Part shown: positions 1 to 64,000 of the stretch, one piece after another | Layout of the letters: each line of letters starts with the position of its first letter | Position numbering within the stretch: the first letter of the stretch is position 1 | The notes under the pieces: model-generated | Told to the model about the DNA's origin: nothing | Databases searched by the model: none | The model's input: the letters and a program-made list of their open reading frames with translations, nothing else | Position numbers and translations under genes: made by a program | Assembly (NCBI GenBank): GCA_022821985.1 | Contig: JAJECP010000027.1 | Span: 1 to 64,000, forward strand | Source of the DNA: Acidimicrobiia bacterium | Lineage (GTDB): Bacteria; Actinomycetota; Acidimicrobiia; Acidimicrobiales; Poriferisodalaceae | DNA length: 64,000 nucleotides | Direction of reading: 5' to 3'

Positions 1-3000
1 TGTAGCCGCTGCCAGCGCCGATAGTGGCCGTCACCGACCCGTCAGCCTCATCAACCGAATCGCCCACCGTCGACACCAACAGCGTCCCCGTCCCCGACGT
101 CCCGACCGTCACCTGACGCGAACCCGCCGCAACACCGAAATTGCCCCGCCCGGAGATGTTCACCGTCACGTCCAGAGCCGCCGACGGCGCCGGGCTGGCC
201 GTGACGGTGAACACCGCGTCGCCTCCCTCGACAATGCCAGCGCCCCCAGCGATGCTGACCTCAGGGCGGGGCCGCACCGCCGTCGGTGTCGGAATGCCGT
301 TCATCGTCAGGGTGAACGGCCTCGCCGTCGACGCGTGAACGGTCGTCGCCTCGATCGTGTAACCGCCAGCCGCCAGCCGACGACTGATCCGCGAGTCATA
401 CCCATCGCCGCCGTCATCGTCGAACGCCAGCACAGCACCCGACTTCTGACCCGAACCGGCGCGCAGATACAGATACGAGTCCGCCCACGACTCCAGATCG
501 ATCGTCACCAGGCCCGAGCCGTCCGACCAGAACGAATAGAACCGCGCATAGCGGCCGCTGCGAACCGACGAACCGCAGTCCGCAGCCCACACCCCGCTCA
601 CGGGGCCGTCGCCCGACAACGCCACCACACACGGATCGCCCGCCGACACCGCAACATCGTCGGCCACCGCGACTGCGGCCGTGCCGGCGGTCGCCGAGAC
701 GGTGTAGCCGCCCACGGCGCGCAGCGTCGCGGTGACCCACCCGTCCGGCTCGTAGATCCCGTCTGTCGCTGTGGCGACCCTCAGCGTCGCAGTGCCCGAT
801 GCGGGCACCGTGACCGTCCGCAACTCCCGCGACACGCCGGGATCGTCCATCTGGGCGACCGCCACAGTCACGTCCATCGCTGCTGCCGGCGCCGGGTCGG
901 CGGTCACGGTGAAGGTTGCGTCGCCGCCTTCGTCGATGTCGGTACCGGCGGCTATCGATACCTGCGGCCACGGCCCGAACGTGGGCGACCGGGCGAGGCT
1001 CGGTGTCGGGTCCGACGAGCTGTGGCCGAAGAACCGCAGCGACCACGACTCGAGCGTGTTGGTGTTGGCGTTCGGTTTGCTGTCGGCCAGCCGCAAAGTC
1101 CAGACGCCGTCGGGATCCTCGCCCAGATGCACCGACGTGCCGAAACGGAAACTGCCCGAGATGCCGCACTCCTGAGCCTGCTTGCAGTCATATGGCGCAT
1201 CGGCCGGGTCGGTGACGTCGCCGACCGGCACCGACAGCGTCGACACCGCCCCCGACGGCGACACCAGCTCCACCTCCAGATCACGGAACCACGGCGCGTC
1301 CAGCACCAGATGCGCCTCGACGTACTCCACGAAATCGATCTCGACGTCGACAGTCGCCTCGGCCGTCACCGCGCCGCCGCCGTCCGGCACAACAAGCGCA
1401 GACGACAGCGCCGGCGCCTGCACCTGCTCGCTGCGATACTCCGGCAGGTACCGCCAGTTCTGCGCCAACTCCACCGCGGCGCCCGCGTCGACGATCCCGA
1501 AGCCGTAGCTGTGGTGGTAGCGGTAGCTCTGCCCGGGCGACCCGTACACCGCGGCGCCGTGCTGCCAGCCCGCGTCGCCGGGGTCGTTGTGCTGCGCGGA
1601 TGCGGCCAATATCAGTTTCACGTCGCGCCACGACAGGCTGGCGTCGATGCTTCGCACCAGCGCGGCCACGCCCGACACCAGAGCCGTCGCCGGACTCGCC
1701 GGAGTGCCGTTGGAGATCAGATAGCGGTCGCCCAAGGCGACCTTCACGATGCCGCCGACCGGCGCGCACACCCACAGATTCGGCCCCTCGATGCTCGTGT
1801 TGAACCGAGCGTCCCGCCGGCCCCAACGATCGGTGGCGCACGCCGCGACGACCGCGGGATGGCTGCGGTCCTCAGTCAGCGTCGACCAGAACACCATCCC
1901 AGCACCGGGATCCGTCTTGCCGCCCGATATCACATTCAGCGAACCGCTCCCCCCGAAGCCGAACTCGGCCATCACGTCGTAGGTCTCATAGTCAGAATGC
2001 CAAGGGTCAGTGTGCGGCTTGTCCTTGTGGGGACGGGTGCGGTTGGCGGTGCCGTAGCTGCGGTTCACCACCGCGGCCTCCAGCAGCGAGTCCCACACCG
2101 GCGCCCACCAGCGCTCCGACGCGACGGCCTCAGGCGCCGAGGCGCCGTCCAGACCGCTGACTTGCAAGGTGAACGTCCCTGAACTGCGCTGCTGCTCGAA
2201 CGTCGTCGCCTCGACCGTGTACACCCCCGCAGGCAACGTACGGCTGACCCGCGCGTCATATCCGAAGCCGCTGTCGTCGTCTCTGGCTATCGACGCCCCC
2301 CCCTGCGCGTGACCGCTGCGCACATACAGATACGAGTCAACGCTCGAGCGCAAGTCGATCGTCACCTTCGACGGAGCATCCAACGCAAACGTATAGAACC
2401 TCGCAGGCGCCGGCGACTTCGCCCGCGACCGGCAATCCGGGCCCCACGAACCCGCCACCGAGCCGTCCGCGGTGACCACCTCGGCGCACTCGGCCTCGGG
2501 AAGCGCGAAACTCCTCCGGATCTCGGAAGAGGTGATGCCTCTCCAAGTCAGCGCAGCGCGCGGCGCGACGCCCCGGAAGCCGACAGCGTTGTCGCGTGCA
2601 GCGATGATGCTCGCCATCTCGGAGCCATGCTGCGAGTAGGCGGCCACCACCTTCGCCTCGGTCAGCCCCGGCGAGTCAGCCGGATCCATGTTGTCGCGCA
2701 GGTCCTCATGCCGATAATCGACCGGATAATCGACCACCAGCACCGTCACGCCCTCGCCCAGCGTCGCCTCCCACGCCGGCCCGACATTGATGTCGAACAC
2801 ATCGGCCCTGCTGTCGCTCAGATACCACTGACAGCCCGACAAGAGATCCGGCCACTTCGCAGGCACGCTCGTGCATGACGACACGGCATTGGCGTGGTGG
2901 TGATCGAGACGCCACTCGTCCTGCCCGGTCAGCTCGAACCCCACTCCGCCCGGCCCGACACCCGGGGCGTCATCGGCCCGCTGCGGCGAACCGCCCAAGA

Positions 3001-3073
3001 TCACCGCCGCCGCCGCACAGCACACCAGCAATACGAAGCCGCCGATCCATCCTGTGCGATCCATCGCCGTCAT
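1..3073 (-). CDS. Secreted S8 (kexin/subtilisin-like) serine protease with PPC, P and Calx-beta domains (3' end outside window)
   Basis: The frame opens at ATG 3073 (second ATG at 3064, used for numbering) and runs off the left edge, so about 1020 residues are visible. An N-terminal hydrophobic segment (residues about 6-25) suggests export. The catalytic residues read as Asp112 (VLVVDYPVDYRHEDL), His146 (SQHGSEMASIIAA), oxyanion Asn334 (VVNRSYG) and Ser457 (TPASPATALVSGVAALV). A pre-peptidase C-terminal-like beta domain (about 190-305) sits between His and Asn, inside the catalytic domain. A proprotein-convertase P domain follows (about 505-650), then a Calx-beta domain (about 655-770), a second PPC-like domain (about 785-880) and another Calx-beta domain cut by the edge. 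The Gly-Thr that normally precedes the catalytic Ser is Pro-Ala here. By family this is an extracellular or cell-surface protease; the substrate is unknown. No partner gene is visible next to it. Confidence 0.85.
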   Translation of the reverse strand, partial: MTAMDRTGWIGGFVLLVCCAAAAVILGGSPQRADDAPGVGPGGVGFELTGQDEWRLDHHHANAVSSCTSVPAKWPDLLSGCQWYLSDSRADVFDINVGPAWEATLGEGVTVLVVDYPVDYRHEDLRDNMDPADSPGLTEAKVVAAYSQHGSEMASIIAARDNAVGFRGVAPRAALTWRGITSSEIRRSFALPEAECAEVVTADGSVAGSWGPDCRSRAKSPAPARFYTFALDAPSKVTIDLRSSVDSYLYVRSGHAQGGASIARDDDSGFGYDARVSRTLPAGVYTVEATTFEQQRSSGTFTLQVSGLDGASAPEAVASERWWAPVWDSLLEAAVVNRSYGTANRTRPHKDKPHTDPWHSDYETYDVMAEFGFGGSGSLNVISGGKTDPGAGMVFWSTLTEDRSHPAVVAACATDRWGRRDARFNTSIEGPNLWVCAPVGGIVKVALGDRYLISNGTPASPATALVSGVAALVRSIDASLSWRDVKLILAASAQHNDPGDAGWQHGAAVYGSPGQSYRYHHSYGFGIVDAGAAVELAQNWRYLPEYRSEQVQAPALSSALVVPDGGGAVTAEATVDVEIDFVEYVEAHLVLDAPWFRDLEVELVSPSGAVSTLSVPVGDVTDPADAPYDCKQAQECGISGSFRFGTSVHLGEDPDGVWTLRLADSKPNANTNTLESWSLRFFGHSSSDPTPSLARSPTFGPWPQVSIAAGTDIDEGGDATFTVTADPAPAAAMDVTVAVAQMDDPGVSRELRTVTVPASGTATLRVATATDGIYEPDGWVTATLRAVGGYTVSATAGTAAVAVADDVAVSAGDPCVVALSGDGPVSGVWAADCGSSVRSGRYARFYSFWSDGSGLVTIDLESWADSYLYLRAGSGQKSGAVLAFDDDGGDGYDSRISRRLAAGGYTIEATTVHASTARPFTLTMNGIPTPTAVRPRPEVSIAGGAGIVEGGDAVFTVTASPAPSAALDVTVNISGRGNFGVAAGSRQVTVGTSGTGTLLVSTVGDSVDEADGSVTATIGAGSGY

Positions 3074-3371
3074 TTGAGCACACCCGGCCCGGCGTCGAAG
3101 GCAGCCGCCGATGGAACTGTCAGACGCTCGGCAGTCTTGTGCATCCGGCCGTGGCGGCGTTCATCGGACATGGGCGGAAAGCGGGATGCCCATTGCCTCG
3201 GCGGCGGCGTTCATTCGCAGGTCGTAGCTGGCAAGCGAGATTGCAATGATGATGTTGCGGGCGAAAAAGATGGAAAACTCACCGCGCTGTAGGGGAAAAA
3301 CCAGGCAAACTCCCCACTGCATGGTGAATTCTCCTCAATAATTCGCCGCCGAAGGTAGTCTGGGGACGGTA
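3074..3371. other. Intergenic, AT-richer block with short repeats
   Basis: This gap lies between the protease start and an ATPase fragment and holds no intact gene, only the PIN-like tail at 3161-3268. From 3259 to 3340 the composition becomes A-rich. A 12-bp motif of form GGNNAANTCNCC occurs three times, at 3272-3283, 3304-3315 and 3323-3334. The last copy is nearly palindromic (GGTGAATTCTCC). It may be the remains of the control region of the ATPase that lay downstream. Confidence 0.4.
3161..3268 (-). pseudogene. C-terminal remnant of a PIN-domain (VapC-like) toxin
   Basis: On the minus strand an open stretch encodes NIIIAISLASYDLRMNAAAE followed by AMGIPLSAHVR and a TGA stop at 3161-3163. 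This resembles the last helix-strand of PIN-domain ribonucleases (an Asp plus an AAEAMGIP-type ending). The N-terminal three quarters of such a gene, including the first acidic residues, is not present upstream, and no antitoxin gene adjoins. I read it as a decayed toxin fragment. The assignment rests on about 30 residues, so it is tentative. Confidence 0.4.
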
Positions 3372-3918
3372 TGAAGCACGGAGAGGTGCAGCAGCGATCG
3401 AAGCACTGATCGCCGGCGGTGCCGATCCTCGTCTCGTCGTCTACATGTCGGTCGACGGCTGGCTGGCAGATGATCTGGGGCGACTGGCGGACGCCGCCAC
3501 CATGCTGCAGCCGCTTGGGCACCGCTGGTGGTTCATCGACGAGATCACATCGGTCTCCGACGGGTGGCCGCATCGGATCAAGTGGCTGCGCGACAACGAC
3601 AGCCGCTTCGGCGACGACACCGTGGTGCTCACCGGGTCGTCCGCCACCGACCTCGGCACCGCCGCCGGCACGCTGCTGGGACGACGGGGAGACGCGGCAA
3701 GCCCCGACCGGGTGCTGCTGCCGATGGGCTTCCGGACATTCGCCGGCCTGCGGGCCCAGAGCCGAGACGAGAGCCGCCCCCGATGGAAACGGGCCACCCG
3801 CACCCTGGCAGACTCGCCGTGGCGGGGCATCGTCGCCACCCGCTCGGTGCTCGACCTCGAAGATCCCGATCTGCTGGCAGTGCCCGCCGCCCAGCTCGCC
3901 TGGCTCACCGACACCTGA
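3372..3918 (+). pseudogene. Truncated ATP-binding protein (AAA_14-type ATPase fragment)
   Basis: The readable frame encodes ...EALIAGGADPRLVVYMSVDGW, then WWFIDEIT (a Walker-B-like hhhhDE), IKWLRDND, DDTVVLTGSSATDL (sensor-like) and RVLLPMGFRTF, ending at TGA 3916-3918. These elements occur in this order in the middle of AAA-family ATPases related to the DUF4143 ATPases found twice elsewhere in this window. The Walker A segment that should precede this stretch is missing, and the entire C-terminal domain is missing. The longest clean ATG frame is 3445-3918 (157 residues), but the homologous sequence continues upstream of that ATG. It is probably a non-functional remnant. Confidence 0.6.
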
Positions 3919-4015
3919 GGTCGAGCTCGGCTCGTACGCCTACACCACCCCCGCCGACCACGAGAACGCCCGCTTCGAGACCCACTGACCGCGCCGGCCG
4001 TGCGCCCGGCGTGAC

Positions 4016-5599
4016 TCAGTTCGGCAGGTATCTGGCGAGTTCGGCGAGGTCGGGCGGGCCGCCCAAGTCATTCCCGCGCCAGGCGATGATGCCGTCGGGC
4101 CGCACGAGGACGCAGGCGTCGGCTTGATAGGGGCCCGCAGAGATGCCGGCGGGAAGCTGGCGCACCTCGACCGGTGCTCCGCCAGGCCCGAGGTCGGCGA
4201 TGGCGGCTTCCCATGCGGTGCGGGAGCATTCTGGCCCGAGCAGCAGCACGTAGGAGCGTCCGTACCAGTCGAGGACCGACTCGGTCCGGTCGGCATCGAT
4301 CCACACGTGGGGGGCGCGGCGCCCTGATCGGACCACTGGGACAAAGCCGTCACTCCGGGCCTCGCCAGGCGGTGCGGGCTCGGCGTTGGGCGCGATGAGG
4401 TCCGATGTCATCTCGAAGCCGAGCAGGAGGTGGTCGTAGTCGGCGTACTGGTGTGTGCGCTCGATGTGGTCGGCGATGTCCTCGCCTCGCATGTGGCCGC
4501 CCATCATCGCGGCCATGTACTCCGTAGTGCGGACCCCGAAGTCGATCCGCTCGACCGCGATGGGCCGATGCTCGGCCTCATAGGTGGCCAGGATCGACTC
4601 GGGGGCCAGGCCACGCACCACGTAGGCCAGCTTCCAAGCCAGGTTGCGGATGCCCGCGAACCCGGTGTTGTTGCCCATGCCGCCGGTGGGAACCGAGACG
4701 TGCGCGGCGTCTCCGGCGAGGAAGATGCGCCCCGCCGAAAACCGGGTCACGCATCCCGGGGTCGGCTGCCACATGCGCATGCTCAGGATCGAGAACTCGA
4801 CATCGTCATCGGTGCCGAGCGCCACGCGGATGCGCCGGCTGACCGCGTCCTCGGAGATCAGGTTCTCGTCGCCGCCGACGACTTGGCAGCGCCACCGCCG
4901 ACGCCCGTCGAGCGGCTGGAAGATGACGACGCCGTCGGGAGTGGTGGTGTACAGCAGCGATCCCTTGCGCTCCCCGACGTAGGCGTCGAGGTCGGCGTGG
5001 AAGATCACGTCCTGGGAGAACACCGGCCGCGGCTCGGCTTCGAGACAGGTCCCGATCACCTCACGCGTGCCGCTGCCCGGCCCGTCGGCACCGATGGTGT
5101 ACAGGGCTGTCACCGGCCGGCGCTCATCGGTGTTGGCATCGCGCAGGGTCAGATGGGTGGCGTCGTCGGATTGGGCGACGTCGATGGCCTCGGTGTCGAA
5201 GCGGACCTCGATCATGGGATCCGCGGCGACTCGGGACATCAGCGCCATCTCCACTTCGTCCTGCGCGGTCATCACGGGCACACACGGGCTGTTCGGTCCC
5301 GTAACGCTGAGGAAGGTGGGACTCGGGATGTCGGCGTACGGCTCGGCGGCGAGGCTGTCGGACCACCGGTTGCAGGCGGTCCAGTCCGGCCCGAGCCCCG
5401 TGGCCTCCACCGCCTTGTCGATTCCGAACTCGCGGAACAGCTCCATGGTGTTGGTGTCGACGAAACGCGACCGGGGATGAGTGTTGAGCTCGCTTCGCCG
5501 CTCGACCAGCAGCGACGGCACGCCGTGGCGCGACAGCAGCAGCGCCCCGGTGAGCCCGATCGGCCCGCAGCCGATGATGCAGACAGGAACCTCCATCAA
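4016..5599 (-). CDS. FAD-dependent aromatic-ring monooxygenase (PheA/TfdB/MhpA-like)
   Basis: A 527-residue flavoprotein hydroxylase. The N terminus has the dinucleotide-binding GCGPIGLTGALLLSRHG with the VERR strand end. The second FAD motif is GRIFLAGDAAHVSVPTGGMG near residues 290-310, followed by NTGFAGIRNLAWKLAYV. The C-terminal thioredoxin-like domain seen in phenol 2-monooxygenase relatives is present from about residue 400. By family it adds one oxygen atom to a phenolic or polyketide-like ring using NAD(P)H and O2; the substrate cannot be told. It is a single gene with ATGATG at the start (5599 or 5596). The neighbours on either side are not obviously related in function. Confidence 0.85.
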   Translation of the reverse strand: MMEVPVCIIGCGPIGLTGALLLSRHGVPSLLVERRSELNTHPRSRFVDTNTMELFREFGIDKAVEATGLGPDWTACNRWSDSLAAEPYADIPSPTFLSVTGPNSPCVPVMTAQDEVEMALMSRVAADPMIEVRFDTEAIDVAQSDDATHLTLRDANTDERRPVTALYTIGADGPGSGTREVIGTCLEAEPRPVFSQDVIFHADLDAYVGERKGSLLYTTTPDGVVIFQPLDGRRRWRCQVVGGDENLISEDAVSRRIRVALGTDDDVEFSILSMRMWQPTPGCVTRFSAGRIFLAGDAAHVSVPTGGMGNNTGFAGIRNLAWKLAYVVRGLAPESILATYEAEHRPIAVERIDFGVRTTEYMAAMMGGHMRGEDIADHIERTHQYADYDHLLLGFEMTSDLIAPNAEPAPPGEARSDGFVPVVRSGRRAPHVWIDADRTESVLDWYGRSYVLLLGPECSRTAWEAAIADLGPGGAPVEVRQLPAGISAGPYQADACVLVRPDGIIAWRGNDLGGPPDLAELARYLPN

Positions 5600-5760
5600 C
5601 GCCCTCCCTCACCCCGGCGCCTCATTGCACTGCCGAACCTATCGACACAACCGCCTACTCACAGCAGGCGACAGGGTCGCGGCCGTCGCGTGCACGAAAT
5701 CGCATACAGAACAGCGCAGTGTTGTCCTGACGTTCGCAGCTACTGCTGTCGCAAGACTGC

Positions 5761-5811
5761 ATTTAGTGTCAAATATCTATTTGTAGTGTGTCAGGCACGG
5801 ATTTAGTGGCT
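5761..5811. promoter_or_regulatory. AT-rich region with three ATTT(GT)AGTG repeats upstream of the AAA ATPase
   Basis: ATTTAGTG occurs at 5761 and again exactly 40 bp later at 5801. A variant, ATTTGTAGTG, lies between them at 5779. The block is conspicuously AT-rich for this DNA and ends about 35 bp before the GTG start at 5846. It is a candidate promoter or operator region; the binding protein is unknown. Confidence 0.35.
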
Positions 5812-5845
5812 ACGTTCGAGGCCATATGCGTACTAGAGTGTCGTT

Positions 5846-7192
5846 GTGTCGAACCTGCTCAGCGACGCCTACGATGACGACCTGGCAGCTCTCAGCCCGT
5901 TCACACCGTCCTTCGGAGTCCCGCCGAACCTGCTCGTCGGACGCGACGCCCCCAAGCGCGAGATGCTCAGCGGTCTGCACAACGGGCCGATGGACAAGCG
6001 ATTCGTGAGCGTGCTGCTCGGAGCGCGCGGCTCGGGCAAGACAGTCATGCTCGACGAATGCGAAGACGCAGCCGCAGCATCCGGATGGCTCGTGATCTCA
6101 GTGAACGCGACCACCGAGGGCCTCTTGGATCGCATCAAGAGCGAAGCGTCCCTCGCCCACAACGCGCACCCCACACTGCCCGACGCGCCGACGAGACAGA
6201 CACGCAGCAACCGGCGAGGCCTCCGCCTCGGGCCGGCATGGTTCGAGAACGAAACCCAGCACATCCTGAGCGCTGACTGGTCATTGCGGCGCTGGCTCAC
6301 AACTCTCGGGCAGCACGCCTTGGCGAACCGGACAGCCGTCTTGGTGACGGTGGACGAACTGCACGCCGCGGACCGCGAGGAAATGCGCAGCCTCTGCGCC
6401 GACATCCAGCACATCACCCAACGCAAGCAGCTGCCGGTCGCAGTCCTGGCCGCCGGCCTGGGCGAGCTGCAAGAGATCCTCGCACGCGACAAGAAGCTCA
6501 GCTTCTTTCTGCGCTCCCACCAGGTGCACTTGCCGCCCATCTCAGCAGCCCAGGCACGCGGCTTCTACCAGACGATGTATGCCGATGCAGACGCCGGCAT
6601 CGACACAGAAGCGCTCGACTACATGGCAGCGCACACCGGGCCGCTGCCGATCCGCATGCAGAGCATCGGCGACGCTGCATGGGAAAGCGCCAGCAGCGGA
6701 AGACGCCCGGTCACGCTGGACATAGCCAAGTTTGCCGTCGCCCAGACCGACACGTTCATGGACACCCATGTCTTCACACAGGTCTGGCACGACCACAGCC
6801 GCGAAGAACACCTCTGCCTCGCCGTGCTCGCCGACCGCAACGGGACAGCAACGTTCGACGAGATCGCGGCCGGCAGCGGCCTGCCAAAGCACCGAGCACG
6901 CATCGCCACCGACCTGCTCGCCATGAACGAATGCATCACACAGGACCCACGCGGCGTCATCACCTTCGGACCGGCCATGAGCATCCGCGTCGCCCAATGG
7001 GGCCGTCAGCGAATCCCGACAGCCGAACAGATCACCGGAGCGGCTATGGCCAGCGAGGCCCCGGTGTCTTCGGGAACATCGCGAAGCGCCGGCGGGGACA
7101 AGCCGCGCTGCGGACACATGATGGTCCGCGCCGGGGTGCGCTGCGTGCTCGCCGCCGGGCACAGCGGACCGCATCGCTCACGGCTGCGCTGA
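5846..7192 (+). CDS. AAA+ ATPase, ORC1/CDC6-like fold, with C-terminal Cys/His tail
   Basis: A 448-residue P-loop ATPase starting at GTG 5846. It has Walker A GARGSGKT (about 54-61) and Walker B TAVLVTVDELH (about 160-170), followed by a helical lid and a winged-helix-like C-terminal part (HLCLAVLADRNGTATFDEIA). The last 30 residues contain CGHMMVRAGVRCVLAAGHSGPHR, a Cys/His-rich tail of the kind seen at the ends of several actinobacterial proteins; metal binding is a guess. Bacterial ORC1-like ATPases are poorly characterised, and some go with mobile or defence loci. There is no obvious partner: the gene stands alone between a monooxygenase and an L,D-transpeptidase-like gene on the other strand. 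Confidence 0.75.
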   Translation: MSNLLSDAYDDDLAALSPFTPSFGVPPNLLVGRDAPKREMLSGLHNGPMDKRFVSVLLGARGSGKTVMLDECEDAAAASGWLVISVNATTEGLLDRIKSEASLAHNAHPTLPDAPTRQTRSNRRGLRLGPAWFENETQHILSADWSLRRWLTTLGQHALANRTAVLVTVDELHAADREEMRSLCADIQHITQRKQLPVAVLAAGLGELQEILARDKKLSFFLRSHQVHLPPISAAQARGFYQTMYADADAGIDTEALDYMAAHTGPLPIRMQSIGDAAWESASSGRRPVTLDIAKFAVAQTDTFMDTHVFTQVWHDHSREEHLCLAVLADRNGTATFDEIAAGSGLPKHRARIATDLLAMNECITQDPRGVITFGPAMSIRVAQWGRQRIPTAEQITGAAMASEAPVSSGTSRSAGGDKPRCGHMMVRAGVRCVLAAGHSGPHRSRLR

Positions 7193-7248
7193 CGACCAGG
7201 CCAACCGAGAGCGCCTGTACTGAACGCTGCCGCGGTTCGGCGCTGCGA

Positions 7249-8274
7249 TCAGGCGAGCACCACCACTGGGGTGCCGATCGAGGCCCACTCGTACAGGCGC
7301 TCTGCTTTGTCGTCTCGCTGGCGCACGCATCCGAGCGAACCGAACTCGCCGAGTTCGGCCTCGGACTGCACAGGCCTGTCCTTCCAGCCGCGGGGGATGG
7401 AGTGGAAACCGATCAAGTCGCCCTCTTCGTCGATGGTGAACCGCACCATGTGCTCCATGGTGACCAGCCAGTTGTAGGAGATCGCATCTTCCGATTTCGA
7501 GGTGACTGCGTAGCGGCCGGGCGCCGGCGACTCGGCGTGCCCGCTGACCGGGTAGTTGTCGACCACGCTTCCGTCGGCGCCGACCAGCCATACCCACTGG
7601 CCGCCCCGGTCGTAGATGACATGACGCGACCGCGTGATGCCCACATCGGGAGCCGCGTTGCCGCTGCGCCACAGTGCTCGACCCTGCGGCGTGACCACCG
7701 ACATGACGCCGTCGTCGCCCAGCAGCAGCGATGCACCTGACTCGCTGCGGGTGTCGGTGGTCCACAGCTGTGCCGCCTCGCCGCTTGACCCTGCTTCACC
7801 GAATCCGAGGTGTGCGGTGTCGTACAGCGCGAGCTCGCCGTCGGCGCGCATCACCAGCAGCGGCATTGCCGGACGGTCGGGATCGCGAGGCTCGTAGGGC
7901 CCGGTCGACCACAGCGCGCCGTACAGACCCAAACCGTCGTCTGTGGCACGCAGCACCAGCCGGCCGTCGGGTTCGAGCGTCAGCCGGTACCAGCCGTTCG
8001 GCGACGTGGCCGATTGGCCGACCGAGAAGTACTCGCCGGGTCCGAGCACGATTGCCGCGGGTGCTGCCGGCGACGACTCATCGGGCGGATCGGCGAGAGC
8101 GACACTGGCGGGCTGCCGCGAAGCGTCGAAGTCGTAGTGCCACTGCTGAGACGGCTCGGCACCCAGCGCCATGATCTGGCCCGCGGCTCCCGCTGGGCCA
8201 ATGCCAAGCATGAGCAGCACCCCGGCCAAACCCACAGCGAGGGCAATCCGCGCTTGCCCCCTCGAAACGAGCAC
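7249..8274 (-). CDS. Exported L,D-transpeptidase-like (YkuD) protein with bulb-lectin-like repeats
   Basis: I chose GTG 8274 because it puts a classic signal peptide at the N terminus (basic start, then ALAVGLAGVLLMLGIGPAGAAG). The same frame extends upstream to ATG 8379, but that stretch is basic and unlike a signal. The middle has bulb-type lectin-like repeats (WYRLTLEPDGRLVLR; PLLVMRADGELALYDT; ASLLLGDDGVMSVV). The last 110 residues resemble the YkuD catalytic domain: a His in IGFHSIPRG, then GSLGCVRQRDDKAERLYEW, then GTPVVVL. The usual S/T-H-G-C catalytic motif reads S-L-G-C, so the Cys is kept and the His is lost. By family it would cross-link peptidoglycan; activity here is uncertain. 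It is divergent from the DUF1971 gene. Confidence 0.7.
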   Translation of the reverse strand: MLVSRGQARIALAVGLAGVLLMLGIGPAGAAGQIMALGAEPSQQWHYDFDASRQPASVALADPPDESSPAAPAAIVLGPGEYFSVGQSATSPNGWYRLTLEPDGRLVLRATDDGLGLYGALWSTGPYEPRDPDRPAMPLLVMRADGELALYDTAHLGFGEAGSSGEAAQLWTTDTRSESGASLLLGDDGVMSVVTPQGRALWRSGNAAPDVGITRSRHVIYDRGGQWVWLVGADGSVVDNYPVSGHAESPAPGRYAVTSKSEDAISYNWLVTMEHMVRFTIDEEGDLIGFHSIPRGWKDRPVQSEAELGEFGSLGCVRQRDDKAERLYEWASIGTPVVVLA

Positions 8275-8384
8275 GCATGGCGAGAGTACGGCAGCAACCT
8301 CGACACGGCAAGGTCTGTGGTGCAAATATCTCGGGTGACGCGGCAACCTGTCGACATGTCCGCGCACCGGCCACGACATTCGAC

Positions 8385-8675
8385 ATGACTCACGCAGGCC
8401 TCGACTTGCCTCGTGACGCAGCGCCGGTACGGCGCACGCCGAGCTTCACCGCCGCTTCGATGCCGCCTGCGCTGGGGCGCGCCCACCTCACTTCAGTGTG
8501 GGCCGAACTAGTGGTGGAAGAGGGCTCCGTGCTGTTCGCAGACGAGAACTCGCGCCGCGTCGCGGTGCCGGCCGGCAGCCGCATCGCCATCGTGCCCCAG
8601 GTCTCCCATCACATCGAGCCCGCAGACGACGCGGTCTTCCACGTCCAGTTCTACAAGAGCGAGAGCGGTGCATAG
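8385..8675 (+). CDS. DUF1971 / cupin-like small protein (YeaR/TehB-type)
   Basis: A 96-residue protein from ATG 8385. It has the DUF1971 pattern: an RTPSFTAASMPPAL start, VWAELVVEEGSVLFADEN, then VPAGSRIAIVPQVSHHIEPADDAVFHVQFYK. The His pair and Glu in VSHHIEP would form the barrel's metal or ligand site. Relatives include the E. coli YeaR family (nitrosative-stress induced) and domains linked to tellurite resistance; the function here is not established. The in-frame extension upstream to 8277 has no domain match and overlaps the divergent gene, so I prefer the internal ATG. Confidence 0.7.
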   Translation: MTHAGLDLPRDAAPVRRTPSFTAASMPPALGRAHLTSVWAELVVEEGSVLFADENSRRVAVPAGSRIAIVPQVSHHIEPADDAVFHVQFYKSESGA

Positions 8676-8804
8676 ACCTGAATCGACCCGAGATCGGGAT
8701 TTGGCAAGCCTCACCGAGCCATCGATCTCGACTCTGCGACGGCCAGTGCGCAGCGGGCTTGGTGTTGGCGATGGTTGGCGTAGGGTCGCGGCTGCGGACA
8801 GCGC

Positions 8805-8844
8805 AACGAACGACAACACAGCAAAACGAACGAGAGCACAGCAA
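8805..8844 (+). repeat. Two tandem 20-bp repeats just upstream of the P450 gene
   Basis: Unit 8805-8824 (AACGAACGACAACACAGCAA) is followed directly by 8825-8844, which differs at two positions. The pair ends 11 bp before the P450 start codon and overlaps the likely ribosome-binding region (GGGGGT). It could be an operator or a leader element. Confidence 0.5.
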
Positions 8845-8855
8845 ACGGGGGTGTC

Positions 8856-10112
8856 ATGGGGTTGCGTCCTGGGGATGTGAATTTGGCGAGTCAGGCCGAT
8901 ATGGCTCGCATCGGCGGTGCGCCGGTTGAGTACTTGGAGGTGCTGCGGCGCGAGGCGCCGGTGTGGTGGAACCCGCCGCCGCCGGTCGATCACATGCATA
9001 TTCCGTGCGTTGGCTTCTGGGTGTTGAGTCGTTATGGCGATGTGGATGCGGTGTCGAAGGATCCGGGCCGGTTCTCGGTGTGGGAGAACTCGGTGCTGTG
9101 GGTCGACGTCAAACAGGAGCCGATGGCGATCGGGGCGCAGCGGTCGGGCCTGTTGGGCATGGATCCGCCGCAGCACACTCAGTACCGACGGCTGCTGCAG
9201 CCGGGGCTGACGCCGCGGCGCATCGCCGCGCTCGAGCCGTTCATCGAAGCGGAAGCCGCGAAGGTGATCGACGAGCTGGCGGCGCGCGACCGCGCCGAGT
9301 TCGTGTTCGAGGTAGCCGCGGAGCTGCCGATGATCCTGCTGTGCCAGATGATGGGCGTGCCCCAGGAGCTGCGCCGGGAGTACCTGCGGATCGCCAACAA
9401 CGTCGCGAACGTCGAGTTCGCCGAGAATTTCGAGCACACGATGTTCGAGCTGTATCTCTTCTTGGACGATCTGGTGAAGCACCAGGGCGACCTCGACGAC
9501 GACACGATGCTGGCGCGCTACACCGGTGGCGAGGTGGACGGGCGCAGTCTCAGTGCCGATGAGATCACCCAGTTCTTTGTGACCCTGTCGATCGCTGGAC
9601 ATGAGACGACGCGCAACACCACAGCGCACTTCGTGCGGCTGATGGACGAGCACCCCGACCAGAAGGCGCTCCTGCTCGAAGATCTCGACGGACGGCTGCC
9701 GAACGCCATCGAAGAGGTGCTTCGCTTCTCGCCGCCGGTCATGCAGTTCTGCCGCACCGCAACCGAAGACGTCGACATCGGCGGCACCACGATTCCCAAA
9801 GGCGACAAGGTGTACCTGTCGTACATCTCGGCCAACCGCGACGAGGACGTGTTCGACGACCCGAACCGGTTCGACATAGAGCGCCCGAACGCTGCCGCGC
9901 ATCTCGCGTTCGGCACGGGGCCGCACTTCTGCTTGGGCGCGTCGGTGGCGCGAACCCAGCTGCGCTGCGTGCTCGCCGAGCTGTACCGGCGGCTGCCCGA
10001 CATTGCCTTGGCAGAGGCGCCCACCCCAATGGGCAGCGTGTGGTTCAACGCCATCACCGAGATGCCCGTGCTCACCTGCCCCCACGCAGCCGCGGCCGGC
10101 GCAGCGCAATGA
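8856..10112 (+). CDS. Cytochrome P450 (CYP125/CYP142-like)
   Basis: A 418-residue soluble P450. The I-helix motif is SIAGHETTRNTTAH (about 245-258), the K-helix E-x-x-R is EEVLR, and the haem-binding loop is FGTGPHFCLGASVARTQLR with Cys as the axial ligand. The N terminus contains the LLGMDPPQHTQYRRLLQPGLTP stretch typical of actinobacterial P450s acting on sterols, alkanes or fatty acyl chains. The nearest well-known relatives are the cholesterol and cholestenone oxidising CYP125/142 groups, but the substrate is not proven by sequence. An SDR gene follows after 88 bp on the same strand and may oxidise the alcohol product. Ferredoxin and reductase partners are not in the window. Confidence 0.9.
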   Translation: MGLRPGDVNLASQADMARIGGAPVEYLEVLRREAPVWWNPPPPVDHMHIPCVGFWVLSRYGDVDAVSKDPGRFSVWENSVLWVDVKQEPMAIGAQRSGLLGMDPPQHTQYRRLLQPGLTPRRIAALEPFIEAEAAKVIDELAARDRAEFVFEVAAELPMILLCQMMGVPQELRREYLRIANNVANVEFAENFEHTMFELYLFLDDLVKHQGDLDDDTMLARYTGGEVDGRSLSADEITQFFVTLSIAGHETTRNTTAHFVRLMDEHPDQKALLLEDLDGRLPNAIEEVLRFSPPVMQFCRTATEDVDIGGTTIPKGDKVYLSYISANRDEDVFDDPNRFDIERPNAAAHLAFGTGPHFCLGASVARTQLRCVLAELYRRLPDIALAEAPTPMGSVWFNAITEMPVLTCPHAAAAGAAQ

Positions 10113-10200
10113 CCAGGGCCGCCGGCCGACCCGACATCGCCCGAACTGCCGGGTCGGCCAACGAGGCCATCAGCAACACAGCGATGCACAGAGGAGACCG

Positions 10201-11112
10201 ATGAACGTGGACACAGTCAAGGGCCGCCTCGTGGTGGTGACCGGCGCGGGGAGCGGCATCGGCGCCGCGCTGGCGCTGGAGGCTGCCCGGCGAGGCGCGG
10301 CGGCCGTGGCCGTGCTCGATATAGACCTCACGACAGCCGAGCAGACAGCCGATGAGATTCGCTTCGCCGGTACCGGGGCTGAAGCGGTGACGGAGCGTTG
10401 CGATGTCACGGACGCACAAGCGCTCAGGCAGCTCGCCGAGGAACTCTGTGCCGAGCACGGCACGCCGGGCCTGGTGTGCGCCAACGCCGGAGTCACGGCT
10501 GCGGGTGGACCGCTGCTCGATGCCGACCTCGGCGATGCGCGCTGGGTGCTCGAGGTCAACTTCTTCGGAATGCTGGCCACGCTGCAGGCCTTCGGGCGCC
10601 CGATGGCGACGTCGGGCGAGCCGGGCCGGCTGCTGGTGACCGGCTCAGAGCATTCACTGGGCCTGCCCCATGCAGGCGCAGGCGCGTACACCGCGTCCAA
10701 GCACGCCGTACTCGGCGTGTGCGAGGCGCTGCGGGCCGAACTGCCGCCGCATCTGGACGTCAGCGTGCTGTGCCCCGGGCTCACTGCCAGCCGCATCTGG
10801 GCGTCGGGCAGCAGGCGGCCCGCGCAGTTCGGCGGGCCGGCAGAGTCGCAGCCGCTGGCACAGCAGGTGATCGAACGCGGCATGAACGCCGAGGTAGTGG
10901 CCGCCCGAGCGTTCGACGGCATCGAAGCCGGCCATTTCCTGATCCCCACCCACTACAACGCCCGCAGCTACGCCGACGCCCGAGCCGCAGAGGTCGGCGA
11001 AGCCTTCGACCGGCTCGGCGAGATCGACACGCAGAGCTGGGACGTGACCGAAGTGGCCACGGCCATCTTCACCGAACTGGCCGAAGCCGAAGCCGAGACG
11101 GAGAGCAGCTGA
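10201..11112 (+). CDS. Short-chain dehydrogenase/reductase (SDR)
   Basis: A classical SDR of 303 residues from ATG 10201, preceded by GAGGAG-like bases. It has the NAD(P) motif TGAGSGIGAAL near residues 14-24, acidic LDID at the end of strand 2 (suggesting NAD preference), CANAGV, the catalytic Ser in VTGSEHSLG and YTASK as the Tyr-x-x-x-Lys pair. The C terminus is longer than the 250-residue core. It probably forms a two-gene unit with the P450 and would act on a hydroxylated product; the actual substrate is unknown. Confidence 0.85.
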   Translation: MNVDTVKGRLVVVTGAGSGIGAALALEAARRGAAAVAVLDIDLTTAEQTADEIRFAGTGAEAVTERCDVTDAQALRQLAEELCAEHGTPGLVCANAGVTAAGGPLLDADLGDARWVLEVNFFGMLATLQAFGRPMATSGEPGRLLVTGSEHSLGLPHAGAGAYTASKHAVLGVCEALRAELPPHLDVSVLCPGLTASRIWASGSRRPAQFGGPAESQPLAQQVIERGMNAEVVAARAFDGIEAGHFLIPTHYNARSYADARAAEVGEAFDRLGEIDTQSWDVTEVATAIFTELAEAEAETESS

Positions 11113-11169
11113 CGCAGTACGGCAGCTTCGAGGATCAGCCGTGTTCTCTCGAGACGGGGCGCAGCCTGC

Positions 11170-12477
11170 TCAGGATTTCCAGAGGCGCGAGATCGGCAGT
11201 GCCACGAGGCGGTCGCCGAGCCTCAGCGCCTGCTCGCCGACGTAGAGCACGATGCCCAGCTCGAAGCGGTCGCCAACAGTGTCGCGGAACCATCCCAGCG
11301 TCTCGGCCTTGCGGCTGTGCGCCCGCATCCCGGCCGTGATCTCGATGCCGATGAGTCTGCCGTTGGCGCGTCGCACAATCAGGTCGACCTCGCGCTGGCG
11401 CCGGTCGCGAAAGTGGTGCAGCGTCGCGCCCGTCGCCGCGAACGACAGCTGCTTGCGCACTTCGTTGGCCACGAGCGTCTCATGCAGCGGGCCGCGCAGC
11501 GGCTCAGTCGGCGCCATCAGCGACTCCGCGGTGATGCCGAGCAGCGCTGCGGCCATCGCCGAGTCGGCCATGTGCAGCTTGGGCCGCCGTTTGACGCGGG
11601 TGGCGGCGCTGGTCGCCCATGCTGGCAGCAGTACCGTCAGATACACCATCTCCAGGTGAGCGATGTAGTCGGCCGTCGTCTGCGAGCTGCCGAAGGACGT
11701 GTCGCGGTGCACGTCGGAGACCACGAACTCCCCGGAGGTGCGCGCCGCCAGCGCCTCGGCTATGCGCGGCAGCTCGTGAGCGCGGCGCGCTCCTGAGAAC
11801 TCCTGCACGTCGCGCGCCACGATCGTCGTGAGCAGCGATCGCAAGAAGACCATCCGCTCCGGTTCGCTCATCGGCTGCGCCTCCGGATAGCCGCCCCGGC
11901 AGATGCGCTCTGCATACTCGCGACGAGCGGCAGGCGAACCGCCGGCCGCCAGCTGCTGATCGGTCCAAGCGTCGGCATCGACCCGCGGCACCGAGCCGCC
12001 GACGAGCGACGCCAGCAGTCCGGGCGTCTCGCTGCGGTCTGCCTCGGCCTCCGAGAAGGGGGCCAGCTCCACGATGCCCATCCGGCCCGCCAACGACTCG
12101 CTCAGACGGGGAACCGTCAGCAGATTGGTCGACCCGGTCAGCAGGAACGAACCCGGAGCACGGTCGGCGTCCACGACCAGCTTGACGGCCCGCAGCAGAT
12201 CGTCGCCGCCGCGCTGCACCTCGTCGATGACAACGGGCCGCGGGCGGTCACGGACCAGACCGACCGGATCGTCGAGCGCAGCTCGGTACACGTCGGGATC
12301 GTCAAGACTCAGAAAGGTCCCACCGTCGGCGACTCGGCGAGCGAGGGTCGTCTTGCCCGACTGGCGGGGGCCGAGCAGCGCGATGGCCCGGAACGTGCCC
12401 ATGCGCGACCGCAGCACCGGCTCGATGCGCCTCGGCACGAAATCGCCATGAAACCGCAAGAGATCAGGCTCGGACAC
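11170..12477 (-). CDS. ATP-binding protein: AAA_14 domain plus DUF4143
   Basis: A 435-residue protein. It has N-terminal Walker A LLGPRQSGKTTLARRV (about 34-49), Walker B RPVVIDEVQRG (about 80-90), sensor FLLTGSTNLLTVPRLSESLAGR, and the C-terminal DUF4143 region with TTIVARDVQEFSGARR, YIAHLEMVYLTVLLPAW and the nuclease-like-fold end RDRRQREVDLIVRRANGRLIGIEI. This family is widespread and poorly characterised; its roles are unknown, and the C-terminal D...E-x-K-like layout resembles restriction-like folds without a clear catalytic Lys here. A close paralogue lies at 34.1-35.4 kb and a fragment of a relative at 3.4-3.9 kb. Short repeats lie upstream at 12556-12612. Confidence 0.85.
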   Translation of the reverse strand: MSEPDLLRFHGDFVPRRIEPVLRSRMGTFRAIALLGPRQSGKTTLARRVADGGTFLSLDDPDVYRAALDDPVGLVRDRPRPVVIDEVQRGGDDLLRAVKLVVDADRAPGSFLLTGSTNLLTVPRLSESLAGRMGIVELAPFSEAEADRSETPGLLASLVGGSVPRVDADAWTDQQLAAGGSPAARREYAERICRGGYPEAQPMSEPERMVFLRSLLTTIVARDVQEFSGARRAHELPRIAEALAARTSGEFVVSDVHRDTSFGSSQTTADYIAHLEMVYLTVLLPAWATSAATRVKRRPKLHMADSAMAAALLGITAESLMAPTEPLRGPLHETLVANEVRKQLSFAATGATLHHFRDRRQREVDLIVRRANGRLIGIEITAGMRAHSRKAETLGWFRDTVGDRFELGIVLYVGEQALRLGDRLVALPISRLWKS

Positions 12478-12790
12478 GCCGCCTCCTCATGGCAACCCAC
12501 GAACAGCGATGCCCACGGCGACCGGTGCCACAAGCGCAGCACCGTCCGCTCGACGGGCAAGACGCCGCAATTCTAGTAGGCAAAACGCCGGGCACCTACC
12601 GGCAAAAACGCCCACACGAGAAGGTTCCGACCAGCGGGCACCGCGTCAGCCGTTGCCCCGTGCACGAACGCCGCAGTGCAGCCGAGGTGCAATCCTGCGA
12701 TCCTCAGCCGCGCTGCGGCGCTGCGAGAACTGCGCCTGTCAGCAGCTCGCTGGACCCGCGTCCAGGCGCGGCGTTCGTGTACTCCGGGCG
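12478..12790. other. Intergenic gap with repeat array and a 30-bp piece of a solute-binding protein gene
   Basis: This gap between two minus-strand genes holds no intact gene. Besides the repeat array it contains, at 12738-12767, 30 bases identical to positions 35788-35817 inside the solute-binding lipoprotein gene. In the + frame they read APVSSSLDPRPG before a stop at 12792-12794. This looks like the remnant of a copy of that gene, cut off next to the DUF308 gene. Confidence 0.5.
12556..12612. repeat. Three-unit GGCAAAACGCC repeat array upstream of the DUF4143 ATPase
   Basis: GGCAAGACGCC (12556-12566), GGCAAAACGCC (12579-12589) and GGCAAAAACGCC (12601-12612) start 23 and 22 bp apart, about two helical turns. 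The latter two are preceded by TA-containing triplets. The array lies 80-135 bp before the ATPase start. A similar 23-bp array precedes the paralogue at 35.4 kb, so I read both as operator-like elements for these genes. Confidence 0.5.
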
Positions 12791-13375
12791 CTAGCCGGTG
12801 CGCAGCGCTTTGCGCATGCGAAGCGCCACGGGCAGCCGCGATGCGCCGACGGCGATCATCAACAGGCCGCCCCATACGGCCAGCGCCAGCGCCGATCCGA
12901 CCGGCACGACCAGCACCACAAAGCCCGAGAGCGCGGTGATGAGACCTCCCGCGGTCCGCCAGCCGCGATGGGGCGCACCGCGGTCTCGCACCGTCTCGAT
13001 CAGCTCCATCACGCCGGCGAGGAACCACGACACGCCCAAGAACAACGCCATCAATGCCAGCGTGCGGCCGGGCACACGCAACGTCGCCAGCCCGAACACC
13101 ATGACCGCCACGCCGGCGATGATCCCGAAGATCGTGTGACCGGCGCCCTCGCTCGCGACCGCACGCGACACCACCAGTCCGAGCCCCCATGCGATCAGCT
13201 GGATGCCGATCACCACCGCTATCACCAGCAGCGTCCTGCCCGGCCACACCAGCATGAGCACACCCAAGCCGATCGAGCCCAAGCTGGTCACCACCCCGAG
13301 CCGCCAAGCCATGCTGGCCAGCCGAGCCTCCTCGTCGGATGCGGCCGCTGCGGCGTTGGAAGAACCCTTGGCCAT
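12791..13375 (-). CDS. DUF308 (HdeD-like) membrane protein
   Basis: A 194-residue protein with six predicted membrane segments in three pairs (for example SLGSIGLGVLMLVWPG, LLVIAVVIGIQLIAWGLGLV, GIIAGVAVMVFGLATL, LALMALFLGVSWFLAGVMEL). The recurring G-x-x-x-L-x-x-P-G pattern is typical of the HdeD/DUF308 family, named for an E. coli acid-resistance membrane protein. The N terminus is soluble and Ala/Ser-rich. Function is unknown here. It sits between the ATPase and the DDN-type oxidoreductase genes, all on the minus strand but separated by more than 200 bp, so they are probably not one operon. Confidence 0.75.
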   Translation of the reverse strand: MAKGSSNAAAAASDEEARLASMAWRLGVVTSLGSIGLGVLMLVWPGRTLLVIAVVIGIQLIAWGLGLVVSRAVASEGAGHTIFGIIAGVAVMVFGLATLRVPGRTLALMALFLGVSWFLAGVMELIETVRDRGAPHRGWRTAGGLITALSGFVVLVVPVGSALALAVWGGLLMIAVGASRLPVALRMRKALRTG

Positions 13376-13602
13376 CGATTACCCCTGTCATCTATTGTGC
13401 GAACCCGAGGCCGCACGGCGGCGATTGCGACGCAGCGGACTCATCCCGAGAATACTCCCGACAGAGGCTGCTTGAGGCGTCAATCGTTGTCGGGAACCAC
13501 GCTGACATTCATAATCTGCGCCGGGACCCTGCTCCGTGTGCCGATCGTGAATCCCGGCGCCGTTGTGGCTGCCGCGCAGGTCAAGCCGAGCCGTTGCCGT
13601 GC

Positions 13603-14040
13603 TCAGCCGCTGGGGCGCAGGGCGACGAGAGGGATTTCCCGGTCTACCGACGCTTGGTAGTCGCCGAAGCGGGGCATCGCCTCGCACATCGCCGCGAACG
13701 CTGCATCCCGTTCCCCGTCTTCGAGCACCACAGCCGTAGCGGCCAGCACCTCGGTGCCGACTTCGACAGTGACCTGTGGATTGGCGACGATGTTGTGGTA
13801 CCAAGCGGGATGGCTCGGATGGCCGCCCGCCGACGCCATCACGACGTAGTCGTCGCCGTGGCGATGGTAGGTGAGCGGGCTGGTGAGCTGACGCCCGCTG
13901 CGGGCGCCGGTCATGGTCAGCAGCAGCATCGGGTTGCCCTCGAACATGCCGCCGCAGCGGCCCTCGTTCTCTCGGAACTCGGCAATGATCTGCTCATTGA
14001 ACGACAGCACCTGGCTGTCCTGCATCCCCTTCATCGCCAT
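13603..14040 (-). CDS. Deazaflavin (F420)-dependent oxidoreductase, DDN/nitroreductase family
   Basis: A 145-residue protein with the split-barrel pattern of the mycobacterial DDN family: MLLLTMTGARSGRQLTSPLTY, then YVVMASAGGHPSHPAWYHNI and VANPQVTVEVGTEV. These are the usual F420 phosphate- and deazaflavin-contacting segments. Family members reduce diverse compounds using F420H2 and are typical of actinobacteria, which supports the taxonomic guess. A fragment of a second copy with near-identical GGHPSHPAWYHNI lies at 34.0-34.1 kb. Confidence 0.85.
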   Translation of the reverse strand: MAMKGMQDSQVLSFNEQIIAEFRENEGRCGGMFEGNPMLLLTMTGARSGRQLTSPLTYHRHGDDYVVMASAGGHPSHPAWYHNIVANPQVTVEVGTEVLAATAVVLEDGERDAAFAAMCEAMPRFGDYQASVDREIPLVALRPSG

Positions 14041-14228
14041 GACACCCGCCTCCGCTCGATTCGACCGACAGCCGAACCCTATGGCATCGCAGCGGCGACC
14101 GGACCGGTCGCAACCGTCGCGGGGCCGCGTCCTGCGGCCTGCTCAGTCCAACTCGACGCCTGGCGCGCTGTCGTGGGCGCGGGACAGGTCGCAGACCAGT
14201 CGCCGCACGCCGAGACTGCCGATAACAC

Positions 14229-17200
14229 CTAGTCGGTGATGGTGATGGTGATGGTGTCGGTGGGCATGTCGCCCAGGGTGTAGCCCGGTCCGTTGAGCAG
14301 GTAGATGACGATGGTCTCGTCGCCCTCGCGGACACCGTCTTGGATGAACTGCACCGACAGCTTGGCCCAGCGGCGGAAGTTGCCGGCATCCGCGATGAAG
14401 GTGCCGTGGTACACGCCGTCGCCGTCGGGATCCCGCAGCTGCCGATACAGCCTGTAGTCCTCATTGAGCGTGGCAGTCGACGCGTTGGTGTCTATCGCGA
14501 AATGGATCGTGACGTCGCTGGACGGCCACGGGTCCAGGTACACGGTCGGGTAGATGCCGGGCCGGTGCTCCGGCACGCGAATCGCCGAGCTGTTGAACCG
14601 CACGCGAGGCGTCGTCGGGGTCGCGTCGTCGTCGAGGATCGTCAGCGTGTAGGAGCTCTGCCCGCCCAGCACGTACCCGGCACTGCCGCCCGGGGCGCTC
14701 AGCGTCAGCACCACCGTCTCGTCGCCCTCGTTCGCGGTGTCGTGGGTGATGGGAATGTCGATGGCGGCGGTGGTGGCGTTCGCGGCGACGGTGACGGTGC
14801 CGCTGGGGGCGGTGTAGTCGGCGCCTCGGGTCGCGCTGCCGCCGACGGTGTAGCGCACGGTGATGGGCGCCGTGGGCGCAGGCTGCACGGTGAGGGTCAC
14901 CCGGTGGGTGCCGGTGCTCTCGCTTGCTTGCTCGGCGGCGGTGGCGAACGCGGCTGCGGGCGACACGTCCTGGTCTGTGATCGTCAGCGTGTGGGTGCTG
15001 CGCGAGCCGACCTGGTAGCCGGCGCCGCCGGTGAGTGTCAGGATCACCGTCTCGTCGGGCTCCTGGCCGGTGTCGTCGATGACTGTCACGGGGATGTCGA
15101 CGAACGCCGCGCCGGCGGCTGCGCTCGCCGAGCCCGCCGCTGTGTAGTCGGTGCCTCGGGTCGCGCTGCCGCCGAGCGTGTACCTCACGGTGATGCCACG
15201 GTGCGGCGCCGGGCTGAGGTTCACCCGCACTTGGCGGATGCCTGAGCTCTCGTCGGCGCTGGCCGAGGCCGTCGCGAATTGCGCGGTCGGCACGTCGTCG
15301 TCGCGCACCGTCACCGTCGCTGCGGACGGCGTTCCGACGGTGTAGCCGCTGCCGGCGGTCAGCATCACCGTGACCGAGCCGTCGGCCTCATCTGTGCTGT
15401 CTGCCACAGTGGGAATGGCGATGGTGGCGCTGGCGCCGCTGAGAGTGCGCGACTTGTTCGAGCCGAGCCGGCCCGAGCTCACGAACTGGCCGTTCTGGGT
15501 GACGGTGTAGCGAACCGAGATCGTGCCCGTCGGCGCCGGATTGGCCGACACGGTGAACACAGCGTTGCCGCCCTCGTCCACAGCGGCGCCGGCGGCGACG
15601 GTCACCTGCGGCACCCCGACCGTGTCGTTGTCGGTGATGGTCAGCGTGTGCGACCGGTTGACGTTGCCGAGGTCGTAGCCCGCGCCGCCGTTCAGCGTCA
15701 GGGTGACCGTCTCGGCGCTCTCGGCACTGCTGTCGTCGGTGATCGCCACGGGAATGGTCGCCGTGCCCGACGTGCCCACCACGACGGTGCCCGTGTTCGA
15801 CGTGACACCGCTGATCGTGTAGTCGCTGCCGCGCACCGCAGTGCCGGACAGCGTGTAGGACACGGTGGTGCTCTGCGCTGGGGCGGGAACCAGCCGCACG
15901 GTGACGTTGCGGGTGCCGGCCGACTCCGACGCAGTCGACGACGCCGCGGCGAACTGCGCTGCGGGCACGTCGTCGTCGCGCACCGTCACCGTCGCTGCGG
16001 ACGGCGACCCGACGGTGTAGCCGCCGGCTGTCTCGAGCGTGACGGTGACCGACCCGTCGGCCTCGTCCGTGCTGTCGTTCTGCGTGGGGATGCTGATGGC
16101 GGCGCTGGCGCCGCTGAGGGTCTGCGTCTTGCCCGACCCGAGCCGCCCCGAGGCCACGAACTGGCCGTTCTGGGCGACCGTGTAGCGCACGGTGACCGTC
16201 CCTGTCGCCGCCGGGCTGGCCCACACGGTGAACGTCGCTGCTGTGCCCTCGTCCACCGCGGAGCCCGCTGCGACTCTCAGCTGAGGCACGACCGGGGCGT
16301 CGTTGGCGGCGATGGTGAGCGTGTGCGACGGGCTGTCGGCGCCCACCGTGTAGCCGGCGCCGCCGCTCAAGGTCAGCACCACCGTCTCGGCGCCCTCTGC
16401 GGCGGCGTCGTCGACGATCGCCACGGGAATGGTCGCCGTGCCCGACGTGCCCACCGTCACGGTGCCCGTATTGGACGTGACACCGCTGATCGTGTAGTCG
16501 CTGCCGCGTGCTGCGGTGCCCGACAGCGCATAGGACACCGTGGTGGCCTGCGCCGGGGCGGGAACCAGCCGCACCTCGACATTGCGGGTGCCCGCCGACT
16601 CCGCCGCAGCCGACGCCGCGACCGCGAAGTCGGCCACCGGCGTGGCTGCCGTGCCGCTGTCGGTGATCGTCAGCGTGTGGGTTCGCCCCGCGCTGGGGTC
16701 CAAGAAGTAGTAGCGGCCGATGTTCAGCCTCAAGGTGACGGTCTCGGGGCCCTCGGCGATGTTGTCGTCGACGATCCCCACCGGGATGTCGGCGTACGTC
16801 GCGCCGGCCCGCACGAAGATGGAGACGCCCGGGGCGGTGGTGAAGTCGACGCCTCTCGTCGCGCTTCCCGGTTCCCTCGAGGACAGCACCGAGTAGTTGA
16901 GGAAGTGGTCGCGGTACGGCGCGGTGCTGAACAGCACCCGCACGTGATGCGTGCCCGACCCCTCGCCCGCGGCGGACGCGGCCGCCGCGAACCGGGCGAC
17001 CGACCGGTCCTCGTCAAACACCGCCACCGTCGCCGACGCCGGCGACCCCACCGTGTAGCCGCTGCCGGCCTCGAGCGTGACCGTCACCGACCCGCTCGCC
17101 TCATCGACGCTGTCGTTCACAATGGGAACGCGGATGGCCGCCCCGGTGCCCGTGAGAGTCTGAGTCTTGCCTGACCCGAGCTGCCCCGACGCCACATACT

Positions 17201-20200
17201 CGCCGTTCTGGGCGACCGTGTAACGCACCGGCACTCCGGCCACGGGCAGGCTCGCCGACAGCTTGAACACAGCGTCGGCGCCCCCCTCGAACACCCGGGA
17301 ACCCGCAGTCACGGTCACCACCGGCAGCGCCGCCGGCGGCCCGGCCGGGCCGTCCGCGACGGTCACCGTGTGAGCGCTCGGCGACCCGACCCGGTAGCCG
17401 GCGCCGCCGGTCAGCGTCAGCACCACCGTCTCGTCGGGCTCCGCAGCGGAGTCGCCGATGATCGTGACAGGGATGTCCACGAACGCCGCGCCGGCCGGCA
17501 CGCTCACCGTGCCCGGAGTCGCGAAATCGGCGCCGCGCGTCGCGGTGCCGCCCACCGTGTAGCTCACCGTGGTGCCCCGATGAGGCGCCGGGCTGAGATT
17601 CACTCGCACCAGATGCGTGCCCGAGCTCTCGTCCGCGTCGGACACGGCCGCCGCGAACCGGGCCGCGGGCACGTCGTTGTCGCGCACCGTCACCGTCGCC
17701 GACGCCGGCTGCCCGACGGTGTAGCCCAGATTGAAGCCGCCGGTCACCGTCACCGTCACCGACCCGTCGGCCTCGTCTGTGCTGTCGTTCACAGTGGGGA
17801 TGGCGATTGTGGCGCTGGCGCCGCTGAGGCTGCGCTGCTTGCCCGAGCCGAGCCGGCCCGAGCTCACGAACTGGCCGTTCTGGGCGACGGTGTAGCGCAC
17901 CGTGATCGCACCCGCGGGCACCGGGCTCGCCGCGATGGTGAACACAGCGTTGCCGCCCTCGTTCACCGCGGGCCCCGCGGTGACGCTCACCCGCGGCATG
18001 CCGGTCGTGTCGTTGTCGGTGATGGTCAGCGTGTGCGTCGGCGCGGTAGTGCCGACGGTGTAGCCGCTGCCGCTGCCGCTGATCGTCAAGACGACCGTCT
18101 CGGCGCTCTCAGGCGTGCTGTCGTCGGTGATCGCCACCGGGATCGTCGCCATGCCCGACGTGCCCACGGTCACTGTGCCCGAGTTCGACGTGACGCCGCT
18201 GATCGTGTAGTCGCTGCCGCGGGCTGCGGTGCCCGACAGGGTGTAGGCAACCGTGACGCTCTGGGAGGGGGCGGGAACCAGCCTCACCGCGACGCTCCGA
18301 GTGCCGGCCGACTCGGCCGCGGCAGACGACGCCGACACGAAGTCCGCCACCGGCACCACCGCTGTGCCGGCGATCTTGAACACCGGCGACATGCCGTACA
18401 GCGGGCGCTGCTGGGTATTGGCGCTGTGCCCCTCATGCATGAACGCCCATGTCGTGTCGTGGCTCGCGGCGCGTGACACGTTGCCGCTGTTGCCCAGCGG
18501 ATAGTCGTACGCCTCGCAGGCGTTTCCGGTGCCGGTCCACGCCTGATGGGCCTGGCCTGCTGTCACCCCGCTCGCGATGTTGCGGCTGCCGGTCTCGCTG
18601 CGCGGATCGTCGATGTCCCAGCCGGTGGTGACCCCGTTGCCCGACTTCAGCGCCTGATCGCAGAGGTCCGCGTAGTTGTTGGCCAGGATCGCGCCGTTGA
18701 GCCAGTAGACCGGCGTGCCCTTCGCGTTGCCCGCGTTGGGCACAGTCGACCCGTCGGCCCACACGTCGCCGGCGCCGCTGAAATGGCCGGTATGGCCCGA
18801 CGCCATGCCGTTGTGCACCCGGGCGGTGGTGCCCGTGGAGCCCGAGCCGCTGCGGGTCGAGGCGAACGCCTTGAAGAACCCCGCATAGGGGACCGCGTCG
18901 CTGTGGCCTGCCAACGCCAGCACATTGCGCACGAAGAAGTCGTAATCGGCTATGTCCGCCGACGTCGCGTCGCGAGTCGTCGAGGTGCGGAACAGCAGCC
19001 GGAAGTCGTCGCCCGCGCCCAGCCCCGACGGCGCCAGCCCCCACGACGACGGCACCACGATGTCGCCGGTCTCGTCGTCGACGACCATGAACTTGAACGG
19101 TCCGCCCGTCACCGTCCCCAGCGTCGCGCCGCCCCCGGCGGTGGCCTGATGAGCGGAGTTCCGGTTGATCGTCACAAGCGGCTGGGTGCGCACGCCGTTG
19201 TCCACCGGCACGAACCTCAGCACCGCGCTCGAGGCGCCCGCCGAGAACTGCACCGCCGGATGCTGCGCGCTGTACGGGTTGGAAGCGAGCAGCGTCACCC
19301 CGTTCTGCGTCGCTGGATGCAGCCCGAAGCTGTAGTCGGAGCCGACCGTCGCGCCCTGCACATGCAACGGCACCGTGACCGTCTCAGAACCGGTCAGCGC
19401 CCGGCCCAGCGTGACCGTGAGGTCCTTGCGGCCCGCCGCGCCGCCGGCACCCTCCGTCACGTCGCCGACCGGCGCCGACAGCGTCACTGTGACCGGCGTC
19501 GCCGCGGCTGTGTCGTCATCGGTGACCGTGATGGTCTCCGATGCGACCGTGACACCGCTGAGCACGCCCGCCACCGTGACGGTCTCATCGGTCTCCTGAG
19601 TGCCGTTGTCAGTCGGGGTCAACACGAACGTGTTCGTGCCGGTCTGCGCGCCCGCAGCGATGGCGATGTTGAACGTCGACGGGTTCGCGGTGAAGCCGAC
19701 CACGTTCGCGCCGCCCGAGCCGGTCACGGTGACCGCCACGGTCTTGGCATCAGCGAACCGGGTGACGCCCTGAACGGTGGCGGTGACCGTGATCGTGGTC
19801 GCGCCGTCGCCCTCGCCGACGCTGTCGTCGTCGACCGACAGCACAACGTTCGTGGGGGCAGCGTCGTTGTCGGCGACCGTGATCGTCGTCTTGGCGGTGG
19901 TGCCGGGGTCGTAGCCGGCGCCATCGGTGATCGTCAGCACGATCGTCTCAGACCCCTCGGCCAGCACGTCATCCACGACTGTCACCGTGATGCTGGCCGA
20001 GCTGGCGCCCTGAGCGAAGCTCACGGTGCCCGACGTTCCCGACGGTGTGCTGCGGTCGGCCGCGGTGGCGGTGCCGCTCACCGAATACGACACAGACAGG
20101 CCGCCCGAGGGCGCCGCGGCCGACAGACTGACCGGCACCGTCACGGTGCGGCTGCCGGCAGCCTCGGTCGCCTGATATGTCGCCGCCCCGAACGACGCCG

Positions 20201-23200
20201 TCAGCGCCGCGGGGGCGGTGCTGGCGATGGCGAACGTCGACGGTGTGCCGCTGACGGCAAACGCTCCGCCCGAACCCGTGCTGGCGTGGCCCGATCGCAG
20301 GCTGATCCCGGCGGTCTCGCCCGTCTCGGGGTGCGCCGAGTCGGCCAGCGCGCTGACCCGGATCACAGCGTTGCGCACGCCGCTTCCGCCGGTGATCGTC
20401 AGCACCGGCGTGGTCCCGCCCAGGCCCGCGCACGACACGCCCGAGCCGTGGCACGTGATGCTGTAGTCGGACCCCTGCGTCGCGGAACCCGCCGGGGCGA
20501 AGTTCACCGTCACCGACTCGCCCGACGCCAGGCCCCGGCCCGGGTTCACCGTGTAGTCCTTGCTGGCGCCCTCGTTCACGGTTCCGCCGCCGCCCGACAC
20601 CGCGACCGCCGTCGCGTCGTCGTCGGTGACCGTCACCGTCGCCGCTTCGGCTGTTGTGCTCACGGTGTAGCCGGCGCTGTTCAACACCCTCAACGACACC
20701 TCAGAATCAGCCTCGTCGGAGTTGTCGCCGGCAGTGGCGACCGTGTGCGTCCTGGATGCGTCGCCCGCCGCGAACGTGACCATCTGCTCCCCGTCGGCCA
20801 CCATGTCGCGCCCCGCGCTCTCCAACACCCACAACCTCACCGTCAACGGCTTCGACGGCGCGGGAGATGCGGTCACGGTGAAGCTCAACGTGGTGCCCTC
20901 GACCACAGACGTCTGCGACGTGCTCACCGAGATGACCGGGTCGGTGGCCCGCACGAAGGTCGGCGACAGCCCATAGAAGCTCCGCGTGGCGGTGCTGGCA
21001 GCCGTCTGGCCGCTGCCCAGCGGCGCCCGGCCGCTGCCGGAGTCGTTCAGATAGCCGACAGTGACGTTCGTCGAGCCCAGCGGGTTGGACGACCGCGCTC
21101 CCGCTGCGGTGGACCCGGTGAAATAGCCGTTGGCGTCGACCGACACAACAGTGCCGGACTCATCGCGGGGCACGCTCTGCGACGACGGCGTCTCGGAGTC
21201 GATCCACTCGCCGCGCAACTGGCTGTTCGACGTCGCGACCCGCTTGGTGGCGTCCCCGGTCTCGCCCAGCCAATAGAACGGCATCGTCGCCGACCCCGTC
21301 ACACTGGCGTGGTCTCGCAGATGCACCCCCGATGTGGAGCCCAGCACGGTGAAGAACCCCGCATAGGGGACAACCGCGGCATGCCCCTCCGCCAGCAGCC
21401 CCCGGATGAACGCGTCATAGTCCGCGATGGCAGTGGAGGAGGCGTCGCGCTCGGCCGACGACGCGAACACCAGCCGGAACCGCGGCTCGCCCTGGTTCTG
21501 CACACCGCTGGGCGCCAGCGCCCAGGACTGCGGCACCACGATGTCGCCGGTCTCGTCGTCGGTGATCACCCAGCCCACCGGACCGTCGGTCGGCGCCGTG
21601 AAATCGACGCCGCTGCCAGACGGCGTGCGAGCGCCGGTGCCGTAGCGCACCAGCGCATAGGGCTGCGTGCGAGTGCTGTCGTCGACCGCGGTGAACCGCA
21701 GCACAGCAGACGCTGCGCCCGTGGTGAGCGTCACCTTGGGCTGCTGGGCGCTGTCGGCGCCGCTGGTCGACAACGACACGCCGGTCTGCGACGCCGGATG
21801 CAGCGCCACGGTGTAATCAGACCCAGACCCAGCCGTCACGCCGACCACGTCGAGCGGCACCGTGACCGTCTCGCCGTCCACCAGCGCACGGCTCAGCGTC
21901 AGCGTCACGTCCTTGGTGCCGCCGTTCTCCGCGACCGCACCAGCAGGCGCGCTGATCGACACCGTCGTGTCGTCGCCGTCAGTCAGCGTCACCGACGCTG
22001 CGGTCACCGCGTCGATGCCGGCGCCGCTGCCCGACACGGTGATGGTCTCGTCGAACTCGTCGGTCGAGTCCGGCGTCGGCGTGAGCGTGAACGTCGTGGT
22101 GGCCGACGCTTGACCGGCCGCCAAGCTGATCGCCGTCGGCGTCGAAGCCGTGAAATCGACTGCGTCCGCGTTGCTCGAACCCGCCACGCTCACGCTCACC
22201 GTGCGCGGCGTGCCGTAGCGCGTCGTGCCGTTCACCGTCGCGGTCACCGTCACGGTCTGCGCGCCGCCGTCCTCGGTCGACGACATGGGCATCACAGACA
22301 ACGTCACCCCTGACGGGGCTGCGTCGTCATTGGTCAACGTCACGCTCGCACCCGTCACCGTCACCGCCGAGGTACCCGAAATCGCAGCTTCACCATTGGA
22401 CTCGAACCACACGTTGTCGTCCGGCGTGAGCGTGAAACTCTCAGACGCCGATGCTGCCTCGGCCGGGATCGTGATGCTGAACCCCGTCACCTGGGTGAAG
22501 CCCACCTGGCCCGCGGTGTCATGGCCTGCCACGCTCACCGCCACGGTCTGCGCAGTGCCGAAACGAGTCGCTCCGTCCACCGTCGCCGTCACCGCAATCG
22601 ACTGGGCGCCGCCGTCCTCATCGACTGACGTCGGGCTCGCAGACAGCGTGATCCCCGTCGGCGCGGCGTCGTCGTCGGTCAGCGGGATCGCCGTCGCCGG
22701 GTTGACCGTCACTGCCGAGTCGCCGGTCACGGTGCCCGTCACCGCGACCGAGTTGTTCTGCTCGGCCACCATGTCGTTGTCGGGCGCGATCGTGAACGTG
22801 CCGGTGTGGCTCTGCGCCCCCGCCGGAATCGTGATGTCGAAATCGGCGACCGCCGTCATGTCCACATAATTCGCCGATGTCGTGTCCGCGGTGGTCGCCA
22901 CGCTCACCCTCACCGTCTTGGCCACGCCGAACCGCTTCGCGCCCTGCACCTGCGCGGTCACCGTCACCTGCGTCGAAGCCGTCCCCTCCGACACCGTGCT
23001 GCGATTGGTCGACAGGCTGATGTGGGTAGGCGCCGGGTCGTCGTCGTTCACCCGCACGTCCACGTCCGCGATCGACGGCATCGACGGCGTGTAGCGGCTG
23101 CCGTCACCATTGCCGCCGGCAATCGAATGCGTGATCGTCACATCGCGGCGGTTGCCCGGATTGTCGATGATGTCCTGCATGCCGCGCACGGTCACCGTCT

Positions 23201-26200
23201 GGGTTGTCGACCAGATGCCCGACCCCGACGGGTTGAACGTCAACTCCCGCGACGAATACCACGACGTACCGCCGTCGGTGCTGACCTGCGCACCGTCAGG
23301 CGCCGTCGCCGTGATCACCACATCGTTCAACGGCTCAGACCCCAGCCGCACCGTGTAGGTGTCGGAGTCGGACTGGTCCTCAGACACCGTCATAGCGGAC
23401 TTGCTGACCGTCACGCCGGCGGTGTCGCTGTCGTCGGTCACCGTCACCGACACCGCGTCGATAGTCGTAGATGTCGTGTACCCGCCGCCGTCGCCGTTGC
23501 CCGATGTGATCCCGTGCGTGATGTCGATCACACGGCGGTCGTTCGCGTTGTCGATGTCGTCGTTCACACCACGCACATGCACCGTCTGGGTTGTCGACCA
23601 GATGCCCGACCCCGACGGGTTGAACGTCAACTCCCGCGACGAATGCCACGTCGACCTGTTGTCGGTGCTGACCTGCGTGCCCGCAGGCGCCGTCACCGTG
23701 ACGATCACGTTGTTCAACGGCTGGCTGGTCAGCCTCACCGTGTAGGCGTCGGTCGTCGTGGTGCCATCCTCGGACACCGTCGTGCCGCCAGAGGTCTCGG
23801 CAACGGTCACACCGGCGGTGTCGTTGTCGGTCACGTCGACTTCGACATTGGCGACTGGGGTGCTCGACGTGTACTTGCCGTTGGTGTCGCCGGTCTGCAC
23901 CGCCTGTGTGATGGTCACGTCGCGTTTGCCGCCGGCGTTGACGATGTCGTCGTTCTGGCCGCGCACTGTCACCGTCTGGGGTGTGTTCCAGTTCGACGGG
24001 GTGAACGTGAGGTCGAGCTGCGACAGCCACGTTCGGCCCGCCGCGGGGCCGTCCACTTGCACACCCGCCGGCGCAGTCGCGCGCACCACCACGTTCGTCA
24101 GCGGCTGCGAATTCAGCCTCACCGTGTAGGTGTCGGTGACGCTCGGATCCTCCGACACCGTGGTTGAGCCACCCGACTCCACAACGGTCACGCCGGCGGT
24201 GTCGTTGTCGGTGATGGTCACCGCGACGCTGGCGGCGGTGCCGGCGGTCACGCCGGCGGGCAGCGTCCCGAGCTCCAGCGTGAGGGTCTCGGCGTCCTCG
24301 GCGATCATGTCGTCAGCAGCGGTGAACGTCAGCGTGCCCGATGTGGCGCCCATCGCCACATCCACGCTGCCGCTGTTCGACAGCGTGTAGTCGCCCGACG
24401 ACGCCGTCGGGCTCGGCGTCGCTGCCGCTTCCACCGGGATGCTCAGCGCGGAGGTCGCCGCCGCGCCCAGAGTGACGGTCACCGTCAGCGTGCCGCCCTC
24501 GGTGACCGCCCCGCTGTTCGACACGCTCAGATCCGCCGTGATCGCTCCCGTGCCGGTGTCGCCGTCGTCGGTGACGCCGATAGACGCCCGCGACGGGTTG
24601 CCGACGCGGTAGCCGCTGCCGGGCTGAAGGGCGGCGGTGATCGTCCCGTCGGGCTCGGCCGTGCCGTCGTCCACGATGGGAACCTGATGCCTCAAGACCG
24701 CCCCGGTGCTGAACGTGACGGTCTGGTCGCCCTCGTCGCCCGCAGCCACGAAATCGCCGGTCTCTGAGATGCGCAGCGTCACATCGGTAGACGACGACGG
24801 CACCATGTCGCCCTGCACGGTGAAGATGGCAGGGGCCAAGCCCTCGATGAGCGCGCCCGAGCCGGTCACGGTGTAGGTCGGGCCGCCGGCGAACTCGTCG
24901 TCGTACACGTGCACCCACACCGGCGTCGTCCCATAGGCCCCGACAGGCGCCCGCGTGCTGTCGGTCACCTCCGCGGCGGTCAGGCTCAGCTCGGCCAGCC
25001 CGTCGGCGGCGTCCGCGCCGCCGCCGGTCTCGTCGGGCGCGGTCACCCACACCGTCTGAGGGATCCACCAGTTGTCCTGCGAGAACGGCAGAACCGTCTG
25101 GGCGCCCGAAGCGTTCGGATCGGCGTCGGCCACCACAGCGCCGCCGCCGCCCGACACGTCCACCCAGAACCGTCCCAACTCAGCCGCCGGGCGGCCCGCC
25201 AGGCGCACGCTGAAGCCGACAGCGTCGCCGTTCTCGTGCGCGAACAGCACCGCGCCGTCGCCGCTGAACGCCTCGCCGTCCGACGACACCACGATCCCCG
25301 CGGCGCGGTCGTCGTCGAGCACATCCGCCCTCACCGACGGACCGGCGCTGACGGCGCTGTACACAGAACCCGTCGTCGACACCGTGTGCGAAATGGTCAC
25401 CGACTCGTCGGCCGCGTCGGCGTCGCCCACCGGCGACAGCTCCACCGTCCGAGGCTCAGCCCAGGCGTCCGCGGTGAACACCACACCGGGATGGACCGTG
25501 ACCGCTGAGCCGTCCTCGTTGCGGCCGAACCCCACCGCGCCCGTGTCGCCGCTGACCGGCGTCACCGTCACCGTCTCCCCCGCGGCCGGCGCCCGCTGGA
25601 GCACCACCTGATAGGTCGCCACCGCCAGCGTGGCGCCGCCCCGCTCCGTGGCGTCCTCCACCAAGTCCACACTCCGCTCCGAGACGCGCACCCCCGCGTC
25701 GTCGTCGAGCACCGTCACCGCCACCGAGGCCACATCAGCAGCCGTCAACGCCGAATAAGCAGCCGAGCTCCCCGCGGTGACGGTCGGCCTCTTCCAGGTG
25801 ACGGTGAGCTCCTCGTCGTCGGAGTCGTCGTCGTCTCTGGCCTTCACGCCGATGGTCTGCCACGTCTGCCAGTTGCCCGACGTGCCGCCGGTGAAGTCCA
25901 GCGTCTTGGCAGAAGAGGCGATCCCCTCGGGCAGCACCGGCTCTATCCGCACGGTCACGCCGCTGCCGGGATCGGCGTCCAGGCGGACCGCGACCTCATG
26001 ATCGCGCGCTCTGCCGTCGGTTCTGCGGGGCAGCTTCGCGCCCCGCTTCTCGCCCTCGATGACCGTCAACGACCCCGGCGTCACCGTCACGCCCGCCGGT
26101 GCATCGTCGTCCTCGACGCGCACCGCGAACCTGCGCACCAGGCTCCCGTCAGGATGCGCCTTGCCGTAGCCGGAGGCCATCGTCACCGTCACATCCACCA

Positions 26201-29200
26201 GCTCGTCGTCGAAATCGGCGTCGTCCTTGGCGACGAACCCGACCGTCTGGGTGCCCCGGTAGGTCAGCTCGGAGCTGCCGGCGGTCTTCCTGAACGTGAG
26301 CGTCACCGCGCCGTCGTCGTCGCCGTCGCCCGCCAGGGCGAGCTTGGCGGGGTCGCTCACCGCCACGGTCACCACCACATTGCGGGTGCCCTTGGGCGGC
26401 TTGCTCAGCTTCACCGCCACATGGCGCACAGTGGTGTCGCCCTCGGCGATCGTCGCCGACGCGTCGTTGACGGTCAGCTCGGCCTTGACGCCGTCGGTCT
26501 CGAGCCCGTCGAACTCGACGCGGCCGGCGCCCGCGAACTCGCCCGACGCCACCTGGCGCACGATCAGCCGGTCCTTGGGCAGCACATGCACCCGGGCGGT
26601 CTGCGGCCCGAGGGTCAGCCCGACCCCGTCAGGCGTGGCCGGGTCGGCGTCGACGCCCGCGGAGCCGTCCGGCGAGAACGCCGACAGCAGCTCCACATTC
26701 AGAAAGCGCCCGCCGGTGGCACGGCTCTCGTCGTCCTTCGAGATGATCTTGAGCACACCGAGCAGCTGGATGGGCCTGGTAAAGGTCACGATGAACTCGG
26801 CGCCGTCGGCCCTCGACCCGTCGTCCACGGGCCCCGCGACGCTGATGTTGCCGGACCCCTTGACCATGTAGTGCTCGCCGTGGACACCGCCGGTGATCCG
26901 CACACGCGCCGCCACCTTCTCGCCGGCGCCGGCGTCCGTGCCGGCATCGAAGGTGAAGCCGGTTTCGCCCGCGTCTTCCTCGATCACCCGCAGCGTCTCG
27001 AACCGCTTCTCGCCCGCGGTCTTGACGAAACCCACCGTCAACCCCGGCGCGGCGTCGTCGTCGGTCACATACGCCGCCATGTCGGGCAGGGCGATCCCGT
27101 CGTCCACCCCGCCCGTCGTGGTGCCGGCCGCATACGGCGAGCTCGCGCGGAACGCCGCCGAGTCGTCCACAGCGCCGCGTATCGAGTGGCCGATCAGCAC
27201 GTTCTGCTCGCTGTCGGCGTCGTCGTCGGGCTCGGGGTACACCGTCACGAACTGCGGGTCGGCGAAATTGCGGCGCGTGAACTCCAGCACCGCCTCCCCC
27301 GCGGGCACGATGCTCCCGCCCGTGAACACCTTCAGCAGACCCACGTCGGGCGAGGCGATCACCACCCGCGCCACCACCGGATCCGCCGACGCCGTGCAAC
27401 GCGGCAGATCCGCGGTGTACGGGTCGTAATCGCACGCCGGCAGAGCCGCAGACGACCCCGACGGGTCGTGGCTCAAGCTGATTCCGTAGCGCTGCGCCGC
27501 GCCGCCCTCGGCGATGAACACCCGCGGCTGGGTGAACACCAGCGTCGGCGGGTCGACCTCGGTGATCGTCACCGTGTGTACCGCCCGGCTGCCCAGGTCG
27601 TAATCGGCGCCGTCGGTCAACGTCAGCACGATCGTCTCGCCCGAGTCAGAGGTGCTGTCCTCGGCGACGGCCACGTCGAAGGCGGCCGACGCAGCGCCCG
27701 CGGGCATCGTGAACGTGCCGCTCAGCGTGGTGTAGTCGGCGCCCGCCGTCGCCGTGCCCCCCGTCGAGGTGTACGACACCGCATACGCAGCCTCGGCTGC
27801 ACGCGACGCATCCACCCGCACCGAAACTGTCGCGCCCTCCCTGCCCCGCGACACCGACGCCGCGAACTCCAGATCCGGCGGCGGATCCGCCTCGGCCAGG
27901 GTGACGGTGTGCGTCTGCTGGGAACCCAAGTCGTAATCGGCACCGTCGGTCAAGGTCAGAATGATCGTCTCGCCCGAGTCGTCGGGGCTGTCCTTGGCGA
28001 TCGGGATCTCGATCACGGCTGAGGTCTGCCCAGCGCGAATCGTCACCGGGCTCGACGGCGCCGTGAAGTCAGCCGACTGCGCCGAACCCGCAACTGTGAA
28101 CGCCACATCAGTGTCGGCCCCCACCGCACTCCCGGTCTCCACCGTCACCCTCGCAGTGGCGCCCTCCTTGGCCGTCGAGACCGCAGCCGAGAACTCCACA
28201 GCCGGCACCGACGGCGGGTCCGCGAGAGTGATCGTGTGCTTCCACTGCGTCGTCGACCTCGTGTCCTTACCCGCGTCGTAGCCATTGCGGTCGACGAGCG
28301 TCAGGATGATCGTCTCGCCGGCGTCGCTGTCGGTGTCGGCTGTGATGGGGATGCTCAGCGTCGCGGTGGTCGCGCCGGCGGCGAACCGCACCGGGCTCGT
28401 CGGCGCCGTGTAATCCGCCGCCTTCGCCGTGCCGCCGACCGTGAACTCCACATCGGTCGCTACCGCGAACGCATGCGACGCCCGAACCGTGACCGTGGCC
28501 GTCTCGCCCTCGACGCCCTGCGACGTCGCCGCAGCGAACTCCACATCGGGAAGATCCCTGATCGTGACCGTATGCACCGTCTGGGAGCCCAAGTCGTAGC
28601 CGTCGCCGTCGACAAGGGTCAGCACGATCGTCTCGTCGGCCTCGTGATTGTCGTCGTTGAGGACCCTGAGTACCACTTGACCCTCAGTCTCCCCCGCCGG
28701 AATCGTCTCGCTCATGACCGACGTGGCCTCGGGGATGATGTAGTCAGAGCCACGCACCGCCGTGCCGCCCAGCGTGAAGCTCACGACGGTGTCCTCCGTG
28801 ACCGCGCTCGCGGCCTCGATAACGATGGTGGCGTAATACGGGAACTCGAACGGCGCCCCCTCAAAGACCCTCAAGCTGGCATCTCTGAACTGCACCACCG
28901 GCACCGGGGCGGTGTCGTCGTCGGCGATGGTGACGGTGACGAGGTTGCGGGCGGCGGCGCCGTAGCCGGTGGGCAGCGAGGCGCCGAGCTGCACCACTAC
29001 GGTCTCGGCGTCCTCTTCGGTGCTGTCGTCGTTGACGGTGAAGCTGGCGGTGCCGGCGGTCTGGCCGTTGGGGATGCTGATGGACGACGCGATGGTGTAG
29101 TCGCCGGACTGCGCGGTGGTGCCTGCGGGGCGCACCTCGATGGGTATCGCCACTGCGCTGCCGGTGTCGTTGGCGGCGGCCAAGGTGGCGGTGACGGTCA

Positions 29201-32200
29201 GCGGGCCGCCGCCCTCGGTGACCGCGCCCGACGCCGACACTGACAGGTTGACGGGCACCACTGCGGTGTCGGTGATGTCGGCGGCGGCGACACGGCCCGG
29301 CAGGTAGCCGTCGCTCAGCCCGGTCGCCCCGGCCTGGAGCAGCAGCAGTTCCTCGCCTTGGTGAACCCGGCCCTCTGCGGTGCGGTCGGCTACCGCGGTG
29401 AGCCGGATCGATCCCTGCGTCTGCCCGTCGGGGACCACGATCGTGCCTGCGGTGGCGCCGCCGAGCACATAGTCGGCCGCTGCGGCGTCGCTGTCGGCCG
29501 CTCTGACCACCGGCACCACCACATCGGCGCCCGACGCTGCTGCGGGCAGCGTGGCTGTGAGCGTCACCGCCGAGCCCTCCGCGACCGTCGTGGCAGACAG
29601 CGACAGATCCACCCGCTCATCGCTGGTGGAGTTGCTGCGGATGACCACCGTCGCCTCGCTGGCCGAAGCCGTGTGGCCTGTGGGCAGATGCTCAGGCACC
29701 GGCGTCACATAGAACAGCTTGTTCGACGACGAGGTCGTGTCGGCGGCGATCGGCACCCGCAGCCTCACCCTGCGCTCGCCTGCGGGAATCGTGATCTTGT
29801 CGCCGACCCCGTGTACCGCCGTGAAATCGGTGCCCGCCGCCGCCGTCAAATCGCGGAACGTGAAATACACGTCCACATCGGACCCCAGCGCACGCGACAG
29901 CACCGCCAGCATCAACACCTCACCGGCGCGCTCGTCCACCTGATAGGAGGTTCCGCTGAACGAGAACGTGTATTCGTCATCGACGATCGTCATCCGCGCC
30001 CGCTTGACCGAGCCCGCAGTGACCCCCGCAGGCAGGGAGCTCTCCGCGATGCTCAGCGCGAACGTCTCATCAGACGGCTCCAGCACCGAATCCTGGGTTG
30101 TCGCGATCGTCGCCGTCGCAGTCGTCGACCCCGCCGGGATCGTCACCGAGTACGGGCCCGCCGTGAAGTCGGTGCCCGGCACCGCCGTCCCCCTCGCCGA
30201 CGCCAACTGCACCGTCGTGGCAACCGACCGCGCCGCCGACAGCGAAACGACCACAGCGAACGAGTCGCCCTCGGCCGCCTCATAGGTCGCCGCGTCCAGT
30301 TCCACCGTGACGGCCTGGTCCTGCGCTGCCGCCCCGACGATGAGCACCCCCGACAGCGCATACACCGAGCGCAGCTCGTCGGGGTTCGAGGCCGCGCAGT
30401 TCTGCGGAGGATGGGGGTTGTTGACGTTGGGATCGGGGTTGTAGGGGTTGGCCAGCGCGACCGGGCCGAGCGGTGTGTGCAGCGTGGCGCTGGAACCGCT
30501 GAGGTAACCCACTTGTACCCTGTTCACGGGCCGAGGGGGGGAAAAGCCCAGCCCAGAGCCGATTCCGGGATGGCCAAGGCCGATGCACCGCGTCGAGTCG
30601 CCTGAGGGTGTGCCGGTGACCTGTCCTGCGCTGTAGCTGCCGGTCCAGTAGCCGTCGGGGTCGGGGCCTTGGCTGTCGAGGGTGCCGTCGCTGTCGCTGT
30701 CGTATCGGGCGAGGGTGCCGTCGGCGAAGCGGGGGTTCGCCTGGTCGTCCCAGGAGCCGTCGCGGAAGTCGGCGTTGTCGTCGGCCGCCTGCGAGCCGTT
30801 CACCCAGTAGATCGCCTCGCCGCCGCCGCCGCCGAAATCGGCGTGATCGGACGCGTCGGTCCGTTCGCGGTATGCCAAGAATCGGCCGACGACGGCGCGG
30901 AACGACGGGGCGTAGGGCTTGAGCGCGTCCACGCCGTCGTCGCCGAGGCCGGCGCCCACCAGCGCGATCTGCGGCGGCTCGTCGCCGTCGGGCTCGGTGC
31001 AGGCGTCGAGCGACTCGGCCCCATGGCTGTCGAGCGCGGGGCAGAACTGCTCGCCCAGGATGTCGCTGCGGGCGAAGGTGTCGTAGTAGGCCAGATGCGG
31101 GTTGTTGGCGTCGGTCTTGGCCGCGGTCACGTACAGCAGCCGGAACTTGTCGCCCTCGTCGAGGCCCGACGGCAGCAGCGGCCAGTCGGCGGGCACCACG
31201 CCGAGGTCGCCGTCGTCGTCGTCGATGCCGAAGTAGCGCACCGGCGCGCCCTGGGCCGCGAGGCCGCCGCCCAAGTTGGTGCCCGACGCCGCGAACTGCT
31301 GCGCCCTCGCAGTGGCGAGGTTCTCGTACAGGTCCACCTCGATGACCTCGTCGCCGGTCTCGCCGTCGTCGAACCCCGAACGCGGCGTCATCGTGACCGT
31401 CGCGGTCTGCGCCCCTGCGCCCTCGAAGTCGATCCAGCGCAAACCGGCATGGGGCGGGGTCTTGATGTCGACATGGGTGTAGGACACGCCCGTGCCGGTG
31501 GCGGTCATCGTGATGTCGTTGAAGTGCGGCGGGTACTCCACGTTCGCGCCCACCCGCAGGCCCCGCACCGTGCGCACCTGCGCTCCGTTGTCGAGGCCCA
31601 GCAGCCGCACCGGCACCCGCGCCCGCTCGCCCGCCACCAGCGGACGCGACAAGCTCACCGTGAGCGTGTCGGAGGTGGACGCGTCGCCCTCGACCATCAC
31701 CTGGGTGGCGGCGCCCGCAGACGATCCGCCGCCCGACAGGCTCACCGTGGTCGCATCGTCATCGATGTGCCACACGGTGCGCGTCACGTCGGGGACGTTG
31801 GCGTAATTCCCCGAGCCCGAGACGCTGAACGTGAACGTGACGTACCCGTCGGGGCGGTCGACGTTGTCCCTGGTCACCAGATCGATGCCCTGCTGTCGGT
31901 CCCAGCGGGTGGCGCCGTTGCCGTCCGCGTTGAAGGTCTGAGATCGTCGGCTGCCCAGACTGATAGCGGGGGAATCGCTCGTGACGCTGACCGTCACGTT
32001 GCCCGAGTCGGGCGCCTCTGACAGCTTCACCCCGTAGATCCATTGAGTGTGATCGCTCTCGTCGATCACATTCGAGATGTCGTGAATGACCACACGCGGA
32101 CCGGTCTCGGGCTCGCGCAGGCTGACCCGCGCTGTGAGCGGCGTGTCGGGGGAACAGGCCTCGCCGGCGCACGCGCCGCCATCAAGGCCCGTCGCCTCAA

Positions 32201-33755
32201 ACCCGGTGCCGCCCACGGTGCTGATCGCCAGGTTCTCGCTCGCCGTGTTGCCGTCGTCGCTCACCGCAGCCACAGCGATGCGCGCTGTCTGTTCTGACGG
32301 GCCGGTGAAGGTCACCCGACCCTGCGTCCCGTCCGACGAGTCGGCGTAGGCAATGCCGGCCGGGCTGCCCGTCAGCGAGAGGGTGAAATGGGTGCCCAGC
32401 GTCGCGCCCTCGAACGTCAGCGGCACCGTCAGCGCCTCGCCGGCCGTCAGCGCCCGGCCCAGACTCACCCGCACCTCCGCCTCGTCGTTGGTGCCCTCCC
32501 TGGCGTCGGTGTTGGAAGTCGCCACGACCGACACCGGCGTCGCCTCGTCGTCGTGGGTCACCGTCAGCGGCACAGCGGGAAGCGAGAAACCCGTGTAGAC
32601 GCTCCCGTCGCTCACCTTCAGAACGCGGAAGCTGAGCGTGCCCGACAGCTCCCCGCCGGGCGTGTCCACGATGTTGTCCTGCGCCACCAGCGTCACGACA
32701 TTGAGCGGATTCCCGCCACGCGTCGTCGCACTGGCGAGACTCGCCAAGTTGTAGCCCGACGGCAGGTACATGACGGTGCGCTCGCCGTCTGCCTTCCCCT
32801 TGCCCGTGTACAGCCCCGAGTTGACCCGGGCGATCGCCACATTCTTGCCGCCGCGCACCCGCGCCTGCGTGTCCACCTTGCCCACGATGTACACCGCCTC
32901 GGTGGTGGTGTGAGTGCCGGCGATCTTGATGGAGTCGCGGTGGTCGCGGGCGTCGCCGTTGCGGGTCCTCTCCATCATCGTGGTCGACCCGCCGGTCACC
33001 GTCACCGACGCATTCGTGCCGTTCAGCGTGCTGTCGGCCGCCGGCGCCTTCTTGGTCACCTCCCACTCGCCCAGCACCGACCCGTCGGTACACGTGCTCG
33101 TGCTGCACAACTGCACCCCCAACGTCTCGTCGGCGCCGGTGTCCCTGAAGTTTGCGATGGCAGTCAACTCGAAACTGATCCGCCCCGACTTGTCAGGCTT
33201 CACCTGCGTGCCCACAGCATTGGCATTGCTGCTGGCCTCAAACACGACCCCCAACTGCGTGCCGCTCGGCGGATCAGGGTTGTATTCGTGGAAGATGAGG
33301 GCCTTCACTTCCCAATCGTGGCTCAGCGTGTAGGTACCGCCCCTTCGGAGCCGGAGGTAGTAGGCAGTGGCGTCGGGGACCTCGGAGATCACGAAGTCGC
33401 GCCCATTGGGCTGCGTCAGACCTTCATTGGTGTAGTTGTAACCGCTGCTGGCGGTGATCTCGGTGCGATGCAGGATCGGCCCCGATGCCGAGGTCTGCGC
33501 CCCGGCCTCAGACGGCCCCTCTGTCAACGGCAAGCCCACCGGCACCACCGCCAGCAGCGACCCCGGCAGCACCACCGCCAACGCCGCGGCCAACGACCGC
33601 CGCACGCCGCGACCCTTGCCGCGGCGGCCCCAGCCGCCCCTCACACCAGCAGCCCGCCCACGGGGGGGGGGGGGGGACAAATCAGCCGCGTCGGTCACGC
33701 CAGCGCCCTGCTCAGACGGGGGGGGGGGGACGGAACTCGGGTCACGCCTGCACAA
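14229..33755 (-). CDS. Giant secreted Calx-beta repeat protein (up to 6508 aa)
   Basis: One uninterrupted 19.5-kb frame. The formal start is TTG 33755, but a signal peptide (VRRSLAAALAVVLPGSLLAV, cleavage near AGA-Q87) points to GTG 33644 or GTG 33605. The body is a long array of Calx-beta domains (about 100 residues each, ending in V-T-I-x-D-[DN]-D; acidic Ca-binding loops), so it is probably a Ca-stabilised adhesin or matrix protein. Three copies of a different module lie at about residues 846-1142, 4068-4271 and 4896-5130. A set of three other tandem repeats (SEPLNDVV...STDGGTSW...IWSTTQTV) lies at about 3180-3575. The C terminus ends in TDTITITITD with no LPxTG or membrane anchor, so the mode of surface attachment is unknown. 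Poly-C tracts lie at the 5' end. Nothing next to it encodes a dedicated secretion system. Confidence 0.85.
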   Translation of the reverse strand: MCRRDPSSVPPPPSEQGAGVTDAADLSPPPPRGRAAGVRGGWGRRGKGRGVRRSLAAALAVVLPGSLLAVVPVGLPLTEGPSEAGAQTSASGPILHRTEITASSGYNYTNEGLTQPNGRDFVISEVPDATAYYLRLRRGGTYTLSHDWEVKALIFHEYNPDPPSGTQLGVVFEASSNANAVGTQVKPDKSGRISFELTAIANFRDTGADETLGVQLCSTSTCTDGSVLGEWEVTKKAPAADSTLNGTNASVTVTGGSTTMMERTRNGDARDHRDSIKIAGTHTTTEAVYIVGKVDTQARVRGGKNVAIARVNSGLYTGKGKADGERTVMYLPSGYNLASLASATTRGGNPLNVVTLVAQDNIVDTPGGELSGTLSFRVLKVSDGSVYTGFSLPAVPLTVTHDDEATPVSVVATSNTDAREGTNDEAEVRVSLGRALTAGEALTVPLTFEGATLGTHFTLSLTGSPAGIAYADSSDGTQGRVTFTGPSEQTARIAVAAVSDDGNTASENLAISTVGGTGFEATGLDGGACAGEACSPDTPLTARVSLREPETGPRVVIHDISNVIDESDHTQWIYGVKLSEAPDSGNVTVSVTSDSPAISLGSRRSQTFNADGNGATRWDRQQGIDLVTRDNVDRPDGYVTFTFSVSGSGNYANVPDVTRTVWHIDDDATTVSLSGGGSSAGAATQVMVEGDASTSDTLTVSLSRPLVAGERARVPVRLLGLDNGAQVRTVRGLRVGANVEYPPHFNDITMTATGTGVSYTHVDIKTPPHAGLRWIDFEGAGAQTATVTMTPRSGFDDGETGDEVIEVDLYENLATARAQQFAASGTNLGGGLAAQGAPVRYFGIDDDDGDLGVVPADWPLLPSGLDEGDKFRLLYVTAAKTDANNPHLAYYDTFARSDILGEQFCPALDSHGAESLDACTEPDGDEPPQIALVGAGLGDDGVDALKPYAPSFRAVVGRFLAYRERTDASDHADFGGGGGEAIYWVNGSQAADDNADFRDGSWDDQANPRFADGTLARYDSDSDGTLDSQGPDPDGYWTGSYSAGQVTGTPSGDSTRCIGLGHPGIGSGLGFSPPRPVNRVQVGYLSGSSATLHTPLGPVALANPYNPDPNVNNPHPPQNCAASNPDELRSVYALSGVLIVGAAAQDQAVTVELDAATYEAAEGDSFAVVVSLSAARSVATTVQLASARGTAVPGTDFTAGPYSVTIPAGSTTATATIATTQDSVLEPSDETFALSIAESSLPAGVTAGSVKRARMTIVDDEYTFSFSGTSYQVDERAGEVLMLAVLSRALGSDVDVYFTFRDLTAAAGTDFTAVHGVGDKITIPAGERRVRLRVPIAADTTSSSNKLFYVTPVPEHLPTGHTASASEATVVIRSNSTSDERVDLSLSATTVAEGSAVTLTATLPAAASGADVVVPVVRAADSDAAAADYVLGGATAGTIVVPDGQTQGSIRLTAVADRTAEGRVHQGEELLLLQAGATGLSDGYLPGRVAAADITDTAVVPVNLSVSASGAVTEGGGPLTVTATLAAANDTGSAVAIPIEVRPAGTTAQSGDYTIASSISIPNGQTAGTASFTVNDDSTEEDAETVVVQLGASLPTGYGAAARNLVTVTIADDDTAPVPVVQFRDASLRVFEGAPFEFPYYATIVIEAASAVTEDTVVSFTLGGTAVRGSDYIIPEATSVMSETIPAGETEGQVVLRVLNDDNHEADETIVLTLVDGDGYDLGSQTVHTVTIRDLPDVEFAAATSQGVEGETATVTVRASHAFAVATDVEFTVGGTAKAADYTAPTSPVRFAAGATTATLSIPITADTDSDAGETIILTLVDRNGYDAGKDTRSTTQWKHTITLADPPSVPAVEFSAAVSTAKEGATARVTVETGSAVGADTDVAFTVAGSAQSADFTAPSSPVTIRAGQTSAVIEIPIAKDSPDDSGETIILTLTDGADYDLGSQQTHTVTLAEADPPPDLEFAASVSRGREGATVSVRVDASRAAEAAYAVSYTSTGGTATAGADYTTLSGTFTMPAGAASAAFDVAVAEDSTSDSGETIVLTLTDGADYDLGSRAVHTVTITEVDPPTLVFTQPRVFIAEGGAAQRYGISLSHDPSGSSAALPACDYDPYTADLPRCTASADPVVARVVIASPDVGLLKVFTGGSIVPAGEAVLEFTRRNFADPQFVTVYPEPDDDADSEQNVLIGHSIRGAVDDSAAFRASSPYAAGTTTGGVDDGIALPDMAAYVTDDDAAPGLTVGFVKTAGEKRFETLRVIEEDAGETGFTFDAGTDAGAGEKVAARVRITGGVHGEHYMVKGSGNISVAGPVDDGSRADGAEFIVTFTRPIQLLGVLKIISKDDESRATGGRFLNVELLSAFSPDGSAGVDADPATPDGVGLTLGPQTARVHVLPKDRLIVRQVASGEFAGAGRVEFDGLETDGVKAELTVNDASATIAEGDTTVRHVAVKLSKPPKGTRNVVVTVAVSDPAKLALAGDGDDDGAVTLTFRKTAGSSELTYRGTQTVGFVAKDDADFDDELVDVTVTMASGYGKAHPDGSLVRRFAVRVEDDDAPAGVTVTPGSLTVIEGEKRGAKLPRRTDGRARDHEVAVRLDADPGSGVTVRIEPVLPEGIASSAKTLDFTGGTSGNWQTWQTIGVKARDDDDSDDEELTVTWKRPTVTAGSSAAYSALTAADVASVAVTVLDDDAGVRVSERSVDLVEDATERGGATLAVATYQVVLQRAPAAGETVTVTPVSGDTGAVGFGRNEDGSAVTVHPGVVFTADAWAEPRTVELSPVGDADAADESVTISHTVSTTGSVYSAVSAGPSVRADVLDDDRAAGIVVSSDGEAFSGDGAVLFAHENGDAVGFSVRLAGRPAAELGRFWVDVSGGGGAVVADADPNASGAQTVLPFSQDNWWIPQTVWVTAPDETGGGADAADGLAELSLTAAEVTDSTRAPVGAYGTTPVWVHVYDDEFAGGPTYTVTGSGALIEGLAPAIFTVQGDMVPSSSTDVTLRISETGDFVAAGDEGDQTVTFSTGAVLRHQVPIVDDGTAEPDGTITAALQPGSGYRVGNPSRASIGVTDDGDTGTGAITADLSVSNSGAVTEGGTLTVTVTLGAAATSALSIPVEAAATPSPTASSGDYTLSNSGSVDVAMGATSGTLTFTAADDMIAEDAETLTLELGTLPAGVTAGTAASVAVTITDNDTAGVTVVESGGSTTVSEDPSVTDTYTVRLNSQPLTNVVVRATAPAGVQVDGPAAGRTWLSQLDLTFTPSNWNTPQTVTVRGQNDDIVNAGGKRDVTITQAVQTGDTNGKYTSSTPVANVEVDVTDNDTAGVTVAETSGGTTVSEDGTTTTDAYTVRLTSQPLNNVIVTVTAPAGTQVSTDNRSTWHSSRELTFNPSGSGIWSTTQTVHVRGVNDDIDNANDRRVIDITHGITSGNGDGGGYTTSTTIDAVSVTVTDDSDTAGVTVSKSAMTVSEDQSDSDTYTVRLGSEPLNDVVITATAPDGAQVSTDGGTSWYSSRELTFNPSGSGIWSTTQTVTVRGMQDIIDNPGNRRDVTITHSIAGGNGDGSRYTPSMPSIADVDVRVNDDDPAPTHISLSTNRSTVSEGTASTQVTVTAQVQGAKRFGVAKTVRVSVATTADTTSANYVDMTAVADFDITIPAGAQSHTGTFTIAPDNDMVAEQNNSVAVTGTVTGDSAVTVNPATAIPLTDDDAAPTGITLSASPTSVDEDGGAQSIAVTATVDGATRFGTAQTVAVSVAGHDTAGQVGFTQVTGFSITIPAEAASASESFTLTPDDNVWFESNGEAAISGTSAVTVTGASVTLTNDDAAPSGVTLSVMPMSSTEDGGAQTVTVTATVNGTTRYGTPRTVSVSVAGSSNADAVDFTASTPTAISLAAGQASATTTFTLTPTPDSTDEFDETITVSGSGAGIDAVTAASVTLTDGDDTTVSISAPAGAVAENGGTKDVTLTLSRALVDGETVTVPLDVVGVTAGSGSDYTVALHPASQTGVSLSTSGADSAQQPKVTLTTGAASAVLRFTAVDDSTRTQPYALVRYGTGARTPSGSGVDFTAPTDGPVGWVITDDETGDIVVPQSWALAPSGVQNQGEPRFRLVFASSAERDASSTAIADYDAFIRGLLAEGHAAVVPYAGFFTVLGSTSGVHLRDHASVTGSATMPFYWLGETGDATKRVATSNSQLRGEWIDSETPSSQSVPRDESGTVVSVDANGYFTGSTAAGARSSNPLGSTNVTVGYLNDSGSGRAPLGSGQTAASTATRSFYGLSPTFVRATDPVISVSTSQTSVVEGTTLSFTVTASPAPSKPLTVRLWVLESAGRDMVADGEQMVTFAAGDASRTHTVATAGDNSDEADSEVSLRVLNSAGYTVSTTAEAATVTVTDDDATAVAVSGGGGTVNEGASKDYTVNPGRGLASGESVTVNFAPAGSATQGSDYSITCHGSGVSCAGLGGTTPVLTITGGSGVRNAVIRVSALADSAHPETGETAGISLRSGHASTGSGGAFAVSGTPSTFAIASTAPAALTASFGAATYQATEAAGSRTVTVPVSLSAAAPSGGLSVSYSVSGTATAADRSTPSGTSGTVSFAQGASSASITVTVVDDVLAEGSETIVLTITDGAGYDPGTTAKTTITVADNDAAPTNVVLSVDDDSVGEGDGATTITVTATVQGVTRFADAKTVAVTVTGSGGANVVGFTANPSTFNIAIAAGAQTGTNTFVLTPTDNGTQETDETVTVAGVLSGVTVASETITVTDDDTAAATPVTVTLSAPVGDVTEGAGGAAGRKDLTVTLGRALTGSETVTVPLHVQGATVGSDYSFGLHPATQNGVTLLASNPYSAQHPAVQFSAGASSAVLRFVPVDNGVRTQPLVTINRNSAHQATAGGGATLGTVTGGPFKFMVVDDETGDIVVPSSWGLAPSGLGAGDDFRLLFRTSTTRDATSADIADYDFFVRNVLALAGHSDAVPYAGFFKAFASTRSGSGSTGTTARVHNGMASGHTGHFSGAGDVWADGSTVPNAGNAKGTPVYWLNGAILANNYADLCDQALKSGNGVTTGWDIDDPRSETGSRNIASGVTAGQAHQAWTGTGNACEAYDYPLGNSGNVSRAASHDTTWAFMHEGHSANTQQRPLYGMSPVFKIAGTAVVPVADFVSASSAAAESAGTRSVAVRLVPAPSQSVTVAYTLSGTAARGSDYTISGVTSNSGTVTVGTSGMATIPVAITDDSTPESAETVVLTISGSGSGYTVGTTAPTHTLTITDNDTTGMPRVSVTAGPAVNEGGNAVFTIAASPVPAGAITVRYTVAQNGQFVSSGRLGSGKQRSLSGASATIAIPTVNDSTDEADGSVTVTVTGGFNLGYTVGQPASATVTVRDNDVPAARFAAAVSDADESSGTHLVRVNLSPAPHRGTTVSYTVGGTATRGADFATPGTVSVPAGAAFVDIPVTIIGDSAAEPDETVVLTLTGGAGYRVGSPSAHTVTVADGPAGPPAALPVVTVTAGSRVFEGGADAVFKLSASLPVAGVPVRYTVAQNGEYVASGQLGSGKTQTLTGTGAAIRVPIVNDSVDEASGSVTVTLEAGSGYTVGSPASATVAVFDEDRSVARFAAAASAAGEGSGTHHVRVLFSTAPYRDHFLNYSVLSSREPGSATRGVDFTTAPGVSIFVRAGATYADIPVGIVDDNIAEGPETVTLRLNIGRYYFLDPSAGRTHTLTITDSGTAATPVADFAVAASAAAESAGTRNVEVRLVPAPAQATTVSYALSGTAARGSDYTISGVTSNTGTVTVGTSGTATIPVAIVDDAAAEGAETVVLTLSGGAGYTVGADSPSHTLTIAANDAPVVPQLRVAAGSAVDEGTAATFTVWASPAATGTVTVRYTVAQNGQFVASGRLGSGKTQTLSGASAAISIPTQNDSTDEADGSVTVTLETAGGYTVGSPSAATVTVRDDDVPAAQFAAASSTASESAGTRNVTVRLVPAPAQSTTVSYTLSGTAVRGSDYTISGVTSNTGTVVVGTSGTATIPVAITDDSSAESAETVTLTLNGGAGYDLGNVNRSHTLTITDNDTVGVPQVTVAAGAAVDEGGNAVFTVSANPAPTGTISVRYTVTQNGQFVSSGRLGSNKSRTLSGASATIAIPTVADSTDEADGSVTVMLTAGSGYTVGTPSAATVTVRDDDVPTAQFATASASADESSGIRQVRVNLSPAPHRGITVRYTLGGSATRGTDYTAAGSASAAAGAAFVDIPVTVIDDTGQEPDETVILTLTGGAGYQVGSRSTHTLTITDQDVSPAAAFATAAEQASESTGTHRVTLTVQPAPTAPITVRYTVGGSATRGADYTAPSGTVTVAANATTAAIDIPITHDTANEGDETVVLTLSAPGGSAGYVLGGQSSYTLTILDDDATPTTPRVRFNSSAIRVPEHRPGIYPTVYLDPWPSSDVTIHFAIDTNASTATLNEDYRLYRQLRDPDGDGVYHGTFIADAGNFRRWAKLSVQFIQDGVREGDETIVIYLLNGPGYTLGDMPTDTITITITD
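18360..19075 (-). other. Uncharacterised module, copy 3 in the giant protein
   Basis: Residues about 4896-5130 of the giant protein: GDIVVPSSWGLAPSGLGAGD, FRLLFRTSTTRDATSADIAD, YDFFVRN, VPYAGFFKAFAST, TPVYWLNGAILANNYADL, ...QRPLYGMSPVFKI. It is not a Calx-beta fold by pattern. It directly follows a Calx-beta domain ending in VVDDETGDIVVP. The same order of motifs recurs at 20940-21560 and 30335-31215. Confidence 0.6.
20940..21560 (-). other. Uncharacterised module, copy 2 in the giant protein
   Basis: Residues about 4068-4271: GDIVVPQSWALAPSGVQNQG, FRLVFASSAERDASSTAIAD, YDAFIRGLL, VVPYAGFFTVLGST, FYWLGETGD, GYFTGSTAAG, VTVGYLNDSGSGRAPLGSG, RSFYGLSPTFV. It is shorter than copies 1 and 3 and again follows the linker DDETGDIVVP. 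Confidence 0.6.
23193..23257. repeat. 65-bp exact repeat inside the giant gene, copy A
   Basis: These 65 bases are identical to 23580-23644. Both encode the segment IWSTTQTV and its upstream residues SSRELTFNPSGSG in adjacent repeat units of the giant protein. The flanking bases of the two units have diverged, so the identity suggests recent unequal exchange or gene conversion. Confidence 0.8.
23580..23644. repeat. 65-bp exact repeat inside the giant gene, copy B
   Basis: Second copy of the 65-bp sequence at 23193-23257, spaced 387 bp (129 codons) away. That is exactly one protein repeat unit and in the same frame, so deletion or duplication between the copies would keep the frame. Confidence 0.8.
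30335..31215 (-). other. Uncharacterised module, copy 1 in the giant protein
   Basis: Residues about 846-1142: LGVVPADWPLLPSGLDEGDK, FRLLYVTAAKTDANN, YDTFARSD, YAPSFRAVVGRFLAYRERT, AIYWVNGSQAADDNADF, GYWTGSYSAGQ, VQVGYLSGSSATLHTPLGP, RSVYALSGVLIVG. It is the most divergent and longest copy, with Cys residues in inserted loops. Confidence 0.6.
33662..33676. repeat. Homopolymer tract of 15 G (poly-C on the coding strand)
   Basis: Fifteen consecutive G on the + strand, hence C15 in the leader of the giant gene, 18 nt upstream of the GTG 33644 candidate start. In the formal frame it encodes a Pro run (LSPPPPRG). Such tracts mutate by slippage. Confidence 0.75.
33718..33729. repeat. Homopolymer tract of 12 G (poly-C on the coding strand)
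   Basis: Twelve consecutive G on the + strand, 41 bp from the first tract and in a similar context (GAC follows or precedes, with GTCACGCC nearby in both). An ATG at 33781 reads MRCKRILGGCAGVTRVPS into this tract and meets a stop soon after. With 13 C instead of 12 that frame would join the giant reading frame. Confidence 0.75.
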
Positions 33756-33782
33756 CCGCCAAGGATTCGCTTGCAGCGCATG

Positions 33783-34000
33783 AATGCTTGGCCTGTCCCA
33801 TGTGCGCTCGCTCCCTCACTGCCGCCGCCCCACCGGTGCGGTCGGCCGACGCGCTCGAACCGCTCCGCTCAACGCGCCAGAACCCGATGAGTGAACCAGC
33901 GGAATCAGCCAAAGTCAACACCTGCCTTCGCGCCGGGCACACCATGCCGTGCCTGAGTCTCCGCTCCTCTCTGATGCGCCGTCACGATGCCCCTTCTCAT
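33783..34000. other. Upstream region of the giant gene, no gene seen
   Basis: No credible coding frame on either strand. It should contain the promoter of the giant gene, transcribed leftward, but I cannot point to clear -35 and -10 boxes. It ends at the DDN-type gene fragment. Confidence 0.4.
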
Positions 34001-34002
34001 CA

Positions 34003-34131
34003 GCCGGCAAAGATATGGCATCGCAGGGACGACTCGGTGCCGATCTCGACAGTGACCGCCGGGTTGGCGCTGATGTTGTGGTACCACGCGGGATGGCTGG
34101 GATGGCCGCCGGCCGACGGCATCGCCGTCAT
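34003..34131 (-). pseudogene. Fragment of a DDN/F420-type oxidoreductase gene
   Basis: The minus-strand reading contains AMPSAGGHPSHPAWYHNI followed by SANPAVTVEIGTES, clearly homologous to residues of the intact DDN-type protein at 13603-14040 (VMASAGGHPSHPAWYHNI, VANPQVTVEVGTEV). Neither the N-terminal GARSGR segment nor the family's C-terminal part is present, and the frame runs into unrelated residues and a stop near 34000. The fragment abuts the stop of the ATPase gene at 34128, which suggests that gene inserted beside or into it. Confidence 0.7.
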
Positions 34132-35387
34132 CGCGGCGGCTCGGTCGTCCAGAGACGGGAGACAGGCACAGCGAGTATCCGGTCGTCGAGGCGGTAGGCA
34201 CGCTCGCCGGTGTGCAGCACCACACCGCATACGAAGTCGTCTGGTGCTTTGCGCCGCAGCCAGTGCAGGTGTCGGGCGTCGTGACGGTCGGCTTGGGGAG
34301 CGGACTTGACCTCGACGGCGACGAATCGGCCGTCGAGACGCTCAACGATGATGTCCACTTCGGGCCCGCCGCGTTCGCGCAGGTGATGCAAGCGAACCTC
34401 GTCGGCGAGCCACGAGGCCTGCCGGTGCAGTTCGTTGACAACGAACGACTCGAGGAGCTGTCCCCGCGCTGCATCCGTCGGTCGGGCCAGGGAACGGGGA
34501 TCACGGCCGAGCAGGTGTGCAGCAAGCCCGCTGTCGGTCAGGTGTGCCTTGGGTCTGCGGGCGATCTTCGCCGACAGGTTGCGCGACCAAGCAGGCATCA
34601 GCAGTACCAAGTAGGTCATCTGGAGGTAGCCGAGGTATGTCTCCATGGTGTCTCGGGCGCCGAGATCGCTGGCCCTCAGCAGGCTCGCCGTCACCAGTTC
34701 GCCAGACGTGCGGGCGGCCAGCAGCGAGAGCAGCTTGGGCAGCTCGCGCACCCGGCGCGCACCTGTCAGGTCTTTGATGTCACGCTGGGTGACGGTGCGC
34801 AGGTAGTCGCGAAACCACGCTCTTCGCATCTGCGGCGCCATCAGCGCCGGTTCCGGGAAGCCGCCCGCGCAGATGCGCTCCAGGTAGTCCGCGAGGCCGA
34901 GCGGCGATGGCTCGGCGCCGAGCAGCAGATCCGGATCGGCGAACGCCGCTTCGAGGAAGCCGTCGGGTTCGCCTGCGAGCTCGCCTTGAGTGAACGGCCA
35001 CAGCTCCAACATCGCCGCTCGGCCAGCCAACGACTCCGAGATGTTCGGCACGGTCAGGAAGTCGGCCGATCCGTTGAGCAGGAACTGTCCGCGGCTGCGG
35101 TCGTCATCGACGATGCCCTTGATCGCCCGTATCAGCGGCTCCCCTGCTCGTTGCACTTCGTCGATGGCCCGGGGGATGTCCCCGAACGCTGCGAAGCCCG
35201 CCGGATCCTCCATGGCTGCCTGCAATGTCGCTTCGTTGTCGAGGCGAGCGAACGTGCCGACGCCGTCGAGCGTTCGTCGTACCAGCGTGGTCTTGCCCGC
35301 TTGGCGCGGGCCGGTGACCACTACCACCCGGAAACCCGCCAACGCCCGTCGAGTGATCGGTTCGAGACGACGCGGCAACTCGTCCAT
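34128..35387 (-). CDS. ATP-binding protein: AAA_14 domain plus DUF4143 (paralogue)
   Basis: I take the start as ATG 35387 (MDELPRRLEPITRRAL); the frame also has an ATG at 35423, but that lies inside the upstream repeat array. About 419 residues: Walker A VTGPRQAGKTTLVRRT, Walker-B-like IPRAIDEVQRAG, sensor FLLNGSADFLTVPNISESLAGR, and a DUF4143 half with VTQRDIKDLTGARRVREL, YLGYLQMTYLVLLMPAW and GGPEVDIIVERLDGRFVAVEVKS. The last element keeps D...E-x-K (VDII...VEVK), like restriction-endonuclease-type folds; whether it cuts anything is unknown. It is a paralogue of 11170-12477. Confidence 0.85.
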   Translation of the reverse strand: MDELPRRLEPITRRALAGFRVVVVTGPRQAGKTTLVRRTLDGVGTFARLDNEATLQAAMEDPAGFAAFGDIPRAIDEVQRAGEPLIRAIKGIVDDDRSRGQFLLNGSADFLTVPNISESLAGRAAMLELWPFTQGELAGEPDGFLEAAFADPDLLLGAEPSPLGLADYLERICAGGFPEPALMAPQMRRAWFRDYLRTVTQRDIKDLTGARRVRELPKLLSLLAARTSGELVTASLLRASDLGARDTMETYLGYLQMTYLVLLMPAWSRNLSAKIARRPKAHLTDSGLAAHLLGRDPRSLARPTDAARGQLLESFVVNELHRQASWLADEVRLHHLRERGGPEVDIIVERLDGRFVAVEVKSAPQADRHDARHLHWLRRKAPDDFVCGVVLHTGERAYRLDDRILAVPVSRLWTTEPPR

Positions 35388-35414
35388 GTTGGAAAACTCG
35401 CCTTCCTGATCCTG

Positions 35415-35506
35415 TACTTGCATTTTCGTCGGGTCAGTATAGGCAATTTCGTCGTTCTGCTACCCGCATTTTTGTCGGTGCTCTACCGGCAAATTTGTCC
35501 TCAGAG
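35415..35506. repeat. Four-unit 23-bp iteron-like array upstream of the ATPase
   Basis: Four units start at exactly 23-bp steps (35415, 35438, 35461, 35484). Each begins with TA and carries GCATTTTCGTCG, GGCAATTTCGTCG, GCATTTTTGTCG or GGCAAATTTGTCC. The spacing puts every unit on the same face of the helix. The array covers the promoter region of the ATPase. It is AT-rich against a GC-rich background. It resembles an operator or iteron cluster; nothing else suggests a replication origin. Confidence 0.65.
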
Positions 35507-35622
35507 GGTGGCATCGCAGCGAGCTGGCTGGCAGGCTGTCCAGCGTGAATGTGCGGGCGGCTTCCGCTGGGCGCGGCCAGCGGTTCGCGTGGGGCAGCCG
35601 CCGTCTGGTCGGTGGGGCCGGG

Positions 35623-36738
35623 GTGACGGCACGGCGACTGCTGCTGCGGGCTGCGGCTGTGCTGATGGGTGCTGCGGCGGCGGCTGTCGGCTGCGCTGGT
35701 GCTGAGACCGATGAGGATTCGGGTTCGGCTGCGGCGGCATCGAATGTGCGCACGGTCAGCGTGGCGTTCTATGCGCATTACGCACCGGTCAGCAGCTCGC
35801 TGGACCCGCGTCCAGGCACAGCAGGCTTCGACCTGCACGCGGGGTACGAAGCCGATCTGCTCGACGCCGTCGAGGCGATGTCGGGCATCGGGGTGGCTTT
35901 CCTGCGTCACGGCGTCGACGACTGGGACGGGATCTGGCTGCTGCCCGCAGCCGAGGGCATCGACATGGCATGCGGCGGCATCACCATCGACGCTGGGCGC
36001 ACCCGCGGTCCCGACGGGGAGGCCGCCGTTCGGTTCACCGACGGCCACATCGAGTTCCGCCAGTCGCTGCTGGTGCGTGCCGCCGACGCGTCTCGGCTCG
36101 ACGCCTACGGCGCGCTCGACGGCGACGCCACCGTGGGTGTGCAGACCGCCACCACCGGCGAGTCGCGGCTGCTGCAGCTCATCGGCGTCGCCGACGACGA
36201 CGGGCGGCTCGCCGAGGGCACGACCGTTGTCATCGACGCTGAAGGCAGCGGTGCCGGCTCGTCGGTCGTGGAGGCAACTGCCGACAGCGATCTGCGGATC
36301 AGCCCGGGCGGCGCGTCGGCCCGACTCGACGGCAGAACGCTGCTGATCCCCGCCGATCCCTCCAAGCCCGAAGTGGTGTACCTCGACCGGCTGCGGTCAC
36401 CCGGCCTCGACACCGCAGACACCTCCGAGTCCCAGCTCGATGCCCTGCGCAACGGCACCGTCGATGCGATCGCTCAGGGCATCGTGGAGACCACCGCGGC
36501 CGCCGCTGCCTACGGCGACGAGTTCGCTGTCAGCGTGATCGACGAGCGAGTCGAGACCGGCGGCTGCACCGTCGACGCCGACGACACCGACCTCGCAGAC
36601 CGGATGAACACAGCGCTGGGGTGGCTCACCGACTACGGCGAGATCGGCTTCGAGGAATGGGCCGGCAACGCCGACGTGTTCATCGAGCGGGCCGCCTCAT
36701 TGGCCGAATCTGCCCCGGCATCCGCAACCGACGAGTGA
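35623..36738 (+). CDS. Amino-acid-type ABC transporter solute-binding lipoprotein (SBP_bac_3 family)
   Basis: GTG 35623 gives a lipoprotein signal (VTARRLLLRAAAVLMGAAAA) with lipobox AAVGC (Cys24). The frame extends upstream to ATG 35545 but adds a basic, non-signal stretch. The mature part follows the family-3 binding-protein plan: FDLHAGYEADLLDAVEA, GIDMACGGITI (the variant of the usual D-h-h-h-x-G-h segment), VRFTDGHIEFRQSLLVR, DATVGVQTATTG, LDALRNGTVDAIA. The highly acidic C terminus ends in a Gly/Ala/Ser-rich tail. No permease or ATPase genes adjoin, so it is an orphan binding protein whose ligand is unknown. A 30-bp stretch of this gene is duplicated at 12738-12767. Confidence 0.7.
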   Translation: MTARRLLLRAAAVLMGAAAAAVGCAGAETDEDSGSAAAASNVRTVSVAFYAHYAPVSSSLDPRPGTAGFDLHAGYEADLLDAVEAMSGIGVAFLRHGVDDWDGIWLLPAAEGIDMACGGITIDAGRTRGPDGEAAVRFTDGHIEFRQSLLVRAADASRLDAYGALDGDATVGVQTATTGESRLLQLIGVADDDGRLAEGTTVVIDAEGSGAGSSVVEATADSDLRISPGGASARLDGRTLLIPADPSKPEVVYLDRLRSPGLDTADTSESQLDALRNGTVDAIAQGIVETTAAAAAYGDEFAVSVIDERVETGGCTVDADDTDLADRMNTALGWLTDYGEIGFEEWAGNADVFIERAASLAESAPASATDE

Positions 36739-36791
36739 TCGGCAGCGTTCATGCGTCCGAGCCGGTCAGCAAATTGCGAAACCGGCCGGGT

Positions 36792-37040
36792 TCAAGCGGT
36801 GAGCTGGTCCAGCTTGCCGGCGATTCCCTCCAAGAGTTCGCGATGGCCGCTCAGCGCTTCGCTCGTGCCACGCTGCGACTCTTCCAGCCGAAGCTGCGAC
36901 TCCTCCAGCCGGCCGAGCCGCTCATTCGTCTCGACCTGCGACTTCTCGATGCGCAGCAACGACTTGCGATGCACCGCAAATGTCTCGTCGAGCATCTCGC
37001 CGACGGATGGCATTCCTTCCGGCAACGACTCTTCATCCAT
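36792..37040 (-). CDS. Small coiled-coil protein, function unknown
   Basis: Eighty-two residues starting MDEESLPEGMPSVGEM. From residue 20 on the sequence is heptad-like and charged (LGRLEESQLRLEESQRG, then HRELLEGIAGKLDQLTA), predicting one long coiled coil, with a LEESQ repeat. There is no signal or membrane segment. It lies between the binding-protein gene and soxG. I recognise no family. Confidence 0.5.
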   Translation of the reverse strand: MDEESLPEGMPSVGEMLDETFAVHRKSLLRIEKSQVETNERLGRLEESQLRLEESQRGTSEALSGHRELLEGIAGKLDQLTA

Positions 37041-37122
37041 GAGTCGAGCGTAACCGCGACCTGTGTAACCGATGCAACTGATTTACTGCGTCCCGGGGTC
37101 TGGCCCCCGAGGCTGGTGTATC

Positions 37123-37749
37123 TCAGTCCGCGGAATGCGAGTGCGACGCTGCGGCGACTGACAGGCCGCATTCGTTGCCGGCGTCGATCAAGGCGTCGAA
37201 GAGATACTGGCCGAAGGATCGGTCGCAGAAGATCAGGTAGGAGCGGAACCCGTCACGGTCATTGCGCGCGATGTCGCACGTTACCAGGGCCACCGAGGCC
37301 GAGACCACGGCACCGTCGGGCGTCATGTGGTCGCTCCAGTCGAGGCCGCACACCTTCTCGAGCATGCGCGCAGCGCTGGTGCCGGTCACCCGGAACAGTG
37401 CCCGACCGTGGGTCCAGTCCAGCGCGGAGCAGAACTCCTGCTCTTCGAGCCCGTCGAGGCCGGCGACTGCCGCGGCCACCTCAGAAGCGGTGCCCACGAC
37501 GATCCACTCGCCAGGACGGGAAGCCAGCACGAGTGCACCGCCGGGTGCCGCTCGCGAGGTTCCGAACGGCGCATCGAGCAGATCAGCCGTGGGTCCATCG
37601 ACACCTGCGCGTACGAGCCACTTGGTGACAGCGCTTTCGTCAGACAGCGTCAGATCACCGGCTCGCGAAGCCGGATAGTTCCGTACGACCGGGCTCTCGA
37701 ACGCCGGGCTCTGGGGCGCCGGATTTTGGGGCGATGCTGCCTCAGCCAC
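37123..37749 (-). CDS. soxG: Sarcosine oxidase gamma subunit
   Basis: A 208-residue protein, last gene of soxBDAG. Its ATG overlaps the soxA stop by 8 bp, which implies coupled translation. The GcvT-like fold pattern is seen in LLDAPFGTSRAAPGGALVLA, GEWIVVG, FRVTGTSAARMLEKVCGLDW and CDRSFGQYLFDALIDAG. The subunit is part of the heterotetramer that oxidises sarcosine to glycine with formation of H2O2 and 5,10-methylene-THF. The C terminus is Ser/His-rich. Confidence 0.88.
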   Translation of the reverse strand: MAEAASPQNPAPQSPAFESPVVRNYPASRAGDLTLSDESAVTKWLVRAGVDGPTADLLDAPFGTSRAAPGGALVLASRPGEWIVVGTASEVAAAVAGLDGLEEQEFCSALDWTHGRALFRVTGTSAARMLEKVCGLDWSDHMTPDGAVVSASVALVTCDIARNDRDGFRSYLIFCDRSFGQYLFDALIDAGNECGLSVAAASHSHSAD

Positions 37750-40591
37750 GAAGACGCTCCCCCGCCGGATCGAAATGGGCGTGATGGTCGATCACCGTGG
37801 CGCCGATGCGCTCCCCAGACTCCAGCAGCACCGTCAGCTTCGTGCCGCCCACGGCCAGGTCGGGCTCCACCTGGCCGAGGCAGATCGACCGGTTCAGCGT
37901 CGGCGAGTAGCGCGACGAGGTGATCCGGCCCAGGATCTCGTTGGTGTCGCCCCGCACGATCTGCGCGGCCTCTTCGGGCACCACGTCGGGATCGTCGGGC
38001 TGGATGGCCACGACCATCGGGAGCGACCGGTCGGCCGCCCAGGCCAGCTCTGGCTTGCCGGCGAAATCGTCCTTGTCGAGCTTGATCAGCGACCCCAAGC
38101 CGGTGCTGGGTCCCAGCGTCAGCCCGTCGGTGTCCTGGCCCACGATGAAGTGCCCCTTCTCGAGGCGCATGATGCGCTGGCCTTCCAGGCCGAACGGCGC
38201 CACGCCGAGATCGCTGCCGGAATCCATGAGGGCTTCCCAGACATGCAGGCCGTGACCTGCAGGCACGTGCAGCTCGAACGACAGCTCGCCGGTGAACCCG
38301 ATCCGCCACATGAAGCAGCCCGCCACGCCCGCCACCGTGGCTTGGTGGACGGTCATATACGGGAATGCCTCGGCGTCGAGGTCGACACCCTCGCAGACCC
38401 TGCTCATGAGCTCGCGAGACTTGGGCCCCGCCACGTTGATGCTGGCGTACGCCGTGGTGACTGGGGTGACGTGCACCTGCCAGTCCGGGCGCTCGGTCTG
38501 GAGCCAGTTCTCCACCCATTCCCAAACGCCGCCGGCACCCGAGCTGGTGGTGGACATCATGTAGTGGTCCTCGCCGAGGCGACCGGTGACGCCGTCGTCG
38601 AGCACCACGCCGTCCTCGGCGCACATCATCCCGTAGCGCACCCGGCCCACGCCCAGCTTCATCCACTTGTTGACATAGAGCAGGCTCAGGAGCTTTCCCA
38701 CGTCGGGGCCGCGCAGGTCGAGCTTGCCCAGCGGGGTGACGTCGATGAGCCCGACGTTGCGGCGGACATTGCGCACCTCGGCTGCAGGGTCGCCGTAGTG
38801 ATCGGGGCGCAGCCACTGGCCGGCCTGGATGATGGAGACGTTGTTGGCCTCGTGCCAGGGGTGGATCGACGACACCCGCACCGGCTCGAACATCCGCCCG
38901 GCGAGCGCACCGAGCGTGAGCGGCGCGTAGGGGGGCCGCCACACGGTGGTGCCGACCTGGCTGATCGTCTCGCCGCGCGCCTCGGCAATGGCTGCGACGG
39001 TGTTGACCGTTTCCAGCTTGCCCTGCGAGGGTCCCATCGTGGCCGTGGTGTAGCGCTTGGCCAGCTCCACCGAGTCGTAGCCCTCGTGCGCGGCGGCCAC
39101 CAAGTCCTTGGAGCTGATGTCCTCGGACATGTCCACCATGCCGTGGGTGTCGGCGCGGTAGAGCTCGGGATGGGGGTCGCGGCCGAGCGGTGCCCGTTCG
39201 TCGGGTGCGGGGGCGGGCTCGTCGCCGTCGACCGGCAGTGCCCGAGCGGTGCGCGACTGCAGGCGATGGCGGACCGCCGCGGCACGGGCTGCGGCGAGGC
39301 GTCCTGTGGCGGCGCCATGCTGACGCAGCCCGTCAAGATCGGCGTCGCCGGCGAGCCCGCCCGTCGCCAGCACATTGCTGGGGGGGTCGGACGGGAAGAA
39401 CCTGGCTGCGGCGGGGTCATAGACGGGACGGTCGCCTGCCATGTTGAGCAGCGATGTCGGCGCCGTCCAGCCGGCTGCTACCACGAGCAGATCGGCGCCG
39501 ATGGAGGCTCCGTCGGCTACGACTGCGTCGACCGCCCGCGACGAGCCGCGGGTCGAGCTGATGCTGCCCCCGGTGCGACCGTCGATGACGGCAGCGATCT
39601 CGGTGCCCACCCGTTCCAAGTCGGCGACCGCGGCGTCTCCCTCGGCATTCGCACTGAACACCACCGCCCGCTCGCCCGGCTTGACGCCCCAGAGGTTCAC
39701 CAGGCGACGTGCTGCGCCCGAGGTGATGACGCCGGGCCGGTCGTTGCCCTCGAACACGTAGGGACGCTCGATCAGGCCGGGCGCTGCCACCAGCGTCTTG
39801 GCGCGGGCCTTGATGAGACGCTCGACTGCGATCGGGTGGTTGCGCTGGACGATGCCGAGCCAGTTGTCCTCATACCGACCGGTCACGGTCGAGTCGGTCA
39901 GCACCTCGACATCGGAAGCGTCCAGCGCAGTGCGCAGCTCGGCGAGCGCGGCCTGATCGGCGGCAGCGCTCGAGTAGCGCAGATGGCCGCCCACGCTGTG
40001 CTCATGGGAGACCAGCATCACGCTGGCGCCCGCGCTGCTGGCGGCCAGCGCCGCCTCGATGCCGGCCGGGCCTGCTCCGGCCACCACCACGTCGGGGTGC
40101 GTGTAGCGCTTGTCGTGGTAGGCGTGCGGGGTGTCGAGGTCGATCTTGCCGCCCGGGGCGAACGTGGCCAGCACCCGCTCGTAGGTCGGCCACAGCCACT
40201 GCGGCCGCATGAAGGTCTTGTAGTAGAAGCCGGCCGTCAGGAACCGCCCGAGCAGACCGTTCGCCGCCTTGATGTCGCGGTTCAGCGACGGCCACGCATT
40301 CTGCGAGCGGACGTCCATGCCGCTCTCCAGCAAGCGGTGGCCGGCCCGCACGTTGGGGTCGTCGCCCACCTGGACCATCAGGTTGGGATCCCAGTAGTCG
40401 GCGGTGAGGATGCCCCGGGGCCGGTGGTACTTCATGGAGCGGGAGAAGATCTGCTCTCCAGAAGCGGCCAGGGCAGAGGCGATCGTGTCGCCCTCGAACC
40501 CGCTGAAACGCTTGCCGTTCCAGCGGAAGCGAAGCTTGGCGGCCCGGTCGATCACCTCGGTGGGCTGGACGCCCTGCCGGCTCATCGTCAT
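37742..40591 (-). CDS. soxA: Sarcosine oxidase alpha subunit
   Basis: I place the start at ATG 40591 (MTMSRQGVQPTEVIDR), preceded by AGGAAAGG; the open frame extends to 40918 but overlaps soxD. About 949 residues in family order: N-terminal ferredoxin-like domain (FRWNGKRFSGFEGDTIASAL), a FAD/NAD-binding domain (VVAGAGPAGIEAALAASSAG), and a C-terminal aminomethyltransferase (GCV_T) domain beginning around PYAPLTLGALAGRMF that binds tetrahydrofolate. It binds NAD and part of the FMN site by family knowledge. It is full length. Confidence 0.93.
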   Translation of the reverse strand: MTMSRQGVQPTEVIDRAAKLRFRWNGKRFSGFEGDTIASALAASGEQIFSRSMKYHRPRGILTADYWDPNLMVQVGDDPNVRAGHRLLESGMDVRSQNAWPSLNRDIKAANGLLGRFLTAGFYYKTFMRPQWLWPTYERVLATFAPGGKIDLDTPHAYHDKRYTHPDVVVAGAGPAGIEAALAASSAGASVMLVSHEHSVGGHLRYSSAAADQAALAELRTALDASDVEVLTDSTVTGRYEDNWLGIVQRNHPIAVERLIKARAKTLVAAPGLIERPYVFEGNDRPGVITSGAARRLVNLWGVKPGERAVVFSANAEGDAAVADLERVGTEIAAVIDGRTGGSISSTRGSSRAVDAVVADGASIGADLLVVAAGWTAPTSLLNMAGDRPVYDPAAARFFPSDPPSNVLATGGLAGDADLDGLRQHGAATGRLAAARAAAVRHRLQSRTARALPVDGDEPAPAPDERAPLGRDPHPELYRADTHGMVDMSEDISSKDLVAAAHEGYDSVELAKRYTTATMGPSQGKLETVNTVAAIAEARGETISQVGTTVWRPPYAPLTLGALAGRMFEPVRVSSIHPWHEANNVSIIQAGQWLRPDHYGDPAAEVRNVRRNVGLIDVTPLGKLDLRGPDVGKLLSLLYVNKWMKLGVGRVRYGMMCAEDGVVLDDGVTGRLGEDHYMMSTTSSGAGGVWEWVENWLQTERPDWQVHVTPVTTAYASINVAGPKSRELMSRVCEGVDLDAEAFPYMTVHQATVAGVAGCFMWRIGFTGELSFELHVPAGHGLHVWEALMDSGSDLGVAPFGLEGQRIMRLEKGHFIVGQDTDGLTLGPSTGLGSLIKLDKDDFAGKPELAWAADRSLPMVVAIQPDDPDVVPEEAAQIVRGDTNEILGRITSSRYSPTLNRSICLGQVEPDLAVGGTKLTVLLESGERIGATVIDHHAHFDPAGERLRG

Positions 40592-40652
40592 GCCGCGCTG
40601 CCTTTCCTGCCGTCGGGCTGGGTGCCCCAGAGAGCACCGGGCACACACGCAC

Positions 40653-40925
40653 TCATGCTGCGCCGCCTCGCTTATCACCGGGCAGGGGCGGATCGCGGAA
40701 TTCGTTGGTGGCGGTGTTGCGCTCGATCGAGAACCAGCGGCGGCAGCCCGACGCGCAGTACCAGTTCTCGCGCAGCCAGCCGGCGGGGTTGTCGCGCAGG
40801 TACAGGTAGGCCCGCCATTCGGCCGGCGAGGCTGTGTTGGGGTCGGGACGGGCGTGCGACTCGCCCCCGTACCGGAGGTCGGTCGAGTTGCGTGGACCGC
40901 AGTTGGGGCAAAGGACAAGCAACAT
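40653..40925 (-). CDS. soxD: Sarcosine oxidase delta subunit
   Basis: Ninety residues from ATG 40925: MLLVLCPNCGPRN, RYGGESHARPDPN, EWRAYLYLRDNPAG, ENWYCASGCRRWFSIERNT. The Cys pairs (CPNC and CASGC) match the zinc-binding delta subunit of heterotetrameric sarcosine oxidase. It lies between soxB and soxA with gaps of about 70 and 60 bp in the usual BDAG order. Confidence 0.92.
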   Translation of the reverse strand: MLLVLCPNCGPRNSTDLRYGGESHARPDPNTASPAEWRAYLYLRDNPAGWLRENWYCASGCRRWFSIERNTATNEFRDPPLPGDKRGGAA

Positions 40926-40995
40926 CAATGACCCACCACTGTCGTATCGGCGCCGGTGGGCCTCATGGCCCTGGGGGCAAGCGTCACGCCGGACA

Positions 40996-42306
40996 TCAGT
41001 GGCCCACCGACGCTGCGCCCTTTTCACCCACGAGTTCGCCGTTGTCGAAACGGCTGAGGGCGAAAGCCTCGATCAGCTTGGGCGTGCGGCCTGTAGCGGC
41101 GGCCTCGGCCATCTGCTCGCCGGAGACCGGCGCAGCCTTGAATCCGTAGGTGCCCCAGCCCACATCCACCAGGAAGCCGTCGACGGGTGTGAAGCCCATC
41201 ACCGGCGAGTAGTCGGGGGTCATGTCGCACAGGCCTGACCACTGGCGCAGAATCCGCATACGCGAAACGCCGGGCATCAGCTCGAGCACGTGCCCAGCCA
41301 GTCCCTCGGTGAACTCCAGCGAGCCGCGCACCGAGTAGTTGGCATAGGGGTCGACCGAGGCGCCGAACACCAGCTCGCCCCGGTCGGTCTGGCTCACGTA
41401 GACGTGCAGCGAACCCGAGACCACCACCGTGGGCAGGAACATCTTCACCGGCTCGGTGACGGCGGCCTGCAAGGGGTGGGTGGTGATGGGCAGCCGCACG
41501 CCGGCCATGGTCGAGATGAGCGATGCCCACCCGGCGGTGCAGTTGATGACGATCGGCGAGGAGATGTCGCCGCGGTTCGTGCGAACGCCGGTCACCCGGC
41601 CCCCGGCGCCCTTGCCGTCGGGACCATCGCCGCCCTCGCACAGAATGTCAGTGACCTCGGTCTTCTGGTGCATCTCGACGCCCATGTGGTCCGCCGCCCG
41701 GGCGTACCCCCACACCACCGCGTCGTGGCGAACGACGCCGCCTGGCGGGTGATACAGCGCGCCGTGAATCGGGTAGCGGGGGTGGTCGGAGGTGTCGAGG
41801 CTCGGGCACTCCTTCTTGATCTCGTCGGGGCCGATCACGCTGGAGTTGACGCCGCCGAGCTTGTTGACCTCGGCGCGCCAGTGCATCGTGCGCAGGGAGG
41901 CGTCGGAGTGCGCAAGCGTCAGGTGGCCGCGTTGGCTGAACATCACGTTGATGTTCAGCTCCACCGCCATCTGCTCGTACAGGTGCACCGACCGGTCGTA
42001 GAAGGCCACCCCTTCAGGGGTGAGATAGTTGGAGCGCACGATGGCCGTGTTGCGCCCCGAGCCGCCGCTGCCCAGGTAGGCCTTGTCGAGCACGGCCACG
42101 TTGGTCATGCCGTGGTTGCGGGCCAGGTAGTAGGCGGTGGCCAGGCCGTGCACGCCGCCGCCGATCACCACGGCGTCGTAGGACCGTTGCAGATCGCAGT
42201 CGCGCCACACCCGGGGCCACGATTGGCCCCGGAGGCCCTTCCAGGCCAGCGCCGCAGCCGAGTACTTGGGCGGACGCTTCCGCAGCCGGCCCGCAAGTCC
42301 TGCCAT
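40996..42306 (-). CDS. soxB: Sarcosine oxidase beta subunit
   Basis: 436 residues from ATG 42306 (MAGLAGRLRKRPPKYSA). FAD-binding VVIGGGVHGLATAYYLARNHG is followed by VLDKAYLGSGGSGRNTAIVRS. GGVVRHDAVVWGYARAA contains the His that carries covalent FMN in this family (RHD). The C-terminal VDGFLVDVGWGTYGFKAAPV is the second FAD contact. It oxidises sarcosine. It is the first gene of the soxBDAG unit, divergent from the LysR gene with 96 bp between the start codons. Confidence 0.93.
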   Translation of the reverse strand: MAGLAGRLRKRPPKYSAAALAWKGLRGQSWPRVWRDCDLQRSYDAVVIGGGVHGLATAYYLARNHGMTNVAVLDKAYLGSGGSGRNTAIVRSNYLTPEGVAFYDRSVHLYEQMAVELNINVMFSQRGHLTLAHSDASLRTMHWRAEVNKLGGVNSSVIGPDEIKKECPSLDTSDHPRYPIHGALYHPPGGVVRHDAVVWGYARAADHMGVEMHQKTEVTDILCEGGDGPDGKGAGGRVTGVRTNRGDISSPIVINCTAGWASLISTMAGVRLPITTHPLQAAVTEPVKMFLPTVVVSGSLHVYVSQTDRGELVFGASVDPYANYSVRGSLEFTEGLAGHVLELMPGVSRMRILRQWSGLCDMTPDYSPVMGFTPVDGFLVDVGWGTYGFKAAPVSGEQMAEAAATGRTPKLIEAFALSRFDNGELVGEKGAASVGH

Positions 42307-42402
42307 TGCTCTGCAGGCTAAGCACCCCGCTCGGTGACGAGAAGTATCAGTTTGCAAATAATTCAGATGCACTGCCTCTCAATCGCTTCTACGCTGTGCG
42401 GC
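42307..42402. promoter_or_regulatory. Divergent soxB / LysR control region
   Basis: A 96-bp gap between divergent starts. It contains an AT-rich centre with the perfect palindrome TTTGCAAA at 42351-42358, a plausible LysR-type binding site that could act on both directions. The coordinates of any promoter boxes are not clear. Confidence 0.5.
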
Positions 42403-43299
42403 GTGAACCTGCAGCGCCTGCGCTACTTCGTCACCGTGGCCGATGAGCTGCACTTCGGCCGGGCCGCGCAGCGACTGCACATGTCCCAGCCGCCGCTGAG
42501 CCAGCAGATCCGGCAGCTCGAGCGCGAGCTCGACACCGCACTGTTCGACCGCAGCACCCGGCGGGTCACGCTCACCGAAGCCGGACGGTTCCTCTATCCC
42601 GAAGCGCTTCGACTGCTGGCGGCCGCGGACGGCGTGGAGCGCCTCATGTCGCAGCGCCGCGAAGGTCACACGGGCACGCTGCGGGTCGGCTTCGTCGACT
42701 CGGCTGCCTACGAGGTGATGCCGCGCGTGCTGGCCGAGTACCGCCGGCGACGGCCCCGGGTCGACTTCGAGCTGCACACGCTGAGCTCCGACGAACAGGT
42801 CAAGGCGCTGCGCGCCGGACGCATCGATCTGGGCATCGGCAGGGCCGCCGGCGACGCCGACCAGGTGGAGGCGACCCTGGTGATGAACGAGCGGCTGCTG
42901 CTGGCCGCGGGCGGCGCTCACCGGCTGGCCCGGCAGCGGGCTGCAGCGCTGCGCGATCTGTCCGGCGAGCCGATCATCGGCTTCGACCGGGGAGTGTCGC
43001 CCAGCCTCCACGCCGTGCTGGCCGGGATGTTCAGCGCCCAAGGCGTCGCCTACGACCCCATGATCGAGGCCACCGAGTACACCACCATCCTCGGATTCGT
43101 GGCTGCAGGCGAGGGCGTCGCCATCGTGCCCTCCAGCGTGCAGACGTTCCGGCCGCCAGGCCTGCACTACGTGCCGATCAGCGACGACGCCGCCTCGGTC
43201 CCCCTGCTGCTGCTCACCCGCTCCGGCGAACCCCTGCCGCTGGTCACCCAAGCCCTCGACCTCGTCACCGAGCTCTACAGCCAAGCGTCGGCGGCCTGA
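42403..43299 (+). CDS. LysR-family transcriptional regulator
   Basis: GTG 42403 gives the canonical LysR N terminus (VNLQRLRYFVTVADELHFGR; the start is preceded by 23 untypical residues in the longer frame). The winged helix-turn-helix contains AAQRLHMSQPPLSQQIRQLE, followed by the linker helix LFDRSTRRVTLTEAGRFLY. The C-terminal effector domain runs to residue 298 with GTLRVGFVDSAAYEVMP and VAIVPSSVQTF. Divergence from soxB makes it the likely regulator of the sarcosine oxidase unit; the inducer is unknown. Confidence 0.88.
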   Translation: MNLQRLRYFVTVADELHFGRAAQRLHMSQPPLSQQIRQLERELDTALFDRSTRRVTLTEAGRFLYPEALRLLAAADGVERLMSQRREGHTGTLRVGFVDSAAYEVMPRVLAEYRRRRPRVDFELHTLSSDEQVKALRAGRIDLGIGRAAGDADQVEATLVMNERLLLAAGGAHRLARQRAAALRDLSGEPIIGFDRGVSPSLHAVLAGMFSAQGVAYDPMIEATEYTTILGFVAAGEGVAIVPSSVQTFRPPGLHYVPISDDAASVPLLLLTRSGEPLPLVTQALDLVTELYSQASAA

Positions 43300-43332
43300 G
43301 GGGTCGATCTCGACGGGGGGTCAGGACGGGGG

Positions 43333-44520
43333 TCAGATGGCGAGGTCGTTGAGGTTGTAGTCGCGGATGACGCGGTCGAACGTCTCGTCGTTGTAGCGGA
43401 AATCGTCTTCGAGGCCGACGAAGGGTGCGTAGGTGTAGCGGCGTTCGCCGGGGCGATGCTGCGCCCGGGCGTCGATGGCCACCGCGATCACCGATGACCG
43501 CTTGAACACCCGCTCCTCGTCGTAGACGACCACGCCGTCGCGCTCGTGCACCCGCAGTTGACCTGCCACGCCCACCACCGATGAGCGCCGGTGGAAGCCG
43601 AACGTGACCGAGATGCGCGGGTCTGCAGAGGTGTTGGCATAGGAGCCGTGGACCATGTGACGGTTCACCACGGTCGCATCACCCGGCTCGCACAGCAGCG
43701 GGATGGCGTCGGGCAGCATGGTGCTGCCGCCGTTGTCGGCAACCTTCGCGCGCAGGTCGATGCGCCCCAGCTTGTGCGTGCCGGGCACGATCCACAGCGC
43801 ATTCGCGGCCGTGGTCTCATACAGCTGCACCTGGAAGTTGAAGCCGTGGATGCCCATGTCCCAGTCGGGGTTGTCCCAGTGGGTCACCCCGTCCTGGTGC
43901 CACGACACCGAGCCGCCCAGCCCGGGTTCCTTCACGAAGATGGCGTCGTTGTAGGGAACGAAGTCGGGGCCGTTGATGCTCTCGGCGATCGACATCAGGT
44001 CGGGATGGCCGTACAGCCGCAGCGCGGAGGGCATCGACTGGCACATGCCGAAGATCAGGTAGACGACATCAGGCGGGGCGCCGGCATCGGGCGTCGGCTG
44101 GTCCATCTGGACCTGGTGGCGGCCGCCGAGGGCGCTGGTGCCGCCGAACGGGTCAGACAGCGGCGCGATGTGGATGTACGGCTCGACTGCATAGTCGCGG
44201 CCCAGTGCGGGCCGGCCGTGGCGGTCCACCTCTGCGCCTTGGCGCACCGGCGCCCGCTCGATGACCTCGCCCACCTCGGATCGGAGTTCGGCAATCTCGT
44301 CAGGGCCGACGACTCCGGTGAAGACATAGAAGCCGTGCTTCCAGTAGTTCTCCAGGATCTCGGGATGCAGCTTGCCGTCGGACCCGTACCGGACGGGACC
44401 CCTGTTGCCGGTGTCGTGGGCTCGTTGCACGCCGCCAGCGAGGTAGTCGGCCATGTCTGCGAGGTGCTGCTCCCTCGTCGGCGCATCGGCCGCTTCCATT
44501 CGATCCGCAACGTCAGTCAT
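43333..44520 (-). CDS. Phytanoyl-CoA dioxygenase (PhyH) family protein
   Basis: A 395-residue Fe(II)/2-oxoglutarate oxygenase. The facial triad is visible as SVSWHQDGVTHW (H-x-D) and, distally, VNRHMVHGSYANTS; Arg in RISVTFGFHR would bind 2-oxoglutarate. The family hydroxylates chains such as phytanoyl-CoA, ectoine or other small compounds. It is longer than human PHYH because of an N-terminal helical segment. It converges on the LysR gene with 33 bp between. It could belong to methylated-amine or osmolyte use with the sox genes, but that is only a guess from position. Confidence 0.8.
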   Translation of the reverse strand: MTDVADRMEAADAPTREQHLADMADYLAGGVQRAHDTGNRGPVRYGSDGKLHPEILENYWKHGFYVFTGVVGPDEIAELRSEVGEVIERAPVRQGAEVDRHGRPALGRDYAVEPYIHIAPLSDPFGGTSALGGRHQVQMDQPTPDAGAPPDVVYLIFGMCQSMPSALRLYGHPDLMSIAESINGPDFVPYNDAIFVKEPGLGGSVSWHQDGVTHWDNPDWDMGIHGFNFQVQLYETTAANALWIVPGTHKLGRIDLRAKVADNGGSTMLPDAIPLLCEPGDATVVNRHMVHGSYANTSADPRISVTFGFHRRSSVVGVAGQLRVHERDGVVVYDEERVFKRSSVIAVAIDARAQHRPGERRYTYAPFVGLEDDFRYNDETFDRVIRDYNLNDLAI

Positions 44521-44612
44521 CGCGCTCCCCCAGGCAGTCCCCGTCCGAACGATGGTAATCGGGCAACCCGCCGGCTCTCCCGTCGTTATCCGCGTTCTGC
44601 GAGCATGAAGCC

Positions 44613-45401
44613 ATGGAGTTCGCCGAATACGCAGACCGATACCGCACCGCCGAGGTGACCCGCGACGACGCCGGGGTGGTGACCGTTCGCATGAACACGC
44701 GCGGCGGTCCGCTTCAGTGGGGCGGCCGTCCGCACCGTGAGCTGCCCGAGCTGTTCATGGCGCTGGCATCGGACCGCGACATCAAGGTGGTGATCCTGAC
44801 CGGCACCGGGGACTCGTTCATCGAGCTGCCCGACGAGGTCAATGCGCTCGCCGAGGGGCGCGCCAACGCGACGGTGTGGGACCGCATCATCTGGGAGGGC
44901 AACCGGCTCGTCGACCAGATGCTGGATATCGAGGTGCCGATGATCGCCGCAGTGAACGGCCCGGTGACAGTGCATTCGGAGCTGGCGGTGCTGTGCGACA
45001 TCGTGCTCGCCGCAGAAGGGGCCTACTTCCAGGACGCCCCGCACTTCCCCGGCGGGCTGGTGCCCGGCGACAGCATGCAGATCGTCTGGCCGCTGCTGCT
45101 GGGACCGAACCGGGGCCGCTACTTCCTGCTCACTGGCCAGCAGATCGGTGCCGCCGAAGCCCACGAGCTCGGCATCGTGGGCGAGGTGCTGCCCGCCGAC
45201 GACCTCATGGCCCGCGCGCAGGAGATCGCCGCCGACCTCGCCAAGCTGAACCCGATCCTGCTGCGCAACACCCGCCACGCGTTGGTGCGCCCCCTGCGGC
45301 GCGCCATGGCCGACGATCTGCACACGGGGCTGGCCCTCGAGGCGATCGCCTCGATGTCAGCCCGCGAATGGTTCCGCGACCAAGCCGCCGAAGATGCCTA
45401 G
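44613..45401 (+). CDS. Enoyl-CoA hydratase/isomerase (crotonase) family protein
   Basis: 262 residues from ATG 44613. It has the crotonase-fold pattern DIKVVILTGTGDSFIE, VPMIAAVNGPVTVHSELAVL, CDIVLAAEGAYFQDAPHFPGG and LTGQQIGAAEAHELGIVGEV. The two oxyanion-hole segments are kept, but the usual acidic catalytic Glu pair of hydratases is not clearly present, so the reaction is uncertain. It faces away from the PhyH gene with 92 bp between. Confidence 0.78.
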   Translation: MEFAEYADRYRTAEVTRDDAGVVTVRMNTRGGPLQWGGRPHRELPELFMALASDRDIKVVILTGTGDSFIELPDEVNALAEGRANATVWDRIIWEGNRLVDQMLDIEVPMIAAVNGPVTVHSELAVLCDIVLAAEGAYFQDAPHFPGGLVPGDSMQIVWPLLLGPNRGRYFLLTGQQIGAAEAHELGIVGEVLPADDLMARAQEIAADLAKLNPILLRNTRHALVRPLRRAMADDLHTGLALEAIASMSAREWFRDQAAEDA

Positions 45402-45413
45402 GCGACCGGGTTC

Positions 45414-46343
45414 TCAGCCGGTGATGGCGTCGAGAGTTTCCTCGCTGGGAGCGAAGTAGAAGGAACCGGAGGCCGGGTTCGAGAAGTCGGTGATGGCGTC
45501 GCGCACGCCATTGGCATCGTCAAGCCCGTACATCCGGCGCAGGCGGCGCCGCAGCGGTGCCTGGTCCTTGCAGAACGCCATGAAGTACAGCCCCACGGTG
45601 CCGTCGTGGAATGCGTACGGCGTGGAGCGGCGGGCGATCTCGTTGATCTTGTCGCTGCCCTCGTTGCCATGGTTGCCGTCCGCGCGCAGCTCCACATGGC
45701 TCAGGTGGCTGTAGGGCTCCTGGCTGTCGGTCTTGTCGGTCTCGGGGAACTTCTTGCGCCCGAAATTCTTCTCCTGCTGCTCATCGGAGAGCGCGTTCCA
45801 GCCGTCGAGGTCGTGCACCCAGCGCTGGGCGATGATGTGGCTGCCGCCTGCGCCCGCGTCGCCGTCGGGCACGATGGCCACGGCGGGCTGGTCCTCGTCG
45901 GCGGGGTTGCCGGTGCCGTCCTTGAAGCCGGTCATGTCCAGCGAGTCGCCGTAGATGAACGTGGGCGTCTCACGAGCGACGGCCATGTGGCCCGCCAGGG
46001 CGGTACGGGCGTCGTACTGCGCCTTCCACACCTTGTCCTTGTCGTCGTGGTTCAGCCACAGCAACAGCTCTTCCTGTGTGCCCTTGGCTTCGCGCCCGGA
46101 GCCGTCCTCGGACTGGACGGTCACGTAGGCCTGGAAGTCGTCGGGCACGTCATCGGTCAGCTCCGGCAGCAGGCCCGGTCCGAAGCCGAGCGTCAGGTTG
46201 ATGCCCTGCGCGTCGCACGCAGCCCGCAGGTCGGCAAGGACGGACGTGACCACACCGAGATCCGCGCCCTCGACGCGGCTCAGGTGGACGTACCACTGGT
46301 TGGTGCCCATCTCGTTGAAGATGGCCTTCTGCGGCGTTGGCAT
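45414..46343 (-). CDS. Dyp-type (dye-decolorising) haem peroxidase
   Basis: 309 residues from ATG 46343, with AAGGAG 8 bp upstream. Distal haem motif GFKDGTGNP contains the G-x-x-D-G signature (catalytic Asp), and WVHDLDGWNAL and SHVELRA contain candidate proximal and ligand residues; the family uses His as axial ligand. There is no Tat signal, so it is probably cytoplasmic. The open frame extends upstream to 47516 but overlaps the divergent AhpD-like gene, so I use the internal start. It reduces H2O2 with organic donors and is divergent from the AhpD-like selenoprotein candidate. Confidence 0.85.
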   Translation of the reverse strand: MPTPQKAIFNEMGTNQWYVHLSRVEGADLGVVTSVLADLRAACDAQGINLTLGFGPGLLPELTDDVPDDFQAYVTVQSEDGSGREAKGTQEELLLWLNHDDKDKVWKAQYDARTALAGHMAVARETPTFIYGDSLDMTGFKDGTGNPADEDQPAVAIVPDGDAGAGGSHIIAQRWVHDLDGWNALSDEQQEKNFGRKKFPETDKTDSQEPYSHLSHVELRADGNHGNEGSDKINEIARRSTPYAFHDGTVGLYFMAFCKDQAPLRRRLRRMYGLDDANGVRDAITDFSNPASGSFYFAPSEETLDAITG

Positions 46344-46556
46344 CTGTGCTCCTTGAGGGGTTCGATGGTGCAAGCGAGAGCGACCCCGCCGCGCAGCCCG
46401 AGCGGCGACACGGCGAGATTGCGGGGCTGATCGTAGGCCAACCGGAACGGCGCGCGCACCGCCGGTTCCCGCTCTTCGAACGGGCCGCTGTGTGGCTGTT
46501 CCGCGTGTGCCAGCATGTGGCCACCGACACTGTCCCCGGCCAGCGGAGATCCGGCT

Positions 46557-47672
46557 ATGAGCATCGCAGCGCCACAGCGCACGTATGACACTGAGCTGCC
46601 TATTCGGGATGATCTGGGAGCTGCGCATGGCGAGATCGCGGCCCGCTGGTCGAGGCCCGGCACCTGGTGGACCGGCGAGCAGCGTGCCGAGATCGTGCGG
46701 CAGGTGCGCGCCGCCCGGGACCATCGCGCCGACGATGGCAGCGTGCTGCCGCCGTGGGTGCAGCCCAGCAGCATCGAGGGCCTCGTCGATGCTGACGGCC
46801 CGCTGCGGGCCGCTGCAGTCGATGCGGTCTGGCGCATCACCAACCACCCGGGAACGCTGACCGGAGACTGGTACCAGTCGATCATCGAACGCGGCGTCGA
46901 CCCGCTGGCCTATGTGGAGCTGGTGGGGCTGGTGGCGCAGTCCAATTGCGTCGATCGCTTCGCCGACGCGCTGGAGCTGCCGCGCATCGAACTGGACGAG
47001 CCCGCCGACGGCCCGCCGGGGCGGGAAGGCGCGCCTGCGGCCGTGAAGTACCACTGGGTGCCCACTGCCGACATCAAGATGCCGAACGTCATCAAGGCGC
47101 TCAGCGCCGTGCCGGCGGAGAACGAGGCGCTGTTCATCCTCTCCGACGCCCAGTACGTGCCCATGGAGCGTGTGCGCGGCGATGTGGTGTCCGACCGCAA
47201 CTCGCTCACCCGGCCCCAGATCGAGGTGCTCGCAGCGCGGACATCGAAGCTCAACGAGTGCTTCTACTGAACGTCCGCCCACGCGATGCTGCTCGGTCTG
47301 AGCGGCCAGAACAAGGACATGGATGTCAGCTACGAAGCCGTCAACGGCTCCGGCGATGGCGACGGCGGTGTGCCCCACGGCGCGCTGCTGGCGCGCTTGG
47401 CCGAGGCGATGTGGGAAGGAGACCGCGAAGCCACGGCTGCGGCGCGAGCCGCGGTGGTCGACGCCGCGGGCGCCGACGTGATGGTCGATGCCGTGGCGGT
47501 CAGCGCCAACTTCCACATGATGACCCGGGTCGCCGACGGCACCGGCACCCCGCTGGATCCAGGCACCTACGACATGTCGGCGCCGGTGCGCGAGGCCTGC
47601 GATCTCAACGGGTTCGTGTCGCGCCGCGATCCCCAGGGCGACCGCCAGACCGCCCAGGGAGCGTCGAGCTGA
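46557..47672 (+). CDS. AhpD-like (carboxymuconolactone decarboxylase fold) protein, predicted selenoprotein with in-frame TGA
   Basis: From ATG 46557 (GGAG 8 bp upstream) the frame runs to TGA 47268-47270 after ...SKLNECFY, then continues in the same frame for 134 codons (NTSAHAMLLGLSGQ... is wrong only at the stop) to a second TGA ending at 47672. Reading the first TGA as Sec gives 371 residues with C-F-Y-U-T-S-A-H at about 235-242, i.e. C-x-x-U-x-x-x-H. AhpD-family proteins carry C-x-x-C-x-x-x-H at this site, so Sec replaces the resolving or attacking Cys. A hairpin with loop GGUCU follows at 24 nt. The N-terminal half is a second CMD-like segment without the Cys pair. The likely role is thiol-peroxide reduction or a related redox step. 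Annotation software would report two truncated genes (46557-47270 and 47286-47672). Confidence 0.8.
47268..47306 (+). promoter_or_regulatory. Predicted Sec codon (UGA) and bacterial SECIS hairpin
   Basis: UGA is at 47268-47270. Twenty-four nucleotides later the loop GGUCU (47295-47299) is closed by a 7-bp stem, GCUGCUC (47288-47294) with GAGCGGC (47300-47306), including one G-U pair. The E. coli fdhF SECIS, which recruits SelB, has the same GGUCU loop sequence, 18 nt after its UGA. Loop size, leading GG and distance fit what I recall of the bacterial SECIS consensus. It is coding sequence at the same time. Confidence 0.75.
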
Positions 47673-47705
47673 CTGTCCGGCGCCGTCTCGATCTCCGTCT
47701 CGATC

Positions 47706-49505
47706 TCAGGATCTGAAGCGCTTGGTGGGCAGGTGCGGGCCGATGTAGCCCACATGCACCTTGCCGGTGTTGCGGCCGGTGTCGTCGTGAAAATAGAGCC
47801 GCGGCGCCAGCCCGCCGTTGGAGAGCTTGAGATGCGCCTCCATGACGATGTTGCCCGCGTCGCTGACTCGCGCCGACACCGGCATTTCCCGCAGGCGCCG
47901 CAGCTCGGATCTCCTCATCACCTCTTCGGACTCGCGCATCGCCAGCTTCTTCGAATTCGCGAACCACTTGCGCGGGTGCTTGCTCGACTTGCACCAGTCC
48001 CGGAAGTCGCCGAACTCGGCGCCCGAGTGGGCGTAGGCCTCCAGCGCGAGCAACCCGTCGAACACGCTGCGGGCCCATGACCGCGCCTCGATCGAGTTGT
48101 CGAGCTCCGCGACGTGCTGGTCGACCTCGGGCGGGATCTCGACCCGCACGAGGTTGGCTCGCGCCAGCTGCAGCGCATGGCTCACCGAAGTCACCGGCGG
48201 GTACTTCCTGCCCGCGGCATCCGTCACCATCGGGGTGCCGGCCTCGCCGACCCGGACCAGCATCTCCACCATCTGGTCCTCCTTGTCGATGAGCTTCTCC
48301 TGGAGTTCCTCGGTGCGGAGCTGCGCCAGCTCCAGCTCGTCCTGCATGTCGAGCACCTGCTGCGACATCTCGTCACGCTGATCCCGGGCTGCCTGTCGCT
48401 GCTCGCGCGTCTCGAACAACGCTTCCCACAGATCGTCGCGCTCGGATTCGAGCGCCTCGATGCGCTCGTGCAAGCCAGAGCCCGAGGCAAGCTCGGGTGC
48501 CCTGCGCTGGCTGCCGAGCTCGGCTTGGGAATGGCTGAACAGCGACGGCGGCTCGCGTTCGACCATGGCCAGGCTCAAGAGCTGGCTTGCCCAGCGGCCG
48601 GCTTGATGCGGGCTTGAACGCACCACTTCCTTGGCGAGCGTGCGGTGCCGGTGCGGCTCGTGCTCACCGGGCAGGTACAGCCGGGCCTCGCCGGGCTCGA
48701 GGTCCATCTCGCCGCCGATCAGGCGCTGGAACGGTGTCAGCGTTTCCAGCGGCATGACAAAGACGCGAGCCAAGCCGGCGACCTGCGACGCCGCGCTCTG
48801 CGCTCGCCGGGTCATGTCGCCCAGTGCCGTGCTCGGGTTGATGGGATCCCACGCCAGCACGAGGTACGGCACCGGTCGATCGGGCGACAGGACGGCATTG
48901 CGGATGGCCTTGGCGTGCTCAACATCGCGGACAGGAACCGGCGAGGTGGTGAGCGGTTCACGGCCGAGGTGAGGCCGTCCGCCCCGGCCGTGGGCGGTGT
49001 CGAGCAGGTCGGACACCAGCGACTCCGCTCCCGTCGAGCGGAGCTGGGCCCAGCGCGACTGCCCGGAGTCGGTACCGGGCGCAGCGGGGACCCCCGAGTC
49101 GGCCGCACCGAGGCTCCCCGGCGTCGCAGCGATATGAGGCGCCTCGACATCCACCCAGACCCAGGCTTCGCCCGCGCCGCTGAGCACCCGGATCGTGACC
49201 ACCGACCTGCCCAGTGCGGCGTGCTGTGTGAGCTCCAATGTCGTTGTCGTGACACCTCCGTTCGTCCGGGTCGCCCGCGTCAGGTCGACGCGGCTGCCGT
49301 TCTCCCGCGCGATGTGGCCGTCGTCGCCGCCATCGCCCTCGACGTCGGCCACGTCGAGATGCGGGTGCTGCGTCTGTGCCCAAGCTCGAAAGCTGCGGGC
49401 CACGTGCTTGTGCAGCCCGGCGCCCTCGTCCTCCCACATGACGCGGTAGATGACCTCGAGGGCAGCGAGATCATCGTCGGTCAGGTCGTGATCGTCCTCA
49501 AGCAC
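47706..49505 (-). CDS. Large protein with central coiled coil, function unknown
   Basis: 599 residues, no signal or membrane segment. The N-terminal third is acidic with a CBS/beta-like look (VVTIRVLSGAGEAWVWVDVE). Residues about 350-420 form a charged coiled coil (LHERIEALESERDDLWEALF, RDQRDEMSQQVLDMQDELEL). The C-terminal 150 residues are well structured (LVRVEIPPEVDQHVAELD, FRDWCKSSKHPRKWFANSKK) and end in KVHVGYIGPHLPTKRF, a closing motif that I have a sense of from uncharacterised actinobacterial proteins with defence-like contexts. I do not recognise a catalytic motif. It converges on the AhpD-like gene (33 bp gap). It could be a phage-defence or conflict protein, but there is no direct evidence. 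Confidence 0.6.
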   Translation of the reverse strand: MLEDDHDLTDDDLAALEVIYRVMWEDEGAGLHKHVARSFRAWAQTQHPHLDVADVEGDGGDDGHIARENGSRVDLTRATRTNGGVTTTTLELTQHAALGRSVVTIRVLSGAGEAWVWVDVEAPHIAATPGSLGAADSGVPAAPGTDSGQSRWAQLRSTGAESLVSDLLDTAHGRGGRPHLGREPLTTSPVPVRDVEHAKAIRNAVLSPDRPVPYLVLAWDPINPSTALGDMTRRAQSAASQVAGLARVFVMPLETLTPFQRLIGGEMDLEPGEARLYLPGEHEPHRHRTLAKEVVRSSPHQAGRWASQLLSLAMVEREPPSLFSHSQAELGSQRRAPELASGSGLHERIEALESERDDLWEALFETREQRQAARDQRDEMSQQVLDMQDELELAQLRTEELQEKLIDKEDQMVEMLVRVGEAGTPMVTDAAGRKYPPVTSVSHALQLARANLVRVEIPPEVDQHVAELDNSIEARSWARSVFDGLLALEAYAHSGAEFGDFRDWCKSSKHPRKWFANSKKLAMRESEEVMRRSELRRLREMPVSARVSDAGNIVMEAHLKLSNGGLAPRLYFHDDTGRNTGKVHVGYIGPHLPTKRFRS

Positions 49506-49608
49506 GGTTCCCCCACGTCGTCAATCCAAGCGAGGCGGCGCATCGCAACGCCATTCGCTGGAGCCGGTGGGGCCGGAACGCCGCTGTGGGCGCTTCCGGC
49601 CGCCATGG

Positions 49609-50145
49609 CTAGCTCTGTTCGTAGATGGGCGTGAGGAGGGCGCGGCCCAGTGTGGTGCCGAACATGTTGAAGCCGCAGATTGCCGGCGAGACGTTCTCGT
49701 CGATCGGCAGCGAGGCAACGCTCAGCGCGTGCACCGCGAACATGTAGCGGTGCGGGCCGTGGCCGGCCGGCGGCGCAGAGCCCAGGTAGCCGGACAGTCC
49801 GGCGTCGTTGCGAAGCTGCTTGGCACCGTCGGGCAGCCCGCTGCCTTCGCTGTCGCCGGCACCTGAGGTGAGCTCGGTGCATGACGCGGGAATGTCGAAC
49901 GCGACCCAGTGCCAGAAGCCGCTGCCGGTCGGCGCGTCGGGGTCGAAGCAGGTGACGGCGTAGCTCTGTGTGCCCTCAGGCGCGCCCGACCACGACAGAT
50001 GCGGGGATCGATCTTCGCCTCCGGCACCGAAAATGCCCGAGACCTGCGGCATCGGGAGCATCTGCCCCTCGGCGACGTCGTCGCTTCGCACCTCGAACGA
50101 CGCAACTGCAGGAAGGAAGTCATAGGGGCTGGGAGGTTGTGGCAT
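49609..50145 (-). CDS. PEBP/YbhB-YbcL family protein
   Basis: 178 residues from ATG 50145 (MPQPPSPYDFLP; the frame extends 21 residues further upstream without homology). It has the family pattern HLSWSGAPEGTQSYAVTCFD, PDAPTGSGFWHWVAFDIPA, GYLGSAPPAGHGPHRYMF and a closing FNMFGTTLGRALLTPIYEQS. Phosphatidylethanolamine-binding/Raf-kinase-inhibitor-like proteins are ubiquitous in bacteria with unclear roles. It is single. Confidence 0.85.
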   Translation of the reverse strand: MPQPPSPYDFLPAVASFEVRSDDVAEGQMLPMPQVSGIFGAGGEDRSPHLSWSGAPEGTQSYAVTCFDPDAPTGSGFWHWVAFDIPASCTELTSGAGDSEGSGLPDGAKQLRNDAGLSGYLGSAPPAGHGPHRYMFAVHALSVASLPIDENVSPAICGFNMFGTTLGRALLTPIYEQS

Positions 50146-50177
50146 GACGGGCGCCTTTCTGTTCGCTGACCGGACAG

Positions 50178-50207
50178 TTGACACTATTCGTTGCGCTGCG
50201 CTAGACA
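50178..50207 (+). promoter_or_regulatory. Possible sigma-70-type promoter
   Basis: TTGACA at 50178-50183 and TAGACA at 50202-50207, with an 18-bp spacer. It points toward the hairpin region and the sugar locus, though 230 bp before the GH13 start. The -10 box is imperfect. Confidence 0.35.
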
Positions 50208-50222
50208 AGCCGTGTGTTCACC

Positions 50223-50351
50223 GCTCGGGGTGTGATCCCCGAGCCGCACATCACACAACCCAAACTGACAGACCAAGGACCGGCCCGCTTCGGCGGGTCG
50301 GTCTTTGGGTTACACAGTCCGGCCCGCTTCGGCGGGTCGGTCTTTGGGTTA
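50223..50351. terminator. Three hairpins: one GC stem and two tandem UUCG-loop terminator-like units
   Basis: GCTCGGGG/CCCCGAGC with loop TGTGAT (50223-50244). Then two nearly identical hairpins, ACCGGCCCGC-TTCG-GCGGGTCGGT (50279-50302) and the same at 50318-50341. Each is followed by CTTTGGGTTA, making a 33-bp direct repeat with a 39-bp period. They separate the PEBP gene from the sugar locus. Tail U-runs are short, so termination is likely but not certain. Confidence 0.6.
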
Positions 50352-50378
50352 TAGGGACGGGCTCACGGCGGGCCATGC

Positions 50379-50392
50379 CGCAAACGGTTACA
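50379..50392. promoter_or_regulatory. LacI-type operator upstream of GH13 gene
   Basis: CGCAAACGGTTACA matches the LacI-family core N-G-x-A-A-x-C-G-x-T-T-x-C-x. It lies 44 bp upstream of GTG 50436. Related sites lie at 53303 and 61952. Confidence 0.6.
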
Positions 50393-50435
50393 GACACGCG
50401 GCAGACTGACGGTCGACCAACGACCGGAGGTGGCC

Positions 50436-52136
50436 GTGACGCGCTGCAGCCCCGCATCAGCCACAGACAGCCTCCGGCGCTGGTGGGCCGATGCCGTCGG
50501 CTACCAGGTGTACGTGCGCTCCTTCGCCGATTCTGACGACGACGGGGTGGGCGACCTCGGCGGGGTGATCGCCAGGCTCGACTACCTGGCGCGCCTCGGC
50601 GTGGATTTCGTCTGGATCACGCCCTTCTATCCCACGCCCGGCCATGACTGGGGCTACGACGTGGCCGACTACTGCGACGTCGACCCGCTCTTCGGCGACT
50701 TGGCCACGCTCGACCGGCTGGTGGCCGAAGCGCACGAGCGCGACATCCGCATCGTCACCGACCTCGTCCCGAATCACACGAGCAGCGACCACCGCTGGTT
50801 CCAAGCGGCGCTGGGCAACTCCGGTGCGGCCGACCGCGAGCGCTACCGCGACTACTACATCTGGCGCGATCCGGCATCCGACGGCGGCCCGCCGAACAAC
50901 TGGGTCGGCTATTTCGGCGGCCCAGCGTGGACCCTCGATCCTGACTCGGGCCAGTACTACCTGCACCTCTTCCTGCCCTCGCAGCCCGATCTGAACTGGC
51001 GCAACCCGACCGTCGCCGCCGAGTGGGACGACATCCTGCGCTTCTGGCTCGACCGGGGCGTCGACGGCTTCCGCGTCGACGTGGCAGGCGGCCTGGTGAA
51101 AGACGAGCAACTGCGCTCCAATCCGCAGCTGCAGCCCATCCCGGCGGGGGCCTCGCGCTGGGAGCAATGGGACTGCTTCGAGCACGTCCACGATGTGTTC
51201 CAGCCCGAGAGCCAAGACGTCTTCCGGCGCTGGCGCACCATCTGCGACGGCTACGGGGCCTTCCTGCACGGCGAGACGTACCACCTCGACCCGCGAGGCA
51301 TGGATGCGCTGCTGCCCGCCGACGGCATGCACGGCGGCTACTGGTTTGCGCCCATGCACATCGAGTGGGAGCCCGCGGAGATCCGCACGACGCTGAGCGC
51401 ACCCACCGGCGACCTGGCCGAACGGCTGCTGTGGGCAATGAGCAGCCACGACATGCCCCGAGCCCCCACCCGCTTCGCCCTGCGCAGTAACGCCGCCGGC
51501 GACGAACCGACCGCGCCGGACGGCTGGGGTGCCGCTCGCACGCTCGCGTTCAACGTGCTCGCTGCATTTCTGCCCGGCACCTTCGTGCTCTACCAGGGCG
51601 AGGAGCTCGGGCTGACCGACGGCGAGGTGGCGGTGGCCGACAAGCTCGACCCCGTCGGCCCCGACAGCGACGTGGGTGCCGGGCGAGACGGCTGCCGGAC
51701 GCCCATGCCGTGGGGCAGCGGCCCGCACAACGGCTTCTCCGACGCCGAGCCGTGGCTGCGGTCGACTGATCGCCCGCACGCCCACACGGCCGCAGCGCAG
51801 GACGGGGCTGCGCGCTCGTGGCTGGAGGCGTACCGCGAGCTGCTCGCTGTGCAGCGGGGTGCCCGCCACCACCTCGAAGCCGCCGGAGCAACCGTCACCT
51901 GGACCGACGGCGGCGACGGACCGATCATCTCGTACCGGCGGGGCGGCCTCATGGTGGCGGCCAACGTGGGCGACACGGCGTGCGACGTGCCGCTTGCGGC
52001 CGGTGCCACGCTGCTCTACGACTCGGCGACCGCCTGCCGTCACCCGGGCGCAGCCCCTACGGCCCCATCGGCGCAGGACAGGCCCGGCGGAGTTCACTTG
52101 TTGCCTCCCGCGAGCGCAGCGGTATGGCGGATCTAG
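50436..52136 (+). CDS. GH13 alpha-glucosidase / alpha-amylase-family glycoside hydrolase
   Basis: GTG 50436 follows GGAGG by 5 bp; an in-frame GTG at 50430 is the alternative. About 566 residues, cytoplasmic (no signal). Conserved regions: GVDFVWITPFYPTP, IVTDLVPNHTSSDH, GVDGFRVDVAGG (nucleophile Asp), FLHGETYHLD (acid/base Glu), AMSSHDMPR (stabilising Asp), then VLYQGEELGLTDG. The layout is that of oligo-alpha-glucosidases acting on imported disaccharides such as maltose, sucrose or trehalose. It overlaps the LacI gene start by 13 bp. It is the probable intracellular hydrolase for sugars brought in by the adjacent ABC transporter. Confidence 0.88.
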   Translation: MTRCSPASATDSLRRWWADAVGYQVYVRSFADSDDDGVGDLGGVIARLDYLARLGVDFVWITPFYPTPGHDWGYDVADYCDVDPLFGDLATLDRLVAEAHERDIRIVTDLVPNHTSSDHRWFQAALGNSGAADRERYRDYYIWRDPASDGGPPNNWVGYFGGPAWTLDPDSGQYYLHLFLPSQPDLNWRNPTVAAEWDDILRFWLDRGVDGFRVDVAGGLVKDEQLRSNPQLQPIPAGASRWEQWDCFEHVHDVFQPESQDVFRRWRTICDGYGAFLHGETYHLDPRGMDALLPADGMHGGYWFAPMHIEWEPAEIRTTLSAPTGDLAERLLWAMSSHDMPRAPTRFALRSNAAGDEPTAPDGWGAARTLAFNVLAAFLPGTFVLYQGEELGLTDGEVAVADKLDPVGPDSDVGAGRDGCRTPMPWGSGPHNGFSDAEPWLRSTDRPHAHTAAAQDGAARSWLEAYRELLAVQRGARHHLEAAGATVTWTDGGDGPIISYRRGGLMVAANVGDTACDVPLAAGATLLYDSATACRHPGAAPTAPSAQDRPGGVHLLPPASAAVWRI

Positions 52137-53200
52137 GCGAGGCATCGCTCGCCGGCAGGCCTGTGGCGCAAGCAGCCGGCGCCGGTTCCCCGGTCCGTAT
52201 CGGCGATGTCGCACGGGCGGCGGAGGTATCGACCGCAACCGTCAGCCGTGCGCTTCGCGGCCTGCCGCACGTGGCGACCGAAACACGGCAGCGAGTGCTC
52301 GCCGTGGCTGCCGAACTCGACTACCGGCCCAACCTGCCGGCCGCTCGGCTGGCCGCGGGAACCACCAACACCATTGCGGTGGCGGTGCCAGACCCGGCTG
52401 CCTGGTTCAACGCCACGATGGTGGGCGCACTGGGCCGTGAGATGACCGCTGCCGGGTATGACCTGCTGCTGTCAGGCGTCGCCAACCTCGACGAGCGGCA
52501 GCGCTTCATCGAGTTGAACGGCGTGAGATCGGGGCGGAGCGACGCAGTGGTGCTCGTCGACGTCGCTCTCGACGAGGCGGCTGCGGAAGCCTTCGTCGCC
52601 CAAGGCGGGCGCGCCGTGAGCGTCGGCTTTCGCACGAAGGCGCTGAGCTCGGTGACCATCGACAATGTGGCCGTCGGCAGCGACGCCACCCAGCTCCTGC
52701 TCCGGCACGGGCACCGACGCATCGGCCTGCTCAGCCTCGACAGCGGCGACTCGCTGAACTTCAGCATCCCCGCTCATCGAGCCCAGGGCTACGAACAGGC
52801 GCACGCCGAGGCTGGGCTCACGCCCGACCCGGCGCTGCGGGTGTCCACCAGCAACAGCTGGGCCGAGGCGCGCCGGGCGGCCCACGCGCTGCTGCAATCA
52901 GCCGAGCGTCCGAGCGCGATGTTCGCCATGTGCGATGAGCAGGCATTCGGCATCATGCTCGCCGCTCGTGATCTTGAACTGTGCATCGGGGAGGACCTGT
53001 CGGTGGTGGGGGTCGACGACCACGATCAGAGTCGCCTCGTGGGGCTGACCACCGTCAGGCAGCACGTTGCCAGGCAGGGAACGGTCGCCGCCGAACTGCT
53101 GCTGCGGATGCTCCAGCCGAGCGTCGAGCCCCCGCAGCACGTGCAGCTCGACACCGAGCTCATCATCCGGGACTCGGTGGGGCCGCCGAGCGTCGATTGA
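52124..53200 (+). CDS. LacI-family transcriptional repressor
   Basis: ATG 52124 lies inside the last codons of the GH13 gene, so translation is coupled. The helix-turn-helix is VRIGDVARAAEVSTATVSRA (about 25-44), the hinge YRPNLPAARLAAG contains the usual minor-groove segment, and the periplasmic-binding-fold effector domain follows with TVRQHVARQGTVAAELLLRML near the end. It probably represses the sugar locus through the palindromes at 50379, 53303 and 61952; the effector sugar is unknown. Confidence 0.9.
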   Translation: MADLGEASLAGRPVAQAAGAGSPVRIGDVARAAEVSTATVSRALRGLPHVATETRQRVLAVAAELDYRPNLPAARLAAGTTNTIAVAVPDPAAWFNATMVGALGREMTAAGYDLLLSGVANLDERQRFIELNGVRSGRSDAVVLVDVALDEAAAEAFVAQGGRAVSVGFRTKALSSVTIDNVAVGSDATQLLLRHGHRRIGLLSLDSGDSLNFSIPAHRAQGYEQAHAEAGLTPDPALRVSTSNSWAEARRAAHALLQSAERPSAMFAMCDEQAFGIMLAARDLELCIGEDLSVVGVDDHDQSRLVGLTTVRQHVARQGTVAAELLLRMLQPSVEPPQHVQLDTELIIRDSVGPPSVD

Positions 53201-53302
53201 GCACCAATCTGGGCGTTGATCTAGGCCGGAATCCGGCCCCCGCGTCGCACAGATGACGGAATGGCATGTTCAGCCGTCGCGCTAGGCTTCCGGCACGGTG
53301 AC

Positions 53303-53316
53303 TGCAAGCGCTTGCA
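53303..53316. promoter_or_regulatory. LacI-type operator, perfect 14-bp palindrome
   Basis: TGCAAGCGCTTGCA is a perfect palindrome with the central CG of LacI/CcpA-type operators. It lies 47 bp upstream of the binding-protein start and 102 bp downstream of the LacI stop. Confidence 0.8.
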
Positions 53317-53362
53317 ACGTCGACAACCGAATGGGCTTGCGACCCCTGAGGGAGGAACTCAC

Positions 53363-54844
53363 ATGAAAAAGCACCGCACCAGATCAACCCGCCTACGCAC
53401 TTCTCGGCTGCTCGCAGTCGTCCTTGCCTTCGGCCTCATCGTTGCCGCCTGCGCCAGCGACGACGACGATGACGCCGGGGAGGCGCCCGCCGCGACCGAG
53501 GCGATGGCCGAGGAGTCGATGGATGAATCCATGGACGACGAATCCATGGACGACGACATGGATGAGGCCATGGATGAGGCCATGGACGACGAGTCGATGG
53601 ACGACTCCATGGACGACGCCATGATGGACCTGTCCGGCACCAAGGTGACGGTGTTCGGCCCTGAGTCGAGCGAGGAAGAGGCCGGCGCCATGCAGGACGC
53701 CTTGGACGTCTTCGCTGCGGCAACCGGCATCGAGATCGTCTACACCGGCGCCCGCGACTTCTCCGACCAGATCAACGCCCAGGCAGCCGGCGGCAACCCG
53801 CCGGACATCGCGGTGTTCCCGCAGCCTGGCAAGGTCGGCGACTTCGCAGCCGAGAACTGGATCCTGGCCGTACCCGACGAGGTACAGGCCGCGATTGGCT
53901 CCCAGTGGCCCGCCGGCTCGCTCGACACCGTCACGTTCGGCGGCACGCTGTACGGCGTTCCCAACAAGACCGACCTCAAGTCGATCGTCTGGTACAACAC
54001 CGAGATCTTCGAGAGCGGCGGCTACTCGGTACCCGAATCGCTCACGGAACTCCAGATTCTCACGGCCGACATGCTCGCGGACGGCGTCACACCCTGGTGT
54101 GTGGGCATCGAGTCCGGCCCCGCCACCGGATGGCCGTTCACCGACTGGATGGAGGATCTCGTGCTTCGCGTGCAGGACGAGAATGTCTATGACCAGTGGG
54201 TCGCAGGCGATCTGCCGTTCGCCGATCCAAGGATCGTCGGCACAGCCGAGTTCGTGCTGGAGCTGTGGAATCTCCCGGGCGCCGTCTACGCCGCGGGCGG
54301 TTCGATTGCTGCGACGCCATTCGGCGACAACGGCGAACCGTTGGTAGCCGGCGACTGCGCGATGCACCGCCAGGCATCGTTCTTCGCCGCATTCTTGCCC
54401 GAAGGGACCAGCGTGGGCCCAGGTCAAACAATCGATGTGTTCTACTTCCCGGCAGTCGCAGCGAAGGGCAACCGTCCCGTCCTGACCGCGGGCACCTACG
54501 TGTCGGCGTTCCGTGACGCGCCTGAGGTGTGGGCGGTGATGGAGTTCTTCGGCAGCGCCGAGTACGCCAACGCTCGCCAAGCCGCTCAGGCCGCTCGTCA
54601 GGGCGGCGGCCAGTCAGGCTTCTTGTCGGCCAATCTCAACCAAGACCTGAGCCTCTACAACGACCTCGAGCGGTCGTTCGTCGAGATCCTGCAGACGGCC
54701 AGCCCGGCCCGCTTCGACGGGTCCGACCTGATGCCTGCCGCTGTCGGCGCCGGCACCTTCTGGACGGAGGGCACCAGCGCGGTCAACGGCGACAAGACCG
54801 TCGCCGAGGCGTTCGCCGCGATCGACGCTTCCTGGCCGCAGTAG
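53363..54844 (+). CDS. aglE: Alpha-glucoside-type ABC transporter substrate-binding lipoprotein
   Basis: ATG 53363 follows GGAGG by 7 bp. The lipobox is LIVAAC (Cys30). An unusual acidic linker (residues about 33-89) consists of Asp/Glu-Ser-Met-Asp repeats. The mature domain has the ABC sugar-binding plan: VTVFGPESSEEEAGAMQDAL, GARDFSDQINAQAAGGNPPD, YGVPNKTDLKSIVWYN, GVTPWCVGIESGPATGWPF and a C-terminal ETAF-type segment KTVAEAFAAIDASWPQ. It belongs with the aglEFG group by permease context; the true substrate is inferred. It is anchored outside the membrane and delivers sugar to the permeases at 54,994-57,521. Confidence 0.82.
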   Translation: MKKHRTRSTRLRTSRLLAVVLAFGLIVAACASDDDDDAGEAPAATEAMAEESMDESMDDESMDDDMDEAMDEAMDDESMDDSMDDAMMDLSGTKVTVFGPESSEEEAGAMQDALDVFAAATGIEIVYTGARDFSDQINAQAAGGNPPDIAVFPQPGKVGDFAAENWILAVPDEVQAAIGSQWPAGSLDTVTFGGTLYGVPNKTDLKSIVWYNTEIFESGGYSVPESLTELQILTADMLADGVTPWCVGIESGPATGWPFTDWMEDLVLRVQDENVYDQWVAGDLPFADPRIVGTAEFVLELWNLPGAVYAAGGSIAATPFGDNGEPLVAGDCAMHRQASFFAAFLPEGTSVGPGQTIDVFYFPAVAAKGNRPVLTAGTYVSAFRDAPEVWAVMEFFGSAEYANARQAAQAARQGGGQSGFLSANLNQDLSLYNDLERSFVEILQTASPARFDGSDLMPAAVGAGTFWTEGTSAVNGDKTVAEAFAAIDASWPQ

Positions 54845-54872
54845 CCGGCCTGAGAGACAAACACTCGTGAAC

Positions 54873-54904
54873 GGAGGCCGGTCCAGCGTGCTGGGCCGGC
54901 CTCC
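54873..54904 (+). terminator. Strong hairpin between binding-protein and permease genes
   Basis: A 14-bp stem, GGAGGCCGGTCCAG (54873-54886) with CTGGGCCGGCCTCC (54891-54904), loop CGTG. It is followed by TTCGCGTCT, not a U-run. Such intercistronic hairpins usually raise the ratio of binding protein to permease by protecting the upstream mRNA or stopping part of transcription. Confidence 0.75.
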
Positions 54905-54993
54905 TTCGCGTCTGGGCATCCGGTGAATTCCGCCGGCGCGGTGACGCGCCTCGCAGTCATCGAGTGTGATTGCGCACCTGCAAGACTGCGACG

Positions 54994-56553
54994 ATGGGCG
55001 CGCTAGGCGGTGCGCTGATCGGCGTGGTCATCGCCATCGGCGCAAGCACAGCTCTGTTCTTCGGAGCGAACTGGCTCTTCGACCTGGCGGTTGATCGCTG
55101 GCGCACGTTTCTTGCGACCTCTGGCGCACTCGTCGGTGCCCTGATCGGCGCAGTGATCGCCGGCAATGACGTTGCCGGCGGGCCACTGTGGCTCTGGGCG
55201 GCGGTGTGCGCGGTGGTCGGTGCTGCCGCCGGCATTGCGGCCAGCGTGCTGGGCACGCCGTCGAAGTCCAGCCGGACCCGCCTGTCCGAACGCGGGCGTC
55301 TCGTCACCTTCCTCGGGCCGTCGCTGCTGTTCGCAGCGCTCGGGCTGGTGATCCCGCTCATCCGGTCGATCTACCTCTCGCTGCTCGACTCGCGGGCCGC
55401 CGAATGGGTGGGGCTCGCCAACTACGGGGAGATCCTCACCAACCCCAACAGCCTCGACCTGAGCGGCTGGACCGAGATCTTCACCAGCCGGCTCTTCTAC
55501 GCCGCCCTCGTGCTCATCGCCGTCGGACTGGGGATCGGCATGGCTGTGGGCCGCCGTCGCGGCCGCACGATGGAGGCCCTGCCCGGCTCGATCGGCCCGA
55601 TCGCCATCGGGCTGTTCGTGCTCTCGTTCGCCGTGTTCACCACGCTGCGTGGCACCGTCATCAACAACCTGTGGTGGGTGGTGGTGGTGACGGGGCTGTC
55701 GACGGCGCTCGGGCTGGCTGCAGCGGTGCTCGCTGACGGGGTGCGCGGGGAATCGGTGGCCAAGAGCCTCATCTTCCTGCCCATGGCCATCTCCTTCGTG
55801 GGCGCCGGGATCATCTGGCGCTTCATGTACATCGCCCGACCGCCCCAGAAACCGCAGACGGGGTTCCTCAACGCCATCTGGGTCTGGCTGGGCAGCCTGC
55901 GGCCGCGCACCGGCGGCGCGTGGGTGGCCGTGCTGATCCTGGCCCTCGTCACTGTGCTGCTTGCAGGCCTGTGCGCGTTCGGGGTGAAGCGGCGGCAGAC
56001 CGCGTTCGCCATCGGCGCCGCAGTCACCGCTGTCCCGGTGCTGTGGCTGATCTACCGGTTCCTCGGGCCCGGTTTGGGCGGTTCGGTGCCCGGTCCGACC
56101 GGCGAGCCCATCGCCGGCACCATCCTGTTCCTGCAGGAGGCGCCGTTCAACAACGTGTGGCTCATGGTGGTGCTCATCTGGATCCAGACGGGCTTCGCCA
56201 TGGTGATCCTGTCGGCAGCCATCAAGGCAGTGCCCTCTGAACTGATCGAAGCAGCGCGGGTGGATGGGGCCACCGAGCGGCAGACGTTCTGGAACGTCAT
56301 CATCCCCACGATCATCCCCACCATCACGGTGGTGGCCACCACGCTGATCGTGCTGGTGATGAAGGTGTACGACATCGTGAAGGTGATGACCGCCGGCAAC
56401 TTCGGCACGCAGGTCATCGCGAACGAGATGTGGCAGAAGGCGTTCACCGAGCTCAACTTCGGATTGGGCTCCGCGCTGGCCGTCGTGCTGTTCCTGGCCG
56501 TCGTGCCGGCCATGGCGTTCAACATCCGGCGCACGCAGCGAGCAGACGCATGA
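54994..56553 (+). CDS. aglF: Sugar ABC transporter permease (MalF/AglF-like)
   Basis: ATG 54994 (TTG 54970 is an in-frame alternative). About 519 residues, longer than MalF, with extra N-terminal membrane segments (GALGGALIGVVIAIGASTAL; GALVGALIGAVIAG) and further helices at about 100-330. The EAA loop SELIEAARVDGATERQTFWN (contact with the ATPase) sits near residue 425, followed by IIPTIIPTITVVATTLIVLV. The C terminus ends in IRRTQRADA. Its stop overlaps the start of the next permease (ATGA), a translational coupling. Confidence 0.85.
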   Translation: MGALGGALIGVVIAIGASTALFFGANWLFDLAVDRWRTFLATSGALVGALIGAVIAGNDVAGGPLWLWAAVCAVVGAAAGIAASVLGTPSKSSRTRLSERGRLVTFLGPSLLFAALGLVIPLIRSIYLSLLDSRAAEWVGLANYGEILTNPNSLDLSGWTEIFTSRLFYAALVLIAVGLGIGMAVGRRRGRTMEALPGSIGPIAIGLFVLSFAVFTTLRGTVINNLWWVVVVTGLSTALGLAAAVLADGVRGESVAKSLIFLPMAISFVGAGIIWRFMYIARPPQKPQTGFLNAIWVWLGSLRPRTGGAWVAVLILALVTVLLAGLCAFGVKRRQTAFAIGAAVTAVPVLWLIYRFLGPGLGGSVPGPTGEPIAGTILFLQEAPFNNVWLMVVLIWIQTGFAMVILSAAIKAVPSELIEAARVDGATERQTFWNVIIPTIIPTITVVATTLIVLVMKVYDIVKVMTAGNFGTQVIANEMWQKAFTELNFGLGSALAVVLFLAVVPAMAFNIRRTQRADA

Positions 56554-57521
56554 GCACGGCAACCGCTTCGAGGCCCGGGCCGGCCAGCGGCGCCATCGAG
56601 CGGGTCGACCGCACCGGCAAGCTGATCTACGGCTTCCTGCGCCGCATCCCGACGTGGGTGCTGTGGCTGATGGTGATCGTGTGGAGCATCCCGGCGAGCA
56701 GCCTGTTCCTCAACTCGTTCCGCACCCGCGACGCGCAGCGCAACAGCGGCTGGTGGGAGTCGTTCAACGAGGGCGGGTGGACGCTCGCCAACTACTCCGA
56801 GGTGCTGGGCACTGAGCAGACCGGCGGGCTGGCGCGGGCACTGGTGAACTCGTTCGCCATCGCCATTCCGGCCACGGTGATCCCGGTGGCGATCGCCGCC
56901 ATGGCGGCCTACGCCTTCGCCTGGATCAAGTTCCGGGGCCGGGAATGGCTGTTCATCGTGTTCGTGTCGCTGCTGGCGCTGCCGAACCAAGTGGCCCTGC
57001 TGCCGCTGCTGCAGCTCTACGCCGGCGGGGCGCACTGGACCATTCCCGGCACCGAGTTCACGCTGACGCTGTTCCCCGATTTCGACCTAGCCGGCAGCGC
57101 CACCGCGGTGTGGCTGACGCACACCGCGTTCGCGCTGCCGTTCGCCGTGTTCCTGCTGCACAACTACATCTCGTCGCTGCCCGGCGAGCTGTTCGAGGCA
57201 GCGCGCATCGACGGTGCCGATCACGTCACGATCTTCTGGCGGCTCGTCGTGCCGCTGTCGGTGCCTGCGCTGGCAGCGTTCACGATCTTCCAGTTCCTGT
57301 GGACCTGGAACGACTACCTCGTGGCCATCACCATGATCGGCTCGAACGGCGAGGCGTGGCCCGCCACCATCCGGATCGCCTCGCTGGCGGGCGAGTTCGG
57401 CTTGCGCGAGCACGTGCTGTCTGCGGGTGCGTTCGTGCAGGCGGGCGTGCCGCTGATCGTGTTCTTCGCCCTGCAGCGGTTCTTCGTGCGGGGGCTGCTG
57501 GCCGGCTCGGTGAAGTCTTGA
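56550..57521 (+). CDS. aglG: Sugar ABC transporter permease (MalG/AglG-like)
   Basis: 323 residues from ATG 56550, overlapping the stop of the previous gene. Six membrane segments, with WLMVIVWSIPASSLFLNSFR near the N terminus, and the EAA loop GELFEAARIDGADHVTIFWR before the last two helices. It pairs with the longer permease to form the transmembrane channel. Typical MalG length. Confidence 0.87.
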   Translation: MSTATASRPGPASGAIERVDRTGKLIYGFLRRIPTWVLWLMVIVWSIPASSLFLNSFRTRDAQRNSGWWESFNEGGWTLANYSEVLGTEQTGGLARALVNSFAIAIPATVIPVAIAAMAAYAFAWIKFRGREWLFIVFVSLLALPNQVALLPLLQLYAGGAHWTIPGTEFTLTLFPDFDLAGSATAVWLTHTAFALPFAVFLLHNYISSLPGELFEAARIDGADHVTIFWRLVVPLSVPALAAFTIFQFLWTWNDYLVAITMIGSNGEAWPATIRIASLAGEFGLREHVLSAGAFVQAGVPLIVFFALQRFFVRGLLAGSVKS

Positions 57522-57544
57522 GCGCTGGGAGCGCAGGGAACTTG

Positions 57545-58480
57545 GTGCGCGCGGGCGCGCGGCGGCTCGGACCGGGCGGCGTCGAGATCGGCCCGCTGGC
57601 GCTGGGCCTCTGGCGTTTCACCGGCACCGATGTCGGCCAGAACGCCGCGCTCGTCGAGGCTGGGCTCGAGCTCGGCATGAACCTGGCGGACACTGCCGAC
57701 GTGTACGGCCTGGACTGGGGCGGCACCGGCTTCGGATCCTGCGAGGAGAACCTGGGTGCGGTGCTGCGGGCCCGTCCCGATCTGCGCGACCGCATGGTGC
57801 TCGCCACCAAGGGCGGCATCGTGCCGCCGGTGCCCTACGACTCGGGCGCGGCAGCAATGCGGTCGGCGTGCGAGGCCTCGCTGGCCCGGCTCGCCACCGA
57901 CCGCATCGACCTGTACCAGGTGCACCGGCCCGACATGTTCACGCACCCCGCCGAAGTGGCCCACACGCTCGACGGGCTGGTTGCCGATGGGCTCGTGGGC
58001 GCTGTGGGGGTGTCCAACTACACGCCTGCGCAGACCCGGGCACTGGCGGCCCATCTCGACGCACCGCTGGTGAGCACCCAGCCCGAGTACTCAGCCGCCT
58101 GCCTGGACGCGCTGCGAGACGGCACGCTCGACCTGTGCTCGGAGATGGGCATGGTGCCGCTGGCATGGAGCCCGCTGGCCGGCGGGCGACTCATGGCAGA
58201 GAGCCCGCTTGACGGCGAGCAACTCATGGCACAGAGCCCGGACGGCGGGGTTCGGCCGGAGCTGCTGGCCACGCTGGACCGTCTGGCTGAACGGGAGGGC
58301 GTCGACCGCGCCGCAGTGTGCGTGGCATTCGTGCTCGCCCACCCCACGGCACCGGTGGCCATCGTCGGCACCCAGCAGCCTGAGCGGCTCAACGCGCTGC
58401 AGGCGGCGCTCGGCGTGCAGCTCGACCGCAACGACGTGTACGACATCGTCGAAGCCTCCGAAGGCCAGCCATTGCCGTGA
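57545..58480 (+). CDS. Aldo/keto reductase
   Basis: About 311 residues from GTG 57545 (TTG 57518, overlapping the preceding stop, is possible). The family fold shows as GPLALGLWRFTGTD, LADTADVYG (catalytic Asp and Tyr), MVLATKGGIV (Lys), DLYQVHRPDMFT (His), GVSNYTPAQ and VAIVGTQQPERLN. It would reduce or oxidise a sugar or polyol with NAD(P). It sits in the sugar operon between the permeases and a Gfo/Idh/MocA gene. Confidence 0.85.
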   Translation: MRAGARRLGPGGVEIGPLALGLWRFTGTDVGQNAALVEAGLELGMNLADTADVYGLDWGGTGFGSCEENLGAVLRARPDLRDRMVLATKGGIVPPVPYDSGAAAMRSACEASLARLATDRIDLYQVHRPDMFTHPAEVAHTLDGLVADGLVGAVGVSNYTPAQTRALAAHLDAPLVSTQPEYSAACLDALRDGTLDLCSEMGMVPLAWSPLAGGRLMAESPLDGEQLMAQSPDGGVRPELLATLDRLAEREGVDRAAVCVAFVLAHPTAPVAIVGTQQPERLNALQAALGVQLDRNDVYDIVEASEGQPLP

Positions 58481-59649
58481 GCGACGGCGTCCCCGAGGCC
58501 GAGACGGAAGGCGACGCCGTGGCCCGAGCAGCCCGCGAGCCGATGCGCTTCGGCGTCATCGGCACCGGCATGATGGGCATCGAGCACATCGCCAATCTCG
58601 TAGCGCTCGACGGCGCCGAGGTCGTGGCGCTGTGCGACAACTGGGAGCCGTCGCTGAAGGCGGCCCAGCACGAGCTGGCCTGCAGCGGGCTCGACCTCGT
58701 CCCCAGCTTTGGCAGCCACGACGAACTGCTCGATGCGGGGCTGTGCGACGCCGTGGTAGTCGCGACGCCGAACCACCTGCACACCGACATCGTTCTGGAT
58801 GTGGCGGCTGCCGGTGTACCCCAGCTCGTCGAGAAACCGCTGGCCACCACGCTCGCCGACTGCCGCCGCATCATCGACGGCGTGGAAGCGCTCGGGCCCG
58901 GCGCACCGCTGGTGTGGGTGGGGCTGGAGTATCGCTACATGGCGCCGGTGGCTGCCCTGATCGAGCAGGCGCACGCCGGTGCCGTGGGCCGCATCGCGAT
59001 GGTGTCCATCCGAGAGCACCGCTTTCCCTTCCAGCCGAAGGTGCGCGACTGGAACCGGTTCAATCGCAACACCGGCGGAACGCTGGTGGAGAAGTGCTGC
59101 CACTTCTTCGACCTCATGCGGCTCATCGTGAACGACGAGCCGGTGCGCGTAATGGCGTCGGGGGCGCAGGATCTGAACCATCTCGACGAGACCTACGGCG
59201 GCGAGACGCCCGACATCTTGGACAACGCCTTCGTGATCGTCGACTTCGCCTCGGGCGCGCGGGCGCTGCTGGATCTGTGCATGTTCGCCGACGCCACACG
59301 GAACCAGGAAGAGCTGTCGGTGGTGGGCGAGGGCGGCAAGCTCGAGGCGCTGATCCCCGATGATGTGCTGTGGGTGGGCGTGCGTGGCCGCGACTGGATC
59401 GGCAACGTCACCGAGCAGCAGATCGCCAGCACCGCGCCGGTGACCGGCCACCACCATGGCTCGTCGTACATCGAGCTGGAACGCTTCCGAGACGCCGTGC
59501 TCACATCGAGCCCGGCCGAATGCACACTGGCCGATGGATTGTGGTCGGTGGCCATCGGTCGGGCCGCGCATATCTCGATAGACGAGGGCCGACCAGTGGA
59601 GATGAGCGAGCTGCTCACCCCTACAGAGCTGGCCGGGCCGGACCAATGA
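58477..59649 (+). CDS. Gfo/Idh/MocA-family sugar oxidoreductase
   Basis: 390 residues from GTG 58477, overlapping the stop before it. The Rossmann motif MRFGVIGTGMMGIEHIANL lies near residue 25, then VVVATPNHLHTDIVLDVAAA, the EKPL signature (VEKPLATTLADCRR) with the catalytic Lys, and the C-terminal GGTLVEKCCHFFDLMRLI that carries the conserved His. It is probably NAD-dependent and acts on inositol or another sugar. It forms part of the sugar operon. Confidence 0.88.
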   Translation: MSDGVPEAETEGDAVARAAREPMRFGVIGTGMMGIEHIANLVALDGAEVVALCDNWEPSLKAAQHELACSGLDLVPSFGSHDELLDAGLCDAVVVATPNHLHTDIVLDVAAAGVPQLVEKPLATTLADCRRIIDGVEALGPGAPLVWVGLEYRYMAPVAALIEQAHAGAVGRIAMVSIREHRFPFQPKVRDWNRFNRNTGGTLVEKCCHFFDLMRLIVNDEPVRVMASGAQDLNHLDETYGGETPDILDNAFVIVDFASGARALLDLCMFADATRNQEELSVVGEGGKLEALIPDDVLWVGVRGRDWIGNVTEQQIASTAPVTGHHHGSSYIELERFRDAVLTSSPAECTLADGLWSVAIGRAAHISIDEGRPVEMSELLTPTELAGPDQ

Positions 59650-59668
59650 GCACCGCGGCGCAGCGGCC

Positions 59669-60739
59669 ATGAGCACAGCCCCGCCGGAGATTGCGTGGTT
59701 CTCGGCGCTGTGCGACGACGACTACGAGTTCCTCGGCGTGCCGGACCCCACCCTGGCCAGCTCGTGGGACCACTGCGCAGACATTGTCACCGCCGCCGAG
59801 CGCAACGGATTCGACAACGTGCTGCTGCCCTCGGGCTACACGCTGGGCATCGACGCCACCGCGTTCGCCGCCGGCATCGCCACCCGCACCAGTCGCATCA
59901 ATCTGCTGCTGGCGGTGCGCATGGGCGAGCTCTGGACGCCGCAGTTAGCGCGCCAGCTCGCCACGATCGACCAGATGGCAGGCGGGCGGCTCACCATCAA
60001 CATCATCTCCAGCGATCTGCCCGGCGCTCCGCTGCCGTCGGCCCCCCGCTACCAGCGCACCCGCGAGTACATGGAGGTGTTGCGCACCCTGCTCAACGGC
60101 CAGCCGGTCGACTTCGACGGCGAGTTCGTCTCGGTGCAGCTCGACCCCCCACGCGTCGGCACCGTCAGCGGGAAGTGCCCGCCCTTCTACTTCGGCGGCT
60201 TCTCCGACGACGCCAAGCACACCGCCGCCCTCGCAGCCGACGTGTTCCTCACTTGGCCCGACACCGTCGCAGGCGTTGCAGCAACGGTCAGCGAGATGCG
60301 AGACCGGGCCGCAGCAGTAGGTCGCGAACTCAAGTTCGGCCTGCGAGCGCACATGATCGTGCGCCCCACAACCGCAGAAGCCATGGACGCCACCCGCCGG
60401 CTGGTGAGTCAGCTCGACGACGACACCGGAGCCACAATCCGCGCCCGAGCGCTCGACTCAGCCTCAGTAGGCGTACAACGCCAAGCCCAGCTACGCGAAG
60501 GCGCCGACGACGAAGGCTTCGCCGAAGAAGGCCTCTGGACCGGAATCGGCCGTGCCAGAAGCGGCGCCGGCGCAGCGATAGTCGGCAACCCCGACGAGGT
60601 GGCGGCCAAGCTCGACGCCTACCGGAAGGTGGGCATCGACGCCTTCATCCTCTCCGGCTACCCCCACCAAGCCGAATGCGACCTCTTCGGTCACCTAGTC
60701 CTGCAATCCATCCCCCACCAAAAGCTCTGGAACCCCTGA
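59669..60739 (+). CDS. LLM-class flavin-dependent oxidoreductase (alkanesulfonate-monooxygenase-like)
   Basis: 356 residues from ATG 59669. It has the luciferase-like barrel pattern IAWFSALCDDDYEFLGVPDP, FDNVLLPSGYTLGIDATAFA, TSRINLLLAVRMGELWTPQL, MAGGRLTINIISSDLPGAPL and PPFYFGGFSDDAKHTAALAA, as in SsuD-type enzymes using FMNH2 or F420. The substrate is unknown. It ends 4 bp from the convergent transporter ATPase gene. Confidence 0.83.
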   Translation: MSTAPPEIAWFSALCDDDYEFLGVPDPTLASSWDHCADIVTAAERNGFDNVLLPSGYTLGIDATAFAAGIATRTSRINLLLAVRMGELWTPQLARQLATIDQMAGGRLTINIISSDLPGAPLPSAPRYQRTREYMEVLRTLLNGQPVDFDGEFVSVQLDPPRVGTVSGKCPPFYFGGFSDDAKHTAALAADVFLTWPDTVAGVAATVSEMRDRAAAVGRELKFGLRAHMIVRPTTAEAMDATRRLVSQLDDDTGATIRARALDSASVGVQRQAQLREGADDEGFAEEGLWTGIGRARSGAGAAIVGNPDEVAAKLDAYRKVGIDAFILSGYPHQAECDLFGHLVLQSIPHQKLWNP

Positions 60740-60743
60740 TCCC

Positions 60744-61904
60744 TCAGCCGCGGATAGCAGCCTCAGTCGCAGAATCGAAGAAATGCAAGCCGTCGACGTC
60801 GACGGTCAGCTCAACCGTGGAACCTGGCCGGGCAGCACTACGAGGGTGCACCCGAGCAATGACCATCCGATCCTCGATCCCCTCCAAAGCATCAGGATCA
60901 CCAGCCTCCACAGAATGCGCATCAAGCGGGAAGTGCAGCAGCAGATCCGAGCCCAGCGCCTCGGTCAACGACACCGTCGCCGCCAAGCGCGGCGCCCCGT
61001 CGTCGGTAGCCACGGAAGCGTCCTCGAAAGCCTCCGGCCGGATGCCCACCACCACGTCGGCCCCGTCGTAGCTCCGCAAGGCGGGATTCGCCGCGAGCAC
61101 CTGTTCATTGAGCAACAGCGTCTGCGAGCCCAAGTGCAGCTGCCAGGCGTCGGCGCCGCTCTCGAGCCGCGCCAGGCGCAGGTTCATCGCCGGCGCGCCG
61201 ATGAAGCCGGCCACGAACAGGTTGTCGGGCCGCTCGTACAGGTCGGTGGGGTCGTCGACCTGCTGCAGCAGCCCGTCCTTGAGGACAGCCACACGGTCGC
61301 CCATGGTCATGGCTTCCACCTGGTCGTGCGTGACGTAGATGGTGGTGGCGCCCAGCCGGTGCTGCAGGGCCGTGATCTCGGCGCGCATCTGCACCCGCAG
61401 CTTGGCGTCGAGGTTCGACAGGGGTTCGTCCATGAGGAACACCGCCGGGTCGCGCACGATGGCGCGGCCCATGGCCACGCGCTGGCGCTGGCCGCCCGAG
61501 AGCTGTGCCGGCTTGTTGCCGAGCAGCGGTTCCAGCTCGAGCAGGCGTGCGGCAGTGCGCACCCGCTCCTCGACTTCTGCCTTGGGGACGCCCGCCAGCT
61601 TCAGAGGGAAGCCGATGTTGCGGGCCACGTCGAGGTGTGGATACAGCGCATAGCTCTGGAACACCATGGCGATGTTGCGGTCCTTGGGCTCCACGTCGTT
61701 CATGCGCTCGCTGCCGATCAGCAGCTCGCCGTCGCTGATCTCCTCGAGCCCCGCCACCATCCGCAGCGCCGTCGACTTGCCGCAGCCCGAGGGCCCCACC
61801 AGTACGAGGAACTCGCCGTCGGCGATGTCGATGTTCAGGTCGGTGACGGCGACGAACCCGTTCGGGTACTTCTTGGTGAGCCGGTCGAGGGTGACCGTTG
61901 CCAT
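60744..61904 (-). CDS. Sugar ABC transporter ATPase (MalK/UgpC/AglK-like)
   Basis: 386 residues from ATG 61904. Walker [12 protein letters not shown]-loop FQSYALYPH, signature [14 protein letters not shown], Walker [13 protein letters not shown] and H-loop YVTHDQVEA are all intact. The C-terminal regulatory TOBE-like part has [10 protein letters not shown] and [10 protein letters not shown]. It would power the AglEFG-like importer although it is transcribed from the other strand. An operator-like palindrome lies 48 bp upstream of the start at 61952. Confidence 0.92.
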
Positions 61905-61951
61905 GAGACCCCCCATTTCAGGCGCACAGACCTGCGTGGCCGAGACTAGTC

Positions 61952-61965
61952 CGCAAGCGATTACG
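61952..61965. promoter_or_regulatory. LacI-type operator upstream of the transporter ATPase
   Basis: CGCAAGCGATTACG shares G-C-A-A-G-C-G and the T-T half with the perfect site at 53303. It lies 48 bp upstream of the ATPase start, in the divergent gap to the aldolase gene. Confidence 0.6.
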
Positions 61966-62005
61966 GACGTATCCGGTGCACTCCGGGCGTGGCAGAATTC
62001 GCGAA

Positions 62006-62767
62006 GTGACTGCTTGCGACCCTGCCACCGAAACCGCCGAGCCGTTCGAGGCCGACCCGCACGCCGAGCGCTCCCGCCTGCTGGCCGACCTGGCCCAGGC
62101 ATACCGCCTGTTCGGAACGCTCCGCTGGGGCGAGCTGGGCGACGGCCACATCACCTGCCGCGACCCGCTGCAGCCGGATCACATGTGGCTGCTGCGGTAC
62201 GGCGTGCCGTTCGAACGAGCGACGGTCGACGACCTCGTGCTGCTGGCGCCCGACGGCGCCGCCGCCGACCAGCAAGGCAGGCCGGCCACCATCAACAACG
62301 CCGCCTACCACATACATCACCCCATCCATGAGGCCCGGCCCGACATCGGCGCCGCCGCACATACACACACCCAGTGGGGCACGCCGTTCTCGGCTGAACG
62401 GCGGATGATCGAACCGATCAACCAGGAGGCGACCTGCTTCTTCGAAGACCACGCACTCTTCGACGACGGGGAAGTGCAGGTGCTCTCCACCGACGGCGGC
62501 AAGCGCATCGCCGCTGCCCTCGGCGACTGCCGCACCGTGATTCTGGCCAACCACGGGCTGCTCACGGTGGGGGCGAGCCCGGCCGACGCGGTGGGCTGGT
62601 TCGTGCTCGCCGAACGCGTGGCTGAGGTGCAGATGAAGGCCACCCGCGGCATCCCGATCTCCGCCGAGGACGCACGCATCGCGCGGCGCAACCTCACTGA
62701 GGGCGACTTCGGCTGGATCCTGTTCGGCTGGGCGGCCCGCCGTCACCTGCCCCACGAGTTCGCCTAA
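62006..62767 (+). CDS. Class II aldolase/adducin family protein
   Basis: 253 residues from GTG 62006. Metal-binding [15 protein letters not shown] (H-x-H), [14 protein letters not shown] and [11 protein letters not shown] (third His) form the Zn site of the fuculose-aldolase fold. The substrate-class residue (Glu/Asp) is not assigned, so it may be an aldolase, epimerase or decarboxylase-like protein. It is divergent from the transporter ATPase and 32 bp upstream of the glycerol-3-phosphate dehydrogenase gene, with which it is probably co-transcribed. Confidence 0.85.
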
Positions 62768-62799
62768 GCAGGGCGGGCACTTCGCAGAGCGGCTGAACA

Positions 62800-64000
62800 G
62801 TGAACGAACCTGCCGCGACCGGCAACGGCAAGTCCGAAGCCGACGCTGCTGGCGACAGCCGGCTGGGGCCGGCGCAGCGAGCCGCGTGGCTCGACGAGCT
62901 CAGCGGCGGCCACGGTGACGGCCGCGTCGACGTGGTGGTCATCGGCGGCGGTGTCACCGGAGCCGGCTGCGCGCTCGACCTGGCGCTGCGGGGTCACAGC
63001 GTGGCCCTGCTGGAGCAGCGCGACCTGGCGTCGGGCACCTCGAGCCGTTCGTCGAAGCTGATCCACGGGGGCCTGCGCTACCTGCAGCGCCTCGAGTTCG
63101 GCCTGGTGAAGGAGTCGCTCACCGAGCGCCGCCTGCTGCTGGGCCGGCTGGCACCGCACCTCGTGCGCCCTGTCCAGTTCCTCTACCCCATCCGGCGAGG
63201 CTGGCGGGAACGGCTGCGCACCGGGCTCGGCATCGCGCTGTACAGCGCGATGGCCGGTCGGGGGCTCCACGCCCATGGCTCGCACCGGCACCTCGGCAAG
63301 CGCGGCACCCATCGCCTGGCACCTGGCCTCGACGCCGATGTCGTGCGGGGCGCCATCACCTATTGGGACGGCCAGACCGACGACGCCCGGCTGGTGGTGG
63401 CCATCGCCCGCACGGCTGCCGCTCATGGTGCACGCATCCTCACCTCCACCCGCGTGCAGGAGCTGGTGGTTGCCGACGGTGCCGTCCGCGGGGTCATCGC
63501 GCACTGCGGCGAGACCGGTCGCACCTTCAAGCTGGACGCCGACGCGGTGATCAACGCCACCGGCGTGTGGACGAGCCAGATCGAGCAGCTTGCCGACCGT
63601 GGCACCCGGCCCCCCGAGGGGACCCGCACCCGGATCCGTGCATCGAAAGGGATCCACCTGCTGGTGCCGCGGGATCGGATCGACCTGCAGTGCGGGCTCA
63701 TCGTTCCCACACCGCCCAGCGTGCTGTTCGTAGTGCCGTGGGGCGAGCGCTGGATCGTCGGCACCACCGACAGCGACTGGGATCTCGACTACGCCCACCC
63801 CGCTGCCAGCAGCGCCGACATCGAGCTGCTGCTCGAACGCCTCAACAGCGTGCTGGCCCGCCCGATCGGCCGTGACGACATCTGCGGTGTCTATGCCGGG
63901 CTGCGACCGCTGGTGGCCGGCGATGCCCCCGATTCGGCTGAGCAGTCGGCCAAGCTGAGCCGCGAGCATGCGATCACCCGTGTCGCGCCGGGACTGGTCT
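62800..64000 (+). CDS. glpD: FAD-dependent glycerol-3-phosphate dehydrogenase (3' end outside window)
   Basis: The frame begins at GTG 62800 and is open to the right edge, about 400 residues. FAD motif VVVIGGGVTGAGCALDLALRG, then the family hallmark SGTSSRSSKLIHGGLRYLQR, and WIVGTTDSDW in the substrate domain. It oxidises glycerol-3-phosphate to dihydroxyacetone phosphate at the membrane, feeding electrons to quinone. The N-terminal 30 residues are Ala/Gly-rich, longer than in E. coli GlpD. Confidence 0.88.
   Translation, partial: MNEPAATGNGKSEADAAGDSRLGPAQRAAWLDELSGGHGDGRVDVVVIGGGVTGAGCALDLALRGHSVALLEQRDLASGTSSRSSKLIHGGLRYLQRLEFGLVKESLTERRLLLGRLAPHLVRPVQFLYPIRRGWRERLRTGLGIALYSAMAGRGLHAHGSHRHLGKRGTHRLAPGLDADVVRGAITYWDGQTDDARLVVAIARTAAAHGARILTSTRVQELVVADGAVRGVIAHCGETGRTFKLDADAVINATGVWTSQIEQLADRGTRPPEGTRTRIRASKGIHLLVPRDRIDLQCGLIVPTPPSVLFVVPWGERWIVGTTDSDWDLDYAHPAASSADIELLLERLNSVLARPIGRDDICGVYAGLRPLVAGDAPDSAEQSAKLSREHAITRVAPGLV

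Follow-up and report, generated by a model that had tools for sequence, protein, structure and literature searches.

An AhpD-related protein from an Acidimicrobiia bacterium with an in-frame UGA predicted to encode selenocysteine

A UGA codon that interrupts a conserved gene of an Acidimicrobiia bacterium is almost certainly decoded as selenocysteine (Sec). The gene lies at positions 46557 to 47672 on the forward strand of the window, by which we mean the whole stretch of 64,000 nucleotides that was analysed, and it is delimited by its reading frame, its family match and its pattern of selection. The UGA, at positions 47268-47270 of the same strand, corresponds to residue 238 of a predicted product of 371 amino acids including one Sec, an assignment drawn from translation and from the conservation of the codon in relatives. 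By its sequence, the product is a further member of the catalogued selenoprotein family NF041238. We consider it very probable that the explanation holds as a whole, namely that an NF041238 selenoprotein acquires its Sec under the direction of a SECIS element and carries an AhpD-type redox site within a pair of AhpD lobes.

Translation of the joined frame bears out the original prediction of a single frame of 371 codons whose sole internal break is the TGA at 47268-47270; the frame then ends in a TGA stop at 47670-47672. The internal TGA occurs in the motif LNECFY-U-TSAH, three residues past Cys235 (TGC, 47259-47261, forward strand), which motif and alignment point to as the partner cysteine of a CxxU site. 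Upstream, the frame is open as far back as 46437, so that the ATG at 46515 is also a possible start, and homology begins at approximately residue 14-16 of the 371-residue protein. As had been anticipated, ordinary annotation splits the gene, with translation table 11 yielding one open reading frame of 251 codons beginning at ATG 46515 and a separate one of 128 codons. Such a division is also what a nonsense mutation would produce, leaving either a pseudogene or a short protein ending at 47270. However, the sequence past the TGA contains the catalytic histidine and most of the AhpD lobe, and it bears the marks of purifying selection, as does the sequence before it: among ten sequences, comprising the window and nine close relatives (L057-L064 and L067), dN/dS is approximately 0.07 before the TGA and 0.11 after it. 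The low value past the TGA argues that the downstream part is translated. Moreover, the two halves have similar GC3 values (0.86 and 0.88) and a common codon bias, and a single family is matched over residues 16-354 with an E-value of 4.6e-104, indicating that the joined frame did not arise by chance. Composition, selection and family match thus agree with the earlier view that both halves are coding.

The family in question, NF041238 (AhpD_rel_CFYUT), is titled 'alkylhydroperoxidase-related (seleno)protein' in NCBIfam and has a curated cut-off of 175 bits. In a scan of NCBIfam, residues 16-354 aligned with positions 1-356 of its 357-position profile at 348.5 bits, and the CFYU(T) motif with in-frame TGA that characterizes the family is present as CFYUTSAH, with the TGA at 47268. 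TIGR01926 was matched by residues 208-332 at 41.5 bits, under its cut-off of 81.8, and TIGR04030 and TIGR00778 were also matched, each under its own cut-off. A Pfam scan of the read-through protein at an E-value of 0.001 returned no family; the CMD family PF02627 scored 17.1 bits (E 0.0054), which is under its gathering cut-off of 23 bits and does not place the protein in that family, and it matches 28 of 28 aligned NF041238 members at E-values of 1 or less (best 5.9e-07). The alignment of the joined protein to AhpD and CMD families that had been proposed as a check therefore leads to NF041238, with the AhpD catalytic set present.

Together with this full-length match, published listings indicate that the family is already known. 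The available text of a 2026 review (PMC13188914), citing Zhang et al. 2005, places NF041238 among high-confidence predicted selenoproteins, and its Table 1 equates 'hypothetical protein 1' of the Sargasso Sea metagenome with AhpD-related NF041238, with a CxxU site. The same text lists TIGR01926-type AhpD-like selenoproteins, likewise with CxxU, consistent with the earlier statement that AhpD-like selenoproteins are known in bacteria. In the available text of PMC1088965, four 'hypothetical protein 1' sequences are reported with a SECIS element and with function not known, and a table row, taken apart from its column heads, seemingly counts Cys homologues too. The present protein shares with this group a full-length match at twice the cut-off, the CFYU motif, the CxxU site and the SECIS element, and differs in no notable respect from what that portion of PMC1088965 describes; an AhpD pair fold is proposed here. 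With the TIGR01926-type proteins it shares the type of catalytic AhpD lobe and the position of Sec, whereas the 178-position TIGR01926 model covers only the C-terminal lobe and has no room for an N-terminal one.

The TGA is retained across a broad set of relatives. A scan of named genomes recovered 42 loci, of which 34 are actinobacterial (L057-L090, titled mostly as Acidimicrobiia, Acidimicrobiales, Acidimicrobiaceae or Actinomycetota MAGs) and eight are distant AhpD proteins (L091-L098, mostly Bacteroidota by title, plus one unassigned bacterium). TGA occupies the CxxU site in 34/34 of the former, and a Cys codon, TGC or TGT, occupies it in 8/8 of the latter. A sample of the class comprised 395 genomes, 75 of which carry the family at an E-value of 1e-20 or less (74 over the cut-off) and span 17 family labels. 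Their 81 family matches include 80 with one TGA and one with none; counting the window as the 81st, the TGA falls exactly at CxxU in 79 of the 80 further matches, a set that partly overlaps with the 34 loci. The phylum sample of 396 genomes held five matches over the cut-off in four genomes, with one TGA each. The counts of 34/34 and 79/80 indicate that Sec is close to fixed in NF041238, and within the class sample it appears to be almost fixed, at one Cys form per 81 matches. Retention of the TGA on this scale, across 17 family labels, further weakens the explanation by nonsense mutation, which we regard as very improbable.

The lone exception, L179 of genome G639 (C4:32179-33117), has a TGC codon for Cys in the sequence CFYCTLGH. 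This genome still has selA, so its lineage is not clearly without the Sec trait, and L179 may represent either a change from Sec to Cys or an ancestral Cys state. The comparison with homologues that the original prediction called for thus finds Sec nearly throughout the family, with Cys confined to L179 and to L091-L098. Two AhpD-like loci of the phylum sample that score under the NF041238 cut-off, L024 and L027, have a TGA at the site as well (CHYU and CVYU). Some genomes carry more than one copy of the Sec gene, with three in G784 and two or three in G156, G478, G493 and G706.

These data also bear on whether a sequencing or assembly error might have converted a Cys codon into TGA. The two differ by one base, and the assembly, in 41 contigs totalling 3.31 Mb and 89.87% complete, probably represents a MAG like its nearest relatives. 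Nevertheless, the TGA recurs in many assemblies of differing isolate and bin names, and an error of this kind seems vanishingly improbable.

The window belongs to contig C2 and contains no Rfam match and no tRNA, hence no tRNA-Sec; the best Sec-gene matches lie on other contigs, in agreement with the earlier report that selA, selB and selC are absent from the window. The search of the remaining genome that had been recommended recovered selA, selB, selD and a tRNA-Sec with a UCA anticodon. Contig C16 carries three of these together: selA at 40357-41529 (383 bits, over the cut-off); selB at 41586-42647 (274 bits, cut-off 242), with a match that starts 57 nt after that of selA and a second, C-terminal match at 43152-43268 lying within one and the same frame of 673 codons; and the tRNA-Sec at 28028-28119 (66.3 bits), which aligns over the whole Rfam model and to which ARAGORN assigns the UCA anticodon. 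Among seven weaker selB matches, six were taken for other translation GTPases and the seventh is the C-terminal piece of selB. A second tRNA-Sec candidate, on contig C1 (RF01852, 48.4 bits, over the gathering cut-off), was rejected after ARAGORN identified it as tRNA-Ser(TGA). The selD gene lies at C10:4396-5349 (355 bits, over the cut-off). Its frame has an in-frame TGA of its own, at GAGUACK, from which SelD itself is predicted to be a selenoprotein, and the predicted Sec genes of this genome thus number two or more.

A general change of code, in which TGA would stand for another residue such as Trp throughout the organism, would equally leave the frame open, since it remains so whatever residue the TGA represents. 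Yet TGA serves as the stop codon of this very gene and of 30/34 relatives, Cys is found at the site in the single non-TGA member, and tRNA-Sec, SelA and SelB are present, making this explanation extremely improbable. Decoding as Sec also fits the distribution of the machinery in other genomes. Each of the 34 named gene-bearing genomes has at least one of selA (33/34) and tRNA-Sec (32/34). In the class sample, for which the tRNA-Sec search used stricter filters, tRNA-Sec was detected in 60/75 gene-bearing genomes versus 185/320 others (Fisher p 3e-4, uncorrected for relatedness). When only genomes with a completeness of 90% or more and a contamination of 5% or less are counted, the corresponding figures are 44/47 versus 119/220 (p 5e-8, likewise uncorrected), the count of 44 having been obtained by reading two lists against each other. 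Of the 15/75 gene-bearing genomes without a tRNA-Sec match, 12 are under 90% complete; selA is over the cut-off in ten of the 15, is present as fragments in two and gives no match in three.

Downstream of the UGA and still within the coding sequence, comparative sequence data reveal a SECIS-type hairpin whose core, GCUC-GGUCU-GAGC (positions 47291 to 47303, forward strand), consists of a stem, a five-nucleotide loop with an invariant G, and the closing stem. The GCUC arm begins 23 nt past the U of UGA, and the GGUCU loop resembles that of E. coli fdhF. We tested for the core CUC-NG(U/G)NN-GAG(C/U), positioned so that it starts 24 nt past the U of UGA, and found it in 108/110 distinct TGA sequences, the misses being L081 and L150; the loop G is present in 110/110, and a G precedes CUC in 107. 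Translated, the 15-nt stretch that starts at CUC gives 30 distinct pentapeptides across the 110 sequences (28 across the 108), including LGLSG, LSWSS, LRASS, LRESA and LRWSA. Over the hairpin, which has the general form GCUC-NG(U/G)NN-GAG(C/U), synonymous change is reduced (codons +5 to +12), falling to 0.024 in the seven-codon windows starting at codons +5 and +6 versus a mean of 0.304; these windows occupy ranks 3 and 2 of 344, one window of the gene being even lower. The seven codons directly before the UGA are also low, at rank 10 of 344. The hairpin stretch of the analysed DNA has a folding-energy z of -0.95, within the usual range, and RNAalifold found 0/5 pairs changed on both sides, and thus no compensatory pair, as the stem hardly varies. 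The case for a SECIS element consequently rests on invariance despite amino-acid change and on the synonymous dip, which together support the assignment of this conserved hairpin as a SECIS element.

The Cys form L179 is without the hairpin core and folds into some other hairpin. That the TGA is accompanied by a hairpin not present in the Cys form is a further argument against an error having created the TGA. Overall, the Sec machinery, the conservation of the site, the hairpin and the single Cys exception support the contention of the original prediction that this TGA encodes a genuine Sec residue.

The TGA was further proposed to occupy the position of the second Cys of the AhpD site, three residues past the first, and the spacing E-x11-C-x-x-U-x3-H is indeed observed. 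The predicted site consists of Glu223, Cys235, Tyr237, Sec238 and His242, with the spacing characteristic of AhpD. In an alignment of 28 of the 35 sequences at hand, seven having been left out by choice, Glu223, Cys235, Sec238 and His242 are invariant (28/28), and position 237 is Tyr or Phe. In AhpD of M. tuberculosis it is the second Cys that makes the attack, and the CMD/AhpD fold serves several chemistries. The spacing seen here equals that of the Ralstonia 2PRR protein, for which the available text of PMC4674687 gives Glu74, Cys86, Tyr88, Cys89 and His93.

On the comparative evidence, SelB and tRNA-Sec very probably decode the UGA under the direction of the SECIS hairpin within the coding sequence. 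In the resulting enzyme, Sec238 may attack a hydroperoxide or disulfide substrate, Cys235 would then resolve the selenenic acid or mixed selenosulfide, and the ensuing Cys-Sec bond could be reduced by a cellular dithiol donor. On balance, we favour a thiol-dependent reduction of peroxide or disulfide as the activity. Alternatively, the Sec protein might not be a peroxide reductase: it could be an oxidoreductase of the thiol-disulfide type, a partner to a peroxiredoxin in the way that AhpD serves AhpC, or an enzyme resembling dehalogenases, a reading that we rate as possible and somewhat short of probable. The debrominase Bmp8 does appear among the weaker Foldseek matches (E 1.1), whereas the retained AhpD set E-C-Y/F-U-H speaks for the favoured peroxide or disulfide reduction, though nothing separates the substrates.

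The predicted structure of the protein departs in one respect from the original description of the gene as AhpD-like. A C-terminal catalytic AhpD lobe (positions 47052 to 47618, forward strand) is supported by the TIGR01926 match at residues 208-332 and by structure-profile matches that include 3c1l, 6k40, 2pfx and 2prr among eight sequences, and this part of the description stands. The protein is longer than such a description implies, however, and has an additional, apparently dead lobe at its N terminus (46602 to 47051, forward strand), which is AhpD-like by predicted fold (AF2 and Foldseek) and is without a C-x-x-C/U site. The AF2 model of the whole protein has a pLDDT of 89.4 and a pTM of 0.90, and that of N-terminal residues 1-165 has a pLDDT of 89.1. 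The top 20 of 88 Foldseek matches to the N-lobe are all of the AhpD/CMD type (2prr, 3c1l, 6k40, 2oyo and others), with probabilities of up to 0.99 and a weak best E-value of 0.046. For the whole model, the best matches are 2prr and human Sestrin2 (9lvj, 5t0n and 5dj4), the latter over 344-396 columns with probabilities of 0.85-1.00, E-values of 0.02-0.17, TM scores of 0.43-0.44 and rmsd values of 11-13. Every Foldseek E-value, for the whole model and for the N-lobe, exceeds 0.001, and no viral structure was matched at 0.001. Comparison of the two lobes by hhalign gave a probability of 1.5%, with no convincing sequence similarity, and internal duplication as judged by sequence was dropped on that result, leaving the two-lobe proposal to the predicted folds. 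Gly35, Pro66-Trp67, Val120-Glu121 and Gly152 of the N-lobe are invariant in 28/28 members. From these models, the protein is likely to consist of two fused AhpD lobes, of which the N-terminal one is dead and the C-terminal one bears the Sec.

This arrangement is reminiscent of the sestrins, described in the available text of PMC4674687 as a fused AhpD lobe pair with one active and one dead member. In sestrins, however, the active lobe is N-terminal and has a single Cys, whereas the active lobe of the selenoprotein is C-terminal and has CxxU. Likewise, where the sestrin C-terminal lobe has an acidic DDYDY hinge in place of the site (PMC11429811, available text), the selenoprotein retains CxxU. 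With the active lobe at the opposite end and the site kept where sestrins have the hinge, we conclude that the protein is not a sestrin; a sequence profile search at an E-value of 0.001 gave no sestrin match to it. The same portion of PMC11429811 applies the term sestrin-like to fused bacterial AhpD pairs whose N-lobe is without Cys, among them a protein of Corynebacterium ureicelerivorans. By description, the latter resembles the selenoprotein in having two redox residues in the C-lobe and no Cys in the N-lobe, but it has Cys instead of Sec. NF041238 might conceivably be a redox sensor or regulator of sestrin architecture in bacteria, in which the dead N-lobe would bind a ligand or partner and tune the C-lobe, and not a bulk peroxidase, a proposal that we consider doubtful.

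The gene is adjoined by a divergent gene for a Dyp-type peroxidase (PF20628, TIGR01413) at 45414-46343 on the reverse strand. As an operon partner this peroxidase was rejected: tblastn detected it in only 9/34 related loci, all in the closest clade, so it is not a feature of the family. Seven other neighbour queries gave matches only in the closest clade (three to nine loci each), and no conserved operon partner was found among the 34 loci. Clustering of neighbouring open reading frames was abandoned, being dominated by shadow frames of the GC-rich genome. Elsewhere in the window, a 6508-residue open frame on the reverse strand (14229-33755) matches the Calx-beta family PF03160 in each of its halves (E 1.5e-43 and 1.6e-64) and encodes a giant repeat protein, possibly with a surface or adhesion role.

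In literature searches that covered a minority of subscription papers, we found no mention of CFYU in work on AhpD-like selenoproteins and none joining AhpD-like, selenoprotein and sestrin; a search for Acidimicrobi and selenoprotein gave nothing on the topic by title and opening of the abstract. Judged by these searches, three points are apparently new: that Sec is nearly fixed in the Acidimicrobiia members, the consensus for the SECIS element, and the predicted two-lobed fold resembling that of sestrins. The 'hypothetical protein 1' of earlier work thereby gains a proposed fold and mechanism, and the compact SECIS consensus may be used for finding further members. Annotation under table 11, by splitting such genes, readily overlooks a conserved redox protein of Acidimicrobiia. 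Were the doubtful proposal of a redox sensor or regulator true, NF041238 would be the equivalent, in bacteria, of the two-faced design seen in sestrins.
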